Assembly (NCBI GenBank): GCA_015661205.1
Contig: JACVXV010000001.1
Location: 1-46,292, forward strand
DNA length: 46,292 nt
From: Candidatus Brocadiaceae bacterium
Lineage (GTDB): Bacteria > Planctomycetota > Brocadiia > Brocadiales > Brocadiaceae
Reading direction: 5' to 3'
The translations under genes were made by a program, and so were the position numbers. This document shows positions 1-46,292 of this stretch, piece after piece. The notes under the pieces are model-generated. The model ran no database searches. It was not told the DNA's origin and saw nothing but the letters and a program-made list of their open reading frames with translations. The first letter of the stretch is position 1. Each line of letters opens with the position of its first letter.

Positions 1-1790
1 GTCGCGAAGGCCACGGCGCTGACCTCCTCCTGCGCGCTGACGACACTCATGGCCTTGCTGATCTGGTCTATACCGTTGCTTTGCTCCGCCGAGGCCGTGG
101 CGATTTCGTTTACCAGGTCGGTAACTTTTTTCACCTGCGTAACTACGCTGCTGAACACGGCCTTCGTCTGCTTCACCAGTTCCGTGCCATTCTCCGCTTT
201 TTTGACGCTATCGGTAATTAAGGTGGTAATGTCCTTCGCCGCCGCGGAACTTCTCTGTGCAAGGTTTCTCACCTCTTCGGCAACCACGGCAAATCCCCGT
301 CCATGCTCTCCCGCCCGTGCGGCCTCAACTGCGGCGTTTAGAGCAAGCAGGTTCGTTTGGAAGGCGATGCCTTCGATCAGCTTGATAATGTCAGCGATCT
401 TTCCGCTGCTTTCAAAAATCTTCTTCATTGCGTCATCCATCTCAATAACCGTGCCGTTACCGCTCGCAGCCGTATTGTTGCATTCCTTAGACAATTTTGA
501 GGCCTCTACGGCATTGTCTGAATTTTGCTTAACTACAGACGATATTTGCTCCATAGTAGCAGATGTCTCTTCTATGGATGCCGCCTGCTCGGTTGCTCCC
601 TGTGAAAGGCTCTGGCTGGACGCAGAAATCTGCTCCGACGCGGAAGCCACGTGCGTGGCGCCACCCGTAAGCTCGGTAAGCAAATTTCGGAACAGGTTTG
701 ATATCGTGTTGGTAATCCTGATGACAAGGACGCCCAATCCCGCCACAAAACCTGCCGATGAAAGGCCAATGATTATCATCCACTTCCGTAACGCAGTGAT
801 TGCTGCAAATGCCTCAGCCTCGTCAATCTCTGCTAAAATGCTCCAATTCAATCCCATCACCTTAAACGGCGCGTAGGCGCTTAAAACAGACACACCGCGA
901 TAATCCTTGATGATCTTGCTGTCTGTCTTCCCGTCACCCGCTTCTTTTACGGCCAGCGTATCAACCTTTTGTATGAAAATCGTCGGTTTTTCAGAGAAGC
1001 GGGAGTTAGACCGCAGCAGTTTGTCGGTGCCTACCAGGTACGTCTCTCCTGTTTCGCCCAACCCGGAACGAGCCTGCATCACGGCGTCTATTTTACTAAC
1101 CGGCATCTGGAAAATAAGCACCCCAACCTTTTCTTTCCCGTCGAATAACGGGCATCCGATAAATGAAGCGGGGTCGCCGTTTGAAGGTGCATACGATTCA
1201 AAATCAACCAATTTAATATCGTTGCTGGATCCGGCATTACCGGCTTCTTTGAATAACCGCGCAATGTTAGTCGTATTGTACACCCCGGATACTAAATTAG
1301 ACCCAAAATCGAGTTCCTTAAAGACCGTGTAAACCACGTCGCCAGTGTCTGCATCTACGAGGAAGATGTCATAATAGCCATACTCTTCAAGGTACTGCTT
1401 AAGGAAGGGATGCACCTTTGCATGGAACTTGCTGTATTCGCTGCCATCCTGGGCGTCAAGATATTCCAGCTTTTTGCCCGCGGGAAACGGATTTTTTGTA
1501 ATGTACAAGTCCCTGACCTTTTCGGCGCCCAATTCGTGAAACGTCTTTTTAAATTCTTTTGTCGCATTAATAACCAGCGGACTTACGGCTAGGGTATTCA
1601 TGTTGCTTTTTCTTTCATGGAACCAATTTTCTATATTACCTTTTTTTGCGTCTCTGATGCTCACAAGCTGGTTTAGCGCCTGTTGCTCAAGTGCCTTGCT
1701 CGAGCTGTAATAGCTTATTACACCAATGGTAGCCAGGGGTATCAAACCACCCAGGGCGAACAATGAAATAATCTTTGCACCCATGCTCAT
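1..1790 (-). CDS. Methyl-accepting chemotaxis protein, C-terminus beyond window
   Basis: Transmembrane chemoreceptor that would signal through CheA/CheW. The reading frame is open from an ATG at 1790 to the window edge (596 codons). An AAGGAG nine bases upstream sets the start. The N-terminus has one membrane helix (about residues 6-25), followed by a roughly 300-residue periplasmic region of dCache type with motifs such as YGYYDIFLVDADTGDVVY and GETGETYLVG. A second membrane helix lies near residues 335-360, then the cytoplasmic methyl-accepting domain with the hairpin tip [20 protein letters not shown] and [20 protein letters not shown]. The ligand is unknown; dCache domains commonly bind amino acids or small organic ligands. 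The last visible residues (KAMSVVSAQEEVSAVAFA) depart from the usual end of the module, so the C-terminus may be atypical. The next gene upstream is a paralogue in the same orientation. Confidence 0.93.
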   Translation of the reverse strand, partial: MSMGAKIISLFALGGLIPLATIGVISYYSSSKALEQQALNQLVSIRDAKKGNIENWFHERKSNMNTLAVSPLVINATKEFKKTFHELGAEKVRDLYITKNPFPAGKKLEYLDAQDGSEYSKFHAKVHPFLKQYLEEYGYYDIFLVDADTGDVVYTVFKELDFGSNLVSGVYNTTNIARLFKEAGNAGSSNDIKLVDFESYAPSNGDPASFIGCPLFDGKEKVGVLIFQMPVSKIDAVMQARSGLGETGETYLVGTDKLLRSNSRFSEKPTIFIQKVDTLAVKEAGDGKTDSKIIKDYRGVSVLSAYAPFKVMGLNWSILAEIDEAEAFAAITALRKWMIIIGLSSAGFVAGLGVLVIRITNTISNLFRNLLTELTGGATHVASASEQISASSQSLSQGATEQAASIEETSATMEQISSVVKQNSDNAVEASKLSKECNNTAASGNGTVIEMDDAMKKIFESSGKIADIIKLIEGIAFQTNLLALNAAVEAARAGEHGRGFAVVAEEVRNLAQRSSAAAKDITTLITDSVKKAENGTELVKQTKAVFSSVVTQVKKVTDLVNEIATASAEQSNGIDQISKAMSVVSAQEEVSAVAFA

Positions 1791-1825
1791 CTTCACTATC
1801 TCCTTATTCCAAAAACACTTGAAAA

Positions 1826-1935
1826 CATTAAATTATGCATTCGGCGACTTTCATCCGCGCAACCGAGACGGTTGCGCTACCAGTTTGAATTTCCCGTACA
1901 AATTACCTCGCCGTGTCTTGACAAGGCGAGCCTTG
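1826..1935. repeat. Interspersed palindromic repeat, family A, rRNA-free variant
   Basis: Sits between the two chemoreceptor genes. It has the family A flanks (TTCGGCGACTTTCATCC on one side, GTTTGAATTTCCCGTAC on the other) around a hairpin built on GCGCAACCGAGACGGTTGCGC. The same variant occurs inverted at 32776-32830. The copy runs close to the stop codon of the downstream chemoreceptor at 1942. Confidence 0.7.
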
Positions 1936-1941
1936 CGGCCG

Positions 1942-4032
1942 CTAAAAGCTTTTAAAATCATCAGACATGGGGATCAAACGTTCTGCCTCGCTTGCCGCGT
2001 CGCTGTGGCGTGCCACGTCGCTTCGGTGCGCCGTTTCTTTTTGTATTACTTCACCAGGCGCTTCAAGCGCTAATTTACCGGTATCGCTGCCTCTCCCACC
2101 CCGTGTGCCAACGCTTGCCGTCTTTTTACTTGAGGGCATTACCCTCTTGGCGGGGAAGGAGGCTTCTCTCCCTCCTGACGGTTTCAAGAGTTTACGCGAC
2201 ATACCCGACTCCTGGACACGCGCTTCCGCCCTGCCCACTTCATCGGCAATCCGCTCAACGAGATCGTTGAGCTGCTGGGCCTGGCCGGCCAATTCCTCAC
2301 TGGCAGACGCGGTTTGCTCTGACGTGGCGGCGTTCTGCTGTACGGCCTGGTCCATCTGCTGCACTCCCTTGGTGATTTGCTCTATTCCATTTCTCTGTTC
2401 TTCCGAGGCGGTAGCTATTTCATTTACCAGATCAGCGACCTTTTTCACCTGCACAACAACGTCAGAAAACACCTTCTTGGTGCTTTTTACCAGCTCCATG
2501 CCGTTTTCCGATTTTTTCACACTATCGGTAATTAACGACGTTATGTCTTTTGCCGCCGCGGAACTTCTCTGTGCAAGGTTCCGTACCTCTTCCGCGACCA
2601 CGGCAAAGCCACGCCCGTGTTCACCTGCTCTTGCGGCCTCAACCGCGGCGTTCAAGGCAAGCAAGTTGGTTTGGAAGGCGATACCTTCGATAATCTTAAT
2701 AATCTCGGCGATCTTTCCGCTGCTTTCCGTGATGTCTTTCATGGCGCTATCCATCGCGATAACGCTGGAGTTCCCCTCTTCAACCGTATCGTTGCAGCCC
2801 TTTGCCAACTTCGAGGCCGAGGAGGCATTGTCCGCATTCTGATTGGTCATGGATGATATTTCTTCCATGGTCGATGAGGTCTCCTCAATAGATGCGGCCT
2901 GTTCAGACGTTGCTTGTGAAAGGCACTGGCTGGACGAGGATATCTGCTCCGCCGCAGAGGATACCTCCGAGGCGCCGGTGGAGAGTTCATTAATCATTCC
3001 CCGGAAGAGTCTTGTTATTTTCATGGGCAAAAATACCGTCATAAACGCGCCTGCCGCTATACCGATGCCGACGCCAATCATGGCCACTAACCACATAGAA
3101 CTTTGCAGCCGCATTGTCTTGTCGGTTTCTTCATCCAGCAACTTAGACACGTTTGCGCCAATCTGGTCTACGTCCTTCTGAACGATAGCGACCAGCGGGG
3201 CCAGCTCTTCCCTCAGAAACTTTAAATCCATTCGATAATCATTGCTGCGCCTGATTGCAAATATCTTCTCAGGATGGGTAATAAAGACTACTTCATCTTT
3301 GGCGATCCCGCTAATGTTCTCCTGAATACTTTCGGACAGGTCTTTCGATACCGCCAGCAACTGTGCTAATCCCCCGGTACGCATGGTCTGTGCAGCCTCA
3401 TAGTCCTTTAAGTGTTTTGCATCGGCGTTTTCCATAAATGCCCGGATTGCCATCCCCATACGGGCCGTCCCTGCCCGATACTGCGCGCTGTAATAGAGGG
3501 CATCCCTTACGGCATCCGTTGCCGGCGTCTTACTCAACTCCAACATTTCCTTATCAATTTTTTCGTTTATGGACTTAAAAAGTGGCGCCATGTTAGTATT
3601 AAAATAATGTGTTGCCACGTCGTTATCGGGGCTGCGCCTCTTTTCAAATGCCTGATAGGCCGCCGGATAAAATTTATTGAGACAGTTTCCAATCTCCTTC
3701 AGTATATCCTTGTTTTCCTGTAAAACCCACTTTTTCGACACCTCTTCAAGTGCTTTAAAGCTTTCCTGCATCCCGGCCTTTGCCTTTTCAAAATCCTGCA
3801 GGTACTTCTCATCGCCTGAGGCAAGAAAGCCCCGCACCCCGCTAATGGCCAATCCATAATATCGCATCAGCCTTTCTGCCCCTAACATGGACGGCGTTCT
3901 TACGTTCATCACCGTCTGGCTTGTAGACGTCAACCCTGACAGCCAATAGAGTATCAGCCCTCCGCTGATGGCCGATATCAACGCTAATATAATAAAACCA
4001 AAGCCAATTCTTTTCCCTAATGTCAATTTCAT
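1942..4032 (-). CDS. Methyl-accepting chemotaxis protein with helical-bundle sensor
   Basis: Complete 696-residue chemoreceptor. AGGGAG lies eight bases before the ATG. Membrane helix 1 is at about residues 10-32 and helix 2 at about 313-335. The roughly 280-residue region between them is helical and lacks the dCache pattern of the neighbour; it resembles the 4HB/HBM helical-bundle class (inference from composition and predicted helicity). The methyl-accepting domain (about 350-610) carries [20 protein letters not shown] and is nearly the same as in the downstream paralogue. After it comes a basic, low-complexity tail of about 80 residues ending DDFKSF. This recalls a flexible linker with a C-terminal tether, but it does not match the NWETF consensus for CheR. 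The two receptors probably arose by duplication of the signalling module with different sensors. No che genes are in the window. Confidence 0.95.
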
Positions 4033-4176
4033 ATCTTTTTCTCCCTAAAATGCCTTACTGCACCTACAAAGTTGAACCGCACCTTTTGTTTATTTGAGAT
4101 AACTATTTACAATAACGCACGTTATACTATCAAAATCAGGGTTCAGATTGTAAGCATGAACCCGCCGGGCTTTTTT

Positions 4177-4310
4177 TAGACAACCGGATTTGTTTATGCG
4201 TGTAAATTTTTATTTGAATCAGGTTGTCTACGGCAATGGCTTTTTTGTAACGCCAGCACTCGTGGTCGGCCAATGGCGGGGGATAAACCCCCGCGCTACG
4301 GTATACCCGT
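4177..4310. repeat. Inverted repeat and GC hairpin in the gap upstream of the chemoreceptor
   Basis: TAGACAACC at 4177-4185 is matched by GGTTGTCTA at 4222-4230, a perfect 9-bp inverted repeat. A second hairpin follows: GCGGGGG (4276-4282), ATAAA, CCCCCGC (4288-4294). No gene is visible here. Function unknown; these look like remnants of interspersed repeats. Confidence 0.5.
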
Positions 4311-4324
4311 AGCCCAGACGCTGA

Positions 4325-4525
4325 CTATTTTACCGTATTTGTTTTCCCATTACCATAAAGAGATTTGTATACCTCGCACTCTTCATAATTTTTCACACAC
4401 TGGTTGATGGCTGCCTCCATGCTGAGGTTTTCTAATTTTATGCAATAACAATCCACACTCGGAGGATTCTGAATAAAAGGACATAATATTCTAAAAGGCG
4501 TTGTCCTTTTCAATTCCTTCTCCAT
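4325..4525 (-). CDS. Small cysteine-containing protein, function unknown
   Basis: Predicted 66-residue soluble protein. AGGGAG ten bases before the ATG supports translation. It has five cysteines: CPF near residue 15, CYC near 26-28, and single ones near 43 and 51. The spacing suggests a small metal-binding or disulfide fold. I recognise the general pattern (CPFIQNPP...DCYC...C...CEVY) from short hypothetical proteins in environmental bacteria, but I cannot assign a function. It stands alone on the minus strand between the chemoreceptors and the sigma54 regulator, with no membrane segment or signal peptide. Its coding reality rests on the SD, the sensible composition and the cysteine spacing. 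Confidence 0.6.
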   Translation of the reverse strand: MEKELKRTTPFRILCPFIQNPPSVDCYCIKLENLSMEAAINQCVKNYEECEVYKSLYGNGKTNTVK

Positions 4526-4964
4526 AATTCTTTTGCTCCCTATCTTTACAAATAAGCCTGGTTTTTAAGAATAACCGTTAGGTACGAAGAGGAAATTCGA
4601 ATTGGGATGCAGGAATACCAGTCTCGCGCCCCGTACCTCTGTTTTTTTTCAAATTCCTTACTTAGTATCAATTTCCATGCCACCATCTTAAAGCATGGCT
4701 TTGTATAATACGTAAAGCATTAGTAATGCTATACTTGAGTTAATTATAAATTAAAATAGCCGGGAATGATCTGTGGAGAGAAACCGATGAAAAAGAGGCT
4801 TTTGCGAAAATTATGCGGAGTGTGTGCGGGAATCTGCTTTTTGGTTGAAAATTTTTCGTTCGTTATCAAAATAAATTAGAAGGGTTCAGAAGGGGACACG
4901 TCAACACCCTCTAAGGGAAAAGGATTTTTAATAAAGCCTCAGGAACGAAATATTGGTTAAACAT
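4526..4964. other. Intergenic stretch without recognisable feature
   Basis: AT-rich sequence with no supported reading frame on either strand. It ends where a family B repeat begins. The promoter of the small Cys gene probably lies near 4550-4750, but no clean -35/-10 pair stands out. Confidence 0.4.
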
Positions 4965-5091
4965 CCTTTTCTGTCGCCCCTTCAGGGCTTGTCACAGTAT
5001 TCCATTTACCAGGGGCTTCACCCCTGGCTATAGACTTTCAGCCCTTCGTGCCTGTTCCTATTGTAGAGCGAAGAGTCTCTTCGCTCTCCAT
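4965..5091. repeat. Interspersed repeats, family B (plus orientation) then family C
   Basis: Family B is a train of three short hairpins: CCCCTTCAGGGCTTG, CAGGGGCTTCACCCCTGG and CAGCCCTTCGTGCCTG, with a conserved CTATA between the second and third. Family C follows directly (TAGAGCGAAGAGTCTCTTCG, from 5064). Both families recur many times in this window. Confidence 0.8.
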
Positions 5092-5141
5092 GAAAAAACC
5101 GCCGTCAACCCAATTCACCCACAACCCCCCGGCATAGGATA

Positions 5142-6497
5142 CTATTCCCATTCTTTGACCTTATACTCGATCTTCCTGGTAGATATACCCAATATTTTGG
5201 CGGCGTCTTTTTTACTGCCCCGGGTCATTTGGAGCGTTTTTTGTATAATCTCTTTCTCTGCTTCTTTCAGCGAAAGACCTATGGGGATTTTAACTACGGC
5301 AACGTCTTCCTTTTTGGAAATGATTGCCTCCGGGAGGTGCTCTATGGAGATTGTGCTATTCTTACATAATACGACGGCCCTTTCAATAACATGCTCCAGC
5401 TCTCTAACGTTTCCCGGCCACGGATATGCGCAAAGGGCATTTACTACCTCCGGGACAAGCCATTCGATTTCTTTTTTGTATTTTTTTGTGTACTTAACCA
5501 CAAAAAAGTTGGACAACAGCGGGATATCCTCCTGCCTTTCCCGCAACGGTGGTAAGTGAATCCTGACAACGTTTAATCGATAAAACAAGTCTTCCCGGAA
5601 CCGGCCCTCGGCGATTTCTTTTTCCAGGGTTCGATTCGTTGCGGCGATTAGCCGCACGTCCACCTTCAGGGTCTTCTCGCCGCCCACCCGCTCAAACTCG
5701 CCTTTTTCCAGCACACGCAGCAGCTTTACCTGTACCTTTAAACTCATATCGCCCACCTCGTCCAGAAAAAGCGTGCCGTGGTCGGCCATTTCAAATCTGC
5801 CTTTTCTTGTCTGGATCGCGTCGGTAAAAGCCCCCTTCTCGTGGCCGAAAAGCTCGCTTTCCAGCACCCCTTCCGACAAGGCGGCGCAATGCAGGGCGAC
5901 AAACGGCATGCACGCCCTGTCGCTACGGTAGTGTATCGCATTTGCGACCAATTCCTTCCCCGTGCCGGTTTCTCCGGTAATAAGAACAGAAGCCATGCTG
6001 GAGGAGACGTCCCCGATCATCTTAAATATGCCGTCCGTCTTGGGGGAACAGCCTATGAGTTCGGAAAATTTGTACTTGTCCTTCAGCTTTTCCTTTAATA
6101 TCAGGTTCTGAACGACCAACTGCTGCCTTTCCCACAGCTTCTCCAGTACAACCTGCAGTTCCTCTATATTGAGCGGCTTCGTCAAATAGTCATCTGCCCC
6201 GCACTTTATGGCGTCCACGGCCGTCTTAACGGAGCTATATGCCGTGATAACCACGATTGCCACCGGTTCATTCTTTTTCCTTATTTCCTGGATGAGGGAT
6301 AACCCGCCCATACCGGGCAGCTTCATATCCGTCAGGATAATATCGAACCCCCTTTTCGACAGGAGATTCAGCGCCTCGTAACCGGAAGAAGCCGTCGAAA
6401 CGGTATAGCCATCCTGGGTCAAAATCTTCTTCAAGCCGTCAAGGACAGCTAGATCATCGTCAACCAGTAATATTTGAGGTTTTATCATATTTGACAT
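5142..6497 (-). CDS. Sigma54-dependent response regulator, NtrC family
   Basis: 451-residue activator that drives sigma54 promoters when phosphorylated. Receiver domain at about residues 7-120 with acidic pocket D13-D15, phospho-acceptor D57 (ILTDMKLPG) and the switch residues VVITAY and YLTKPL. Central AAA+ domain at about 145-370: Walker A GETGTGKE, Walker B TLFLDEVGDM, and the sigma54-contact loop written GAFTDA instead of the usual GAFTGA. C-terminal Fis-type helix-turn-helix: DAAKILGISTRKIEYKVKEW. No histidine kinase is adjacent. The soluble PAS kinase at 22636 has no regulator beside it and could be a partner, but that is only a guess. Target genes are unknown. Confidence 0.96.
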   Translation of the reverse strand: MSNMIKPQILLVDDDLAVLDGLKKILTQDGYTVSTASSGYEALNLLSKRGFDIILTDMKLPGMGGLSLIQEIRKKNEPVAIVVITAYSSVKTAVDAIKCGADDYLTKPLNIEELQVVLEKLWERQQLVVQNLILKEKLKDKYKFSELIGCSPKTDGIFKMIGDVSSSMASVLITGETGTGKELVANAIHYRSDRACMPFVALHCAALSEGVLESELFGHEKGAFTDAIQTRKGRFEMADHGTLFLDEVGDMSLKVQVKLLRVLEKGEFERVGGEKTLKVDVRLIAATNRTLEKEIAEGRFREDLFYRLNVVRIHLPPLRERQEDIPLLSNFFVVKYTKKYKKEIEWLVPEVVNALCAYPWPGNVRELEHVIERAVVLCKNSTISIEHLPEAIISKKEDVAVVKIPIGLSLKEAEKEIIQKTLQMTRGSKKDAAKILGISTRKIEYKVKEWE

Positions 6498-6519
6498 TAT
6501 AGCTTGCCTGTTTGTTTAA

Positions 6520-6567
6520 TTGTATAGGAATTTTAAATTAACCCGACTTTCGCAAAATCCTATACAA
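6520..6567. repeat. Inverted repeat between regulator and ABC-F gene
   Basis: TTGTATAGGAATTTT (6520-6534) and AAAATCCTATACAA (6554-6567) are inverted, with one mismatch. The arms match the GTATAGGAATTTC ends of family A, so this is probably a shrunken family A copy. It lies in the divergent promoter region. Confidence 0.6.
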
Positions 6568-6672
6568 CTAAATTATATACTTCGCCCCCTTAATTATCTT
6601 CCATCTCCGCCTGCCAACTGGTACAATAATGAATTCAATTTTAACGGTATTTAATTTTAGGTGGATAACAAC

Positions 6673-8172
6673 ATGATACAAATAAGCAACCTAACCAAAT
6701 CCTACGGCAAGCAGGAGTTGTACAGCGACATTTCCCTGAGCATCAGCCCGCGTGAAAAAGTAGGCTTTGTTGGGCGTAACGGCAGCGGCAAATCAACACT
6801 CTTTCGCCTCATCCTAAAGGAAGAGCAACCAGACAGCGGCATCATCAGCATACCCAAAGGGTACAAAATCGGAGCGCTGGAGCAGCACCTCAAATTCACC
6901 AGGAAAACGGTGCTGGATGAGGTGGCTACCGCCCTTTCGGAAGACGAAATATACGACCACTGGAAGGCGGAAAAAATACTGTTCGGCCTGGGTTTCACCG
7001 AGTCGGACATGGAAAAATCGCCGGAGAGTTTTTCCGGCGGCTACCAGATACGGATGAACCTGGCAAAGCTCCTGGTGCAAAACCCCCACATGCTTTTGCT
7101 GGACGAACCGACCAATTACCTCGACATCGTCAGTCTTCGCTGGCTCAAGGGCTGGCTCCGCTCTTTCCAGGGAGAGGTCATCATCATTACCCATGACCGG
7201 GGCTTTATGGACGAGGTGACCACCCACACCATGGGGATCATCCGCCGGCAGCTCCGCAAGTTGAAGGGGGACACCGTAACCTTTTTCGAGACAATCGATC
7301 ACGAGGATGAAATCCACGAAAAGACCCGTATTTCCCAGGAGAAACGAATAAAGGAGATCGAAGAATTTGTGGCCCGCAACCTGGCGCGCGCCAGCACGGC
7401 CGGACGCGCCCAGTCGCGCCTGAAGCTGCTGGACAAAATGGAACGTATCGAAAAACTTGATCATGACGCCATGCTGGCGTTCCGTTTCAATCATGACAAG
7501 TGTCCCGGCAAGGTCGTGATGGAGGCGCGCAACCTATCGTTCGCCTACGACGGCAATCCGGCCAACGCGCTGTTTAAAGACCTGACGTTCTCGGTCGGGG
7601 CGCAGGACCGCATCGCCATCATCGGGAAAAACGGTAAGGGGAAATCAACGCTGCTGAACCTTCTTGCCGGCGAGTTGAAACCGCTTACCGGTGGAATAAG
7701 CACCCACCCTGCCATAAAAATAGGCCACTTCGGACAAACGAACATCCAGCGGCTCAACGTTAAAATGAACATACTGGAGGAGTTGAGCAGTGCAAACCCG
7801 TCGCTCAACAACCAGCGCCTCCGCAGTCTCGCCGGCGCGATGATGTTTCCCGGCGACACGGCGGAAAAGAGCATCAAGGTGCTTTCCGGCGGAGAACGGA
7901 GCCGCGTATTGCTGGGTAAGATATTGGCCAACCCGACGAACCTCCTGCTCCTTGACGAACCGACAAACCACCTTGACATTGAGTCGATAGAAGAACTCAC
8001 CGAGCAACTCGACGAGTACGAAGGGGCGGTTATTATTATCACGCACAGCGAAATGATCCTGCGCGATATCGCCACAAAGTTGATCGTTTTCAACCAAGAA
8101 AATGCGCAGGTGTTTTTGGGAAAATACGACGACTTTCTCGATAAAATCGGTTGGGATGATGGAGACAAATAG
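6673..8172 (+). CDS. ABC-F family ATPase
   Basis: Cytosolic twin-ATPase without membrane domains, of the ABC-F class that binds ribosomes to assist translation or protect from antibiotics. Start placed at ATG 6673: AGGTGG lies eight bases upstream, and the protein then begins MIQISNLTKSYG, as is usual for the family. A GTG at 6661 is possible but would consume the SD. Nucleotide domain 1: GRNGSGKST, signature FSGGYQ, Walker B MLLLDEPTNYLD. Linker (P-site tRNA interaction motif region) of charged helices near residues 210-275. Nucleotide domain 2: GKNGKGKST, LSGGERSR, LLLLDEPTNHLD. About 499 residues, with no long C-terminal extension. The sub-family cannot be fixed by eye. It stands alone. 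Confidence 0.94.
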   Translation: MIQISNLTKSYGKQELYSDISLSISPREKVGFVGRNGSGKSTLFRLILKEEQPDSGIISIPKGYKIGALEQHLKFTRKTVLDEVATALSEDEIYDHWKAEKILFGLGFTESDMEKSPESFSGGYQIRMNLAKLLVQNPHMLLLDEPTNYLDIVSLRWLKGWLRSFQGEVIIITHDRGFMDEVTTHTMGIIRRQLRKLKGDTVTFFETIDHEDEIHEKTRISQEKRIKEIEEFVARNLARASTAGRAQSRLKLLDKMERIEKLDHDAMLAFRFNHDKCPGKVVMEARNLSFAYDGNPANALFKDLTFSVGAQDRIAIIGKNGKGKSTLLNLLAGELKPLTGGISTHPAIKIGHFGQTNIQRLNVKMNILEELSSANPSLNNQRLRSLAGAMMFPGDTAEKSIKVLSGGERSRVLLGKILANPTNLLLLDEPTNHLDIESIEELTEQLDEYEGAVIIITHSEMILRDIATKLIVFNQENAQVFLGKYDDFLDKIGWDDGDK

Positions 8173-8198
8173 GGACAGCGCCTATTTTTATCGGCAAA

Positions 8199-8251
8199 TT
8201 GAATTAGGCCTTCGGCGACTTTTAACAGCGTAGTGGCAAGGCGCGCCTTGC
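8199..8251. repeat. Interspersed repeat family A (partial copy)
   Basis: TTAGGCCTTCGGCGACTTTT followed by AACAGCGTAGTGGCAAGGCG and CGCCTTGC. The copy stops in the second palindrome arm, so it is truncated. It begins about 25 bases after the ABC-F stop. Confidence 0.8.
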
Positions 8252-8337
8252 TTTTCTCTGCGTCCTCCGTACCCGCTGCGGTAAATCTTTAGTTTCATTG
8301 TCCTTTTGCCTCCATTCATTGACAAATTTCCAGATAT

Positions 8338-8547
8338 GTGCTAGCTTTACTTGTGGATGATCTGAAACGGTTAGAGGAGTTGATTGAGGATGTGGCTGAT
8401 ATAAAGACAATAGAGGATCGGGAAAACGGTACTGAAGAGATTGTCAAAATGATCGCCAAAAAGGCGAAAGGCTTTCGAAGCGTTAAACCAATTCACGGTA
8501 AAGGCATTCCTGCATCAACGCTCTTATATAGTAGAGGACAGAGGTGA
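8338..8547 (+). pseudogene. Possible antitoxin remnant, 5' end missing
   Basis: Open frame of about 69 codons starting at a weak GTG without an SD. The translated start LALLVDDLKRLEELIEDVAD resembles the C-terminal half of Phd/YefM-type antitoxins, where such acidic LEEL-ED helices follow the DNA-binding part. The N-terminal DNA-binding half is absent, and the sequence just upstream is repeat debris. It lies directly before an intact RelE-type toxin-antitoxin pair, which fits an older module that decayed in place. Alternative: a chance frame. Confidence is low. Confidence 0.35.
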
Positions 8548-8619
8548 CACCCTATTATCTCAATGCCGGTGCATGGGTAAAACGTTACTTTTTAAGAGTT
8601 TTTGTTAGGAGCATCTATC

Positions 8620-8868
8620 ATGACTACCGCTGTAAAGCAAGAAACCGACCTTATCAAAGTCAGGCAATACATCATTGATAATGAGGGTCACAAGGTGGCT
8701 GCAATAATTGACATTGACGAGCTTAACAGACTGGGAAAAGTGTTAAAGAATATTCCAGCATCAGAGGCGTGGCTTTATCAAAACAGCGAAGCCTTTGAGG
8801 GTGTACAAAGAGGTTTAAAAGAGGCATCGGAAGGAAAAATCTCAAAACTCCATCTTGATGATCTATAG
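8620..8868 (+). CDS. Antitoxin of RelE/ParE-type module
   Basis: 82-residue protein that should bind and neutralise the toxin encoded next and repress the operon. Start at ATG 8620, chosen because TTAGGAG sits eight bases upstream; an in-frame TTG at 8602 lacks this. The sequence reads MTTAVKQETDLIKVRQYIID, then DNEGHKVAAIIDIDELNRL, a pattern seen in Phd/YefM-like antitoxins (a value that can be changed, followed by a short helix). The C-terminal half is helical and charged, as expected for the toxin-wrapping tail. The reading frame overlaps the toxin start by 11 bases, so the two are translationally coupled. Confidence 0.75.
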   Translation: MTTAVKQETDLIKVRQYIIDNEGHKVAAIIDIDELNRLGKVLKNIPASEAWLYQNSEAFEGVQRGLKEASEGKISKLHLDDL

Positions 8869-9172
8869 GAAGCATCCCTTGTTTGAAATATTTTTAACTG
8901 ACCAAGCGCAAGAACAACTCGACAGACTCAAAACCGATAAGGGACTTTTCAAGAGATACAAGGCAGTAAAAAAGGCCATTCAATTCCTGTCTCAAAATAC
9001 CAGACATCCGGGCTTACAAACCCATGAGTTTACCACATTGAAAGGACCGAAAGGAGAAAAGGTTTTTGAGGCTTATGCTGAACAATCCACACCGGCAGCA
9101 TATAGAATATTTTGGTGCTATGGCCCAGACAAAAAGCAGATCACCATCATTGCCATAACACCACATCCATAA
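8858..9172 (+). CDS. RelE/ParE-superfamily toxin
   Basis: 104-residue basic protein that starts inside the antitoxin gene (ATG 8858; TTG 8855 is an alternative). The order of elements fits the RelE/ParE fold: FEIFLTDQAQEQLDRLK (first strand and helix), a second helix KRYKAVKKAIQFLSQN, HEFTTLKG, then the strands AYRIFWCYGPDKKQITIIAI. Members cleave mRNA at the ribosome (RelE) or poison gyrase (ParE); the sequence alone does not decide which. Tight overlap with the upstream antitoxin is typical of type II modules. No SD of its own was found, so coupling is likely. Confidence 0.8.
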   Translation: MIYRKHPLFEIFLTDQAQEQLDRLKTDKGLFKRYKAVKKAIQFLSQNTRHPGLQTHEFTTLKGPKGEKVFEAYAEQSTPAAYRIFWCYGPDKKQITIIAITPHP

Positions 9173-9485
9173 TTGCAGGATGACAGTAGGAAATTTTCGG
9201 CGCTGCCTACGGCGGGCCCGTTCAAATCGGCTCCGATATGATGGGGAGAAGCCAGCCATCCACCCTGCACTACTCGTAGCCCCCCCATTTGTGCCACGTC
9301 AAAGCCTGTCAGGACGCCTCCTATTGCGTTTGCCAATGATTTGTGTTGGCGTCCCCTCCCATTGCAACCAGTCGAATGCTCCGGCATCCCCCACAGCGTG
9401 GTTCTTAAATTGCTTCCGGGGACACATTGGGGACGGTTTTTTGAGGGGACTGAAAGTCGTAAGTCATTGCAGCGCAAATGGTAAA
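9173..9485. other. Gap without a supported gene, 3' of tRNA-Sec
   Basis: No reading frame here has a good start and sensible composition on either strand. No known repeat family was recognised in this stretch. Confidence 0.4.
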
Positions 9486-9582
9486 TGGCGGGAGCGTGTG
9501 GGAATCGAACCCACCTATCCCGCTAGAAGCGGGACAGACCGGATTTGAAGTCCGTCGCCGACACCAGCCGACATGCACTCCC
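9486..9582 (-). tRNA. selC: tRNA-Sec (anticodon TCA)
   Basis: 97-nt selenocysteine tRNA that decodes UGA with SelB and a SECIS element. Read on the minus strand it starts GGGAGTGC. The D arm has the 6-bp stem typical of tRNA-Sec (GTCGGC TGGT GTCGGC, with G-T pairs). The anticodon loop is CTTCAAA (anticodon TCA). The long variable arm has a stem TCCCGC/GCGGGA. The T arm is GTGGG TTCGATT CCCAC, then ACGCTCCC, discriminator G and an encoded CCA. The acceptor pairs 7 of 8 bp; the innermost C-A is a mismatch. Its presence implies a selenoprotein and selA/selB/selD elsewhere in the genome. Confidence 0.95.
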
Positions 9583-9688
9583 GTCCTTGAGTTGTATTAT
9601 CGTATTACCCTGTAAAAACTTCTTTTTTTTGTACATTTTTTACAACCCCCTTTTTTACGGGGATTTGGTTGTGTGCTGGTTCACCGTG

Positions 9689-10390
9689 CTATGAAATTTC
9701 CGTGTTGGAACTTGGGGTAATGTTTGTTTTGAGCGCTGCAGATATACTTTCCGGTATCAACACACCGGCGGAGAAAAGCGCCTTAAATGCATCTTCCACC
9801 GTAAGATTGGTATTGGTAACGGCGCTTTCATCTACAAATATTAAAAACCCCGTGGTTGGGTTGGGTATCGTGGGAATAAATACACTGATTTTTTTCCCGT
9901 CTCCGCATTCCGAAGCGCCGGTGACAAAACCGATAGATTTGGTGCCTTCTTTGGGGAAATCAACAAGGACTACGCGTTTAAATGCCTGCTTGCCCGGTAA
10001 GGTAACTGCATGCAAGACCTGCTTGACGGAGGAATAGATGCTTTTTACGACCGGCGTTATGGTTAAAAGGTTTTCAAAATATCTGATGATGGACTTGCCG
10101 ACGAAGTTGGCCGCAAAAATACCTAAGAAATATAATGCGATGAACGTGAGGATGAGACCGAAAAAGGTGACGATAAATTCAGCAAGAGACGTGTTCGGCA
10201 TGCTAACGCCTAAAAAATACAGCGTTTTCTTGACAACCGGTGAAAGTATGCCCCCGATAAAACCAAAGAGAAATTTTATGACAACAAAGGTAACGTAAAC
10301 AGGCAGGATTAGCAATAAGCCCGTTAGTATTCGCTTCCTGACGTCTTTCTTTAGTTGAGTAAACATTCCCTGCTTTTTGTCTTCTTTCAT
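9689..10390 (-). CDS. DUF502 family integral membrane protein
   Basis: 233-residue membrane protein of the DUF502 family (related to plant COV/LCV proteins); function is not established. Two membrane segments are visible: TGLLLILPVYVTFVVIKFLF near residues 22-42 and FIVTFFGLILTFIALYFLGI near 72-95. The family's hallmarks follow: NFVGKSIIRYFENLLTITPV, then SIYSSVKQVLHAV, FKRVVLVDFP and IGFVTG, and near the C-terminus VFIPTIPNPTTGFLIFV. The gene begins 15 bases after the stop of the IspH-UbiA fusion, and its SD (GAGGGA) lies at the end of that gene, so the two form an operon. Confidence 0.9.
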   Translation of the reverse strand: MKEDKKQGMFTQLKKDVRKRILTGLLLILPVYVTFVVIKFLFGFIGGILSPVVKKTLYFLGVSMPNTSLAEFIVTFFGLILTFIALYFLGIFAANFVGKSIIRYFENLLTITPVVKSIYSSVKQVLHAVTLPGKQAFKRVVLVDFPKEGTKSIGFVTGASECGDGKKISVFIPTIPNPTTGFLIFVDESAVTNTNLTVEDAFKALFSAGVLIPESISAALKTNITPSSNTEIS

Positions 10391-10405
10391 AAAAGCGTTA
10401 GTCCC

Positions 10406-12157
10406 TCAAAAATGACTGGATTTCCAAATAAAAACAATAATTCCGGCAAGTATAAAGTTGAAGTCGGCAATAGTCTCCAGCATCAAGGCTTCAGACACAA
10501 TGCGCTTCTGAAACAGGTATTGGTATCCGAACGCATAAGCAACGCAGGGGAGCAGGTAGTATCCCAAAGAGGTTGTCCACCCCAATAATGGGCTTATGGC
10601 CAACAGAACCGCGGTTAACGCCGTAATAATGGTAAGAATTATCTTGGTTCGCTCCTTGCCGAGGGCTATCGGTATCGTTTCTTTCCCTAAGATACGGTCT
10701 CCCTGAATGTCCCGTATGTCAAGCACCACCGCCCTGACAAACGCCAGGCTGAAGGTCACACCAAATGCAACAACAAGCGCAGGCGTTAAAATCTTTGCCG
10801 TTCCAAGAAAGGGAATCAGCGCCGTGCTGACGGACCATGCAATACCGTAAAAAATCTCTTTTGAACCGGGTATTTGTTCAAGGCTTCTATACCGTATAAT
10901 ACGCGACACACTCTTCGGTATTATTTCGAGTCGATAGAAAATACCGAACAGGCTGGCGAGGAATATGCAGAGAAAGATAGATCTGCACAGGAGGTATCCT
11001 ATAACGAATGACGTCACCGCGCCAGCAATGCCCAGGCCGACAAAGAGGGTTTGCTTCCTTTCATAAAATTTCGCCTTTAAGGGTTCGTTGATTGCCACAG
11101 CTTCTTTATTGGCGAAGTGGTTTAAGACCTGCATGGAGAAAATGAATAGCGCTGCGATTAAACAAAAGCTGATTCGGGGCTGAATCCCGATCAACGTGGC
11201 GCTTGCGTAACTTAAACTGGCCGCGCCCAGCCCGGCATAAATACAACTCCTGATAAAAAAACTTGCAACGCCCTTTATACCAAACAAGATTTTTCCATAT
11301 CGGCTGACTTTGTACGCGTGCACCTTCTCTACAACCCTTTTAATCATCCAGTTCGGGGTAGAGGCGCCGGCGGTTACGCCGACCGTGTCGAAATCTTTAA
11401 GCCTGGTAAGGTCCAACTCGGTATCCGTTTCCACGTGGAAGGTTGGCGTCCCCTGCGCTTCACATATCTTTACCAGCCGGGTGGTGTTGGCGCTTCCTCT
11501 CCCGCCCACAACAATCATGGCATCCACCGACTTACTGAGACTGACAATTTCATCCTGGCGTTTGTACGTGGAGCTGCAAATAGTCTCAAATGATTCACAT
11601 TGGGCATAACGCTTTTTAAGCCGTTCTATTGCCTCCTTAAACATGTGTCTGTCTTGGGTGGTTTGCGCCACAATGCAAACCTTGTCCATAGGCGGAAGTT
11701 GCTCTATTTCATCCAACTCCTGCACCACGTGGCCTTTGCCTTCTGCATACCCCAGCAGACCAACAACTTCCGCGTGACCCTTATCACCGACGATGACCGT
11801 TGAAAACCCCTGAGCGGCATATTTTTTGATGATAGACTGCACCCTCATAACATGCGGGCACGTGGCGTCACAAACCTTTGCCCCCGTCTCTTCTATTTCC
11901 TTCCTGCGGGCAGGGGTAATGCCGTGCGCCCGTATAACCACCGTACTCTTAGAAAGCTCCGTTTGCCCCTTAACTACCTGAATTCCCCTTTTTTCCAGGT
12001 ATTCAAGCACTTGTGGGTTATGGATAAGGGGACCATCCGTATAAACCCTGCCGTCATCATTTTTTTCATTTGCAGCATCCAGGAGGATGTCCATTGCGCG
12101 CCGGACACCCATGCAAAACCCCGCTGTTTTAGCAACCTTTACCCTCAACTTCACCAC
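10406..12157 (-). CDS. ispH: Fusion of IspH (HMBPP reductase) with a UbiA-like prenyltransferase
   Basis: 583 residues. Residues 1-280 are IspH, the [4Fe-4S] enzyme that makes IPP and DMAPP in the last step of the MEP pathway. The three cluster cysteines are C15 (TAGFCMGVRRA), C100 (DATCPHV) and C194 (ICSSTYKRQDE). Active-site H46, H78 and the GHAE pair H128/E130 are present. Residues about 295-583 form a UbiA-type membrane domain with about eight hydrophobic segments. Its second Asp motif is intact (DIRDIQGDRILGKETIPIAL), but the first, normally NDxxDxxxD, reads NHFANKEAVAIN. It may therefore be inactive or use another substrate. The start is uncertain: GTG 12157, GTG 12154 or TTG 12148, with GGGGTGG just upstream. 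First gene of an operon with the DUF502 gene. Confidence 0.92.
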   Translation of the reverse strand: MVKLRVKVAKTAGFCMGVRRAMDILLDAANEKNDDGRVYTDGPLIHNPQVLEYLEKRGIQVVKGQTELSKSTVVIRAHGITPARRKEIEETGAKVCDATCPHVMRVQSIIKKYAAQGFSTVIVGDKGHAEVVGLLGYAEGKGHVVQELDEIEQLPPMDKVCIVAQTTQDRHMFKEAIERLKKRYAQCESFETICSSTYKRQDEIVSLSKSVDAMIVVGGRGSANTTRLVKICEAQGTPTFHVETDTELDLTRLKDFDTVGVTAGASTPNWMIKRVVEKVHAYKVSRYGKILFGIKGVASFFIRSCIYAGLGAASLSYASATLIGIQPRISFCLIAALFIFSMQVLNHFANKEAVAINEPLKAKFYERKQTLFVGLGIAGAVTSFVIGYLLCRSIFLCIFLASLFGIFYRLEIIPKSVSRIIRYRSLEQIPGSKEIFYGIAWSVSTALIPFLGTAKILTPALVVAFGVTFSLAFVRAVVLDIRDIQGDRILGKETIPIALGKERTKIILTIITALTAVLLAISPLLGWTTSLGYYLLPCVAYAFGYQYLFQKRIVSEALMLETIADFNFILAGIIVFIWKSSHF

Positions 12158-12430
12158 CCCGCATAAATTATTTATGAATATTAAACTTTTTTATCCCAAC
12201 GGTATTACACGTTGATATATCTCAGAAAGCTACGGTTGGGATTTCAAACAATCTAACGACATTTAAAGAAAAACCACTTCGCAACGATACCCGATAAAAC
12301 GAGCAGGCGATTTTATCAGTTACGGTGGTTGATGTCAACAGATTTACCCATGAGGAAAAGTCTTGCTTTTCGCTGATTTTTCCTTGCTATGTAATTGATT
12401 GTTCTTCTATAATTACAAATTCTTGAAATT
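12158..12430. other. Divergent upstream region, no gene
   Basis: No supported reading frame. It must hold the promoter of the IspH-UbiA operon (read to the left), but no consensus -35/-10 pair stands out. Confidence 0.4.
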
Positions 12431-12840
12431 TATGTATAGGAAGTTCAAACGTAAGTGTAGCGGCAAGGCGCGCCTTGCCGCTACGCTATTCAAAAATGTA
12501 CAGGAATTTCAAAGTTAGGCCTGAAAGGCCGACAGGATATAGCGGGGGGTGAAGCCCCCTGTAAAGATAATAAATCAATACAAGCCCCGAAGGGGAGACA
12601 GGAAGTTTTTGTTTTCGTAATCAAAACAATAATAAATTTGTGGGAAAATGGGCATTCCATCCCTGTTGTGCGTCCTTTTCTGTCACCCCTTCGGGGCTGG
12701 TTCCCTTTTGTTTCTTCACCAGGGGCTTCACCCCTGGCTATATCCTATCAGCCCTTCGGGCCTGTTGTGGGGAGATCCCTTTAGGGTTGCAACCCATGGT
12801 ATGTATTCAAACAGCGGCAAGGCTGAAGCCTTGCCCTACG
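12431..12840. repeat. Cluster of interspersed repeats: A, B inverted, B direct, E
   Basis: Family A (TGTATAGGAAGTTCAAACG, then the palindrome around GCAAGGCGCGCCTTGC) is followed by family B in minus orientation at 12518-12601. Family B in plus orientation follows at 12671-12768, so the two B copies form long inverted arms. Family E follows (TTTAGGGTTGCAACCC, then GCAAGGCTGAAGCCTTGC) at 12771-12840. Short open frames in this stretch are repeat translations, not genes. Confidence 0.85.
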
Positions 12841-12880
12841 TGAAATTTGTATAACTTTAACCATAATTTAAGAGGATATT

Positions 12881-13789
12881 ATGTCAGCCATTATTATAGA
12901 CGGTGAATCCGTTGCGGGACAGATTCGAAATCGGTTGATTGAGGAAATCAGCGCATTAAAGAAAAAGGGATTCCATCCCCATTTAAAGGCCGTACAGGTT
13001 GGCGAAAATGCGGCGTCACGGCTGTACGTCCAAAACCAGCAGAAACAATGCGAGGCGGTAGGCATAACCTATACCCTTGACGAATTACCCGCCGATACGA
13101 AAGAAAGCGACCTCATCGGCCACATCAAAAAACTGAACAACGACCCGCAGGTAACGGGCGTTATCCTGCAAATGCCGCTTCCGGATGGCATTGATGCAAA
13201 AAAAGTACAAACATTAATTGTCCATCACAAAGATATTGAAGGGATGAACCCAACGAATATGGGTGAACTGGTCTATGGAAATACCCGTCTGGCGCCCTGT
13301 ACGGCGATGGCGGCGGTTGAGCTGGTAAAGTCCGTAGGAGTTGAAATCAAAGGGAAAGAGACGACCATCGTCGGCCGTAGCGCCATTGTTGGAAAACCCG
13401 TTAGTTTGTTAATGCTTGACTTATCGGCCACCCCCACGATTTGCCATTCGGGGACGAAAGACCTCCAGGCCCAAACGAAAAGGGCGGATATATTGATTGC
13501 CGCCGTTGGAAAGGCGGAAATGATCAAGGGTGATATGATCAAGCCCGGCGCTATTGTGATAGACGTTGGCATCAACCGCGTCAAGGAATTTGATGCGCAG
13601 GGAAACCCCGTAATGAATAAAAACGGGAAACAAAAGATGAAGACGGTGGGGGACGTTGAATTTGCCACAGCCAGGGAGGTCGCCTCTTACATTACGCCGG
13701 TTCCGGGCGGAGTGGGGCCGGTAACGGTAGTCATGCTGCTCAGAAATACCGTTGAGGCATTAAAAATGCACGCAAACGTCACACCCTGA
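12881..13789 (+). CDS. folD: FolD-type methylene-THF dehydrogenase/cyclohydrolase, divergent active site
   Basis: 302 residues, the usual FolD length. The canonical enzyme interconverts 5,10-methylene-THF, methenyl-THF and 10-formyl-THF, a step also used in the Wood-Ljungdahl pathway. Substrate domain at about 1-130 and C-terminal Rossmann domain with GRSAIVGKPVSLL, ATPTICHSGTKDL and PGGVGPVTVVMLL. The catalytic lysine of the YVxxKxK motif is replaced: the sequence reads YVQNQQK, giving Gln53. The aspartate of the KDVDG motif is Glu120 (KDIEG). The active-site Gln is kept (LQMPL, Gln97). PCTP reads PCTA. The cyclohydrolase activity is thus doubtful, or the protein belongs to a separate FolD lineage. 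ATG start with AGAGGA upstream; the stop overlaps the next start. Confidence 0.92.
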   Translation: MSAIIIDGESVAGQIRNRLIEEISALKKKGFHPHLKAVQVGENAASRLYVQNQQKQCEAVGITYTLDELPADTKESDLIGHIKKLNNDPQVTGVILQMPLPDGIDAKKVQTLIVHHKDIEGMNPTNMGELVYGNTRLAPCTAMAAVELVKSVGVEIKGKETTIVGRSAIVGKPVSLLMLDLSATPTICHSGTKDLQAQTKRADILIAAVGKAEMIKGDMIKPGAIVIDVGINRVKEFDAQGNPVMNKNGKQKMKTVGDVEFATAREVASYITPVPGGVGPVTVVMLLRNTVEALKMHANVTP

Positions 13790-14535
13790 TGAGAGGTGAT
13801 GTGTTGCCAATCATTACGGACAAAAACAAGATACTCGTTGCCTTACCGGTATTTAACGAAAGTGACGTGCACACCATCATTCAAGGTGTGAAGAAATTTC
13901 CATTATTAGATATCCTGGTTATTGACGATGGATCGACCGATGGCATTGATAAGTGGCTGCCTCACGATACCAACGTACAAACTATTATCCATCCGGAAAA
14001 TCTCGGATACGGCAAGACGATCATTGATGCGTTTACCTTTGCGGTGGACAAGGCATATAACTACCTTTTAACGATTGACGGCGACGGGCAACACGAGCCG
14101 GAAGAGATTTCCCTTTTTTTGAAGGAAATTCCTTTTTGTGAGTGTGATATCGTATCCGGTTCCCGCTATCTCTTGCCTACAGAGATGGACGACGAAGCGC
14201 CTCTGGAGCGATATCTCATCAACAAAGAGGTCACCGGCATCCTCAATCGTATAACCGGATTTCAACTGACGGATTCGTTTTGTGGCTTCAAGGCATATAA
14301 AGTAGAAAAATTGCGGAAAATCCACCTAACGGAAGCCGGCTACGGCATGCCCCTGCAATTTTGGATACAGGCATGGAAGGCCGGTTTACGGGTGAAAGAA
14401 ATACCGGTAAAGCTTATTTACAAAGACCTTACTAAGCGGTTTAAAGGTAATTTGGAAAACCCTGACAGGCGGCTTCAGTATTACAAAAATATTATAATGA
14501 GCGAGATGGGGCGTGCTGAAGGGGCGGTGTGGTAA
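13789..14535 (+). CDS. Family 2 glycosyltransferase, DPM1-like
   Basis: 248-residue cytosolic GT-A enzyme that moves a sugar from a nucleotide donor, possibly to a polyprenyl phosphate. Motifs: start of the Rossmann half ILVALPVFNE, then ILVIDDGSTDG, ENLGYGKTIIDAF and the metal-binding LLTIDGDGQHEPEEI, followed by the acceptor-side SGSRYL and DSFCGFKAYK. No C-terminal membrane helices or GtrA-like domain, so it is the short form. The first base of its ATG is the last base of the folD stop, giving a coupled pair, though the two functions are unrelated as far as can be seen. Donor and acceptor are unknown. Confidence 0.88.
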   Translation: MRGDVLPIITDKNKILVALPVFNESDVHTIIQGVKKFPLLDILVIDDGSTDGIDKWLPHDTNVQTIIHPENLGYGKTIIDAFTFAVDKAYNYLLTIDGDGQHEPEEISLFLKEIPFCECDIVSGSRYLLPTEMDDEAPLERYLINKEVTGILNRITGFQLTDSFCGFKAYKVEKLRKIHLTEAGYGMPLQFWIQAWKAGLRVKEIPVKLIYKDLTKRFKGNLENPDRRLQYYKNIIMSEMGRAEGAVW

Positions 14536-14540
14536 CTTTG

Positions 14541-14690
14541 AAACCACAGATTTCACAGATTGCACAGATTTTTGGTAACTACTCAGGTTGATCGTCCGAA
14601 GGCTAAAGGCTAAATCGTATGTGATTACACAAAATTTCTGGCAGGCGAAAGCTTTTAACCTTCCGCCTTCAGTCTAAACACCTGAGTAGT
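14541..14690. repeat. ACAGATT repeats (family D) and an 11-bp inverted repeat
   Basis: Three ACAGATT units at 14541-14574 (CCACAGATTTCACAGATTGC and ACAGATT). Then ACTACTCAGGT (14578-14588) and its exact inverse ACCTGAGTAGT (14680-14690) enclose about 90 bases. No gene is visible. Confidence 0.7.
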
Positions 14691-14786
14691 CACGATTTTT
14701 GATTGTTGGTAACTGTTCTGGTTGGTTAGGCGTCTTCGCCTGACATTGTAATGGCAAACGGGGAAGGGATTGTCCAGCCTTCTGCT

Positions 14787-15020
14787 TTAAATTAGGCCTA
14801 CGGCGACATTCAACAGCGTAGTGGCAAGGCGCGCCTTGCCACTACAAAGTCGGTTTGAATTTCCTGTACATTAAATTAGGCCTTCGGCGGCTTTTCCCTG
14901 TAGAGCGAAGAGCCTCTTCGCTTTGCAACAGGCCCGAAGGGCTGAAAGGATATAGCCAGGGGGGAAGCCCCTGGTAAATGCAATAACATAACAAACCCCG
15001 AAGGGGTGACAGAAAAGGAC
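14787..15020. repeat. Family A, family C and family B (minus) in tandem
   Basis: Family A with a complete 28-bp palindrome at 14818-14845 (core GCAAGGCGCGCCTTGC), followed by a second A-type end (TTAAATTAGGCCTTCGGCGG). Family C comes at 14901-14924 (TAGAGCGAAGAGCCTCTTCG) and family B in minus orientation at 14928-15020 (AGGATATAGCCAGGGGGGAA then CCCCTGG and CCCCGAAGGGGTGAC). Confidence 0.85.
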
Positions 15021-15060
15021 GCACAACATGGCAGGGACACCTATTTTTCTAAAATTTATT

Positions 15061-15226
15061 TTTGTTTTGATTACGAAAACAAAATGAAGCTGGAGCTTCA
15101 GGTATAGGAGCATTCCCAAGCCGGAGCTTGGGAACGAGAAGACTGTCGCTTAGGAGTGAGGAAAAAGGTGTTATTTTTTAATACCGTTTGAACTATTACG
15201 CCTTTAATCTGTGCAATCTGTGGTTC
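15061..15226. repeat. GGAGCTT hairpin and inverted family D copy
   Basis: Around 15088-15140 is a hairpin-rich motif (GCTGGAGCTTCAGG; CCAAGCCGGAGCTTGGGAAC). At 15203-15226 AATCTGTGCAATCTGTGGTT is the inverse of family D at 14541, so family D copies bracket this whole gap. No gene. Confidence 0.6.
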
Positions 15227-15287
15227 CGCTTTTTTTAGGACAATATTACACTTTTTTTACCCAACCGGCAGCCACCACCCTATTAGC

Positions 15288-16433
15288 ATGAGAATGATAA
15301 AAGATACCTCACCGAAGGCGCTATACATACACATCCCCTTTTGCGTAAAAAGGTGTAACTATTGTGATTTTAACTCGACAGTGTCGGCATCGAACACCAT
15401 CGACCGTTATCTCGACGCCGTTGAACGTGAGTTTGAGACGCTAAAAGACCGATATCTGTTTCATACCGTTTATATCGGAGGCGGGACGCCTACGGTATTG
15501 AACGAGTCTCAACTGGAAAGGCTGCTGGATAGCGCCATCCACTACGGTATGGTTTCAGATAATACCCGGGAGTTTACCGTTGAGGCAAATCCCGCAACGG
15601 TGACGCAAGCGAAGGCGCGGCTGTTAAAGGATCATTTGGTAAACCGCATAAGCATAGGGGTGCAGTCATTTCAGGAGAAACACCTGAAAATGCTTGGACG
15701 CATCCATACCGGGGACGACGCGAAAGATACCTTTGCCTTGCTGAGAAAGGCAGGATTCCATAATATCAACGTTGACTTAATCTTCGGCTGTCCCGGACAA
15801 ACGCTGAACGATTGGGAAAAAGACCTTGAGGTAGCGATTGGGTTATACCCCGAACACGTGTCAACGTACGCCCTGACGTATGAGGACGATACGCCGCTTG
15901 CAAGGGATTTACAAAATGAGGTCATCAGCAATTTGGACGAGTCCGTTGAACTGGAAATGTATAAAACGGCCATTACCTACGGAACGGACAATGGCTATAA
16001 TCATTACGAAATTTCAAACTTTGCCAAAAGCGGATACGAATGTGTCCACAACAACTTTTATTGGAAAAACCTGAGCTACGCGGGCGTTGGAGCGGGGGCG
16101 TTTTCCTTTATCAACGGCGTAAGAACCGCTCATGAAAAAAACGTGCTTAGCTATATCGACGGAATACTGCAAAACAACGACACAACGGTCTTCCGTGAAC
16201 GCTTGCCGGATGCACAGAGCGCCGCAGAGACCGTTGTTATGTCGTTAAGGCTGCGGAAAGGCGTATCAAACGCCGATTTTTACGAAAGATTCGGATGTAA
16301 AATAGACGATCGGTTCAGAGACCAGATAGGCAATCTGTCCAGAGAGGGATTGGTCAGCTACGAAGATGAGCATTTAAGGCTTACCGAAAAGGGATTGTTT
16401 GTTGCGGACACGGTAATGGCCGAATTTTTATAG
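15288..16433 (+). CDS. hemW: HemW-type radical SAM protein (heme chaperone)
   Basis: 381 residues, the usual HemW length and shorter than HemN. HemW binds heme and delivers it to target proteins; it is often misnamed coproporphyrinogen oxidase. The radical SAM cluster motif is near the N-terminus: HIPFCVKRCNYCDF (CxxxCxxC). Then GGGTPTVL, FTVEANPATV, RISIGVQSFQEKHLKMLGR and INVDLIFGCPGQT. The C-terminal HemW winged region ends LRLTEKGLFVADTVMAEFL. No clear SD lies before ATG 15288; an in-frame ATG at 15294 is an alternative. In an organism rich in cytochrome c a heme chaperone would fit well (inference). Confidence 0.9.
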   Translation: MRMIKDTSPKALYIHIPFCVKRCNYCDFNSTVSASNTIDRYLDAVEREFETLKDRYLFHTVYIGGGTPTVLNESQLERLLDSAIHYGMVSDNTREFTVEANPATVTQAKARLLKDHLVNRISIGVQSFQEKHLKMLGRIHTGDDAKDTFALLRKAGFHNINVDLIFGCPGQTLNDWEKDLEVAIGLYPEHVSTYALTYEDDTPLARDLQNEVISNLDESVELEMYKTAITYGTDNGYNHYEISNFAKSGYECVHNNFYWKNLSYAGVGAGAFSFINGVRTAHEKNVLSYIDGILQNNDTTVFRERLPDAQSAAETVVMSLRLRKGVSNADFYERFGCKIDDRFRDQIGNLSREGLVSYEDEHLRLTEKGLFVADTVMAEFL

Positions 16434-16483
16434 CATGCATTTTATTTTGTTAATAGGTAACTCTTTACTGAGGAGCAGTTAAA

Positions 16484-17041
16484 TTGTTAAGCGCTACAGA
16501 ACTGAAAAGAGGCACGGTTATTAAGATGGACGGCGAATTGTATTTAGTGGTGGACTATCAGCACGTAACGCCCGGAAACTGGCGCGGCATGGTGCAGGCA
16601 AAGCTGAAGAGCATGAAACAGGGCAGCATCGTTCAGAAACGGTTCCGTTCCACCGATAAGGTAGAAGACATATTCCTTGAGCACCGCAACATGGAATATT
16701 TGTACCGGGACGGAGACAGCTATTGCTTTATGGACACAGAAAACTACGAGCAAATCATGCTGCCGGAAGATGCCATCAAAGACGCGATCCCTTATATGAT
16801 ACTAAACAGCCAGGCAAAAATAGCCTTTTACGAAGGCAAGGCGCTTACCGTAGAATTGCCGACCTCGGTCATCCTGAAAATAGTCGAGACTGACCCCGGC
16901 ATGAAGGGCGACACCGTTGTAAACGTATACAAGCCTGCAAAATTAGAAACCGGGCTTATCGTAAAAGTACCCCTGTTTATAAGCACGGGTGAATCTATCA
17001 AGGTGGATACCCGAACCGGTGAGTTCCTGGGCAGGGAGTAG
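16484..17041 (+). CDS. efp: Elongation factor P
   Basis: 185 residues, three beta-barrel domains. EF-P rescues ribosomes stalled on polyproline. TTG start, supported by GAGGAG eight bases before and the absence of an early ATG. Domain I begins LSATELKRGTVIKMDGELYL. The loop that usually carries a modified Lys or Arg (PGKG or PGRG) reads TPGNWRGMVQAKL, so Asn32 replaces it, with Arg two residues later. The C-terminal domain has GDTVVNVYKPAKLETGLIV and ends with the EF-P signature IKVDTRTGEFLGRE. No EpmA/B/C or EarP/rhamnose partner is visible. The loop suggests an unmodified or differently modified EF-P. Single gene, 50 bases after hemW. Confidence 0.95.
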   Translation: MLSATELKRGTVIKMDGELYLVVDYQHVTPGNWRGMVQAKLKSMKQGSIVQKRFRSTDKVEDIFLEHRNMEYLYRDGDSYCFMDTENYEQIMLPEDAIKDAIPYMILNSQAKIAFYEGKALTVELPTSVILKIVETDPGMKGDTVVNVYKPAKLETGLIVKVPLFISTGESIKVDTRTGEFLGRE

Positions 17042-17080
17042 CGCAGGCTTCCAGCCTGCATAAAAACGTTAAGCGGTTTG

Positions 17081-17150
17081 TAGAGCGAAGAGGTTCTTCG
17101 CTCTCCATGAGAATCCGCGGTTATAGAACGAAGTACCACTTCGTTCTACA
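17081..17150. repeat. Two family C hairpins
   Basis: TAGAGCGAAGAGGTTCTTCG plus CTCT at 17081-17107, and the sister form TAGAACGAAGTACCACTTCG plus TTCTA at 17124-17150. The same pair of variants recurs at 21347-21418. Confidence 0.75.
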
Positions 17151-17219
17151 GACGAAAGCTGCCGAAGGCGGAATTCAACCCAAAGGTAAGCCACAATAAA
17201 GATTTTAAGAGAGGAAAAG

Positions 17220-18203
17220 ATGGGCATAGAGGATGCTATTAAGATTTACGGCGCAAAGATAAACGACCTCCTGAAGGAACTTATTCCGCCGGGGCGAAAA
17301 GATTATTTAAGCGACCCTATATGGCACCATCTGCACACTGGCGGAAAGCGGGTGAGGCCTGCTATTTGCCTCATTACCTGCGAGGCCTTGGGGGGAAACC
17401 CGGACAATGCCGTCCATTTTGCCCTTGCGGTTGAGATTATGCATAATATGTTCCTTATGCACGACGACATCGAAGACGGCGACACCATGAGGCGCGACCA
17501 GCCTACCGTCTGGGTAAAATACGGCATAGCCAACGCCGTTAACGCCGGGGACTATCTCCTCGCCTGTGCCTACAAAAGCATCCTGGCAAGCCCCGTTTCC
17601 GTAGAAAAAAAGGTGCAATTGTTACAGGTGTTTACCCTAACCTACGGCAAAACGGTGGAGGGGCAGGCCCTCGACATCAACGCAAGGGCCGCTGAAGGGT
17701 TTACCGTGGATAAGTACATGGAAATGGTGGAACTGAAAACCGGCTGCTATCTCGCCTGCGGCATGGTGGGTGGCGCTATTGCGTCAGGCGCTTCAGACCA
17801 GGTGGTTGAAAAGATTTGGACGCTGGGAAAGACCATGGGCCCGGCGTTCCAGATACGGGACGACCTGATCGATTTGACCCAGGGCAAAGGCCGCGGCGGG
17901 GTGATCGGCTCCGACATCAAGGAAGGTAAAGCGAGCTTTCTCTATTCTTACGTGCTGCAAGTTGCAAACGCCGACGATAAGCGGCAATTGCACCTCATTA
18001 TGTCAAAAGCAAGGGACGATACGACGGATAGCGACATAAAAGTAGTTTTAGACATATACAAAAAATACCATGCGATGGCTTATGCGCAAGACTACGCGGA
18101 CGGCCTGATAAAACAGGCATACAAGACCATTGACGAAATCCCCGTAGAAAACAAGACCATCTTCAAAGAAATAGCCTCTTTCATGGCCAATCGCATGTCG
18201 TAA
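17220..18203 (+). CDS. Trans-polyprenyl diphosphate synthase (IspA/IspB/GGPPS family)
   Basis: 327 residues. Condenses IPP with allylic diphosphates to make prenyl chains for quinones, hopanoid precursors or other lipids. First Asp-rich motif MHDDIEDGDTMRR (DDxxD type) and second motif FQIRDDLIDL are intact, as is GGKRVRP for IPP binding. The residues before the first motif are MFLM, without the paired aromatics of classic FPP synthases, so a C20 or longer product is plausible; chain length cannot be fixed. ATG start with GAGGA just upstream. Product and the UbiA-like domain at 10406 could belong to one isoprenoid route (inference). Confidence 0.92.
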   Translation: MGIEDAIKIYGAKINDLLKELIPPGRKDYLSDPIWHHLHTGGKRVRPAICLITCEALGGNPDNAVHFALAVEIMHNMFLMHDDIEDGDTMRRDQPTVWVKYGIANAVNAGDYLLACAYKSILASPVSVEKKVQLLQVFTLTYGKTVEGQALDINARAAEGFTVDKYMEMVELKTGCYLACGMVGGAIASGASDQVVEKIWTLGKTMGPAFQIRDDLIDLTQGKGRGGVIGSDIKEGKASFLYSYVLQVANADDKRQLHLIMSKARDDTTDSDIKVVLDIYKKYHAMAYAQDYADGLIKQAYKTIDEIPVENKTIFKEIASFMANRMS

Positions 18204-18650
18204 TAATGCGTTGTGTTTTGGAAAGAACGACTGGCACCACAGATTACACAGATTAAAAAACCAGAGACGCAGCCACCTCAACCTTTATTTTATGGGGATT
18301 TTTGAAATCACCCTTTAAAAATGGAGTTGAAGCGGGTGTGGGCGTTATCAGCCATTGCAAGTGCTAGTTACAAATTCTAAAACAATCTGTGGGCTTTAGT
18401 AATACAAAATCTGTGTAATCTGTGTAATCTGTGGTTTCAAGCTTTTCTCACCAGTCTGAGGCTTTGCCTCGTCAACGCGTTCATAAACCAAACGTTTCCT
18501 CGCATTTTACCTCACACATCCTTGCCGATTTTTCCCATAAATACAGGGAGCGGCAGGCAATGCCTGCCCTACTTGCAAAAATATTGCATAAAATCCGTTT
18601 TTGTGATAAATTATAAACTTCGAATCTTATTGGAATTACTTGACGTATAA
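18204..18650. repeat. Gap holding inverted family D copies
   Basis: CCACAGATTACACAGATTAA at 18236-18256 faces AATCTGTGTAATCTGTGTAA plus TCTGTGG at 18409-18434, an inverted pair about 150 bases apart. No gene is supported between them. Confidence 0.7.
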
Positions 18651-18680
18651 GTGAGAATAATTATGAAGGAGAATATGAAA

Positions 18681-20069
18681 ATGCTCCGATTTAGTAAACG
18701 CCGAAACACCCTGGAACCTGAAGAATACATCTTTCAACTGAACGATTCTCCTGAACCAAACCTCTTCAGGGATGTCTTTCCGTACGATAAAATCCCCAAG
18801 ATTCCGTTTAACTACCGTCTGAATCCGATGAACATGCCCGATGAAATATGGATTACGGACACGACGTTTCGGGATGGGCAGCAGTCCCGCCCGCCCTATA
18901 CCGTTAAGCAGATTGTTGACCTCTTTGACCTCATCCACAAGCTCGGCGGCCCAAAAGGCCTTATCCGCCAGTGTGAGTTTTTTCTGTATAGTGAAAAGGA
19001 TAAGGAGGCGGTCAGAAAGTGCCTGGATCGTGGCTATAAATATCCGGAGGTCACGGGCTGGATCAGGGCGGTAAAAAGCGATTTCAAGCTGGTCAAGGAG
19101 ATGGGTCTCAAAGAAACGGGTATTTTATGTTCCGCATCGGACTATCACATCTACTTAAAGCTAAACAAGACCCGGAAACAGGCAATGGAAATGTACCTCG
19201 ATATTGTGCGCTCGGCGCTGGAAGTAGGCATCATACCCCGATGCCACTTTGAGGATATTACCCGTGCGGACTTCTACGGTTTTGTGGTACCCTTTGCCCA
19301 GGAGTTGATGAAATTATCGAGGGAAAGCAACATCCCCGTGAAGATTCGCGCCTGCGATACCATGGGGATGGGTGTTAGTTATCCGGGCGCTGCCTTACCG
19401 CGCAGCGTGCCCGGCATTGTCTACGGACTGAACCACTTTGCCGGCGTGCCGTCGGGATATTTGGAATGGCACGGCCATAACGATTTTTATCTGGCGGTGA
19501 GCAACGCTACCTCTGCGTGGCTGTACGGTTGCAGCGCCATCAACGGCACACTGTTAGGCTTGGGAGAACGCACGGGCAACACACCGGTAGAGGCGCTCAT
19601 CATGGAATATCTGGCCCTGCGGGGAGACGATGAACTGGTGGATACTACCGTGATTACCGAAATTGCCGATTATTACCGAAAGGAAATCGGATACCAGATA
19701 CCGCCCACACAGCCGCTAGTTGGTTCAGAATTCAATATTACACGGGCGGGCATCCATTCCGACGGTTTGTTGAAGAACGAAGAGATATACAACATATTCG
19801 ACACGAAAAAGCTTTTAAACAGGCCTATTGGCGTTTCGGTAACGGACAAGTCGGGCGTCGCCGGTATCGCACAATGGCTTAGCATCTTTTTTGAATTAAA
19901 GGGAAATGATCAAGTCCCCAAGAACCACGAGGGCGTCATTAAGATAAAAGAATGGGTTGATAAACAGTATAACGAGGGGCGCATTATCTCTATCTCTGAT
20001 GATGAGATGGTGGAACAGGCGCGCCTCCATCTTCGCGATTTCATTAAGTCGGACAAACTGAAAATGTGA
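18681..20069 (+). CDS. Re-citrate synthase-like enzyme of the HMGL/homocitrate synthase family
   Basis: 462 residues. Start at ATG 18681 because AAGGAG lies nine bases upstream; GTG 18651, ATG 18663 and ATG 18675 are also in frame. TIM-barrel of the isopropylmalate/homocitrate synthase family: DTTFRDGQQS, GGPKGLIRQCEFFLYSEKDK, CHFEDITRADFYGFV and ACDTMGMG, the metal-site LEWHGHNDFYLAV and NGTLLGLGERTGNTPVEAL. The roughly 60-residue N-terminal lead (LFRDVFPYDKIPKIPFNYR) and overall pattern match, from memory, Re-citrate synthase of Clostridium kluyveri more than LeuA or NifV. Re-citrate synthase condenses acetyl-CoA and oxaloacetate. Its stop overlaps the sucC-like start by four bases, so the two are one operon. 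Homocitrate synthase is the alternative. Confidence 0.82.
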   Translation: MLRFSKRRNTLEPEEYIFQLNDSPEPNLFRDVFPYDKIPKIPFNYRLNPMNMPDEIWITDTTFRDGQQSRPPYTVKQIVDLFDLIHKLGGPKGLIRQCEFFLYSEKDKEAVRKCLDRGYKYPEVTGWIRAVKSDFKLVKEMGLKETGILCSASDYHIYLKLNKTRKQAMEMYLDIVRSALEVGIIPRCHFEDITRADFYGFVVPFAQELMKLSRESNIPVKIRACDTMGMGVSYPGAALPRSVPGIVYGLNHFAGVPSGYLEWHGHNDFYLAVSNATSAWLYGCSAINGTLLGLGERTGNTPVEALIMEYLALRGDDELVDTTVITEIADYYRKEIGYQIPPTQPLVGSEFNITRAGIHSDGLLKNEEIYNIFDTKKLLNRPIGVSVTDKSGVAGIAQWLSIFFELKGNDQVPKNHEGVIKIKEWVDKQYNEGRIISISDDEMVEQARLHLRDFIKSDKLKM

Positions 20070-21241
20070 AGCTCTATGAATTCCAGGCAAAAAACATCCT
20101 TCGGGGATATGGTATCCGTGTGCCTCAGGGCAGGGCCATATCCCGGAAGGACGCCGCCGCAAAGGCGTACGCGGAAATCGGCGCCAGCCGTTGCGTGGTA
20201 AAAGCGCAGATTTTTGCCGGGGGGCGGGGAAAGAGCGGCGGTATTCTCTTTGCCGATTCTCCGGTGGAAGCGGCGACCCGCACCGCGGGCATGCTTGGCG
20301 CCCGCATCGTAACGCCGCAGACGACTCCCCAAGGCGCCGTTATCCAATACGTCCTCCTTGAAGAAGCCATTTCAATTACAAAAGAGCTGTATCTTGCCAT
20401 AGTGATTGACCGTTCCCTTCAAACACCGATGGTGGTTGCTTGCGGGGAAGGCGGGGTGGAAATCGAAGAAGTTGCCGCAAAACACCCCGAAAAAATAATA
20501 AAAGAACCTATAGATGTTTTATTTGGCATACACCCCTTTCAAGTTCGCCGCCTTGCCGCTCAATTAAAGTTAGCGGGCGTGTCCTTTGTTAAAATGAATA
20601 GTTTTATCGTAAACCTTTTTTCTGCCTTTATTCAAAACGATTGTTCCTTGCTGGAAATCAATCCCCTTGTGATCACGGCTGACGGCGAACTGTGCGCACT
20701 CGACGTTAAGATGGATATCGACGACAATGCCTTATACCGCCACCCCGAATTTGAACCGTTTGCTGCCTGCCAGGACGCCACCCCTGCCGAAGCGTTGGCT
20801 CGAAAACATAAGCTGAGTTATATAGGACTGGATGGAAATATCGGGTGTCTTGTCAACGGAGCCGGGCTGGCTATGGCCACGATGGACATTATAAAACTGC
20901 ACGGTGGGGCGCCCGCCAACTTTTTAGACGTCGGCGGCGACGCCTCATTGGAGCAGGTTACACAGGCATTCAAAATTATCCTGTCCGACCCGAAGGTAAA
21001 GGCCGTCTTAATCAACATCTTCGGGGGCATTATGAAGTGCGACACCATTGCCTCCGGCATTATTGAAGCTACTAAAGGCGGTGGCGTAAAGACACCTCTG
21101 ATCGTAAGGCTTGAAGGCACAAACGCGGACATGGCGAGAAAGACATTGGAACGTGCGGGATCAGGTATTTTTTGTGTAAAAGACATGAAAGAGGCTGCAC
21201 GTCTGGCCGTGTCAAAAGCTATAGAAAGCAATCAAAGTTAG
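20066..21241 (+). CDS. sucC: Succinate-CoA ligase beta subunit (SucC-like)
   Basis: 391 residues, the standard length. GTG start overlapping the upstream stop (GTGA). ATP-grasp part: MKLYEFQAKNILRGYGI, VVKAQIFAGGRGKSGGI, ACGEGGVEIEEVA, LEINPLVIT and DVKMDIDDNA. C-terminal ligase part: IGCLVNGAGLAMATMDIIK, ANFLDVGGDAS and INIFGGIMKCD. Binds ADP/ATP and forms acyl-CoA with a SucD alpha subunit, but no sucD is adjacent. Linkage to a citrate-synthase-like gene leaves open succinyl-CoA ligase, malate-CoA ligase or the large subunit of a citryl-CoA synthetase; sequence alone favours succinate. The stop codon lies in the first bases of a family A repeat. Confidence 0.9.
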   Translation: MKLYEFQAKNILRGYGIRVPQGRAISRKDAAAKAYAEIGASRCVVKAQIFAGGRGKSGGILFADSPVEAATRTAGMLGARIVTPQTTPQGAVIQYVLLEEAISITKELYLAIVIDRSLQTPMVVACGEGGVEIEEVAAKHPEKIIKEPIDVLFGIHPFQVRRLAAQLKLAGVSFVKMNSFIVNLFSAFIQNDCSLLEINPLVITADGELCALDVKMDIDDNALYRHPEFEPFAACQDATPAEALARKHKLSYIGLDGNIGCLVNGAGLAMATMDIIKLHGGAPANFLDVGGDASLEQVTQAFKIILSDPKVKAVLINIFGGIMKCDTIASGIIEATKGGGVKTPLIVRLEGTNADMARKTLERAGSGIFCVKDMKEAARLAVSKAIESNQS

Positions 21242-21418
21242 GCCTTCGGCAGCTTTTAACAGCGTAGTGGCAAGGCGCGCCTTGCCCACTACACGTGCGT
21301 TTGAAATTCCTATACGTTAAATTAGGCCTTTTGGCGACTTTTACTTGTAGAACGAAGTGGTACTTCGTTCTATAAACGCGGCTTTTTATGGAGAGCGAAG
21401 AACCTCTTCGCTCTACAA
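21237..21418. repeat. Family A then two family C hairpins
   Basis: Family A begins at the sucC-like stop (AGTTAGGCCTTCGGCAGC) with palindrome arms GTAGTGGCAAGGCGCGCC/TTGCCCACTAC (one extra C), and a second A end at 21317 (TTAAATTAGGCC). Family C variants follow: TAGAACGAAGTGGTACTTCG at 21348 and GAGCGAAGAACCTCTTCGCT at 21392. Confidence 0.85.
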
Positions 21419-21476
21419 GCCGCATGAATAAAATGAAACATCCATGATCTTGTGGCTTACAGGGAGGAATGAAAAT

Positions 21477-22337
21477 ATGCTGGAAAATAATACAGGCAAA
21501 TTCCCGGCGGGTAAAACCAAAAGGATCATTTTGTTCTGCGATCTTAGAGATTCTACGGATATCCTGTTAAACTATGAACAGGGCATCTATCGCAGCATCG
21601 ATGACGCCACACAAAAGGCGTTTACGTATGAAGAGTTTATGCTCGACGTGCATGAAACCTCTTATAAGGAACTGTACCTGGGACACGAAAATACATACGC
21701 GGAAATATACGGCGACGGTGTGATGGGCATCTTCCCGGAAGACAACGCAAAGTATATCCTGGAGAATATCTATCGACTGACAAAGCGGATGCGTATCTAC
21801 AACGATTCTCCGGGGGTAGGCATATACAAACCCCGCATTGACATTGGTTTTGGCTTAGCCGTGGGAGAAACGTCGTTTGTTTATTATCCACTGGATAAAC
21901 GTTACCACGCCGTTGGCAGGTGCATCCACAAAGCCGCCAGAATTGAAGGAGTTTCCCGTCTGTACGACGCCAGGGTTTTGATTTCAGGTCTGTTCTTTAA
22001 ATTTGCGGAGGAATATATTAATTCCGACAGCAGATTTTCTTGCCGTTTTATTGACCGGGTTATATTAAAAGGCTTCCGGGAGCCGACCACCCTCTTCGAA
22101 CTCCTTATCGACAACGACCCGCGCTTTGAGATAAAAAAACATTCTACGAAGGAATATTCTGAGGCATATTCAAGATATTCCAGAAGGGAATGGGAGGCCG
22201 CAAAGGAGATTTTCAAAAGAATTTCCTCCGAATATGGACTGGGCATAGGCGCCGTTATGGCTAAAAGGTGTGACTATTTCTTAAAGAGTCAACCAGGTAC
22301 GGAGTGGAATGGAATATGGGAAATGCGGGATAAATAA
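21477..22337 (+). CDS. Class III adenylate/guanylate cyclase domain protein
   Basis: 286 residues, soluble. Start at ATG 21477 with AGGGAGG nine bases upstream. One catalytic domain: metal-binding D22 in ILFCDLRDST, the second metal Asp in AEIYGDGVMGIF, and the dimer-interface strand GIGFGLAVGE-like (DIGFGLAVGETSF). The transition-state Asn, normally in VNxAAR, is His (CIHKAARIEG), while the Arg is kept. This could lower or change activity. The C-terminal 80 residues are helical (SRREWEAAKEIFKRISSEYG), perhaps TPR-like. No sensor domain is fused. It may make cAMP or cGMP, or be a non-catalytic relative. It lies upstream of a histidine kinase but about 300 bases of repeats separate them. Confidence 0.82.
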   Translation: MLENNTGKFPAGKTKRIILFCDLRDSTDILLNYEQGIYRSIDDATQKAFTYEEFMLDVHETSYKELYLGHENTYAEIYGDGVMGIFPEDNAKYILENIYRLTKRMRIYNDSPGVGIYKPRIDIGFGLAVGETSFVYYPLDKRYHAVGRCIHKAARIEGVSRLYDARVLISGLFFKFAEEYINSDSRFSCRFIDRVILKGFREPTTLFELLIDNDPRFEIKKHSTKEYSEAYSRYSRREWEAAKEIFKRISSEYGLGIGAVMAKRCDYFLKSQPGTEWNGIWEMRDK

Positions 22338-22406
22338 TACCAAACGCAACGGAGCGGGCGGGGCGCAGAAGAAAAAGAGAAGGCGAAATTCAGGTTGTGT
22401 TCAGCG

Positions 22407-22590
22407 CATAGGAATTTCAAAGTCAGGCCTGAAAGGCCGACAGGATATAGCGGGGGGTGAAGCCCCCTGTAAAGGTAATACAATAATATAAGCCCCGGAG
22501 GGGCGATACAACAAACTTGAAACTCGAAACTTGAAACTGTTCATCCGTGCCCGTTCGTGAAAATTCGTGTAATTCGTGTCTTTGTGGTTA
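22407..22590. repeat. Family A end, family B (minus) and TTCGTG repeats
   Basis: CATAGGAATTTCAAAGTCAG is an A-type end joined to family B in minus orientation (GACAGGATATAGCGGGGGGT, then GAAGCCCCCTG and GCCCCGGAGGGGCG) to 22510. From 22542 a TTCGTG-rich stretch (GTGAAAATTCGTGTAATTCG) runs to the start of the kinase. Confidence 0.75.
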
Positions 22591-22635
22591 AGCTCTTTTT
22601 GGTTGCGGTATAGCCGCGCCAGGAATAACAATAAA

Positions 22636-23715
22636 GTGACGCCATCCCTCCTAAATCAAGCCCTGGAACATGCAAGCAAGGGTATTATGATCCAGGATAC
22701 AAACCGAAACGTCGTGTTTGCCAACCATGCCTGCGGGGAAATTACCTTATGGCCGGTGGGGGAGATCGTAGGCAAGCATTGCGGCGACGTCTTTCGATGC
22801 CACACTGCTACCGGTATGCCTTTCACGGAAAACCTATGTCCCTGTGTAGACGTTTTAACCGGAAGGTCTTCTCAAAACGCCAGAGAATTCTTGATTTACC
22901 TGGGCGACGGGAGTGAACTTTGGGTAGAGGCAAGCGCATCGGCTATCAAGGATGATCAAGGAGTGGTTACCCATACCGTTACCATTGTTGAAGACGTTGA
23001 TGCGAAAAAAAGGTTCTGGGACGAGATAATTAAAACGAAAACCATTTCAACATTAGGCGCGTTTGCCTCAGAAGTGACCCACGAAATCAAAAATTTTCTT
23101 AACGCCGTAAACATCCATGTATTTATGCTAGATCGTGAAATAAAGAACCTCAGCGGGATAAGCAACGAGGCAAAGCAGGAACTTTTTCAAATTGTTACGG
23201 CAGTACAAAACGGCATTGGCCGGTTGAGTGAATTTGCCCGGGATTGCGCTCATTTTTCAAAATCGGGGCGGTTGAGCAAATGCCCGGTTGATATAAACGA
23301 GATGTTGAAAGAGGTCTTTTCCCTGCTCACCTACCGTGCATTGTTAAGCGGAATCCACCTCGATATGGACGTCGCAAGAGACGTCTCCGGACTCGTTGCC
23401 GATAGGGACAAATTGAAGCAGGTGATTGTGCATATCCTCCTGAATCGGATGGAGGATATGAAGGATGGGGGGGAATTGGGGGTGGAGGTAAAGCGCATCG
23501 GCCAGGAAATCCTCATTTCTTGCCGCAACGAAGGCGCCTGCATTTCAGAAGAGATTAAAAACAAAATATTTGACCTGCTTTATACCGATAAGGACGGCGC
23601 CGTGAAAATAGGCCTTGCCGTCGCCCAAAACGTTATCCAGGCGCACGGTGGCACCATAAACCTGGAACCTTCAGCCAAAGGGAACACGTTCATAATCACC
23701 ATACCGGCGAGTTAA
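22636..23715 (+). CDS. Soluble PAS-domain histidine kinase
   Basis: 359 residues if it starts at GTG 22636 (AGGA 11 bases upstream). A GTG at 22576 lies in repeat DNA and is unlikely. PAS domain at about 5-120 with a cysteine cluster: C33, C49, C55, C68 and C70 (KHCGDVFRCHTATGMP, then ENLCPC), which could bind a metal or Fe-S cluster or sense redox state. Dimerisation domain with the phospho-acceptor in EVTHEIKNFLNAV. HATPase_c with N box HILLNRMEDMKDGG and C-terminal GLAVAQNVIQAHGG. No membrane segment. No response regulator is adjacent; the NtrC-like regulator at 5142 is also an orphan. Confidence 0.9.
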   Translation: MTPSLLNQALEHASKGIMIQDTNRNVVFANHACGEITLWPVGEIVGKHCGDVFRCHTATGMPFTENLCPCVDVLTGRSSQNAREFLIYLGDGSELWVEASASAIKDDQGVVTHTVTIVEDVDAKKRFWDEIIKTKTISTLGAFASEVTHEIKNFLNAVNIHVFMLDREIKNLSGISNEAKQELFQIVTAVQNGIGRLSEFARDCAHFSKSGRLSKCPVDINEMLKEVFSLLTYRALLSGIHLDMDVARDVSGLVADRDKLKQVIVHILLNRMEDMKDGGELGVEVKRIGQEILISCRNEGACISEEIKNKIFDLLYTDKDGAVKIGLAVAQNVIQAHGGTINLEPSAKGNTFIITIPAS

Positions 23716-23753
23716 GCGGGAGCATTTTCAACTTGCTGATTAATGGAAAATAG

Positions 23754-23811
23754 GGAGTGCATTAACCGTGTTAATGCAGGCAGTAACACGGTTACTGCAC
23801 TCCAAAAAAAA
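23754..23811 (-). terminator. Long hairpin followed by T-run on the minus strand
   Basis: Arms 23754-23774 (GGAGTGCATTAACCGTGTTA) and 23783-23803 pair at 19 of 21 positions, with an eight-base loop. On the minus strand the stem is followed by eight Ts (As at 23804-23811), the form of a Rho-independent terminator for leftward transcription. No minus-strand gene lies to its right, so it may instead be a mobile palindrome. It follows the kinase stop by 38 bases. Confidence 0.45.
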
Positions 23812-24084
23812 CTTCAAACAATCCAACACAAAAAATGGGGACTACTCCCGAACCAAGCTGAACACAGACAAACAACCTCTGCCTACAGATAATCTAACGG
23901 AAAAGCCGCAGAAAAACCCCCTTGCTTTCTTCCCTTGCAATAAGGCATAATTCACCAACCCATACACGCTACGAGCGCTAATCCAAACACCAGATAAGCC
24001 ATGCAAAAGTTCAGACCCTTTTTGCTCGTAGAGACAATTTCCAACAAAAGTCGCTATTATCAGCCGGAGAGGGAATGATTTGCC
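23812..24084. other. Region upstream of the CRISPR-Cas operon, no gene
   Basis: No supported coding frame. It should carry the cas operon promoter; TATTAT at 24055-24060 could be a -10 but has no good -35. Confidence 0.35.
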
Positions 24085-24210
24085 ATGAAAGAACTATACG
24101 CGCACTCTGCTAATTTACAGGGCAAGAGCTATAGACTGGTTAATAATCTGGAATGTCAGGATGGTGTGGCGGTAAATCATAAAATCGCTGGAGGAAATTC
24201 ATCTCAATGA
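24085..24210 (+). CDS. 41-residue reading frame resembling a Cas3 N-terminus
   Basis: Starts at ATG 24085 with a GAGAGGGAATG region upstream and ends in TGA 24210, overlapping the cas3 start as ATGA. The product begins MKELYAHSANLQGKSYRLV, then NNLE. This matches how many Cas3 HD domains open (YAHSxN followed by G..H.L..HL). The intact cas3 that follows has its own, different N-terminus. So this is either a leftover of another cas3 cut just after the first 22 residues, or a small coupled gene that sets cas3 translation. After NNLE the sequence no longer resembles Cas3. Confidence 0.5.
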   Translation: MKELYAHSANLQGKSYRLVNNLECQDGVAVNHKIAGGNSSQ

Positions 24211-26690
24211 CACGGAATTCTAAAGTTTGCTTTGCTGCCCATTATCGGACATGTGATGGAACTGCACAAAGCCTGCAGGAACACCTTGAGGGTTGTTCGA
24301 CTTTGGCAAAAGCCTTTGCTGGAAAGATTGGGTTGTCGTCGTTTGGCGAGTTGATAGGACTGCTCCACGATTTTGGCAAATACACAGATGTTTTTCAGGC
24401 ATACTTGCTGTCGGCTGTAGGCAATCTAAACCCTGATGACGATGAGTATGTCGATGCAAAAGGGATGAAAGGAAAGATTGACCATTCATCGGCTGGCGCT
24501 CAATACGTGTGGGAGTTTCTCCCAAAGAAAGATCATCTACGGCGTATAGCCGGGCAGATTATATCCCTCTGTATAGCGTCCCATCACTCTGGTTTAATGG
24601 ATTGCCTTTCACCAGACGGTATTGACGTATTTAGTAGACGTATGGCAAAACCAAAGGACAAAACGCATCTTGAAGAGGCTGGAATAAAAGTTGATGCGTC
24701 TATCCAATGCCACGCTAATGAATTACTCGCGTCTACCACCATTGAGAATGAACTGCGCCGTCGGCTGGAATCGCTTTGGCGTGATAAGCCATCATCCGAG
24801 ATATGTGCGTTTAGGCTCGGCTTGCTGGTTCGGTTCGTCTTTAGCGCGCTCATTGATGCAGACCGGCTAAACAGCGCGGATTTTGAGAATGTTGCTGCAG
24901 CACGCGAACGTTACAACGGATGCTATCTGGAATGGAGTGTCCTTGTTGTGAAATTGGAGGCGCACCTCGCCGGTTTTAAGGCAAAAAACCAGGTGGATAA
25001 GATACGTTCTGAAATTTCTTTATCGTGTCTTAACTTTGCATCCCGTGAAAAAGGTATTTTCCAGCTTACCGTGCCGACCGGTGGAGGAAAAACCCTGGCA
25101 AGCCTCCGATTTGCTTTGCACCATGCAAAACATCACAAAATGGACCGCATTATTTATGTCGTGCCTTATACAACAATTATAGATCAAAACGCAAAAGTCG
25201 TCCGATCCATATTTGAGAATACTGAACACCAACCGGTAGCGAGCGGCAAGCAGATCGTTTTGGAGCATCATTCGAATCTTACACCGGAAAGAGACACATG
25301 GCAAAGCAAGCTTCTATCGGAAAACTGGGATGCGCCCATTGTCTACACGACCGTCGTGCAGTTTCTGGAAACACTTTTTGCTGCCGGTACTCGTGGGGCG
25401 AGGCGGATGCATCATCTTGCCAACACCGTAATAATCTTTGATGAGATTCAGTCTATTCCGATAAGGACAGTACATCTTTTCAACAACACAATCAATTTTC
25501 TTGTTAAACAGTGCGAATCCACGGTTGTATTCTGTACGGCTACACAGCCGCTTCTGAATGAGGTTGATGTACGGAAGGGTGCAGTGGAACTGTCAGTAAA
25601 CCATCAAATAATGCCGGACATTAGTAAATTATTCAAGGATCTTCGGCGTGTCGAGGTGGACGACAAACGCAAAACCGGAGGCTGGTCTGAGGATGACGTG
25701 GCGAACGAGGCACAGCAGGAATTGGAGAACACGGGCAGCGTGCTAATCATTGTCAACACGAAGGCACAGGCAAGGGAGATTTATAAGCGTTGCAAGCAGA
25801 TAACGGGCGAAATATTCCATTTAAGCACAAGCATGTGTCCTGCTCATCGTATGGATATACTCGACAAGGTCAAAGAATGCCTTAACCCGGGTAATTCCAA
25901 ACCTGTGATCTGTGTTAGCACACAATTAATCGAGGCGGGTGTTGACGTTGACTTTGGTTCGGTAATACGGTATCTAGCCGGACTCGATTCAATTGCACAG
26001 GCCGCGGGGCGATGCAACCGTAACGGCCTGCGCCAAACCGGCCGGGTAGTTGTTGTAAATCCGGCGAACGAGAACCTCGATAAATTGCCTGATATTAGGA
26101 CTGCAAAGGAGAAGGCGGAGCGCGTACTTGACGAATATCGGAATAGTCCTCTTTCGTTTGATAATGACCGAATTAGTCCTACGGCCATGACCCTTTACTA
26201 TCGTTACCACTTTTTCGACAGGAAACATGAAATGGACTATCCGGTTTCTTCTAAAGAGGTGGGCAGGGATGACACCCTCTTGTCTCTGCTATCAACGAAC
26301 AATCTATCAGTTAATGCCTACACAAGAACAAACAACACGGCACCACCAATAGATATCCGGCAATCGTTTAAGACTGCAGCGGAGGCGTTTAAAGTAATAG
26401 AAGCGCCAACTGAAGGTGTAATTGTGCCGTACGGAGAGGAAGGTAAGCGAATCATTACCGGGCTATTTTCAACTGCAGGCATGTTTGAAAAAAAATATAA
26501 ACTTCTTAAGGCGGCTCAGCGTTATTCGGTAAATATGTTTCCTCATGAAATCGTAAAGCTGAGGCAGACCGGCAGCCTCCGTGAGGTTTCGGAAGGGAGC
26601 GGCATTCTTTGTCTCGACCCACAACACTACAGCAACGAATTTGGAGCAAGTATTGATCGGGTAGCATTGATGGAAACTCTTATTTTATAA
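24207..26690 (+). CDS. cas3: Cas3 HD nuclease-helicase, type I-C
   Basis: 827 residues. Nicks and degrades DNA marked by Cascade. HD nuclease part at about 1-240: GLLHDFGKYTDVFQAYL (H54, D55), DHSSAGAQY, ASHHSGLMDCL. Helicase part: Walker A LTVPTGGGKTLASLRFALHH, box II IIFDEIQSIP, motif III FCTATQP, motif V STQLIEAGVDVDF and motif VI AQAAGRCNRNG. All metal and ATP residues I can check are present, so it is probably active. GGAGG upstream supports ATG 24207. First complete gene of the operon; cas5c follows after 12 bases with its own AAGGAGGT. Confidence 0.96.
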   Translation: MTRNSKVCFAAHYRTCDGTAQSLQEHLEGCSTLAKAFAGKIGLSSFGELIGLLHDFGKYTDVFQAYLLSAVGNLNPDDDEYVDAKGMKGKIDHSSAGAQYVWEFLPKKDHLRRIAGQIISLCIASHHSGLMDCLSPDGIDVFSRRMAKPKDKTHLEEAGIKVDASIQCHANELLASTTIENELRRRLESLWRDKPSSEICAFRLGLLVRFVFSALIDADRLNSADFENVAAARERYNGCYLEWSVLVVKLEAHLAGFKAKNQVDKIRSEISLSCLNFASREKGIFQLTVPTGGGKTLASLRFALHHAKHHKMDRIIYVVPYTTIIDQNAKVVRSIFENTEHQPVASGKQIVLEHHSNLTPERDTWQSKLLSENWDAPIVYTTVVQFLETLFAAGTRGARRMHHLANTVIIFDEIQSIPIRTVHLFNNTINFLVKQCESTVVFCTATQPLLNEVDVRKGAVELSVNHQIMPDISKLFKDLRRVEVDDKRKTGGWSEDDVANEAQQELENTGSVLIIVNTKAQAREIYKRCKQITGEIFHLSTSMCPAHRMDILDKVKECLNPGNSKPVICVSTQLIEAGVDVDFGSVIRYLAGLDSIAQAAGRCNRNGLRQTGRVVVVNPANENLDKLPDIRTAKEKAERVLDEYRNSPLSFDNDRISPTAMTLYYRYHFFDRKHEMDYPVSSKEVGRDDTLLSLLSTNNLSVNAYTRTNNTAPPIDIRQSFKTAAEAFKVIEAPTEGVIVPYGEEGKRIITGLFSTAGMFEKKYKLLKAAQRYSVNMFPHEIVKLRQTGSLREVSEGSGILCLDPQHYSNEFGASIDRVALMETLIL

Positions 26691-26702
26691 AGGAGGTGTT
26701 TG

Positions 26703-27404
26703 ATGAAAAATAGCGTTGAATTCAAGGTGTTTGGGCAATATGCGCTCTTCACCGACCCGCTGACCAAGATCGGCGGGGAAAAATGCTCCTACCACATCCC
26801 AACATACGAAGCGCTCAAGGGAGTAGCCAAGTCTGTATATTGGAAGCCGACCTTTATCTGGATTATCGACAAGGTGCGGATAATGCGGCGTATCCGAACG
26901 CAGTCGAAGAGCGCCAAACCTCTTGATTATGGGGGAGGGAACTCCCTTGCAATCTATACCTATCTTGCAGATGTGGAGTATCAGGTTCAGGCTCATTTTG
27001 AATGGAATCCATATCGTGAGGATTTGGCTGACGACCGTAATAATGTGAAACATCTCTCAGTCGCTGAACGGATGATTAAAAAAGGCGGACGGCAAGATAT
27101 CTTTCTTGGTGCGAGAGAATGCCAGGGGTATATCGAACCTTGCTCATTTGGGGAAGATAATGGGGAATATGATGGATGCGGTGAATTGGCATACAGCCTC
27201 ATGTTTCATGGGTTCGATTACCCTGACGAGATTGGAGAAAATAAGTTGTACAGCCGCTTCTGGCGGCCTGTCATGGAGGATGGAATCATCACCTTTCAGC
27301 GTCCGGAAGAATGCACTATTCGTAAGTTCGTACGCGAAATGATTCCAAAACCGCCAAGTTCTGTTGGGTTGAAAGAGGAGGGCTTGAACCATGAACTGGA
27401 TTGA
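26703..27404 (+). CDS. cas5c: Cas5c, pre-crRNA-processing endonuclease of type I-C
   Basis: 233 residues. In type I-C, Cas5 replaces Cas6: it cuts the repeat RNA and stays bound to the crRNA 5' handle. Start ATG 26703 with AAGGAGGT just upstream (TTG 26700 is less likely). With this start the residues matching the known Cas5d catalytic set fall at Tyr46 (VAKSVYW), Lys116 and His117 (DRNNVKHLSV), the same numbers reported for Bacillus halodurans Cas5d. Family features: KVFGQYALFTDP at the start, GGEKCSYHIPTYEALKG, FLGARECQGYIEPC. The 3' end overlaps cas8c by 14 bases. Confidence 0.96.
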   Translation: MKNSVEFKVFGQYALFTDPLTKIGGEKCSYHIPTYEALKGVAKSVYWKPTFIWIIDKVRIMRRIRTQSKSAKPLDYGGGNSLAIYTYLADVEYQVQAHFEWNPYREDLADDRNNVKHLSVAERMIKKGGRQDIFLGARECQGYIEPCSFGEDNGEYDGCGELAYSLMFHGFDYPDEIGENKLYSRFWRPVMEDGIITFQRPEECTIRKFVREMIPKPPSSVGLKEEGLNHELD

Positions 27405-29289
27405 AAAGCTTTACAGGACGTATGAAAATTGCAAGGCGCATATTGGTGATAGTAATGATGAAGTTCCATTGTTGCCGGTATGCCACACGACTCAGAAGGC
27501 ACATATAACCGTAGTCATTGATGGAAAGGGCAATTTTTGCAGAGCCTACGTTGTCCCAAAGTCGGAATCCCGGACAATAATCCCCGCAACGGAAGAGTCG
27601 GCAGGAAGGACAAGCGGTACAACTCCACACCCTCTTTGTGACAAATTGCAATATGTTGCATCTGACTACCTCAAATTTGGAGGTGATAAGGAATCCTGCT
27701 ATGAAATGTATTTTGCTCTATTGGAGAAGTGGTTTAATGCCGATAAGAATCATCCAAAATTAAAGGCTATTTACGAGTATGTAAAAAAGGGACAACTCAT
27801 TAGTGATCTTGTCAAAGCAGGTATTCTTCATACGACCATCAGCAACGACAAGACCGTGCTGATAAACCAATGGGAGGACGAGGATAACGTCCCGGAAATA
27901 TTTAAGTTGCTTTCAGGAGGATTCGACAATAAAGGCAAAAGTAAGCCGTGTCAGGCTGATTCGTTTGTTCGGTGGTCAGTAGAGATACCCGGCGATCCTC
28001 AAGCGGACGTTTGGTCAGATAAATCACTATGGGAGTCATGGCAAAGCTATTATGGAAATCGCAATCCGGCAAAAGGCTTATGCTATGTGACCGGTACGGA
28101 AAATACCCTTGCCGATCAACACCCCGCTAAGCTTCGAAATGATGGCGATAAGGCAAAGCTGATTTCTTCCAATGATAACTCAGGATTTACTTTCAGAGGA
28201 CGGTTCACAACATCTGATGATGCATGTGGCGTAGGTTTTGAAGTGACACAAAAGGCGCACAGCGCGCTTCGCTGGCTCATCGCGCGGCAAGGCCGAAGGG
28301 ATGGTGATCAAGCAATTGTAGCTTGGGCCGTTTCCGGTATAAAAGTGCCTGACCTTTTAGCGGACACTTATTCTCTCGTGTTTGGCGGTGACCAGGAATC
28401 TGCTTCAAAAGGCACAGGATACACCGCGCAGGAAGTCGGGGTTGCCTTTTCAAAACTCATAGCAGGGTACTCCGCAAAACTTGGTTCAACTGAAGACATT
28501 GTGGTTATGGGGCTTGATTCTGCCACACCGGGACGAATGGCCATTACTTTTTACCGGGAACTGACCGGTTCGGAACTGCTTAAGAGGGTGCGGACGTGGC
28601 ACGAAGGGTGTTCCTGGCTCCAGAGATTCGGCAAGGACAAGGTCTTCGTTGGAGCGCCTGCGCCACGCGACATTGCTGAAACAGCCTACGGCAGACGCCT
28701 TGATGAAAAGCTTCGGAAGGCAACCATTGAACGTCTGCTTCCCTGTATCGTTGATGGGGAGCCGATTCAGCGTGATATTGTAGAATCCTGCGTCAGGCGT
28801 GCAAGCAGCAGGAATGGAATTGAACCATGGGAATGGGAAAAAGCGCTTGGCATAGCCTGCGCACTTTTTAGAAACTTAAACGAAAAGGAGGGCTACGGTA
28901 TGGCATTAGACGAAAGTCGTAAAACGCGGGATTATCTATATGGCAGGTTGTTGGCGTTGGCAGACAGTTTAGAACAATGGGCTTTAAATAAGGCGGGAGA
29001 AAATAGGCAAACAAATGCTGCGAGGTTAATGCAACGGTTTGCCGACCACCCTTTCAGCACTTGGCGGACTATAGAGCTTTCACTTGCGCCTTACAAGGCC
29101 AGATTGGGAGGACAATCTCAGAAAAGGCAAGCATTGATTGATAAAGTACACAGCATGTTTGACCCGCCCGATGATTACACCAGCGATAAGAAATTGAGTG
29201 GTGAATTTTTATTGGGCTATCATTGTCAGAGAGAAAATTTAAAACCCAAAAAAGACGATACAGCAGATATTGATGCTGATGAAGAATAA
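27391..29289 (+). CDS. cas8c: Cas8c (Csd1), large subunit of type I-C Cascade
   Basis: 632 residues. The large subunit recognises the PAM and helps load Cas3. Family markers: MNWIEKLYRTYENC at the start, LLPVCHTTQKAHITVVIDG, then VRWSVEIPGDPQADVWSD, GLCYVTGTENTLADQHPAKL and RNDGDKAKLISSNDNSGFTF, and SALRWLIARQGRRDGDQAIV. The C-terminal 129 residues are mostly helical and are also the product of the internal start described as cas11c. ATG with GAGGAGG upstream, overlapping cas5c. Looks full length. Confidence 0.96.
   Translation: MNWIEKLYRTYENCKAHIGDSNDEVPLLPVCHTTQKAHITVVIDGKGNFCRAYVVPKSESRTIIPATEESAGRTSGTTPHPLCDKLQYVASDYLKFGGDKESCYEMYFALLEKWFNADKNHPKLKAIYEYVKKGQLISDLVKAGILHTTISNDKTVLINQWEDEDNVPEIFKLLSGGFDNKGKSKPCQADSFVRWSVEIPGDPQADVWSDKSLWESWQSYYGNRNPAKGLCYVTGTENTLADQHPAKLRNDGDKAKLISSNDNSGFTFRGRFTTSDDACGVGFEVTQKAHSALRWLIARQGRRDGDQAIVAWAVSGIKVPDLLADTYSLVFGGDQESASKGTGYTAQEVGVAFSKLIAGYSAKLGSTEDIVVMGLDSATPGRMAITFYRELTGSELLKRVRTWHEGCSWLQRFGKDKVFVGAPAPRDIAETAYGRRLDEKLRKATIERLLPCIVDGEPIQRDIVESCVRRASSRNGIEPWEWEKALGIACALFRNLNEKEGYGMALDESRKTRDYLYGRLLALADSLEQWALNKAGENRQTNAARLMQRFADHPFSTWRTIELSLAPYKARLGGQSQKRQALIDKVHSMFDPPDDYTSDKKLSGEFLLGYHCQRENLKPKKDDTADIDADEE
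28900..29289 (+). CDS. cas11c: Cas11c, small Cascade subunit from an internal start in cas8c
   Basis: 129 residues in the cas8c frame (from residue 504). The internal ATG at 28900 is preceded by a perfect AAGGAGG (28885-28891) with eight bases of spacing, better than many true starts in the window. In studied type I-C systems the small subunit is made exactly this way, from an internal ribosome site in cas8c, and lines the belly of Cascade. The product begins MALDESRKTRDYLYGRLLAL and is helical, ending in an acidic tail (DDTADIDADEE). The sequence evidence is the SD plus frame; expression is inference from the family. Confidence 0.88.
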   Translation: MALDESRKTRDYLYGRLLALADSLEQWALNKAGENRQTNAARLMQRFADHPFSTWRTIELSLAPYKARLGGQSQKRQALIDKVHSMFDPPDDYTSDKKLSGEFLLGYHCQRENLKPKKDDTADIDADEE

Positions 29290-29322
29290 ATTTAAAACAT
29301 ACAAAATAAGGAGGATATTGTA

Positions 29323-30234
29323 ATGGAAACGCTGAAAAACAAGATTGATTTTGCAGTGGTCTTCAGGGTAAAGAATGCAAATCCAAATGGAGATCCGCTG
29401 AATGGAAATCGCCCGCGTGTAACCTACGACGGGCTTGGTGAGATGACGGATGTTTGTATCAAGCGTAAGATTCGGAATCGGTTGATGGAAACCTTGCCTA
29501 AATCAAAAGTGAAGATTGATAAAGATGAAAAGGAGATATGCCCTGTTTTTGTTCAATCTGATGACAATAAGTTTGATGACCATCCCAGCCTGAGGTCTCG
29601 TGCAGATGAAGTGCTGTCTAATGTAAAGATTGAAAAAGACATAATTGAAATCGCATGTAAAACATGGTTCGATGTTCGGGCATTCGGTCAACTCTTTGCC
29701 TTTAAAGGCAAAGGCTCGAAAAAAACTAAAACAAAGGAGGCAAATGAAACCGGTGATGACAAGGGCGTTTCCATAGGAATACGTGGCCCCGTGAGCATCC
29801 ACTCGGCATTCAGCATTAACCCTGTTGATGTAACAAGCATTCAAATTACGAAAAGTGTTAGCGGAGAAGGTGATGGCAAAAAGAAGGCATCTGACACCAT
29901 GGGAATGAAGCACCGTGTTGACCGTGGTATTTATGTCTTTTATGGAAGCATGAACTCACAGCTTGCAGTAAAAACAGGGTTCAGTGACAGCGATGCAGAG
30001 GTCATTAAGTCTGTCCTGCCGCGTCTTTTTGAGAATGACGAATCATCCGCACGGCCAGCGGGGAGTATGGAGGTTCTCAAAGTGGTTTGGTGGCATCATA
30101 ACTGTCCGAGCGGTCAATGCTCATCGGCCAAGGTGCACAGAAGCCTGAAAGTCACAGACACTGACGACCTGGACAAGTTAATTTCTTTTGATAATGTGAA
30201 TGGGCTAGTTCCTAAAGTAATTGATGGCGTATGA
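29323..30234 (+). CDS. cas7c: Cas7c (Csd2), Cascade backbone
   Basis: 303 residues, the repeated backbone subunit that coats the crRNA spacer. AAGGAGG lies nine bases before ATG 29323. Family markers: IDFAVVFRVKNANPNGDPLN, GNRPRVTYDGLGEMTDVCIK, WFDVRAFGQLFAF, then GVSIGIRGPVSIHSAFSINP, ITKSVSGEG, DTMGMKHRVDRGIYVFYGSM and, near the end, VLKVVWWHHNCPSGQCSSAK. Appears complete. Thirty-four bases separate it from cas8c. The usual next gene, cas4, is represented here only by a short fragment before the RhuM-like gene. Confidence 0.96.
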   Translation: METLKNKIDFAVVFRVKNANPNGDPLNGNRPRVTYDGLGEMTDVCIKRKIRNRLMETLPKSKVKIDKDEKEICPVFVQSDDNKFDDHPSLRSRADEVLSNVKIEKDIIEIACKTWFDVRAFGQLFAFKGKGSKKTKTKEANETGDDKGVSIGIRGPVSIHSAFSINPVDVTSIQITKSVSGEGDGKKKASDTMGMKHRVDRGIYVFYGSMNSQLAVKTGFSDSDAEVIKSVLPRLFENDESSARPAGSMEVLKVVWWHHNCPSGQCSSAKVHRSLKVTDTDDLDKLISFDNVNGLVPKVIDGV

Positions 30235-30245
30235 CTTACATGTGA

Positions 30246-30308
30246 CAATCAATCATAGACCCCATCATGGTTTCTGCTCTTGAACATTACAGCTACTGCC
30301 CGCGGCAG
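30246..30308 (+). pseudogene. cas4: 5' fragment of a second cas4
   Basis: Twelve bases after cas7c, a frame without a start reads IIDPIMVSALEHYSYCPRQ and then breaks into unrelated sequence. The intact cas4 at 31424 reads VVDPIMVSALEHYSYCPRQC at its start. The two DNA copies agree in protein but differ at several third codon positions (TCT/TCC, GCT/GCC, GAA/GAG, CGG/CGC). This is therefore a diverged duplicate, not a fresh copy. It marks the original place of cas4 right after cas7c. Confidence 0.85.
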
Positions 30309-30393
30309 TCGATAAGGAGAAACTCCCCTCTGGAATTGGAATTAAAGAGTGGCCGGAAGAAAAGGTATTCTGAGAAAGGAACGTGACAGCACT

Positions 30394-31434
30394 ATGAAAA
30401 AAAAGGGGGAACAAGTTCCGGTAAATAGCGACCTGATTCTGTATCAGACAGAGGATGGACAGACGAAAATTGAAGTCTGCCTGCAGGATGAAACGGTATG
30501 GCTAACCCTCAACCAGATGGCTGAGTTGTTTCAGCGGGACAAGTCGGTAATCTCCAAGCATATAAGGAACATTTTCGAGGAAGGAGAACTGCTGCGTGAG
30601 GCAGTTGTTGCAAATTATGCAACAACTGCGGCAGATGACAAAATCTACCAGGTGGATTACTACAACCTCGATGTAATTATTTCCGTAGGCTATCGGGTAA
30701 AGTCCCAGCGTGGCACACAGTTCCGTATATGGGCCACCCAGCGGCTGCGGGAATATATTGTCAAGGGCTTCACCATGGATGACGACCGTTTGAAGCAGGG
30801 CGGAGGTGGCAAGTATTTTGATGAACTCCTTGCCCGTATTCGCGACATCCGCTCCTCCGAAAAGGTCTTCTGGCGTAAGGTGCTGGATATTTACGCCACC
30901 AGCATAGACTATGACCCCAATACGGATATTTCTCAGCAGTTCTTTGCTGCCGTTCAAAACAAGATGCACTGGGCTGCCCATGGGCATACGGCTGCCGAAA
31001 TCATACACGGCAGAGCGGATGCTGCAACGCCGAACATGGGCATGACTGCCTGGTCAGGAGATAAACCCCGAAAAGCTGACGCTGAAGTTGCCAAAAACTA
31101 CCTGAATGAAAAAGAGCTGGATATGTTAAACCGGATTGTCACTATGTATCTTGACTTTGCGGATATTCAGGCGCTGAGCCGCAAGCCCATGTATATGTGC
31201 GACTGGCTTGCAAAGCTGGACGACTTTCTCAAACTCAGCGGGCGGGATATTCTTACACATACCGGGAAAATAAGCCATGACAAGGCATTCGAGAAAGCCC
31301 ACGCCGAATATGCGAAATACCGGCAGGAACGACTGAATGAGCCTTCTACGGTGGAGCTGCAGTTCCTTGAGTCGGTCGAAAAAATGAAGCAGCTTGAAAA
31401 AACGGAGAGAGGAGGGCGTCGAGATGGAAGGTGA
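30394..31434 (+). CDS. RhuM family protein
   Basis: 346 residues from ATG 30394 (GTG 30349 would extend into the cas4 fragment). RhuM proteins (PF13310) are named after a Salmonella pathogenicity-island gene and are common in defence and mobile regions; their function is not established. Pattern: LILYQTEDGQTKIEVCLQDE, then VWLTLNQMAELFQRDKSVIS and KHIRNIFEEGEL (a winged-helix-like N-terminus), YQVDYYNLDVIISVGYRVKS, GTQFRIWATQRLREYIVKGF. The C-terminal helical part ends in KMKQLEKTERGGRRDGR and overlaps the cas4 start by 11 bases, so it is now part of the cas operon. It interrupts the cas7c-cas4 junction. Confidence 0.93.
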   Translation: MKKKGEQVPVNSDLILYQTEDGQTKIEVCLQDETVWLTLNQMAELFQRDKSVISKHIRNIFEEGELLREAVVANYATTAADDKIYQVDYYNLDVIISVGYRVKSQRGTQFRIWATQRLREYIVKGFTMDDDRLKQGGGGKYFDELLARIRDIRSSEKVFWRKVLDIYATSIDYDPNTDISQQFFAAVQNKMHWAAHGHTAAEIIHGRADAATPNMGMTAWSGDKPRKADAEVAKNYLNEKELDMLNRIVTMYLDFADIQALSRKPMYMCDWLAKLDDFLKLSGRDILTHTGKISHDKAFEKAHAEYAKYRQERLNEPSTVELQFLESVEKMKQLEKTERGGRRDGR

Positions 31435-32047
31435 TTCCGTGGTTGACCCTATCATGGTTTCCGCCCTTGAGCATTACAGCTACTGCCCGCGCCAGTGCGC
31501 CCTGATCCATATAGAGCAGACTTTTGATGAAAACTTGGATACCTTACGCGGCAGGATGGTGCATGAAAATGTGGATGAAGAATCTTCTCACGCCCTGGAA
31601 GGTGTTCGCTATGAAAGGGCGCTTCCTATCTGGTCAAAACGGTTAAATCTTGTCGGGAAGGCAGACATGGTGGAGTTTCATGGAAATATCCCGTACCCTG
31701 TGGAATATAAATCCGGAAGACACAGGGCAGGTCATCATGAAAGCTTGCAACTCTGTGCACAGGCGATCTGCCTTGAAGAGATGCTTGGTGTGAAGGTAGA
31801 GAAGGGTGCCATTTTCTGGCATGCGTCCAGAGAGAGGAAAGAGGTGGTTTTTACGGAGGCCATGCGGGGTATGGTAGAAGAAGCGGCTGCTGCCGTGCGC
31901 AAGATGGTGGATGAAAGATTTGTGCCGCCGCCGGTGAACGATAAGCGGTGTAAAGATTGCTCTTTAAAGGAATCGTGCTTGCCCGCAGCGATTCAGGATA
32001 AGGGCAAAACCAGGCGCATGGCTGAGAAGCTGTTTGTGGTGGAATAG
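31424..32047 (+). CDS. cas4: Cas4, Fe-S PD-(D/E)XK nuclease for spacer acquisition
   Basis: 207 residues. Cas4 trims prespacers and checks the PAM together with Cas1-Cas2. Start ATG 31424 with GGAGG eight bases before. Fe-S cysteines: one in YCPRQCALIH and three near the C-terminus in RCKDCSLKESCLP. Nuclease core: VGKADMVEF (Asp), YPVEYKSGRH (Glu, Lys), then SLQLCAQAICLEEM. Appears functional. In a standard type I-C operon cas1 would follow at once; here a HEPN/MNT pair and a four-helix gene lie between. Confidence 0.95.
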   Translation: MEGDSVVDPIMVSALEHYSYCPRQCALIHIEQTFDENLDTLRGRMVHENVDEESSHALEGVRYERALPIWSKRLNLVGKADMVEFHGNIPYPVEYKSGRHRAGHHESLQLCAQAICLEEMLGVKVEKGAIFWHASRERKEVVFTEAMRGMVEEAAAAVRKMVDERFVPPPVNDKRCKDCSLKESCLPAAIQDKGKTRRMAEKLFVVE

Positions 32048-32054
32048 CAATGTA

Positions 32055-32063
32055 TGGTATAAT
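32055..32063 (+). promoter_or_regulatory. Extended -10 promoter for the HEPN/MNT pair
   Basis: TGGTATAAT, a perfect extended -10, starts eight bases after the cas4 stop. The -35 region (TTGTGG near 32034) is weak, as is usual with an extended -10. Transcription would begin near 32070, just before the SD GGAGG at 32075. The pair can thus be expressed apart from the cas operon. Confidence 0.55.
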
Positions 32064-32087
32064 TAACTAAGGGTGGAGGACTACAAA

Positions 32088-32480
32088 ATGACAAAAGATG
32101 ATATTATACAACACTGGGTTGATTCATCGGAGGTAGATTTCAAGGCAATGGAGTCACTCTTTGCCAATGGACACTATGTTTGGTCATTGTTTACCGGACA
32201 TCTGGTGCTGGAAAAATTGTTGAAGGCGTGCTATGTTAAATACATTGACAATAAATTCCCACATATTCATCATCTATTGAAGCTTGCAGAGGGCGCAAAC
32301 CTTGAACTTTCAGAGGAACAGAAAAATTTCCTATTGGAAGTTACAGCATTTAACATTGATGCAAGATACTCTGATCACAAGAGCCGATTTTATAAAAAGG
32401 CAACTCGTGAATTTAGCACTTATTACGTCAAAACCATTAAGGAGTTTAGGCAATGGCTCATCAAAAAGATAAACAGCTAA
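32088..32480 (+). CDS. HEPN domain protein (toxin of a HEPN/MNT pair)
   Basis: 130 residues from ATG 32088, eight bases after GGAGG (the GTG at 32073 would swallow the SD). All-helical HEPN fold: WVDSSEVDFKAMESLFANGH, SLFTGHLVLEKLLKACYVKY, HHLLKLAEGANLELSEEQKN and the conserved NIDARYSDHKSRFYKKATRE. HEPN proteins of this kind are RNases or are regulated by AMP transfer from their MNT partner; the Arg and His of ARYSDH are the likely active pair. It overlaps the MNT gene by 28 bases. Position between cas4 and cas1 suggests insertion of a self-contained toxin-antitoxin module. Confidence 0.88.
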   Translation: MTKDDIIQHWVDSSEVDFKAMESLFANGHYVWSLFTGHLVLEKLLKACYVKYIDNKFPHIHHLLKLAEGANLELSEEQKNFLLEVTAFNIDARYSDHKSRFYKKATREFSTYYVKTIKEFRQWLIKKINS

Positions 32481-32776
32481 TGTATCAAATTGTCAAAAAA
32501 TACCTTGATAACCTCAAGAAAAACAATATTCCTGTCTGGCGGTTGTATCTCTATGGGTCTTATGCGAAAAATACGTATCATGCAGACAGTGACATAGACC
32601 TTGCCGTGTTCTGGGATAAGGATGACATAGACGGCTTTGATGAGGACGTACAGTTGTTGAAGCTGACAAGGGACGTAGATTTGAGAATAGAGCCTCACTC
32701 ATTTGCCAGGACCGATTTTGACGAAACAGACCCCTATATCAAAGAAATAATCGAAACGGGTGAGAGGATAATTTAA
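32453..32776 (+). CDS. MNT nucleotidyltransferase (antitoxin of the HEPN/MNT pair)
   Basis: 107 residues with the minimal nucleotidyltransferase motif: LYLYGSYAKNTYHADSDIDL (GS followed by DxD) and the third acid in DVDLRIEPHSF. In characterised pairs the MNT protein adds AMP to the HEPN partner and switches it off. AAGGAG eight bases before ATG 32453 lies in the HEPN gene. The gene ends at the edge of a family A repeat, which may mark the insertion boundary. Confidence 0.9.
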   Translation: MAHQKDKQLMYQIVKKYLDNLKKNNIPVWRLYLYGSYAKNTYHADSDIDLAVFWDKDDIDGFDEDVQLLKLTRDVDLRIEPHSFARTDFDETDPYIKEIIETGERII

Positions 32777-32965
32777 CGTATAGGAATTCCAACCGGTAGC
32801 GCACCCGTCTCGGTTGCGCGGATGAAACCCAATGAATAACACATAACAAGAAACGAAGAATGAAGAATGAAAAAGGAAAAGAAGAAAACCCCTGATAACA
32901 CTTAAACATTTTCCATTTCTTGTTTTATATTATTTATTAAAAAAGCCGTCGCCTAAGGCCTAATT
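32776..32965. repeat. Family A variant with a second inverted A end
   Basis: ACGTATAGGAATTCCAACCG, then GCGCACCCGTCTCGGTTGCG, then CGGATGAAAC, the inverse of the variant at 1826. A TAAGGCCTAATTAAA A-type end in the other direction lies at 32951-32966. The bases between are A-rich (AATGAAGAATGAAAAAGG). No gene. Confidence 0.7.
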
Positions 32966-32988
32966 AAAAAAACAGGAGGTAACATACT

Positions 32989-33555
32989 ATGGCTGATCAA
33001 AAAGAACCCCCTCAGCTTATCCCGCCGCACGGCGGATACCGGGAACTACAGTCTTATCAAATGGCGGAGATTATCTATGACGCCACCATAGTATTTTGCA
33101 ACCGCTTCATTGACCGCCGCTCACGCACCCACGACCAGATGGTGCAGGCCGCCCGCAGCGGCAAGCAAAACATCGCCGAGGGCAGCATGGCCTCCGGTAC
33201 ATCCAAAAAAACCGAGCTAAAGCTCGTTGGTGTGGCGCGGGCAAGCCTTGAAGAACTGCTCCTCGATTTCCAGGATTATCTGCGCCAGAAGGGGCTGCCG
33301 CTTTGGACAAAGGATCACCCGAAAGCCAATGAAGTCAGAAAGCTTTGTTACCAAAAAAATAAGTCTTATTTGACCTATAAGACTTATATTGAGCAAGGCT
33401 CGCCCGAGGTCGCCGCAAACACCATGGTCTGCCTGATCCACCAGACAAACTACCTGCTTGACCAACAATTACGGGCATTGGGAAAGGCATTTCTGAAAGA
33501 AGGCGGATTTACCGAGAGACTCTATCGGATGCGCAATGAAGAAAAGAGGCGATGA
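32989..33555 (+). CDS. Four-helix-bundle protein with suffix domain (S23/Avd-like)
   Basis: 188 residues; GGAGG precedes ATG 32989. The core resembles proteins encoded by 23S rRNA intervening sequences and the diversity-retroelement accessory protein Avd: YQMAEIIYDATIVFCNRFID, MVQAARSGKQNIAEGS, KTELKLVGVARASLEELLLD and FQDYLRQKG. The C-terminal part (NTMVCLIHQTNYLLDQQL) matches the suffix form of this family. Role unknown; Avd binds nucleic acid and reverse transcriptase, but no reverse transcriptase is here. It lies between the HEPN/MNT pair and cas1, its stop only 53 bases before cas1, so it is co-transcribed with cas1. Confidence 0.85.
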   Translation: MADQKEPPQLIPPHGGYRELQSYQMAEIIYDATIVFCNRFIDRRSRTHDQMVQAARSGKQNIAEGSMASGTSKKTELKLVGVARASLEELLLDFQDYLRQKGLPLWTKDHPKANEVRKLCYQKNKSYLTYKTYIEQGSPEVAANTMVCLIHQTNYLLDQQLRALGKAFLKEGGFTERLYRMRNEEKRR

Positions 33556-33608
33556 AACAGCAGCCTCCGTGCTTCCGGCGATTAATAGTTTCAGGAGGAG
33601 AAAGAAAC

Positions 33609-34640
33609 ATGAAACAACTGTTGAAAACGCTTTACGTAATGACGCAGGGCGCTTATCTTACGCTTGACCACGAAACGGTCAAGGTTGAAGTGTCGGGCAA
33701 GACCCAGCTTCAGGCGCCCCTTCATCATTTGGGGGCGCTCTTTACCTTTGGCAACGTGATGATGAGCCCGTTTCTTATGCACCACTGCACGGAAAACGGC
33801 AAGGCCATCGTGTTTCTTGACGCAAACGGGAGGTTTCTTGCCAGGGTCGTCGGCAAAACAACGGGCAACGTCCTGCTCCGGCAGGCACAATTTGAGGCCG
33901 TAAGGGATGCGCCGAAGTCCGCGTCCATCGCCAAAAGCATCGTTGCCGCAAAATTGCAAAACTCACGGCAAATCCTCTTGCGCGGCGCAAGGGAGGCGAA
34001 CGACGGCGGGATAGAGGCTGGATTGAGGCAGGCGGCTACCGTCCTTTCCGACGCGATCCACAACCTGAAGAATAGCGGCAACGTTGACGAAACCAGGGGG
34101 TTTGAGGGTTTGTCCGCAAGCGCCTACTTTCAGGTGTTTGATACGATGATCAAGGAAAACCGGGATACATTCCTCATGAAAGGCAGGACGAGGCGTCCGC
34201 CGAGAGACCCTATGAACGCCCTCTTATCGTTCCTTTACACCCTGCTCCTGAACGACTGTGTGTCGGCATTAGAGGGCGTGGGGCTTGATCCACAGATGGG
34301 GTTCCTGCACGCCCTGAGGCCGGGACGTCCAGCGCTCGGCCTTGACCTCATGGAGGAATTGCGTTCGGTGCTGGCGGACAGGCTTGCCCTTACCCTCATC
34401 AATCTCCGGCAGATTAACGGTAAGGATTTTGAAGACAGGACAGGGGGCGCGGTATATTTGAATGACGCGGGAAGGAAGACCGTTGTGGTTGCGTACCAGA
34501 AGCGGAAGCAGGAGGAGTTCACCCACCCGCTCCTGGAGGAAAAAGTCCCCTTCGGCCTGATTCCGCACGTGCAGGCCAGGCTCTTAGCGAGGCATTTACG
34601 GGGGGACATGGAGGCGTATATACCGGTCTTGTATGCCTGA
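33609..34640 (+). CDS. cas1c: Cas1 integrase, type I-C
   Basis: 343 residues from ATG 33609 (AGGAGGAGAAAG upstream; an earlier in-frame ATG at 33552 overlaps the previous gene and lacks an SD). Cas1 with Cas2 inserts new spacers. Family markers: MKQLLKTLYVMTQGAYLTLD, FGNVMMSPFLMHHCTENG, RPPRDPMNALLSFLYTLLLN (metal-site Glu region just after), GLDPQMGFLHALRPGRPALG with catalytic His, and LDLMEELRSVLADR with catalytic Glu. Looks intact. In standard operons cas2 overlaps or follows directly, but here 1.27 kb of inserted material intervenes. Confidence 0.95.
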   Translation: MKQLLKTLYVMTQGAYLTLDHETVKVEVSGKTQLQAPLHHLGALFTFGNVMMSPFLMHHCTENGKAIVFLDANGRFLARVVGKTTGNVLLRQAQFEAVRDAPKSASIAKSIVAAKLQNSRQILLRGAREANDGGIEAGLRQAATVLSDAIHNLKNSGNVDETRGFEGLSASAYFQVFDTMIKENRDTFLMKGRTRRPPRDPMNALLSFLYTLLLNDCVSALEGVGLDPQMGFLHALRPGRPALGLDLMEELRSVLADRLALTLINLRQINGKDFEDRTGGAVYLNDAGRKTVVVAYQKRKQEEFTHPLLEEKVPFGLIPHVQARLLARHLRGDMEAYIPVLYA

Positions 34641-34891
34641 AGCGTCGCCGCCGCGACCAAAATCATGTAAACCGTAAAGGGAGAGAAATCTGCCGGGTGC
34701 ATTTTTACCTTCTTGAAAATGGGTGTTTTGTCCCGTAGTGGCAGGCGGAAATAGTACACCGCTTTGCCGGTGGGATTACACGGCAGGATTTTTAAGGCGT
34801 AGGGGCGGGGTTTCCCCGCCCTTAGCGGGACAAAGGGTTTACCAGAATTTTTGAATGCATCCAAACCTGATTGCAATGGGAGGGAATTATA
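34641..34891. other. Gap between cas1 and the DUF1640 gene
   Basis: No supported gene. It contains the hairpin GGGGCGGGGTTTCCCCGCCC near 34803-34822. Leftward frames running into cas1 antisense are shadows. Confidence 0.4.
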
Positions 34892-34920
34892 TTGATAGAG
34901 TTTTGTTGAATTGATATAAT
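34892..34920 (+). promoter_or_regulatory. Consensus sigma70 promoter, likely leaderless transcript
   Basis: TTGATA at 34892-34897, exactly 17 bases, then TATAAT at 34915-34920. The ATG of the next gene begins seven bases after the -10, which is where transcription should start. No SD is present, so the mRNA is probably leaderless. Confidence 0.8.
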
Positions 34921-34926
34921 ATTTGC

Positions 34927-35220
34927 ATGCCTATAACTAAAGAATTAGAAAACCTACGAAAGTTTGAATCTGTCGGCTTCACTCATGAGCAATCTGAAGT
35001 ACTTACAGACGTTATTGAACAGTCTCATGTTAACGGACAGCAAAGCCTAAAAGATTTCATCAGTGACAAACTCGAAGAACTCCGCAAAGATGTTCGCAAC
35101 GAAATTACATCTTCAGAACTCCGCATAAGGGCATCCCATACCGACTTACTGGTAAAGATACTTGCCATCGCTGCCGGTTGTACCACTATTGGCATTGCAA
35201 TATCAAGGGTATGGAAATAA
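34927..35220 (+). CDS. DUF1640-like coiled-coil membrane protein
   Basis: 97 residues. N-terminal helix pair LENLRKFESVGFTHEQSEVL and TDVIEQSHVNGQQSL, a charged coiled coil (KDFISDKLEELRKDVRNEIT), and a single C-terminal membrane helix (LLVKILAIAAGCTTIGIAIS). This matches the DUF1640/CCDC90 type; bacterial members have no known function. Expression is from the strong promoter abutting the start codon. It lies between cas1 and cas2, in the same direction, as a guest in the CRISPR locus. The 3' end abuts the dam remnant on the other strand. Confidence 0.78.
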   Translation: MPITKELENLRKFESVGFTHEQSEVLTDVIEQSHVNGQQSLKDFISDKLEELRKDVRNEITSSELRIRASHTDLLVKILAIAAGCTTIGIAISRVWK

Positions 35221-35541
35221 CAAACATTCCTTCAATCGTTTTCGGTTTTTCTTCACCTTCTGACTTATGGCTACCTTTGAATGATTGATACTCAAACCGC
35301 TGCCAACCCTGATAAAATTCATCGTATAAGCCGTTGGAATAGTGAGAAACCATCGCCTTGCCCTTTGCCTCGCGTCGCAGTCTTGCAAGGGCGTGGTGGT
35401 CTTCGTACGCAAAATTTCCCTTGCCATAATAGTCTTCCGTGTTCAAATACGGTGGGTCACAATAAAACAGGGTGTCCGGGGTGAATCATAACGCTTGATG
35501 CAATCGGCGTAATCCAGGCATTCAATGGTGACTCTTTTTTC
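35221..35541 (-). pseudogene. dam: DNA adenine methyltransferase (Dam), C-terminal remnant with frameshift
   Basis: Reads (minus strand) RVTIECLDYADCIKRYDSP, then, after a one-base frameshift in a CCCC run near 35476, DTLFYCDPPYLNTEDYYGKG, AYEDHHALARLRREAKGKAM, VSHYSNGLYDEFYQGW. The DPPY motif is the catalytic loop of N6-adenine methyltransferases. Only about the last 105 residues remain; the N-terminal SAM-binding part is missing, and the C-terminus runs into the antisense of the DUF1640 gene. Non-functional. Probably from a phage or mobile element. Confidence 0.85.
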
Positions 35542-35724
35542 TCAATTTTCCGTAAGGCATCCAGTGATATAAACTGCAAGATTCAATCCCACAATCAAGC
35601 CGCCCGTCCACGTAATCGCACATGCAATCTTTACACTTGGCAAGAATTGCCCTTTTCAAACTTGGTCTTTTATGCCTTTCGATTTGTAGTAATCCTCTAA
35701 CTTGTCATTCATTCGTTTAATCTC
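35522..35724 (-). pseudogene. Small zinc-ribbon-like protein remnant with frameshift
   Basis: Reads NDVNHEIKRMNDKLEDYYKS then KGIKDQV; a one-base shift near a TTT run leads to RAILAKCKDCMCDYVDGRLD and CGIESCSLYHWMPYGKLRKK. Six cysteines in CxxCxC and CxxxxC spacing suggest a metal-binding peptide of the kind found near phage genes. Its stop overlaps the start of the dam remnant, so both were one cassette. The 5' end meets a tandem repeat. Non-functional. Confidence 0.6.
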
Positions 35725-35742
35725 GTGGTTTACATCGTTTTC

Positions 35743-35775
35743 ACGTCGTACTTACGTCGTACTTACGTCGTACCT
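35743..35775. repeat. Tandem repeat, three 11-bp units
   Basis: ACGTCGTACTT twice in a row and a third unit with one change (ACGTCGTACCT). It lies at the 5' edge of the zinc-ribbon remnant, 137 bases before cas2. Confidence 0.85.
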
Positions 35776-35911
35776 TGTGGTAAAAGCATACCAAACCAGA
35801 CCAAACCCCACAAGAATTAAATTCCCTTGAATGCCTTGAAAAGACTGATAGAATCAAAGCATATCGAAATAATACGAAAAGGACAAAAACAGGTAGAAAT
35901 GGCCTAGAATT
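35776..35911. other. Upstream region of cas2
   Basis: No gene. No strong SD lies before the cas2 ATG (the closest is AGGTAGAAATGG at 35891). No clear promoter was identified. Confidence 0.35.
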
Positions 35912-36202
35912 ATGTGGATAATAGTTACCTATGACGTTACAACGGAAACAAAACAAGGACGCAAAAGGCTTCGCAGGGTTGCCCAGGCTTGCAAGAACTT
36001 TGGACAAAGGGTGCAAAAATCCGTCTTTGAATGCTCGGTAGACCAGGCGCAGTTTGAAACCCTACGGCACAACTTGCTGAAAGAAATTGATACGAAAGAA
36101 GACAGCCTGAGATTCTACCGGCTGCACGAGCCACGGGATAAATATGTGGAGGAGTATGGCGTTAACAGAACGGTGTTTTTTGACGAGCCTTTGATTATTT
36201 AG
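35912..36202 (+). CDS. cas2c: Cas2, type I-C
   Basis: 96 residues, the normal length. Structural partner of Cas1 in spacer integration. Ferredoxin-like start MWIIVTYDVTTETKQGRKRL, with the conserved Asp in VTYDV, then VQKSVFECSVDQAQFETLRH and RFYRLHEP, ending VNRTVFFDEPLII. Complete. It sits alone from cas1 because of the inserted DUF1640/dam material, but still borders the leader and array as usual. Confidence 0.95.
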   Translation: MWIIVTYDVTTETKQGRKRLRRVAQACKNFGQRVQKSVFECSVDQAQFETLRHNLLKEIDTKEDSLRFYRLHEPRDKYVEEYGVNRTVFFDEPLII

Positions 36203-36380
36203 CGCGAACCTGTTGTTCCGTCGAAAACACAGGGAGGTCCGCGAACGGTGTAAAAGCTTATAACAATTCATCTTAAAGGAGGTATGCTATTAATAAACGG
36301 TCACAAATGGACGCCAAAATGGGAGGTTCGCAAATACGCGGACGTAAATATCTGAAATTAAACAGGTACCAAGAAGCGGC
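36203..36380 (+). promoter_or_regulatory. CRISPR leader
   Basis: 178-bp stretch from the cas2 stop to the first repeat. AT-rich in its second half, with AAAGGAGGTATGCTATTAAT near 36275 and TAAATATCTGAAATTAAAC just before the first repeat. Leader position is deduced from the repeat ends ATTGAAAC (3' in type I-C) and the decayed last repeat at the other end. A 22-codon frame from 36283 is too close to its SD to count as a gene. Confidence 0.75.
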
Positions 36381-37258
36381 ATAGCATCCAGCCTTCGGGC
36401 TGGATGAGGATTGAAACATGTAGGGATAAGCAACAACATCTATCAAACCGCCATAGCATCCAGCCTTCGGGCTGGATGAGGATTGAAACTTCTTCAACAA
36501 CATATTCTCCCTGGCTCCTGTTTTATAGCATCCAGCCTTCGGGCTGGATGAGGATTGAAACACATAAAGGACTCACACCCGTTATTGCTAAATCCCATAG
36601 CATCCAGCCTTCGGGCTGGATGAGGATTGAAACTTTTCGGGATTCCTGTTGCTCCTGCTATTAAATCATAGCATCCAGCCTTCGGGCTGGATGAGGATTG
36701 AAACTGAAAAGAATTGTAATATCCACTTATTAGATTGCATAGCATCCAGCCTTCGGGCTGGATGAGGATTGAAACGTCGTACTGGGCATTGCTGTCGTGA
36801 GGGAAATAGATAGCATCCAGCCTTCGGGCTGGATGAGGATTGAAACAACTATAAGTGAGGACAATTAACACCTTCTAAAACATAGCATCCAGCCTTCGGG
36901 CTGGATGAGGATTGAAACCGCAGATGGGTACTTTAACTCCCCTGGCCGCATATAGCATCCAGCCTTCGGGCTGGATGAGGATTGAAACTGGAAAGCTAAA
37001 TTCGTTTTGTACTTGAGAAGAGATAGCATCCAGCCTTCGGGCTGGATGAGGATTGAAACCTTTTCTAGCTCTTTTAAAAAGCCCATAAGCTCATAGCATC
37101 CAGCCTTCGGGCTGGATGAGGATTGAAACACCTTATACGTAGTGCTTGCCAAATCAATCGCACATAGCATCCAGCCTTCGGGCTGGATGAGGATTGAAAC
37201 TATGCCTGCCTTGATGCAGGCGTTATAGGCGTCCAATAGCATCCAGCCTTCGGGCTGG
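36381..37258 (+). CRISPR. Type I-C CRISPR array, 12 full repeats, one truncated, 12 spacers
   Basis: Repeats of 37 nt, identical in all 12 full copies as far as I can read, start at 36381, 36453, 36525, 36597, 36668, 36739, 36810, 36882, 36952, 37023, 37093 and 37164. The 13th (37236-37258) keeps only 23 nt. The repeat begins ATAGCATCCAGCC and ends GAGGATTGAAAC. It forms a 9-bp stem CATCCAGCC/GGCTGGATG capped by TTCG, followed by an 11-nt handle AGGATTGAAAC after Cas5c cleavage (inferred). Spacers are 33-35 nt and all different. I saw no spacer match elsewhere in the window. The truncated repeat marks the old end, so new spacers enter next to cas2. Confidence 0.97.
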
Positions 37259-37311
37259 TTTTCAGCGCGACGTATAAGGCCGGCATCCATCAGGGCTGAA
37301 GCCCTGAGCTA

Positions 37312-37347
37312 CAAAAAAAATGAGGCGATCCTTACGGATCGCCTCAT
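37312..37347 (-). terminator. Rho-independent terminator of degP
   Basis: On the minus strand a 12-bp perfect stem ATGAGGCGATCC/GGATCGCCTCAT with a GTAA loop is followed by a run of eight or nine Ts (As at 37312-37320). It lies 40 bases after the protease stop. On the plus strand it may also close array transcripts. Confidence 0.9.
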
Positions 37348-37387
37348 TTGTGTTAAACAACTTATAGAAAAACGTGCGGCGTTACTG

Positions 37388-38974
<1,587 letters not shown>

Positions 38975-39154
38975 GACGGTACTCCTTAAAAGGTAAATTG
39001 GGGTAGTTAACAATCGCCGGCATTCTATGCCAGAGGCAATTTCTTGTTAATAACAAGCAAAGAGGTTGAAAGATACACCCACGAATACTTGCATTATATA
39101 TCCTTCATTGATAGAATAGAAAAAGAATTTATCATTTTTTGCAACTTTTCCATT

Positions 39155-39183
39155 GAAGAGCGAGAGTCTCTTCATTCTCTATA
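39155..39183. repeat. Degenerate family C hairpin
   Basis: GAAGAGCGAGAGTCTCTTCA followed by TTCTCTATA: a family C relative with several changes, in the divergent gap between degP and the phospholipase-D-like gene. Confidence 0.5.
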
Positions 39184-39255
39184 ACAACATTATACTGCAA
39201 ATAAACAGCTAACAACACGTATTTGTTCCCGCATAACCTTTCGATGAGGAAATTT

Positions 39256-40677
39256 ATGAACCACGTAAAAAGAATCAGCTTTTCGTTTCTGGCGGCACTC
39301 ACCGGCGCTTTCCTTTGTTTGCAGCAGTGCGCTTTTGCGTCAGACGCATTCTTCACAACGCAGGAAATTCAGGCGCAAATCCTGCGCGCCATTGAAGACT
39401 CTGCGGAATCCATCGACGTGGCAGCCCCCGAAATTACCTCAAAAGAAATCCTCCAGTCCCTTGCGAAGGCCAGGCAGCGTGGCGTTCACGTCAGGCTCGT
39501 ACTTGGCACGGACCGTCCGCTTCTGAAAGGGCCGTTGGCCGGGCTTTCTAAAAGGGAGGGGTTTGAATCTAAGGTACTACCGCGAAAAGAACTCAGCCAC
39601 AGCAATTTCGCCATTTTCGATTGTAAGATGATGGTGGCAGGTTCATACCGCTGGAATAAGGCGCCGTGTAAGGCCACCCGCGATTATGCCCTGTTTATAA
39701 CGGATACCAGGGTACTGGTAAAACACCAAAGGGAGTTTGACGCCCTCTTTCACGGGGGTGAAGTCCGGGCTATTCCGGAAGGCTCCGTCACCGCTGAACC
39801 GAAGCCTGAAATGCCTGCATATACGCCGCCTGCTGTCTCCCCAACCATTGTAGCGCCGGGGCAAAAGGTGCTCACTTCGAATTTCGGAGTGGTTATTACT
39901 GAGGGCAATGACGGTTACATACCCATGAGTTTTGAGGAATTTAATAAAATATTCGGGGTAGCAAGCGAGTTGTCCGATGATCAAAAAGAATCTCTGTGGA
40001 ACTCCTGTGTCGGAAAAAGGGTCAAGTGGAACGGAACGGTGTCCTACATCGGGTGGACGTTGTTGAACAGTTGGATGATGAGCGTAACGCACGGCGACAC
40101 CGGCGTAGAGGTAAGGCTTAATTCCGCCAACAAACCCCATTTTTCTGCCGTGAAATACGGAAATACGGTTACTTACACCGGGAAGCTCGACGCCCGCGTA
40201 ACAAGGGTTTTCCCCTATAAGCTGGAAGATGGCGACGTGCATGATGTAAAGAATACGCTTCCAACGCCGTTGACCAAAGAGGAGATAAGCCAAAACCCCG
40301 ACGTTGTGCCTGTTTCCCAAGGGCCAAAAAGGATACTTCTCGTGGAGTCTTTTGAAGATATAGACAAAATATTTGGCGACAAAAGCACCTTGACTGACGC
40401 ACAAAAGGATGAGGCATGGGAAAAATACAAGGGCAAATACGTTAATTGGACGGGACAAATCGCGGATAAAAATATAAACGTAGCCGTTGGTCTGCGGATA
40501 GGGATAACGAACAAGGAACGTGGAGACGTTGAGTTAATAGCCGTCGCTTCGAAAAAGGCGTATTTCTCGAAATTCGAGGAGGGAGAAACCGTGCAGTACA
40601 GCGGCAGGTTGTTAACCAGGCACAAAGATGATTCCCCATACGTTTTAGACGACGGTGATATCACAACCTTGAAATAG
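39256..40677 (+). CDS. Exported phospholipase-D-like protein with two internal repeat domains
   Basis: 473 residues from ATG 39256 (GAGGA before it). Signal peptide ends near CAFASDAFF. Residues about 32-180 resemble one half of a PLD nuclease or lipase, but the HKD motif reads HSNFAIFD: His115 and Asp122 are kept, the catalytic Lys is Asn117, with GSYRW after it. After a Pro-rich linker (EMPAYTPPAVSPTIVAPG) come two homologous domains (about 205-305 and 345-460). Each carries the pattern F..x.KIFG..S.LTD.QK then W....GK.V.W.G; compare FEEFNKIFGVASELSDDQKE with FEDIDKIFGDKSTLTDAQKD. They look like small beta-barrels. Function unknown, probably envelope-associated. The next gene follows after 37 bases. 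Confidence 0.7.
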   Translation: MNHVKRISFSFLAALTGAFLCLQQCAFASDAFFTTQEIQAQILRAIEDSAESIDVAAPEITSKEILQSLAKARQRGVHVRLVLGTDRPLLKGPLAGLSKREGFESKVLPRKELSHSNFAIFDCKMMVAGSYRWNKAPCKATRDYALFITDTRVLVKHQREFDALFHGGEVRAIPEGSVTAEPKPEMPAYTPPAVSPTIVAPGQKVLTSNFGVVITEGNDGYIPMSFEEFNKIFGVASELSDDQKESLWNSCVGKRVKWNGTVSYIGWTLLNSWMMSVTHGDTGVEVRLNSANKPHFSAVKYGNTVTYTGKLDARVTRVFPYKLEDGDVHDVKNTLPTPLTKEEISQNPDVVPVSQGPKRILLVESFEDIDKIFGDKSTLTDAQKDEAWEKYKGKYVNWTGQIADKNINVAVGLRIGITNKERGDVELIAVASKKAYFSKFEEGETVQYSGRLLTRHKDDSPYVLDDGDITTLK

Positions 40678-40714
40678 CCGAACTACAATTTTACCGGAAC
40701 GAATGGAGGCTTCT

Positions 40715-42544
40715 ATGTCAAAGAAATGGCTAGTCGTTGCGGGTATTGTCCTCATTGCCTTTGTGGCGTGGGGAGGGCGTTTGCCGGCAGCGGAACATTA
40801 CGAATCATCCATCACGAAGGGAAACACACTCCTCCGCAAGCAAATGTATCAGGAGGCGCTCGACGCCTACGAGGGCGCCATCCAACTGAAGCCGGACGCC
40901 TTCGAGGCGTGGTACAACAAGGCCGTAATCCTTGATTACCTGGGCAAGCACTCCGACGCCATTGCGTTATTTGAAAAAGCGATACAGTGCAAGCCCGGCC
41001 ACTACGAGGCCTGGTATATGAAAGGTATGGTATTAGACCACGCCGGCAAATACGGCGAGGCAGTCAAGGCATTCGACAAGGCGCTGGAGATAAAGCCCGA
41101 TTATGTAAAGGCGCTGCACAATAAAGGAAACGTCCTTGACCATACCGGAAACGTCGAAGCGGCAGTAGAAACGTACGACCGTATTTTGTCCATACAGCCC
41201 GATGCCTTCGAGGTCTGGAACAACAAAGGCCTGACCCTGGCCAAGCTTCCCGAAAGAAGGGAAGAAGCCCTGGCTGCGTACGACAAGGCGATTGCCATTA
41301 ATCCCGCCTATTATGAGGCATGGGTCAATAAGGGCAATTGCTTTGTGCGGCTGCGCAAATATAAGGAAGCGCTGGATGCGTGCGACAAGGCTATTGAGAT
41401 TAAACCCAAAGAACACGCCGCTTGGGCTGATAAGGGCTTCATCCTTGCCGACCTCGGAAAACACGCGGACGCCGTCACCGCCTTCCAAAAAGCCATAGAG
41501 CTAAAGCCTGATTCGTACGGTGCTTGGAACGGGAAGGGACTCGCCCTTGACGCATTAGGCCGCTACGGCGAGGCGCTTGCCGCGTATGAAAAAACCATTG
41601 AGCTGCAGCCCGATTCGTATGGCGCGTGGGGGAACAAGGGACTCGCCCTGTCCCGGCTGGGCAGACACGCGGACGCCGTTACGGCGTACGTAAAAGCCCT
41701 GGAAATACAGCCGGATTCTTACGAAACCATGACGAACAAAGGCGGGGAACTGTTCCATCTGGGCAGGTACGACGAGGCGCTCAAGGCCTTTGACGACGCC
41801 ATCAAAATGCGCCCCGATTACCCCCAGGTATGGAAAAACAAGGGGTGGACTCTTTTGCGGCTGGGAAAATTCGCGGAGGCCGTAAAATCCTTTGACAAGG
41901 TAGCGCAGATAATCCCGGACGAGACGGCGTCGAACGTCCCGCGCCTGGCAAAGATCAAGTACGAAGCGCTTAGCAACAAGGGACTCGCTCTCGTGCAAAT
42001 GCAAAACTACGAGGATGCCGTTAAGACCTTCGACAAGGCGATCGGCTTCAAGGCGGACGTCTTCAGCCTGTGGGTCAACAAGGGGCTTGCTCTTGTGCAC
42101 CTTAAAAAATACCAGGACGCCGTTGACGCCTTCAGCAAGGCAACAACGCTCACCGGTAACGTCCATGAGGCCTGGAATCACAAAGGATACACCTACGAAG
42201 AAATGGGCCGGCAGCAAGAGGCGCTGGAGGCATACGACAAGGCCGTTTCCCTGAAACCCGACTACATCGAAGCCTTAAACAACAAAGGCCTCCTGCTCGA
42301 CGCCATGGGCAACCACAAGGACGCCATAGACGCTTACGATAAGGCGCTCAAGGTGAAGCCAGACTTTGACGCTGCCTGGTTTAACAAGGCGTGCGCCTAC
42401 GCCCTGCTCTCAAACAAGGACGACGCCCTGGACTCCCTGCAAAAGGCCGTTAAGCTAAATCCCGGTTACAAAAACACCGCCAAAGACACCCCGGAATTTG
42501 CGCTATTTAAGGGGGATTCGGGGTTTGAAGGGTTGGTGAAGTAG
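40715..42544 (+). CDS. Exported TPR-repeat protein
   Basis: 609 residues from ATG 40715 (GGAGG five bases before; ATG 40703 is also in frame). N-terminal signal peptide (MSKKWLVVAGIVLIAFVAWG, then GRLPAAEH). The rest is about 16 tandem tetratricopeptide repeats of 34 residues, each like EAWYNKGLALDxLGKYxEAL with the conserved W, G, A and P. The repeats are unusually regular. Such proteins are scaffolds; no enzyme domain is fused. Gene order suggests a pair with the phospholipase-D-like protein just upstream. Partners unknown. Confidence 0.93.
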   Translation: MSKKWLVVAGIVLIAFVAWGGRLPAAEHYESSITKGNTLLRKQMYQEALDAYEGAIQLKPDAFEAWYNKAVILDYLGKHSDAIALFEKAIQCKPGHYEAWYMKGMVLDHAGKYGEAVKAFDKALEIKPDYVKALHNKGNVLDHTGNVEAAVETYDRILSIQPDAFEVWNNKGLTLAKLPERREEALAAYDKAIAINPAYYEAWVNKGNCFVRLRKYKEALDACDKAIEIKPKEHAAWADKGFILADLGKHADAVTAFQKAIELKPDSYGAWNGKGLALDALGRYGEALAAYEKTIELQPDSYGAWGNKGLALSRLGRHADAVTAYVKALEIQPDSYETMTNKGGELFHLGRYDEALKAFDDAIKMRPDYPQVWKNKGWTLLRLGKFAEAVKSFDKVAQIIPDETASNVPRLAKIKYEALSNKGLALVQMQNYEDAVKTFDKAIGFKADVFSLWVNKGLALVHLKKYQDAVDAFSKATTLTGNVHEAWNHKGYTYEEMGRQQEALEAYDKAVSLKPDYIEALNNKGLLLDAMGNHKDAIDAYDKALKVKPDFDAAWFNKACAYALLSNKDDALDSLQKAVKLNPGYKNTAKDTPEFALFKGDSGFEGLVK

Positions 42545-42545
42545 C

Positions 42546-42675
42546 AGGAAATTCAAACGTACGTGTAGTGGCAAGGCGCGCCTTGCCACTACGTTGTTAA
42601 TGCCTAATTTAAATGTATAGGAAATTCAAAGTTAGGTCTGAAAGTCCGACAGGATATAGCGGGGGGTGAAGCCCA
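42546..42675. repeat. Family A and family B (minus)
   Basis: Family A with a perfect 28-bp palindrome at 42565-42592 (core GCAAGGCGCGCCTTGC), a second A end (AATGTATAGGAAATTCAAAG) and then family B in minus orientation, cut after GGTGAAGCCC at 42674. Confidence 0.85.
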
Positions 42676-42678
42676 TAG

Positions 42679-43000
42679 GTGTTAAGTTAAGGAAAGTGCT
42701 ATGACCGTAAGTTGAGATTAGCACAAAATCGAATATCGAACAAGGAATAACGAATGTCGAATGATAAAAGATGTTTCCCCGATAATCGCCAATGAACGTT
42801 AATGAACTCGAAGCAAAGAAAAGTATTAGCGTTTAGTCACAGTTTGTGTAGTGAAACGGCGCTCCGTACCCATACTTCACAATTCGAAATTCCTTGTTCG
42901 ATATTCGTAATTCAATGCAATGGTTAAATAGCACTGAGATGCTGGAGATTTCCTCACTTCACTCCCTCGATTCTTTGGGTTGTGTTTCTTAACTTAACAC
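42679..43000. mobile_element. 322-bp non-coding element with 13-bp terminal inverted repeats
   Basis: GTGTTAAGTTAAG at 42679-42691 and CTTAACTTAACAC at 42988-43000 are perfect inverses. Inside, CGAATATCGAACAAGGAAT (42730-42748) and its exact inverse ATTCCTTGTTCGATATTCG (42889-42907) form a second pair. There is no coding frame. The size and ends fit a MITE. It sits between a family B copy in minus orientation and one in plus orientation, with outer flanks GAAGCCC and GGGCGAAGC. No target duplication is evident. It could also be a stem-loop structural element. Confidence 0.6.
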
Positions 43001-43002
43001 GT

Positions 43003-43183
43003 ATGGCTTCGCCCCTGGCTATATACTTTCAGCCCTTCGGGTCTGTTGTAGGGCGACCCTTTAGGGTTGCCACCCTTGGTACGTACTCAGGGAGTTGCAA
43101 GGCTGAAGCCTTGCCCTACGTCCTCTGCGGTCAGATTAACTCATGTGCAAATTGTTTAAAACCGGCAAGGAATTGGAGTATAG
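43003..43183. repeat. Family B (plus) and family E
   Basis: ATGGCTTCGCCCCTGGCTAT, then TTTCAGCCCTTCGGGTCTG (family B, truncated at its left end), followed by family E (CCCTTTAGGGTTGCC, then GCAAGGCTGAAGCCTTGCCC) to 43120, the same order as at 12671-12840. The remaining 60 bases lead into the DUF262 remnant. Confidence 0.75.
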
Positions 43184-43600
43184 ATGTTAGAAAAAACACA
43201 AACAACTGATCCCGATGATACCTTTGAAGGCGAGGAGACGCTTGGCGCTGAATTGGCGGAGAAGCCTGGCTTATCTTCACCGGCGCTTGATACTGCCAGT
43301 ATCTACCCCGATGCAACGGTCAACATCGCATCGGAAAGCGCTTCGGTTTTTCAGCTAAAACGTAAGTTAGACAAAACACCGCCACTCCTCAAGCTTGATC
43401 CGGATTTTCAGCGAGAATCGGTTTGGTCACCAAAGCAGAAAAGTGAATTGATCGAGTCGATTCTCATGGGAATCCCCCTTCCTCTCATTTACGTGAAAGA
43501 GGACGAAAAGGGTGTCTATATTATCGTTGATGGACGTCAACGTTTGACCACCCTTTTTTAATTCATGAGCCATGAGTTTCGGCTCGAAGGGCAAATCTTC
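43184..43600 (+). pseudogene. DUF262 (GmrSD-like) protein, N-terminal remnant with nonsense codon
   Basis: Frame from ATG 43184 gives 125 residues ending VDGRQRLTTLF and TAA at 43559-43561. LDPDFQRESVWSPKQKSELI and the motif DGxQRLTTL are the DUF262/ParB-like nuclease hallmark, found in GmrSD type IV restriction enzymes and other defence genes. Past the TAA the same frame continues FMSHEFRLEG, which is how the family goes on, so the stop replaced one codon. After about 43595 the similarity ends and the ATPase sequence begins in another frame. The rest of the gene (normally several hundred residues) is lost. Confidence 0.8.
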
Positions 43601-44558
43601 CGCAATCCAGGCGTTTCTGCTGCTTTGTAACAATGCAGTGGAAGATTCATCGTCTCCACTTAATGGAATGTGGTTGCGCCTGGGCGCTTTTGATGAGTGC
43701 CGTAATCACCGAACCAACGCTCGCGCATTCCGGGTGGGAGTCGTAAGCGGAAAAGAGATGTTTCAAGCAGAGTTTTGCTCAGCCAACGACGATAACAATG
43801 ACGTCACCGTTACCTTTCTTAAAGAGTCTGTTTCAATACAAAACCGACTAAACCTTGAGAAACGCCATGTATATTATCTGCCTGCAAACCGGATCGGACC
43901 GGAGGATTCATATCCAAAAAATTTTGACCGGGTGAATTTCCTTGGGAGCAAGGCGGAATTTATTGTAGATTTCCTCTACAAAAACCGTAAACAGATGGTT
44001 ACGCAATCGCTCATTGCCGACACGGCAAGCGTAACGCTTGAGCATCAAGTCAATTACTGGCTGGGGAGGTTGTTCGGAGTAAACAATACCATCCGGGATC
44101 TTGGACTCAGCAACAGCCTTTCGATGGAATTATCCCTTGGAAAATGCAAATCCGTCCGCCCCTATCACATGGGTTCCGGAGTCAGCTTTGCCATTGGGGT
44201 GTTGGTCTCATGCCTTAGCGCAAGCCCCAACGACGTCGTTATCATTGAAAATCCGGAAATCCACTTGCACCCCAAGTCTCAATCCGACCTTACGGAATTC
44301 CTTTGTTTTGCAGCCAATGCGGGTATTCAGGTCGTGCTTGAAACGCATAGCGACCATGTGTTTAACGGTATCCGAAAATCCATTGTAAAAAAAGAAATTG
44401 CCAATACCGACGTGGCTGTCCACTTTTTCCGGCTTGATGAAAACGCGCTTTCAACAAGCACGGCTATTGCCCTTAACGAGCATGGCCGCATCATGACGCA
44501 TCCAAAGGGTCTGTTTGACCAATTTGACGACGATCTGTACCAGATTTTGGGGCTGTAA
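43572..44558 (+). pseudogene. DUF3696-type AAA ATPase, 5'-truncated
   Basis: Frame of 328 residues beginning MSFGSKGKSSAIQAFLLL. In the family this would read N-S-S-G-K-S-S-A-I-Q; here the Walker A is cut just before GKSS and joined to DUF262 sequence. The remaining parts are well kept: VIIENPEIHLHPKSQSDLTE (Walker B), IQVVLETHSDHVFNGIRKSI and a C-terminal MTHPKGLFDQFDDDLYQ. This is the OLD/AAA15 class of ATPases common in anti-phage operons. Without the first strand and the P-loop glycines it should not bind ATP. The third gene starts two bases after its stop. Confidence 0.82.
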
Positions 44559-44559
44559 C

Positions 44560-44826
44560 ATGCAGATACTCTTCAACGAACTCTCGTTGACAGGCCAATT
44601 CTCCAATCAAGACGCCTTTATTGAGAGCGGTCTTCTTCCGGTTATTGGCGTATTGAAGGAAATGAAGGAGTTTTCGATGATACTGCTTAAGAAGAGCGAC
44701 GCGTGGAGCAAAATGATCACTCCGTCCGCCACGTTGCACTCGCTTCTCGTCAAAAATGTGCGCCGTGCCGCCGATGAAGTCCGCCGTTTCAAATTAGCAA
44801 TAGCCGACCTTACCAAAGCTAAATGA
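44560..44826 (+). pseudogene. Third gene of the decayed defence cassette, 3'-truncated
   Basis: Frame from ATG 44560, 88 residues: MQILFNELSLTGQFSNQDAF, IESGLLPVIGVLKEMKEFSM. I recognise the opening ELSLxGQF from proteins encoded after DUF3696-type ATPases; family members are longer and of unknown activity. Here the frame stops at ADLTKAK, soon after the RRFKLAIADLT segment, and the following DNA reads as part of another gene on the opposite strand. So it appears cut by a deletion at about 44826. Confidence 0.55.
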
Positions 44827-45119
44827 TTGTGGTCGCGTAGTGACTCGTCCGGCATGCAGCACCCGACCGGGTAGGTTTCTTTGAACCTGCGCAGCCCGCT
44901 CAAAGGTTCTGTCGGTGGTCTGTCGTCAATTAAGAGATACTGCGCTCCCGAATGTGGAGTATTGGGCGTAACACTTCTCTTCTGCCCATTGAGGAAAGAT
45001 GATCTCACGTATTCAAAATCGGGCCAATCCTTGTATAAGTAAAGTTGATTTTGCTCTTTGCTATGAATTGGGTAAGGCTGATTGGCAGAAGCTTTGGCCT
45101 GAAACAGATTAGTTACCAC
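44827..45119 (-). pseudogene. Unknown gene fragment on the minus strand
   Basis: Frame from ATG 45119 reading NQPYPIHSKEQNQLYLYKDW, PDFEYVRSSFLNGQKRSVTP, HSGAQYLLIDDRPPTEPLSG and FKETYPVGCCMPDESLRDHN. Composition is protein-like up to DHNHLA; beyond that it is only the antisense of the truncated third defence gene. I do not recognise the family. It may be an intact start fused to junk, or an internal piece. It begins 10 bases inside the end of the MazF-type toxin gene. Confidence 0.4.
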
Positions 45120-45459
45120 TTGTTGGTTTTAGTGTCTCGGTTTCCATATCAAACGCAAATAAGATTGCATTCTTGATTCTTGTCATTACATCGTCTGAAA
45201 GTTTGCCGAGCCTCTGCTCAAGTCGAACTTTCGGTCTCGAACCAAGTCCCTGCACGTTCGCTATAGAGTTCTGGTCAAGGAATCGCAACTTTGGAAGTAC
45301 CACCTCGTAGGCGCTTTGCCTGTACTGGGTTGTTAACGGTACATAAGTTATCATGGCTCGCGGTGGGTTGGGATCGTAGCGAGATATTATCACGACAGGT
45401 CGTGTTTTTGCGGCTAAACCAATATCCGCCAGCCAGATTTCACCGGGTTGTGGGTTCAT
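45109..45459 (-). CDS. MazF/PemK-type toxin
   Basis: 116 residues from ATG 45459 (TTG 45462 alternative). PemK/MazF fold of mRNA interferases: PGEIWLADIGLAAKTRPVVI, ISRYDPNPPRAMITYVPLTT, then YEVVLPKLRFLDQNSIANVQ and a C-terminal helix RLGKLSDDVMTRIKNAILFA. The N-terminal GEIWLA and the KTRPVVIIS strand carry the conserved RNA-binding residues. It overlaps the upstream antitoxin by 20 bases, so they are coupled. Appears intact. Confidence 0.9.
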   Translation of the reverse strand: MNPQPGEIWLADIGLAAKTRPVVIISRYDPNPPRAMITYVPLTTQYRQSAYEVVLPKLRFLDQNSIANVQGLGSRPKVRLEQRLGKLSDDVMTRIKNAILFAFDMETETLKPTSGN

Positions 45460-45625
45460 CAAGTAAATTCAAAACCTCCTGTTCTACGGAACGTGATTGC
45501 ATTATATCTAATACGTCACGGTCTGCGAGATCAATAATCTCTGTGACTTGCTGCCTGACTAAAGACGCCGTTGCCGGCTTCCATTCGCGCAATTTCACGT
45601 CTAATCTTTCAGCTAAAACATCCAT
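45440..45625 (-). CDS. Antitoxin of the MazF/PemK pair
   Basis: 61 residues. GGAGG seven bases before ATG 45625. Acidic, helical: MDVLAERLDVKLREWKPATA, then VRQQVTEIIDLADRDVLDIM and EVLNLLDEPTTR. I do not recognise a DNA-binding AbrB-type fold; the family is known from small antitoxins preceding PemK toxins. Identification rests on position and overlap with the toxin. Confidence 0.75.
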   Translation of the reverse strand: MDVLAERLDVKLREWKPATASLVRQQVTEIIDLADRDVLDIMQSRSVEQEVLNLLDEPTTR

Positions 45626-45663
45626 CGCTTTTCCTCCATTGATTTGTTTCTTCCCCTTTTAAT

Positions 45664-45692
45664 ATAGTAATTCTAACTTACTAACATTGCAA
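45664..45692 (-). promoter_or_regulatory. Candidate promoter of the toxin-antitoxin pair
   Basis: Minus strand: TTGCAA (45687-45692), 17 bases, TACTAT (45664-45669). Four of six matches in each box. Start expected near 45657, some 30 bases before the antitoxin ATG. An alternative -35, TTGACA, lies farther upstream near 45706. Confidence 0.4.
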
Positions 45693-45773
45693 ATTTATAT
45701 CTGTCAAAAAAACAGGCAAATATTAGTAGCGTTGTCAAGTGGAGACCTGACAAAAGCCCTCCATTTAGGTATG

Positions 45774-46292
45774 TCATGCATCAAAACCGTTGTCGTAATA
45801 GGCAAGCCGAATCTTGGTAACGTTCAGTGCCCCCGTATCACTCCACTTACTCACATGTACCCTCATATTAACCGTTCGCATTACTCCTTCTAATCGTTTC
45901 CGCTTGCTTTCTATTATCTTCTCTATCGTCTTCTGGCAATCCACGAATGGCCTTATCGCACATATCTCCGGGATATCCGACATCACTTGCAACCATTCAC
46001 GGCTCTTGTGTTTTACTCCATCCTCCCATAGCACATACCCTGCCTGATATGGTATATGCCACAAACAACGCTGGATTAGTACCTTCACCTTATCTTTCAA
46101 CCCATCCAAAATGGAGGTATCGCCGTCGGTGATTAAAAGAAATCTCTTCATTACCTCTATTCTATTCTGAAAAAGCTTGTCCCACGCGCCATGGTAATTC
46201 CCTATATCAAGCCCCGCTACCCTTACACCTCCACCCCTCTTATATTGTACAAATACCTTGAGTTCCTTACCTCGCTTCGCTATCCCCTTTAT
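45774..46292 (-). CDS. Transposase, C-terminal part, continues beyond window
   Basis: The frame is open from the window edge (first visible residues IKGIAKRGKELKVFVQYK) to the stop at 45774, 172 codons. RVAGLDIGNYHGAWDKLF, LLITDGDTSILDGL, VLIQRCLWHIPYQAGYVLWE and the ending KWSDTGALNVTKIRLAYYDN are the marks of the UPF0236/ISLre2-like group of DDE transposases. The ITDGDTS segment probably carries a catalytic Asp, and the IQRCLWHIPYQ segment is the CxxH-like conserved block. The right end of the element should lie near 45690-45770, but I could not fix the terminal repeat. The element is at least 0.5 kb and extends out of the window. Confidence 0.85.
   Translation of the reverse strand: MKGIAKRGKELKVFVQYKRGGGVRVAGLDIGNYHGAWDKLFQNRIEVMKRFLLITDGDTSILDGLKDKVKVLIQRCLWHIPYQAGYVLWEDGVKHKSREWLQVMSDIPEICAIRPFVDCQKTIEKIIESKRKRLEGVMRTVNMRVHVSKWSDTGALNVTKIRLAYYDNGFDA

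Follow-up and report, generated by a model that had tools for sequence, protein, structure and literature searches.

An IspH–UbiA fusion protein with a degenerate first aspartate motif, general in anammox Brocadiales and present in other phyla

The window analysed here is a stretch of 46,292 nucleotides from a Candidatus Brocadiaceae genome (contig JACVXV010000001.1, positions 1 to 46,292). On its reverse strand, positions 10406..12157 encode a protein of 583 amino acids with a GTG start and no internal stop, in which two domains are joined in a single chain: an N-terminal IspH (LytB) domain (residues 4–283; 11309..12148, minus strand), recognised by Pfam, conserved residues and Foldseek, and a C-terminal UbiA-family membrane domain with nine predicted helices (residues 286–583; 10409..11302, minus strand), recognised by Pfam, the structural model and Foldseek. 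A preliminary description of this DNA had called the gene an IspH–UbiA fusion, and it is one: Pfam LYTB (residues 6–279; 311 bits, cut-off 24.5) and UbiA PF01040 (residues 313–551; 56 bits, cut-off 34.2) both score above cut-off in the same frame. An AlphaFold2 model built from 31 fusion sequences has a mean pLDDT of 87 and a pTM of 0.80, with pLDDT below 50 in the linker (residues 284–288). The next gene downstream, 15 nt away, is also on this strand and encodes a DUF502 membrane protein (PF04367; 9689..10390, minus strand).

The IspH half is complete. It scores 280 bits with TIGR00216 (NCBIfam cut-off 187.85), and the corresponding part of the model matches the solved IspH structure 3dnf with a Foldseek E-value of 4e-21. 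All three Fe-S cysteines (C15, C100 and C194) are present, as are the other catalytic positions—H46, H78, H128, E130, T166/T167, S222, N224 and S266—and the catalytic positions are invariant across the fusions. IspH is essential wherever the MEP pathway is the sole source of isoprenoids. No LytB other than the fusion is found in the window's own genome or in any of nine further fusion genomes checked; the IspH half must therefore work, and HMBPP reductase activity is to be expected of it.

The UbiA half is recognised by its fold. A sequence search of the PDB with this domain gave no significant UbiA match; the fold search did give matches. The model has nine membrane helices in two bundles, as is characteristic of the UbiA superfamily, and it matches AfUbiA in its GPP- or DMAPP-bound forms (4TQ3/4TQ4; Foldseek E-values about 3e-6 to 9e-6, the best being 2.8e-6 with 4tq3), as well as DGGGP synthase (7BPU), ApUbiA and 4OD4. 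Among NCBIfam models there are weak matches to several prenyltransferase families, none close to its cut-off; no MqnP, UbiA, CtaB or MenA cut-off is reached, and the top match, PRK13591, scores 45 bits against a cut-off of 238.

The motif columns were fixed by aligning an MqnP-type protein with solved structures. The first motif of the window protein, N346-H-F-A-N350-K-E-A-V354 (11096..11122, minus strand), keeps the asparagine of the canonical NDxxDxxxD (or N-xxx-D-xxx-D) and has lost the three acids. N346 sits close to where a predicted membrane helix (residues 329–349) ends, as its counterpart does in AfUbiA; N68, D72 and D76 of AfUbiA correspond to N346, N350 and V354, and D198 and D202 to D483 and D487. 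The second motif, D480-I-R-D483-I-Q-G-D487 followed by R-I-L-G491 (10685..10720, minus strand), is intact, with the DxxxD and the subsequent Gly and Thr represented by D483, D487, G491 and T494. Y408 (10934..10936, minus strand) is the equivalent of AfUbiA Y139, the near-universal catalytic tyrosine. These alignments bear out the preliminary description, which had set the missing first motif (NHFANKEA) against a second one that is kept; they put N346 at the motif column, and no complete first motif occurs elsewhere in the domain. In AfUbiA, N68, D72, D198 and D202 are the Mg2+ ligands; GPP binding is abolished by N68A and D72A and weakened 45-fold by D198A and 21-fold by D202A. AfUbiA also binds DMAPP and makes use of N68, Y139, D198 and D202 (PMC4106721).

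The degeneration of motif 1 is no peculiarity of this protein: in an alignment of 155 fusions motif 1 is non-canonical throughout the fused family. The only near-universal motif positions are the motif 1 asparagine (N346, Asn in 94%), the TM4 tyrosine (Y408, Tyr in 94%) and the last aspartate of motif 2 (D487, Asp in 99%). Position 350 is acidic in 55% of the sequences and is Asn in the Brocadiaceae, position 354 (position 8 of motif 1) is Asp in about 7%, and position 483 is acidic in 68%, being often Gln or Asn in Desulfobacterota. The family has conserved features of its own: R475 (kept in 92%), K/R433 (97%), W441, E493 and T494 are each over 90% conserved, and N-D/E-P follows motif 1. The equivalent of AfUbiA K146 and the R22 region are not conserved family-wide. 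In the raw counts only five of the 155 sequences have neither acid at positions 350 and 483; compensation between these two positions was considered and rejected, the association having vanished after identity clustering (p 0.18 to 1.0 at ≤60% identity).

Relatives of the fusion occur in 31 of the 33 genomes of the same family, with 74–86% identity and almost always in one frame, and some of these are single-contig genomes. That a sequencing or assembly error joined two genes, which the preliminary description had named as a possible refutation, or that the junction arose by chance, is thus extremely improbable, the same frame being found in dozens of independent genomes, complete ones included. 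The closest public matches are from Candidatus Brocadia, Jettenia, Loosdrechtia and Kuenenia (75–86%); Scalindua follows at about 61%, and by these matches the window belongs among the anammox bacteria. Identity with the desulfobacterial fusions is about 40%. Relatives are carried at 80 loci in the GTDB genome collection. A survey of planctomycetes had been proposed in the preliminary description, and a profile of the UbiA subfamily had matches in 58 of 294 Planctomycetota genomes, about a dozen of them weak matches to other UbiA proteins, and in 114 of 297 Desulfobacterota genomes. The matching frames are nearly always 565–800 residues long, and IspH is present in those that were read. The fusion is also found in metagenome-assembled genomes labelled Nitrospirae, UBP3 and Chitinispirillia. 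It is thus general in anammox Brocadiales and occurs in other Planctomycetota and in further phyla. One genome (G019) has three fusion copies of two sequence types, on contigs C53, C113 and C123, and is probably a mixed bin.

No unfused members of this UbiA subfamily were found among the profile matches in the Planctomycetota and Desulfobacterota genomes. Apparent exceptions were rejected: the matches in G172 and G432 sit at contig ends and appear cut, that in G596 is probably cut too, G307 is frameshifted, and L168 and L170 fall in different UbiA groups. Selection on the UbiA half is purifying, though less strong than on the IspH half: dN/dS is 0.04–0.13 in most pairs with an estimable dS and 0.22 in the loosest, against 0.02–0.10 for the IspH half, although dS is saturated in many pairs. 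The sole pair with unsaturated dS gives 0.13 for the UbiA half and 0.04 for the IspH half.

In a tree of IspH domains the main fused set lies on one side of a single branch (SH-aLRT 91, not decisive); this grouping fits one fusion that was then inherited and at times transferred. One unfused IspH (L292, from genome G334) is nested within the fused clade and is likely to reflect secondary loss of the UbiA half. A search among Desulfobacterota IspH genes with long frames but without a UbiA profile match at threshold revealed a motif-less form: in nine of 297 genomes (loci L300–L308) IspH is fused to a UbiA-derived membrane domain, about 261 residues long, from which motif 1, the loop after it, the tyrosine and the KDIPGS loop are deleted, only the stretch from D487 to G491 being retained. 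Its relationship to the UbiA domain is seen in a profile comparison (probability 91.5% over 250 columns) and in profile scores of 20–35 bits; the C-terminal membrane half of its structural model is largely below pLDDT 50, and this model was not used. Of the motif-less proteins, two (L294 and L297) were placed in the IspH tree; they fall among unfused IspH sequences, apart from the main fused clade, and may derive from a second fusion. Two others (L293 and L295) have IspH with a membrane tail of 270 residues that is more divergent still and is not recognised by the UbiA profile; their IspH domains are nested in the fused clade.

The genome was also inspected for separate enzymes, as the preliminary description had suggested. 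There is no second IspH. An MqnP-type UbiA protein scores 295 bits with TIGR01475, above the cut-off, and a CtaB-like protein, below its NCBIfam cut-off, is encoded adjoining a cytochrome oxidase subunit gene; MqnC is over its cut-off. Menaquinone and haem O should therefore not need the fusion. One or more separate UbiA proteins are found both here and in the nine further fusion genomes checked. These enzymes also speak against the special isoprenoid route proposed earlier from the fusion together with a polyprenyl synthase at 17220, and that route is not supported: 5 kb and a change of strand separate the synthase gene from the fusion, the genome has two polyprenyl synthases, and outside Brocadiaceae the two genes lie close together at just two distant loci.

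The neighbourhood of the fusion varies. A DUF502 gene is its +1 neighbour at 26 loci and is kept in Brocadiaceae; at desulfobacterial loci dusB often precedes the fusion (33 of 52 distant loci), and the next gene is often a glycosyltransferase family 2 gene on the same strand (28 of 52). No partner gene is common to all phyla among the loci compared, and a literature search for an anammox or ladderane link turned up no mention of this protein. Elsewhere in the window are a type I-C CRISPR-Cas locus (24207–37129; Cas3, Cas5, Csd1/Cas8c, Cas7, Cas4 and Cas1, with the array at about 36380–37129), which has a RhuM-family gene (30349–31434), a HEPN protein (32073–32480) and a 23S-IVP-like gene (32989–33555) between the cas genes; an unusual pairing at 18651–21241, where a homocitrate/isopropylmalate synthase-like HMGL protein overlaps a succinate-CoA ligase beta subunit-like protein; and, at 43184–44558, a short ORF with a GmrSD N-terminal domain beside an AAA_21/DUF3696 ATPase, perhaps a disrupted defence locus or one of unusual make-up.

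Of the explanations considered, we prefer, at about even confidence, that the cell's only IspH became tethered to the membrane through an old gene fusion, which probably happened once, tethering being the common role and a ligand-binding pocket probably remaining in most lineages. The IspH half, whose active site is fully conserved, would make IPP and DMAPP by reducing HMBPP on the cytoplasmic side; the C-terminal domain, by its predicted fold and topology, would hold it in the membrane; and tethering would deliver IPP and DMAPP where prenyl diphosphates are used, with separate enzymes presumably carrying out the prenylations for menaquinone and haem O. The earlier proposal that IspH is brought to the membrane thus probably stands, by way of the predicted nine-helix domain. 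We infer that tethering is common to all because some lineages keep the IspH–membrane fusion without the catalytic motifs. Purifying selection on the UbiA half and the lack of unfused subfamily members count in favour of tethering. Conserved polar pocket residues, which exceed the needs of a passive anchor, count against tethering alone. The possible second fusion behind L294 and L297 and the low confidence of the motif-less model in its membrane half also weigh against this explanation. The pocket around N346, Y408, K/R433, R475, D480 and D487 is conserved in Brocadiales and most other lineages, and has probably kept the ability to bind a prenyl or phospho ligand, with a metal site that would be altered since Asn and Val stand where AfUbiA has D72 and D76. 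Judged from the sequences, most lineages, Brocadiaceae included, may thus retain a non-canonical prenyl-diphosphate-binding activity. Where the preliminary description had offered an unusual acceptor or an anchor, membrane anchor and altered ligand are the two readings that stay live.

Alternatively, the UbiA half could be catalysing prenyl transfer to an unusual acceptor, with the IspH half supplying it directly with DMAPP/IPP or with prenyl diphosphates made further along the pathway, which is the Rosetta-stone reading of Rao et al. (PMC4746011). We regard this as possible but doubtful. The intact second motif, the retention of N346 and Y408, the binding of DMAPP by AfUbiA and its use of N68, Y139, D198 and D202 (PMC4106721), the purifying selection on this half and the glycosyltransferase gene that follows the fusion at the 28 distant loci all agree with it; yet the position at which D72A abolishes GPP binding in AfUbiA is Asn in Brocadiaceae, the K146 equivalent and R22 region have drifted across the family, the motifs are absent from some lineages that keep the fusion, and no gene is a constant partner across phyla. 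A narrower proposal, that the UbiA half takes DMAPP/IPP straight from the IspH site and prenylates a membrane acceptor through a single-metal or Lys/Arg-assisted site, we consider improbable; if true, it would make the protein a self-contained enzyme from HMBPP to prenylated lipid, with an acceptor common to anammox and sulfate-reducing bacteria. It is similarly unlikely that the UbiA half is a pseudoenzyme sensor, in which a weakened prenyl diphosphate site would match the activity of IspH, or its association with the membrane, to the supply of isoprenoids: a partly conserved ligand pocket with drifting single acids, fused to the last enzyme of the pathway, would suit such a role, but there is no sign of coupling between the domains, the linker is poorly predicted, and nothing comparable is known to us from bacterial UbiA proteins. 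The graded loss of UbiA motifs under a retained fusion, together with the wider distribution, makes the choice between anchor and enzyme directly testable, and a PF01040 or 'UbiA' annotation on such fusions is no evidence of prenyltransferase activity.

Several known systems resemble parts of this protein. Its IspH half shares fold and active-site residues with stand-alone IspH (3DNF, 3KE8), differing in being joined to a membrane domain. IspH–RPS1 fusions occur in Clostridia and Fusobacteria (PMC4746011); they too are C-terminal extensions of IspH in anaerobes, but the partner is ribosomal protein S1 rather than a membrane domain. AfUbiA (4TQ3/4TQ4) and DGGGP synthase (6M31/7BPU), among the closest solved folds to the model of the UbiA half, have in common with it the Asn, the Tyr and the two motif 2 aspartates; they are stand-alone proteins, whereas the window protein has Asn and Val in place of D72 and D76, followed by N-D/E-P. 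Fungal UbiA-type terpene synthases have NxxxG/AxxxD as motif 1 and QDxxDxxxD as motif 2 (PMC9835599), and are thus similar in combining a weakened motif 1 with a three-aspartate motif 2 (DxxDxxxD). The last motif 1 aspartate and the QD start are absent from the window protein, so this identity was rejected; the fungal proteins also lack IspH. A DPPR-synthase-like reading was also considered, the shared Asn being the only feature compared.

The closest precedent is the set of 47 IspH–UbiA fusions (PT_UbiA_5) described by Rao et al. in 2015, all of them from sulfate reducers and reported to carry two DXXXD motifs, with membrane localisation proposed (PMC4746011). The window protein has the same domain order, with a C-terminal UbiA-like domain and separate UbiA/MenA in the genome; it differs in its hosts—anammox Brocadiales and other phyla—and in a motif 1 without acids. 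Two DXXXD motifs are a descriptive rather than a defining feature, and only the second is found here; the desulfobacterial members that were read have no canonical NDxxDxxxD either. On the sequences read here, both 'all in sulfate reducers' and 'two DXXXD motifs' need correcting. The kind of fusion has been known since 2015; what is new is its presence in anammox bacteria and its wider distribution, the corrected description of the motifs, and their graded decay.
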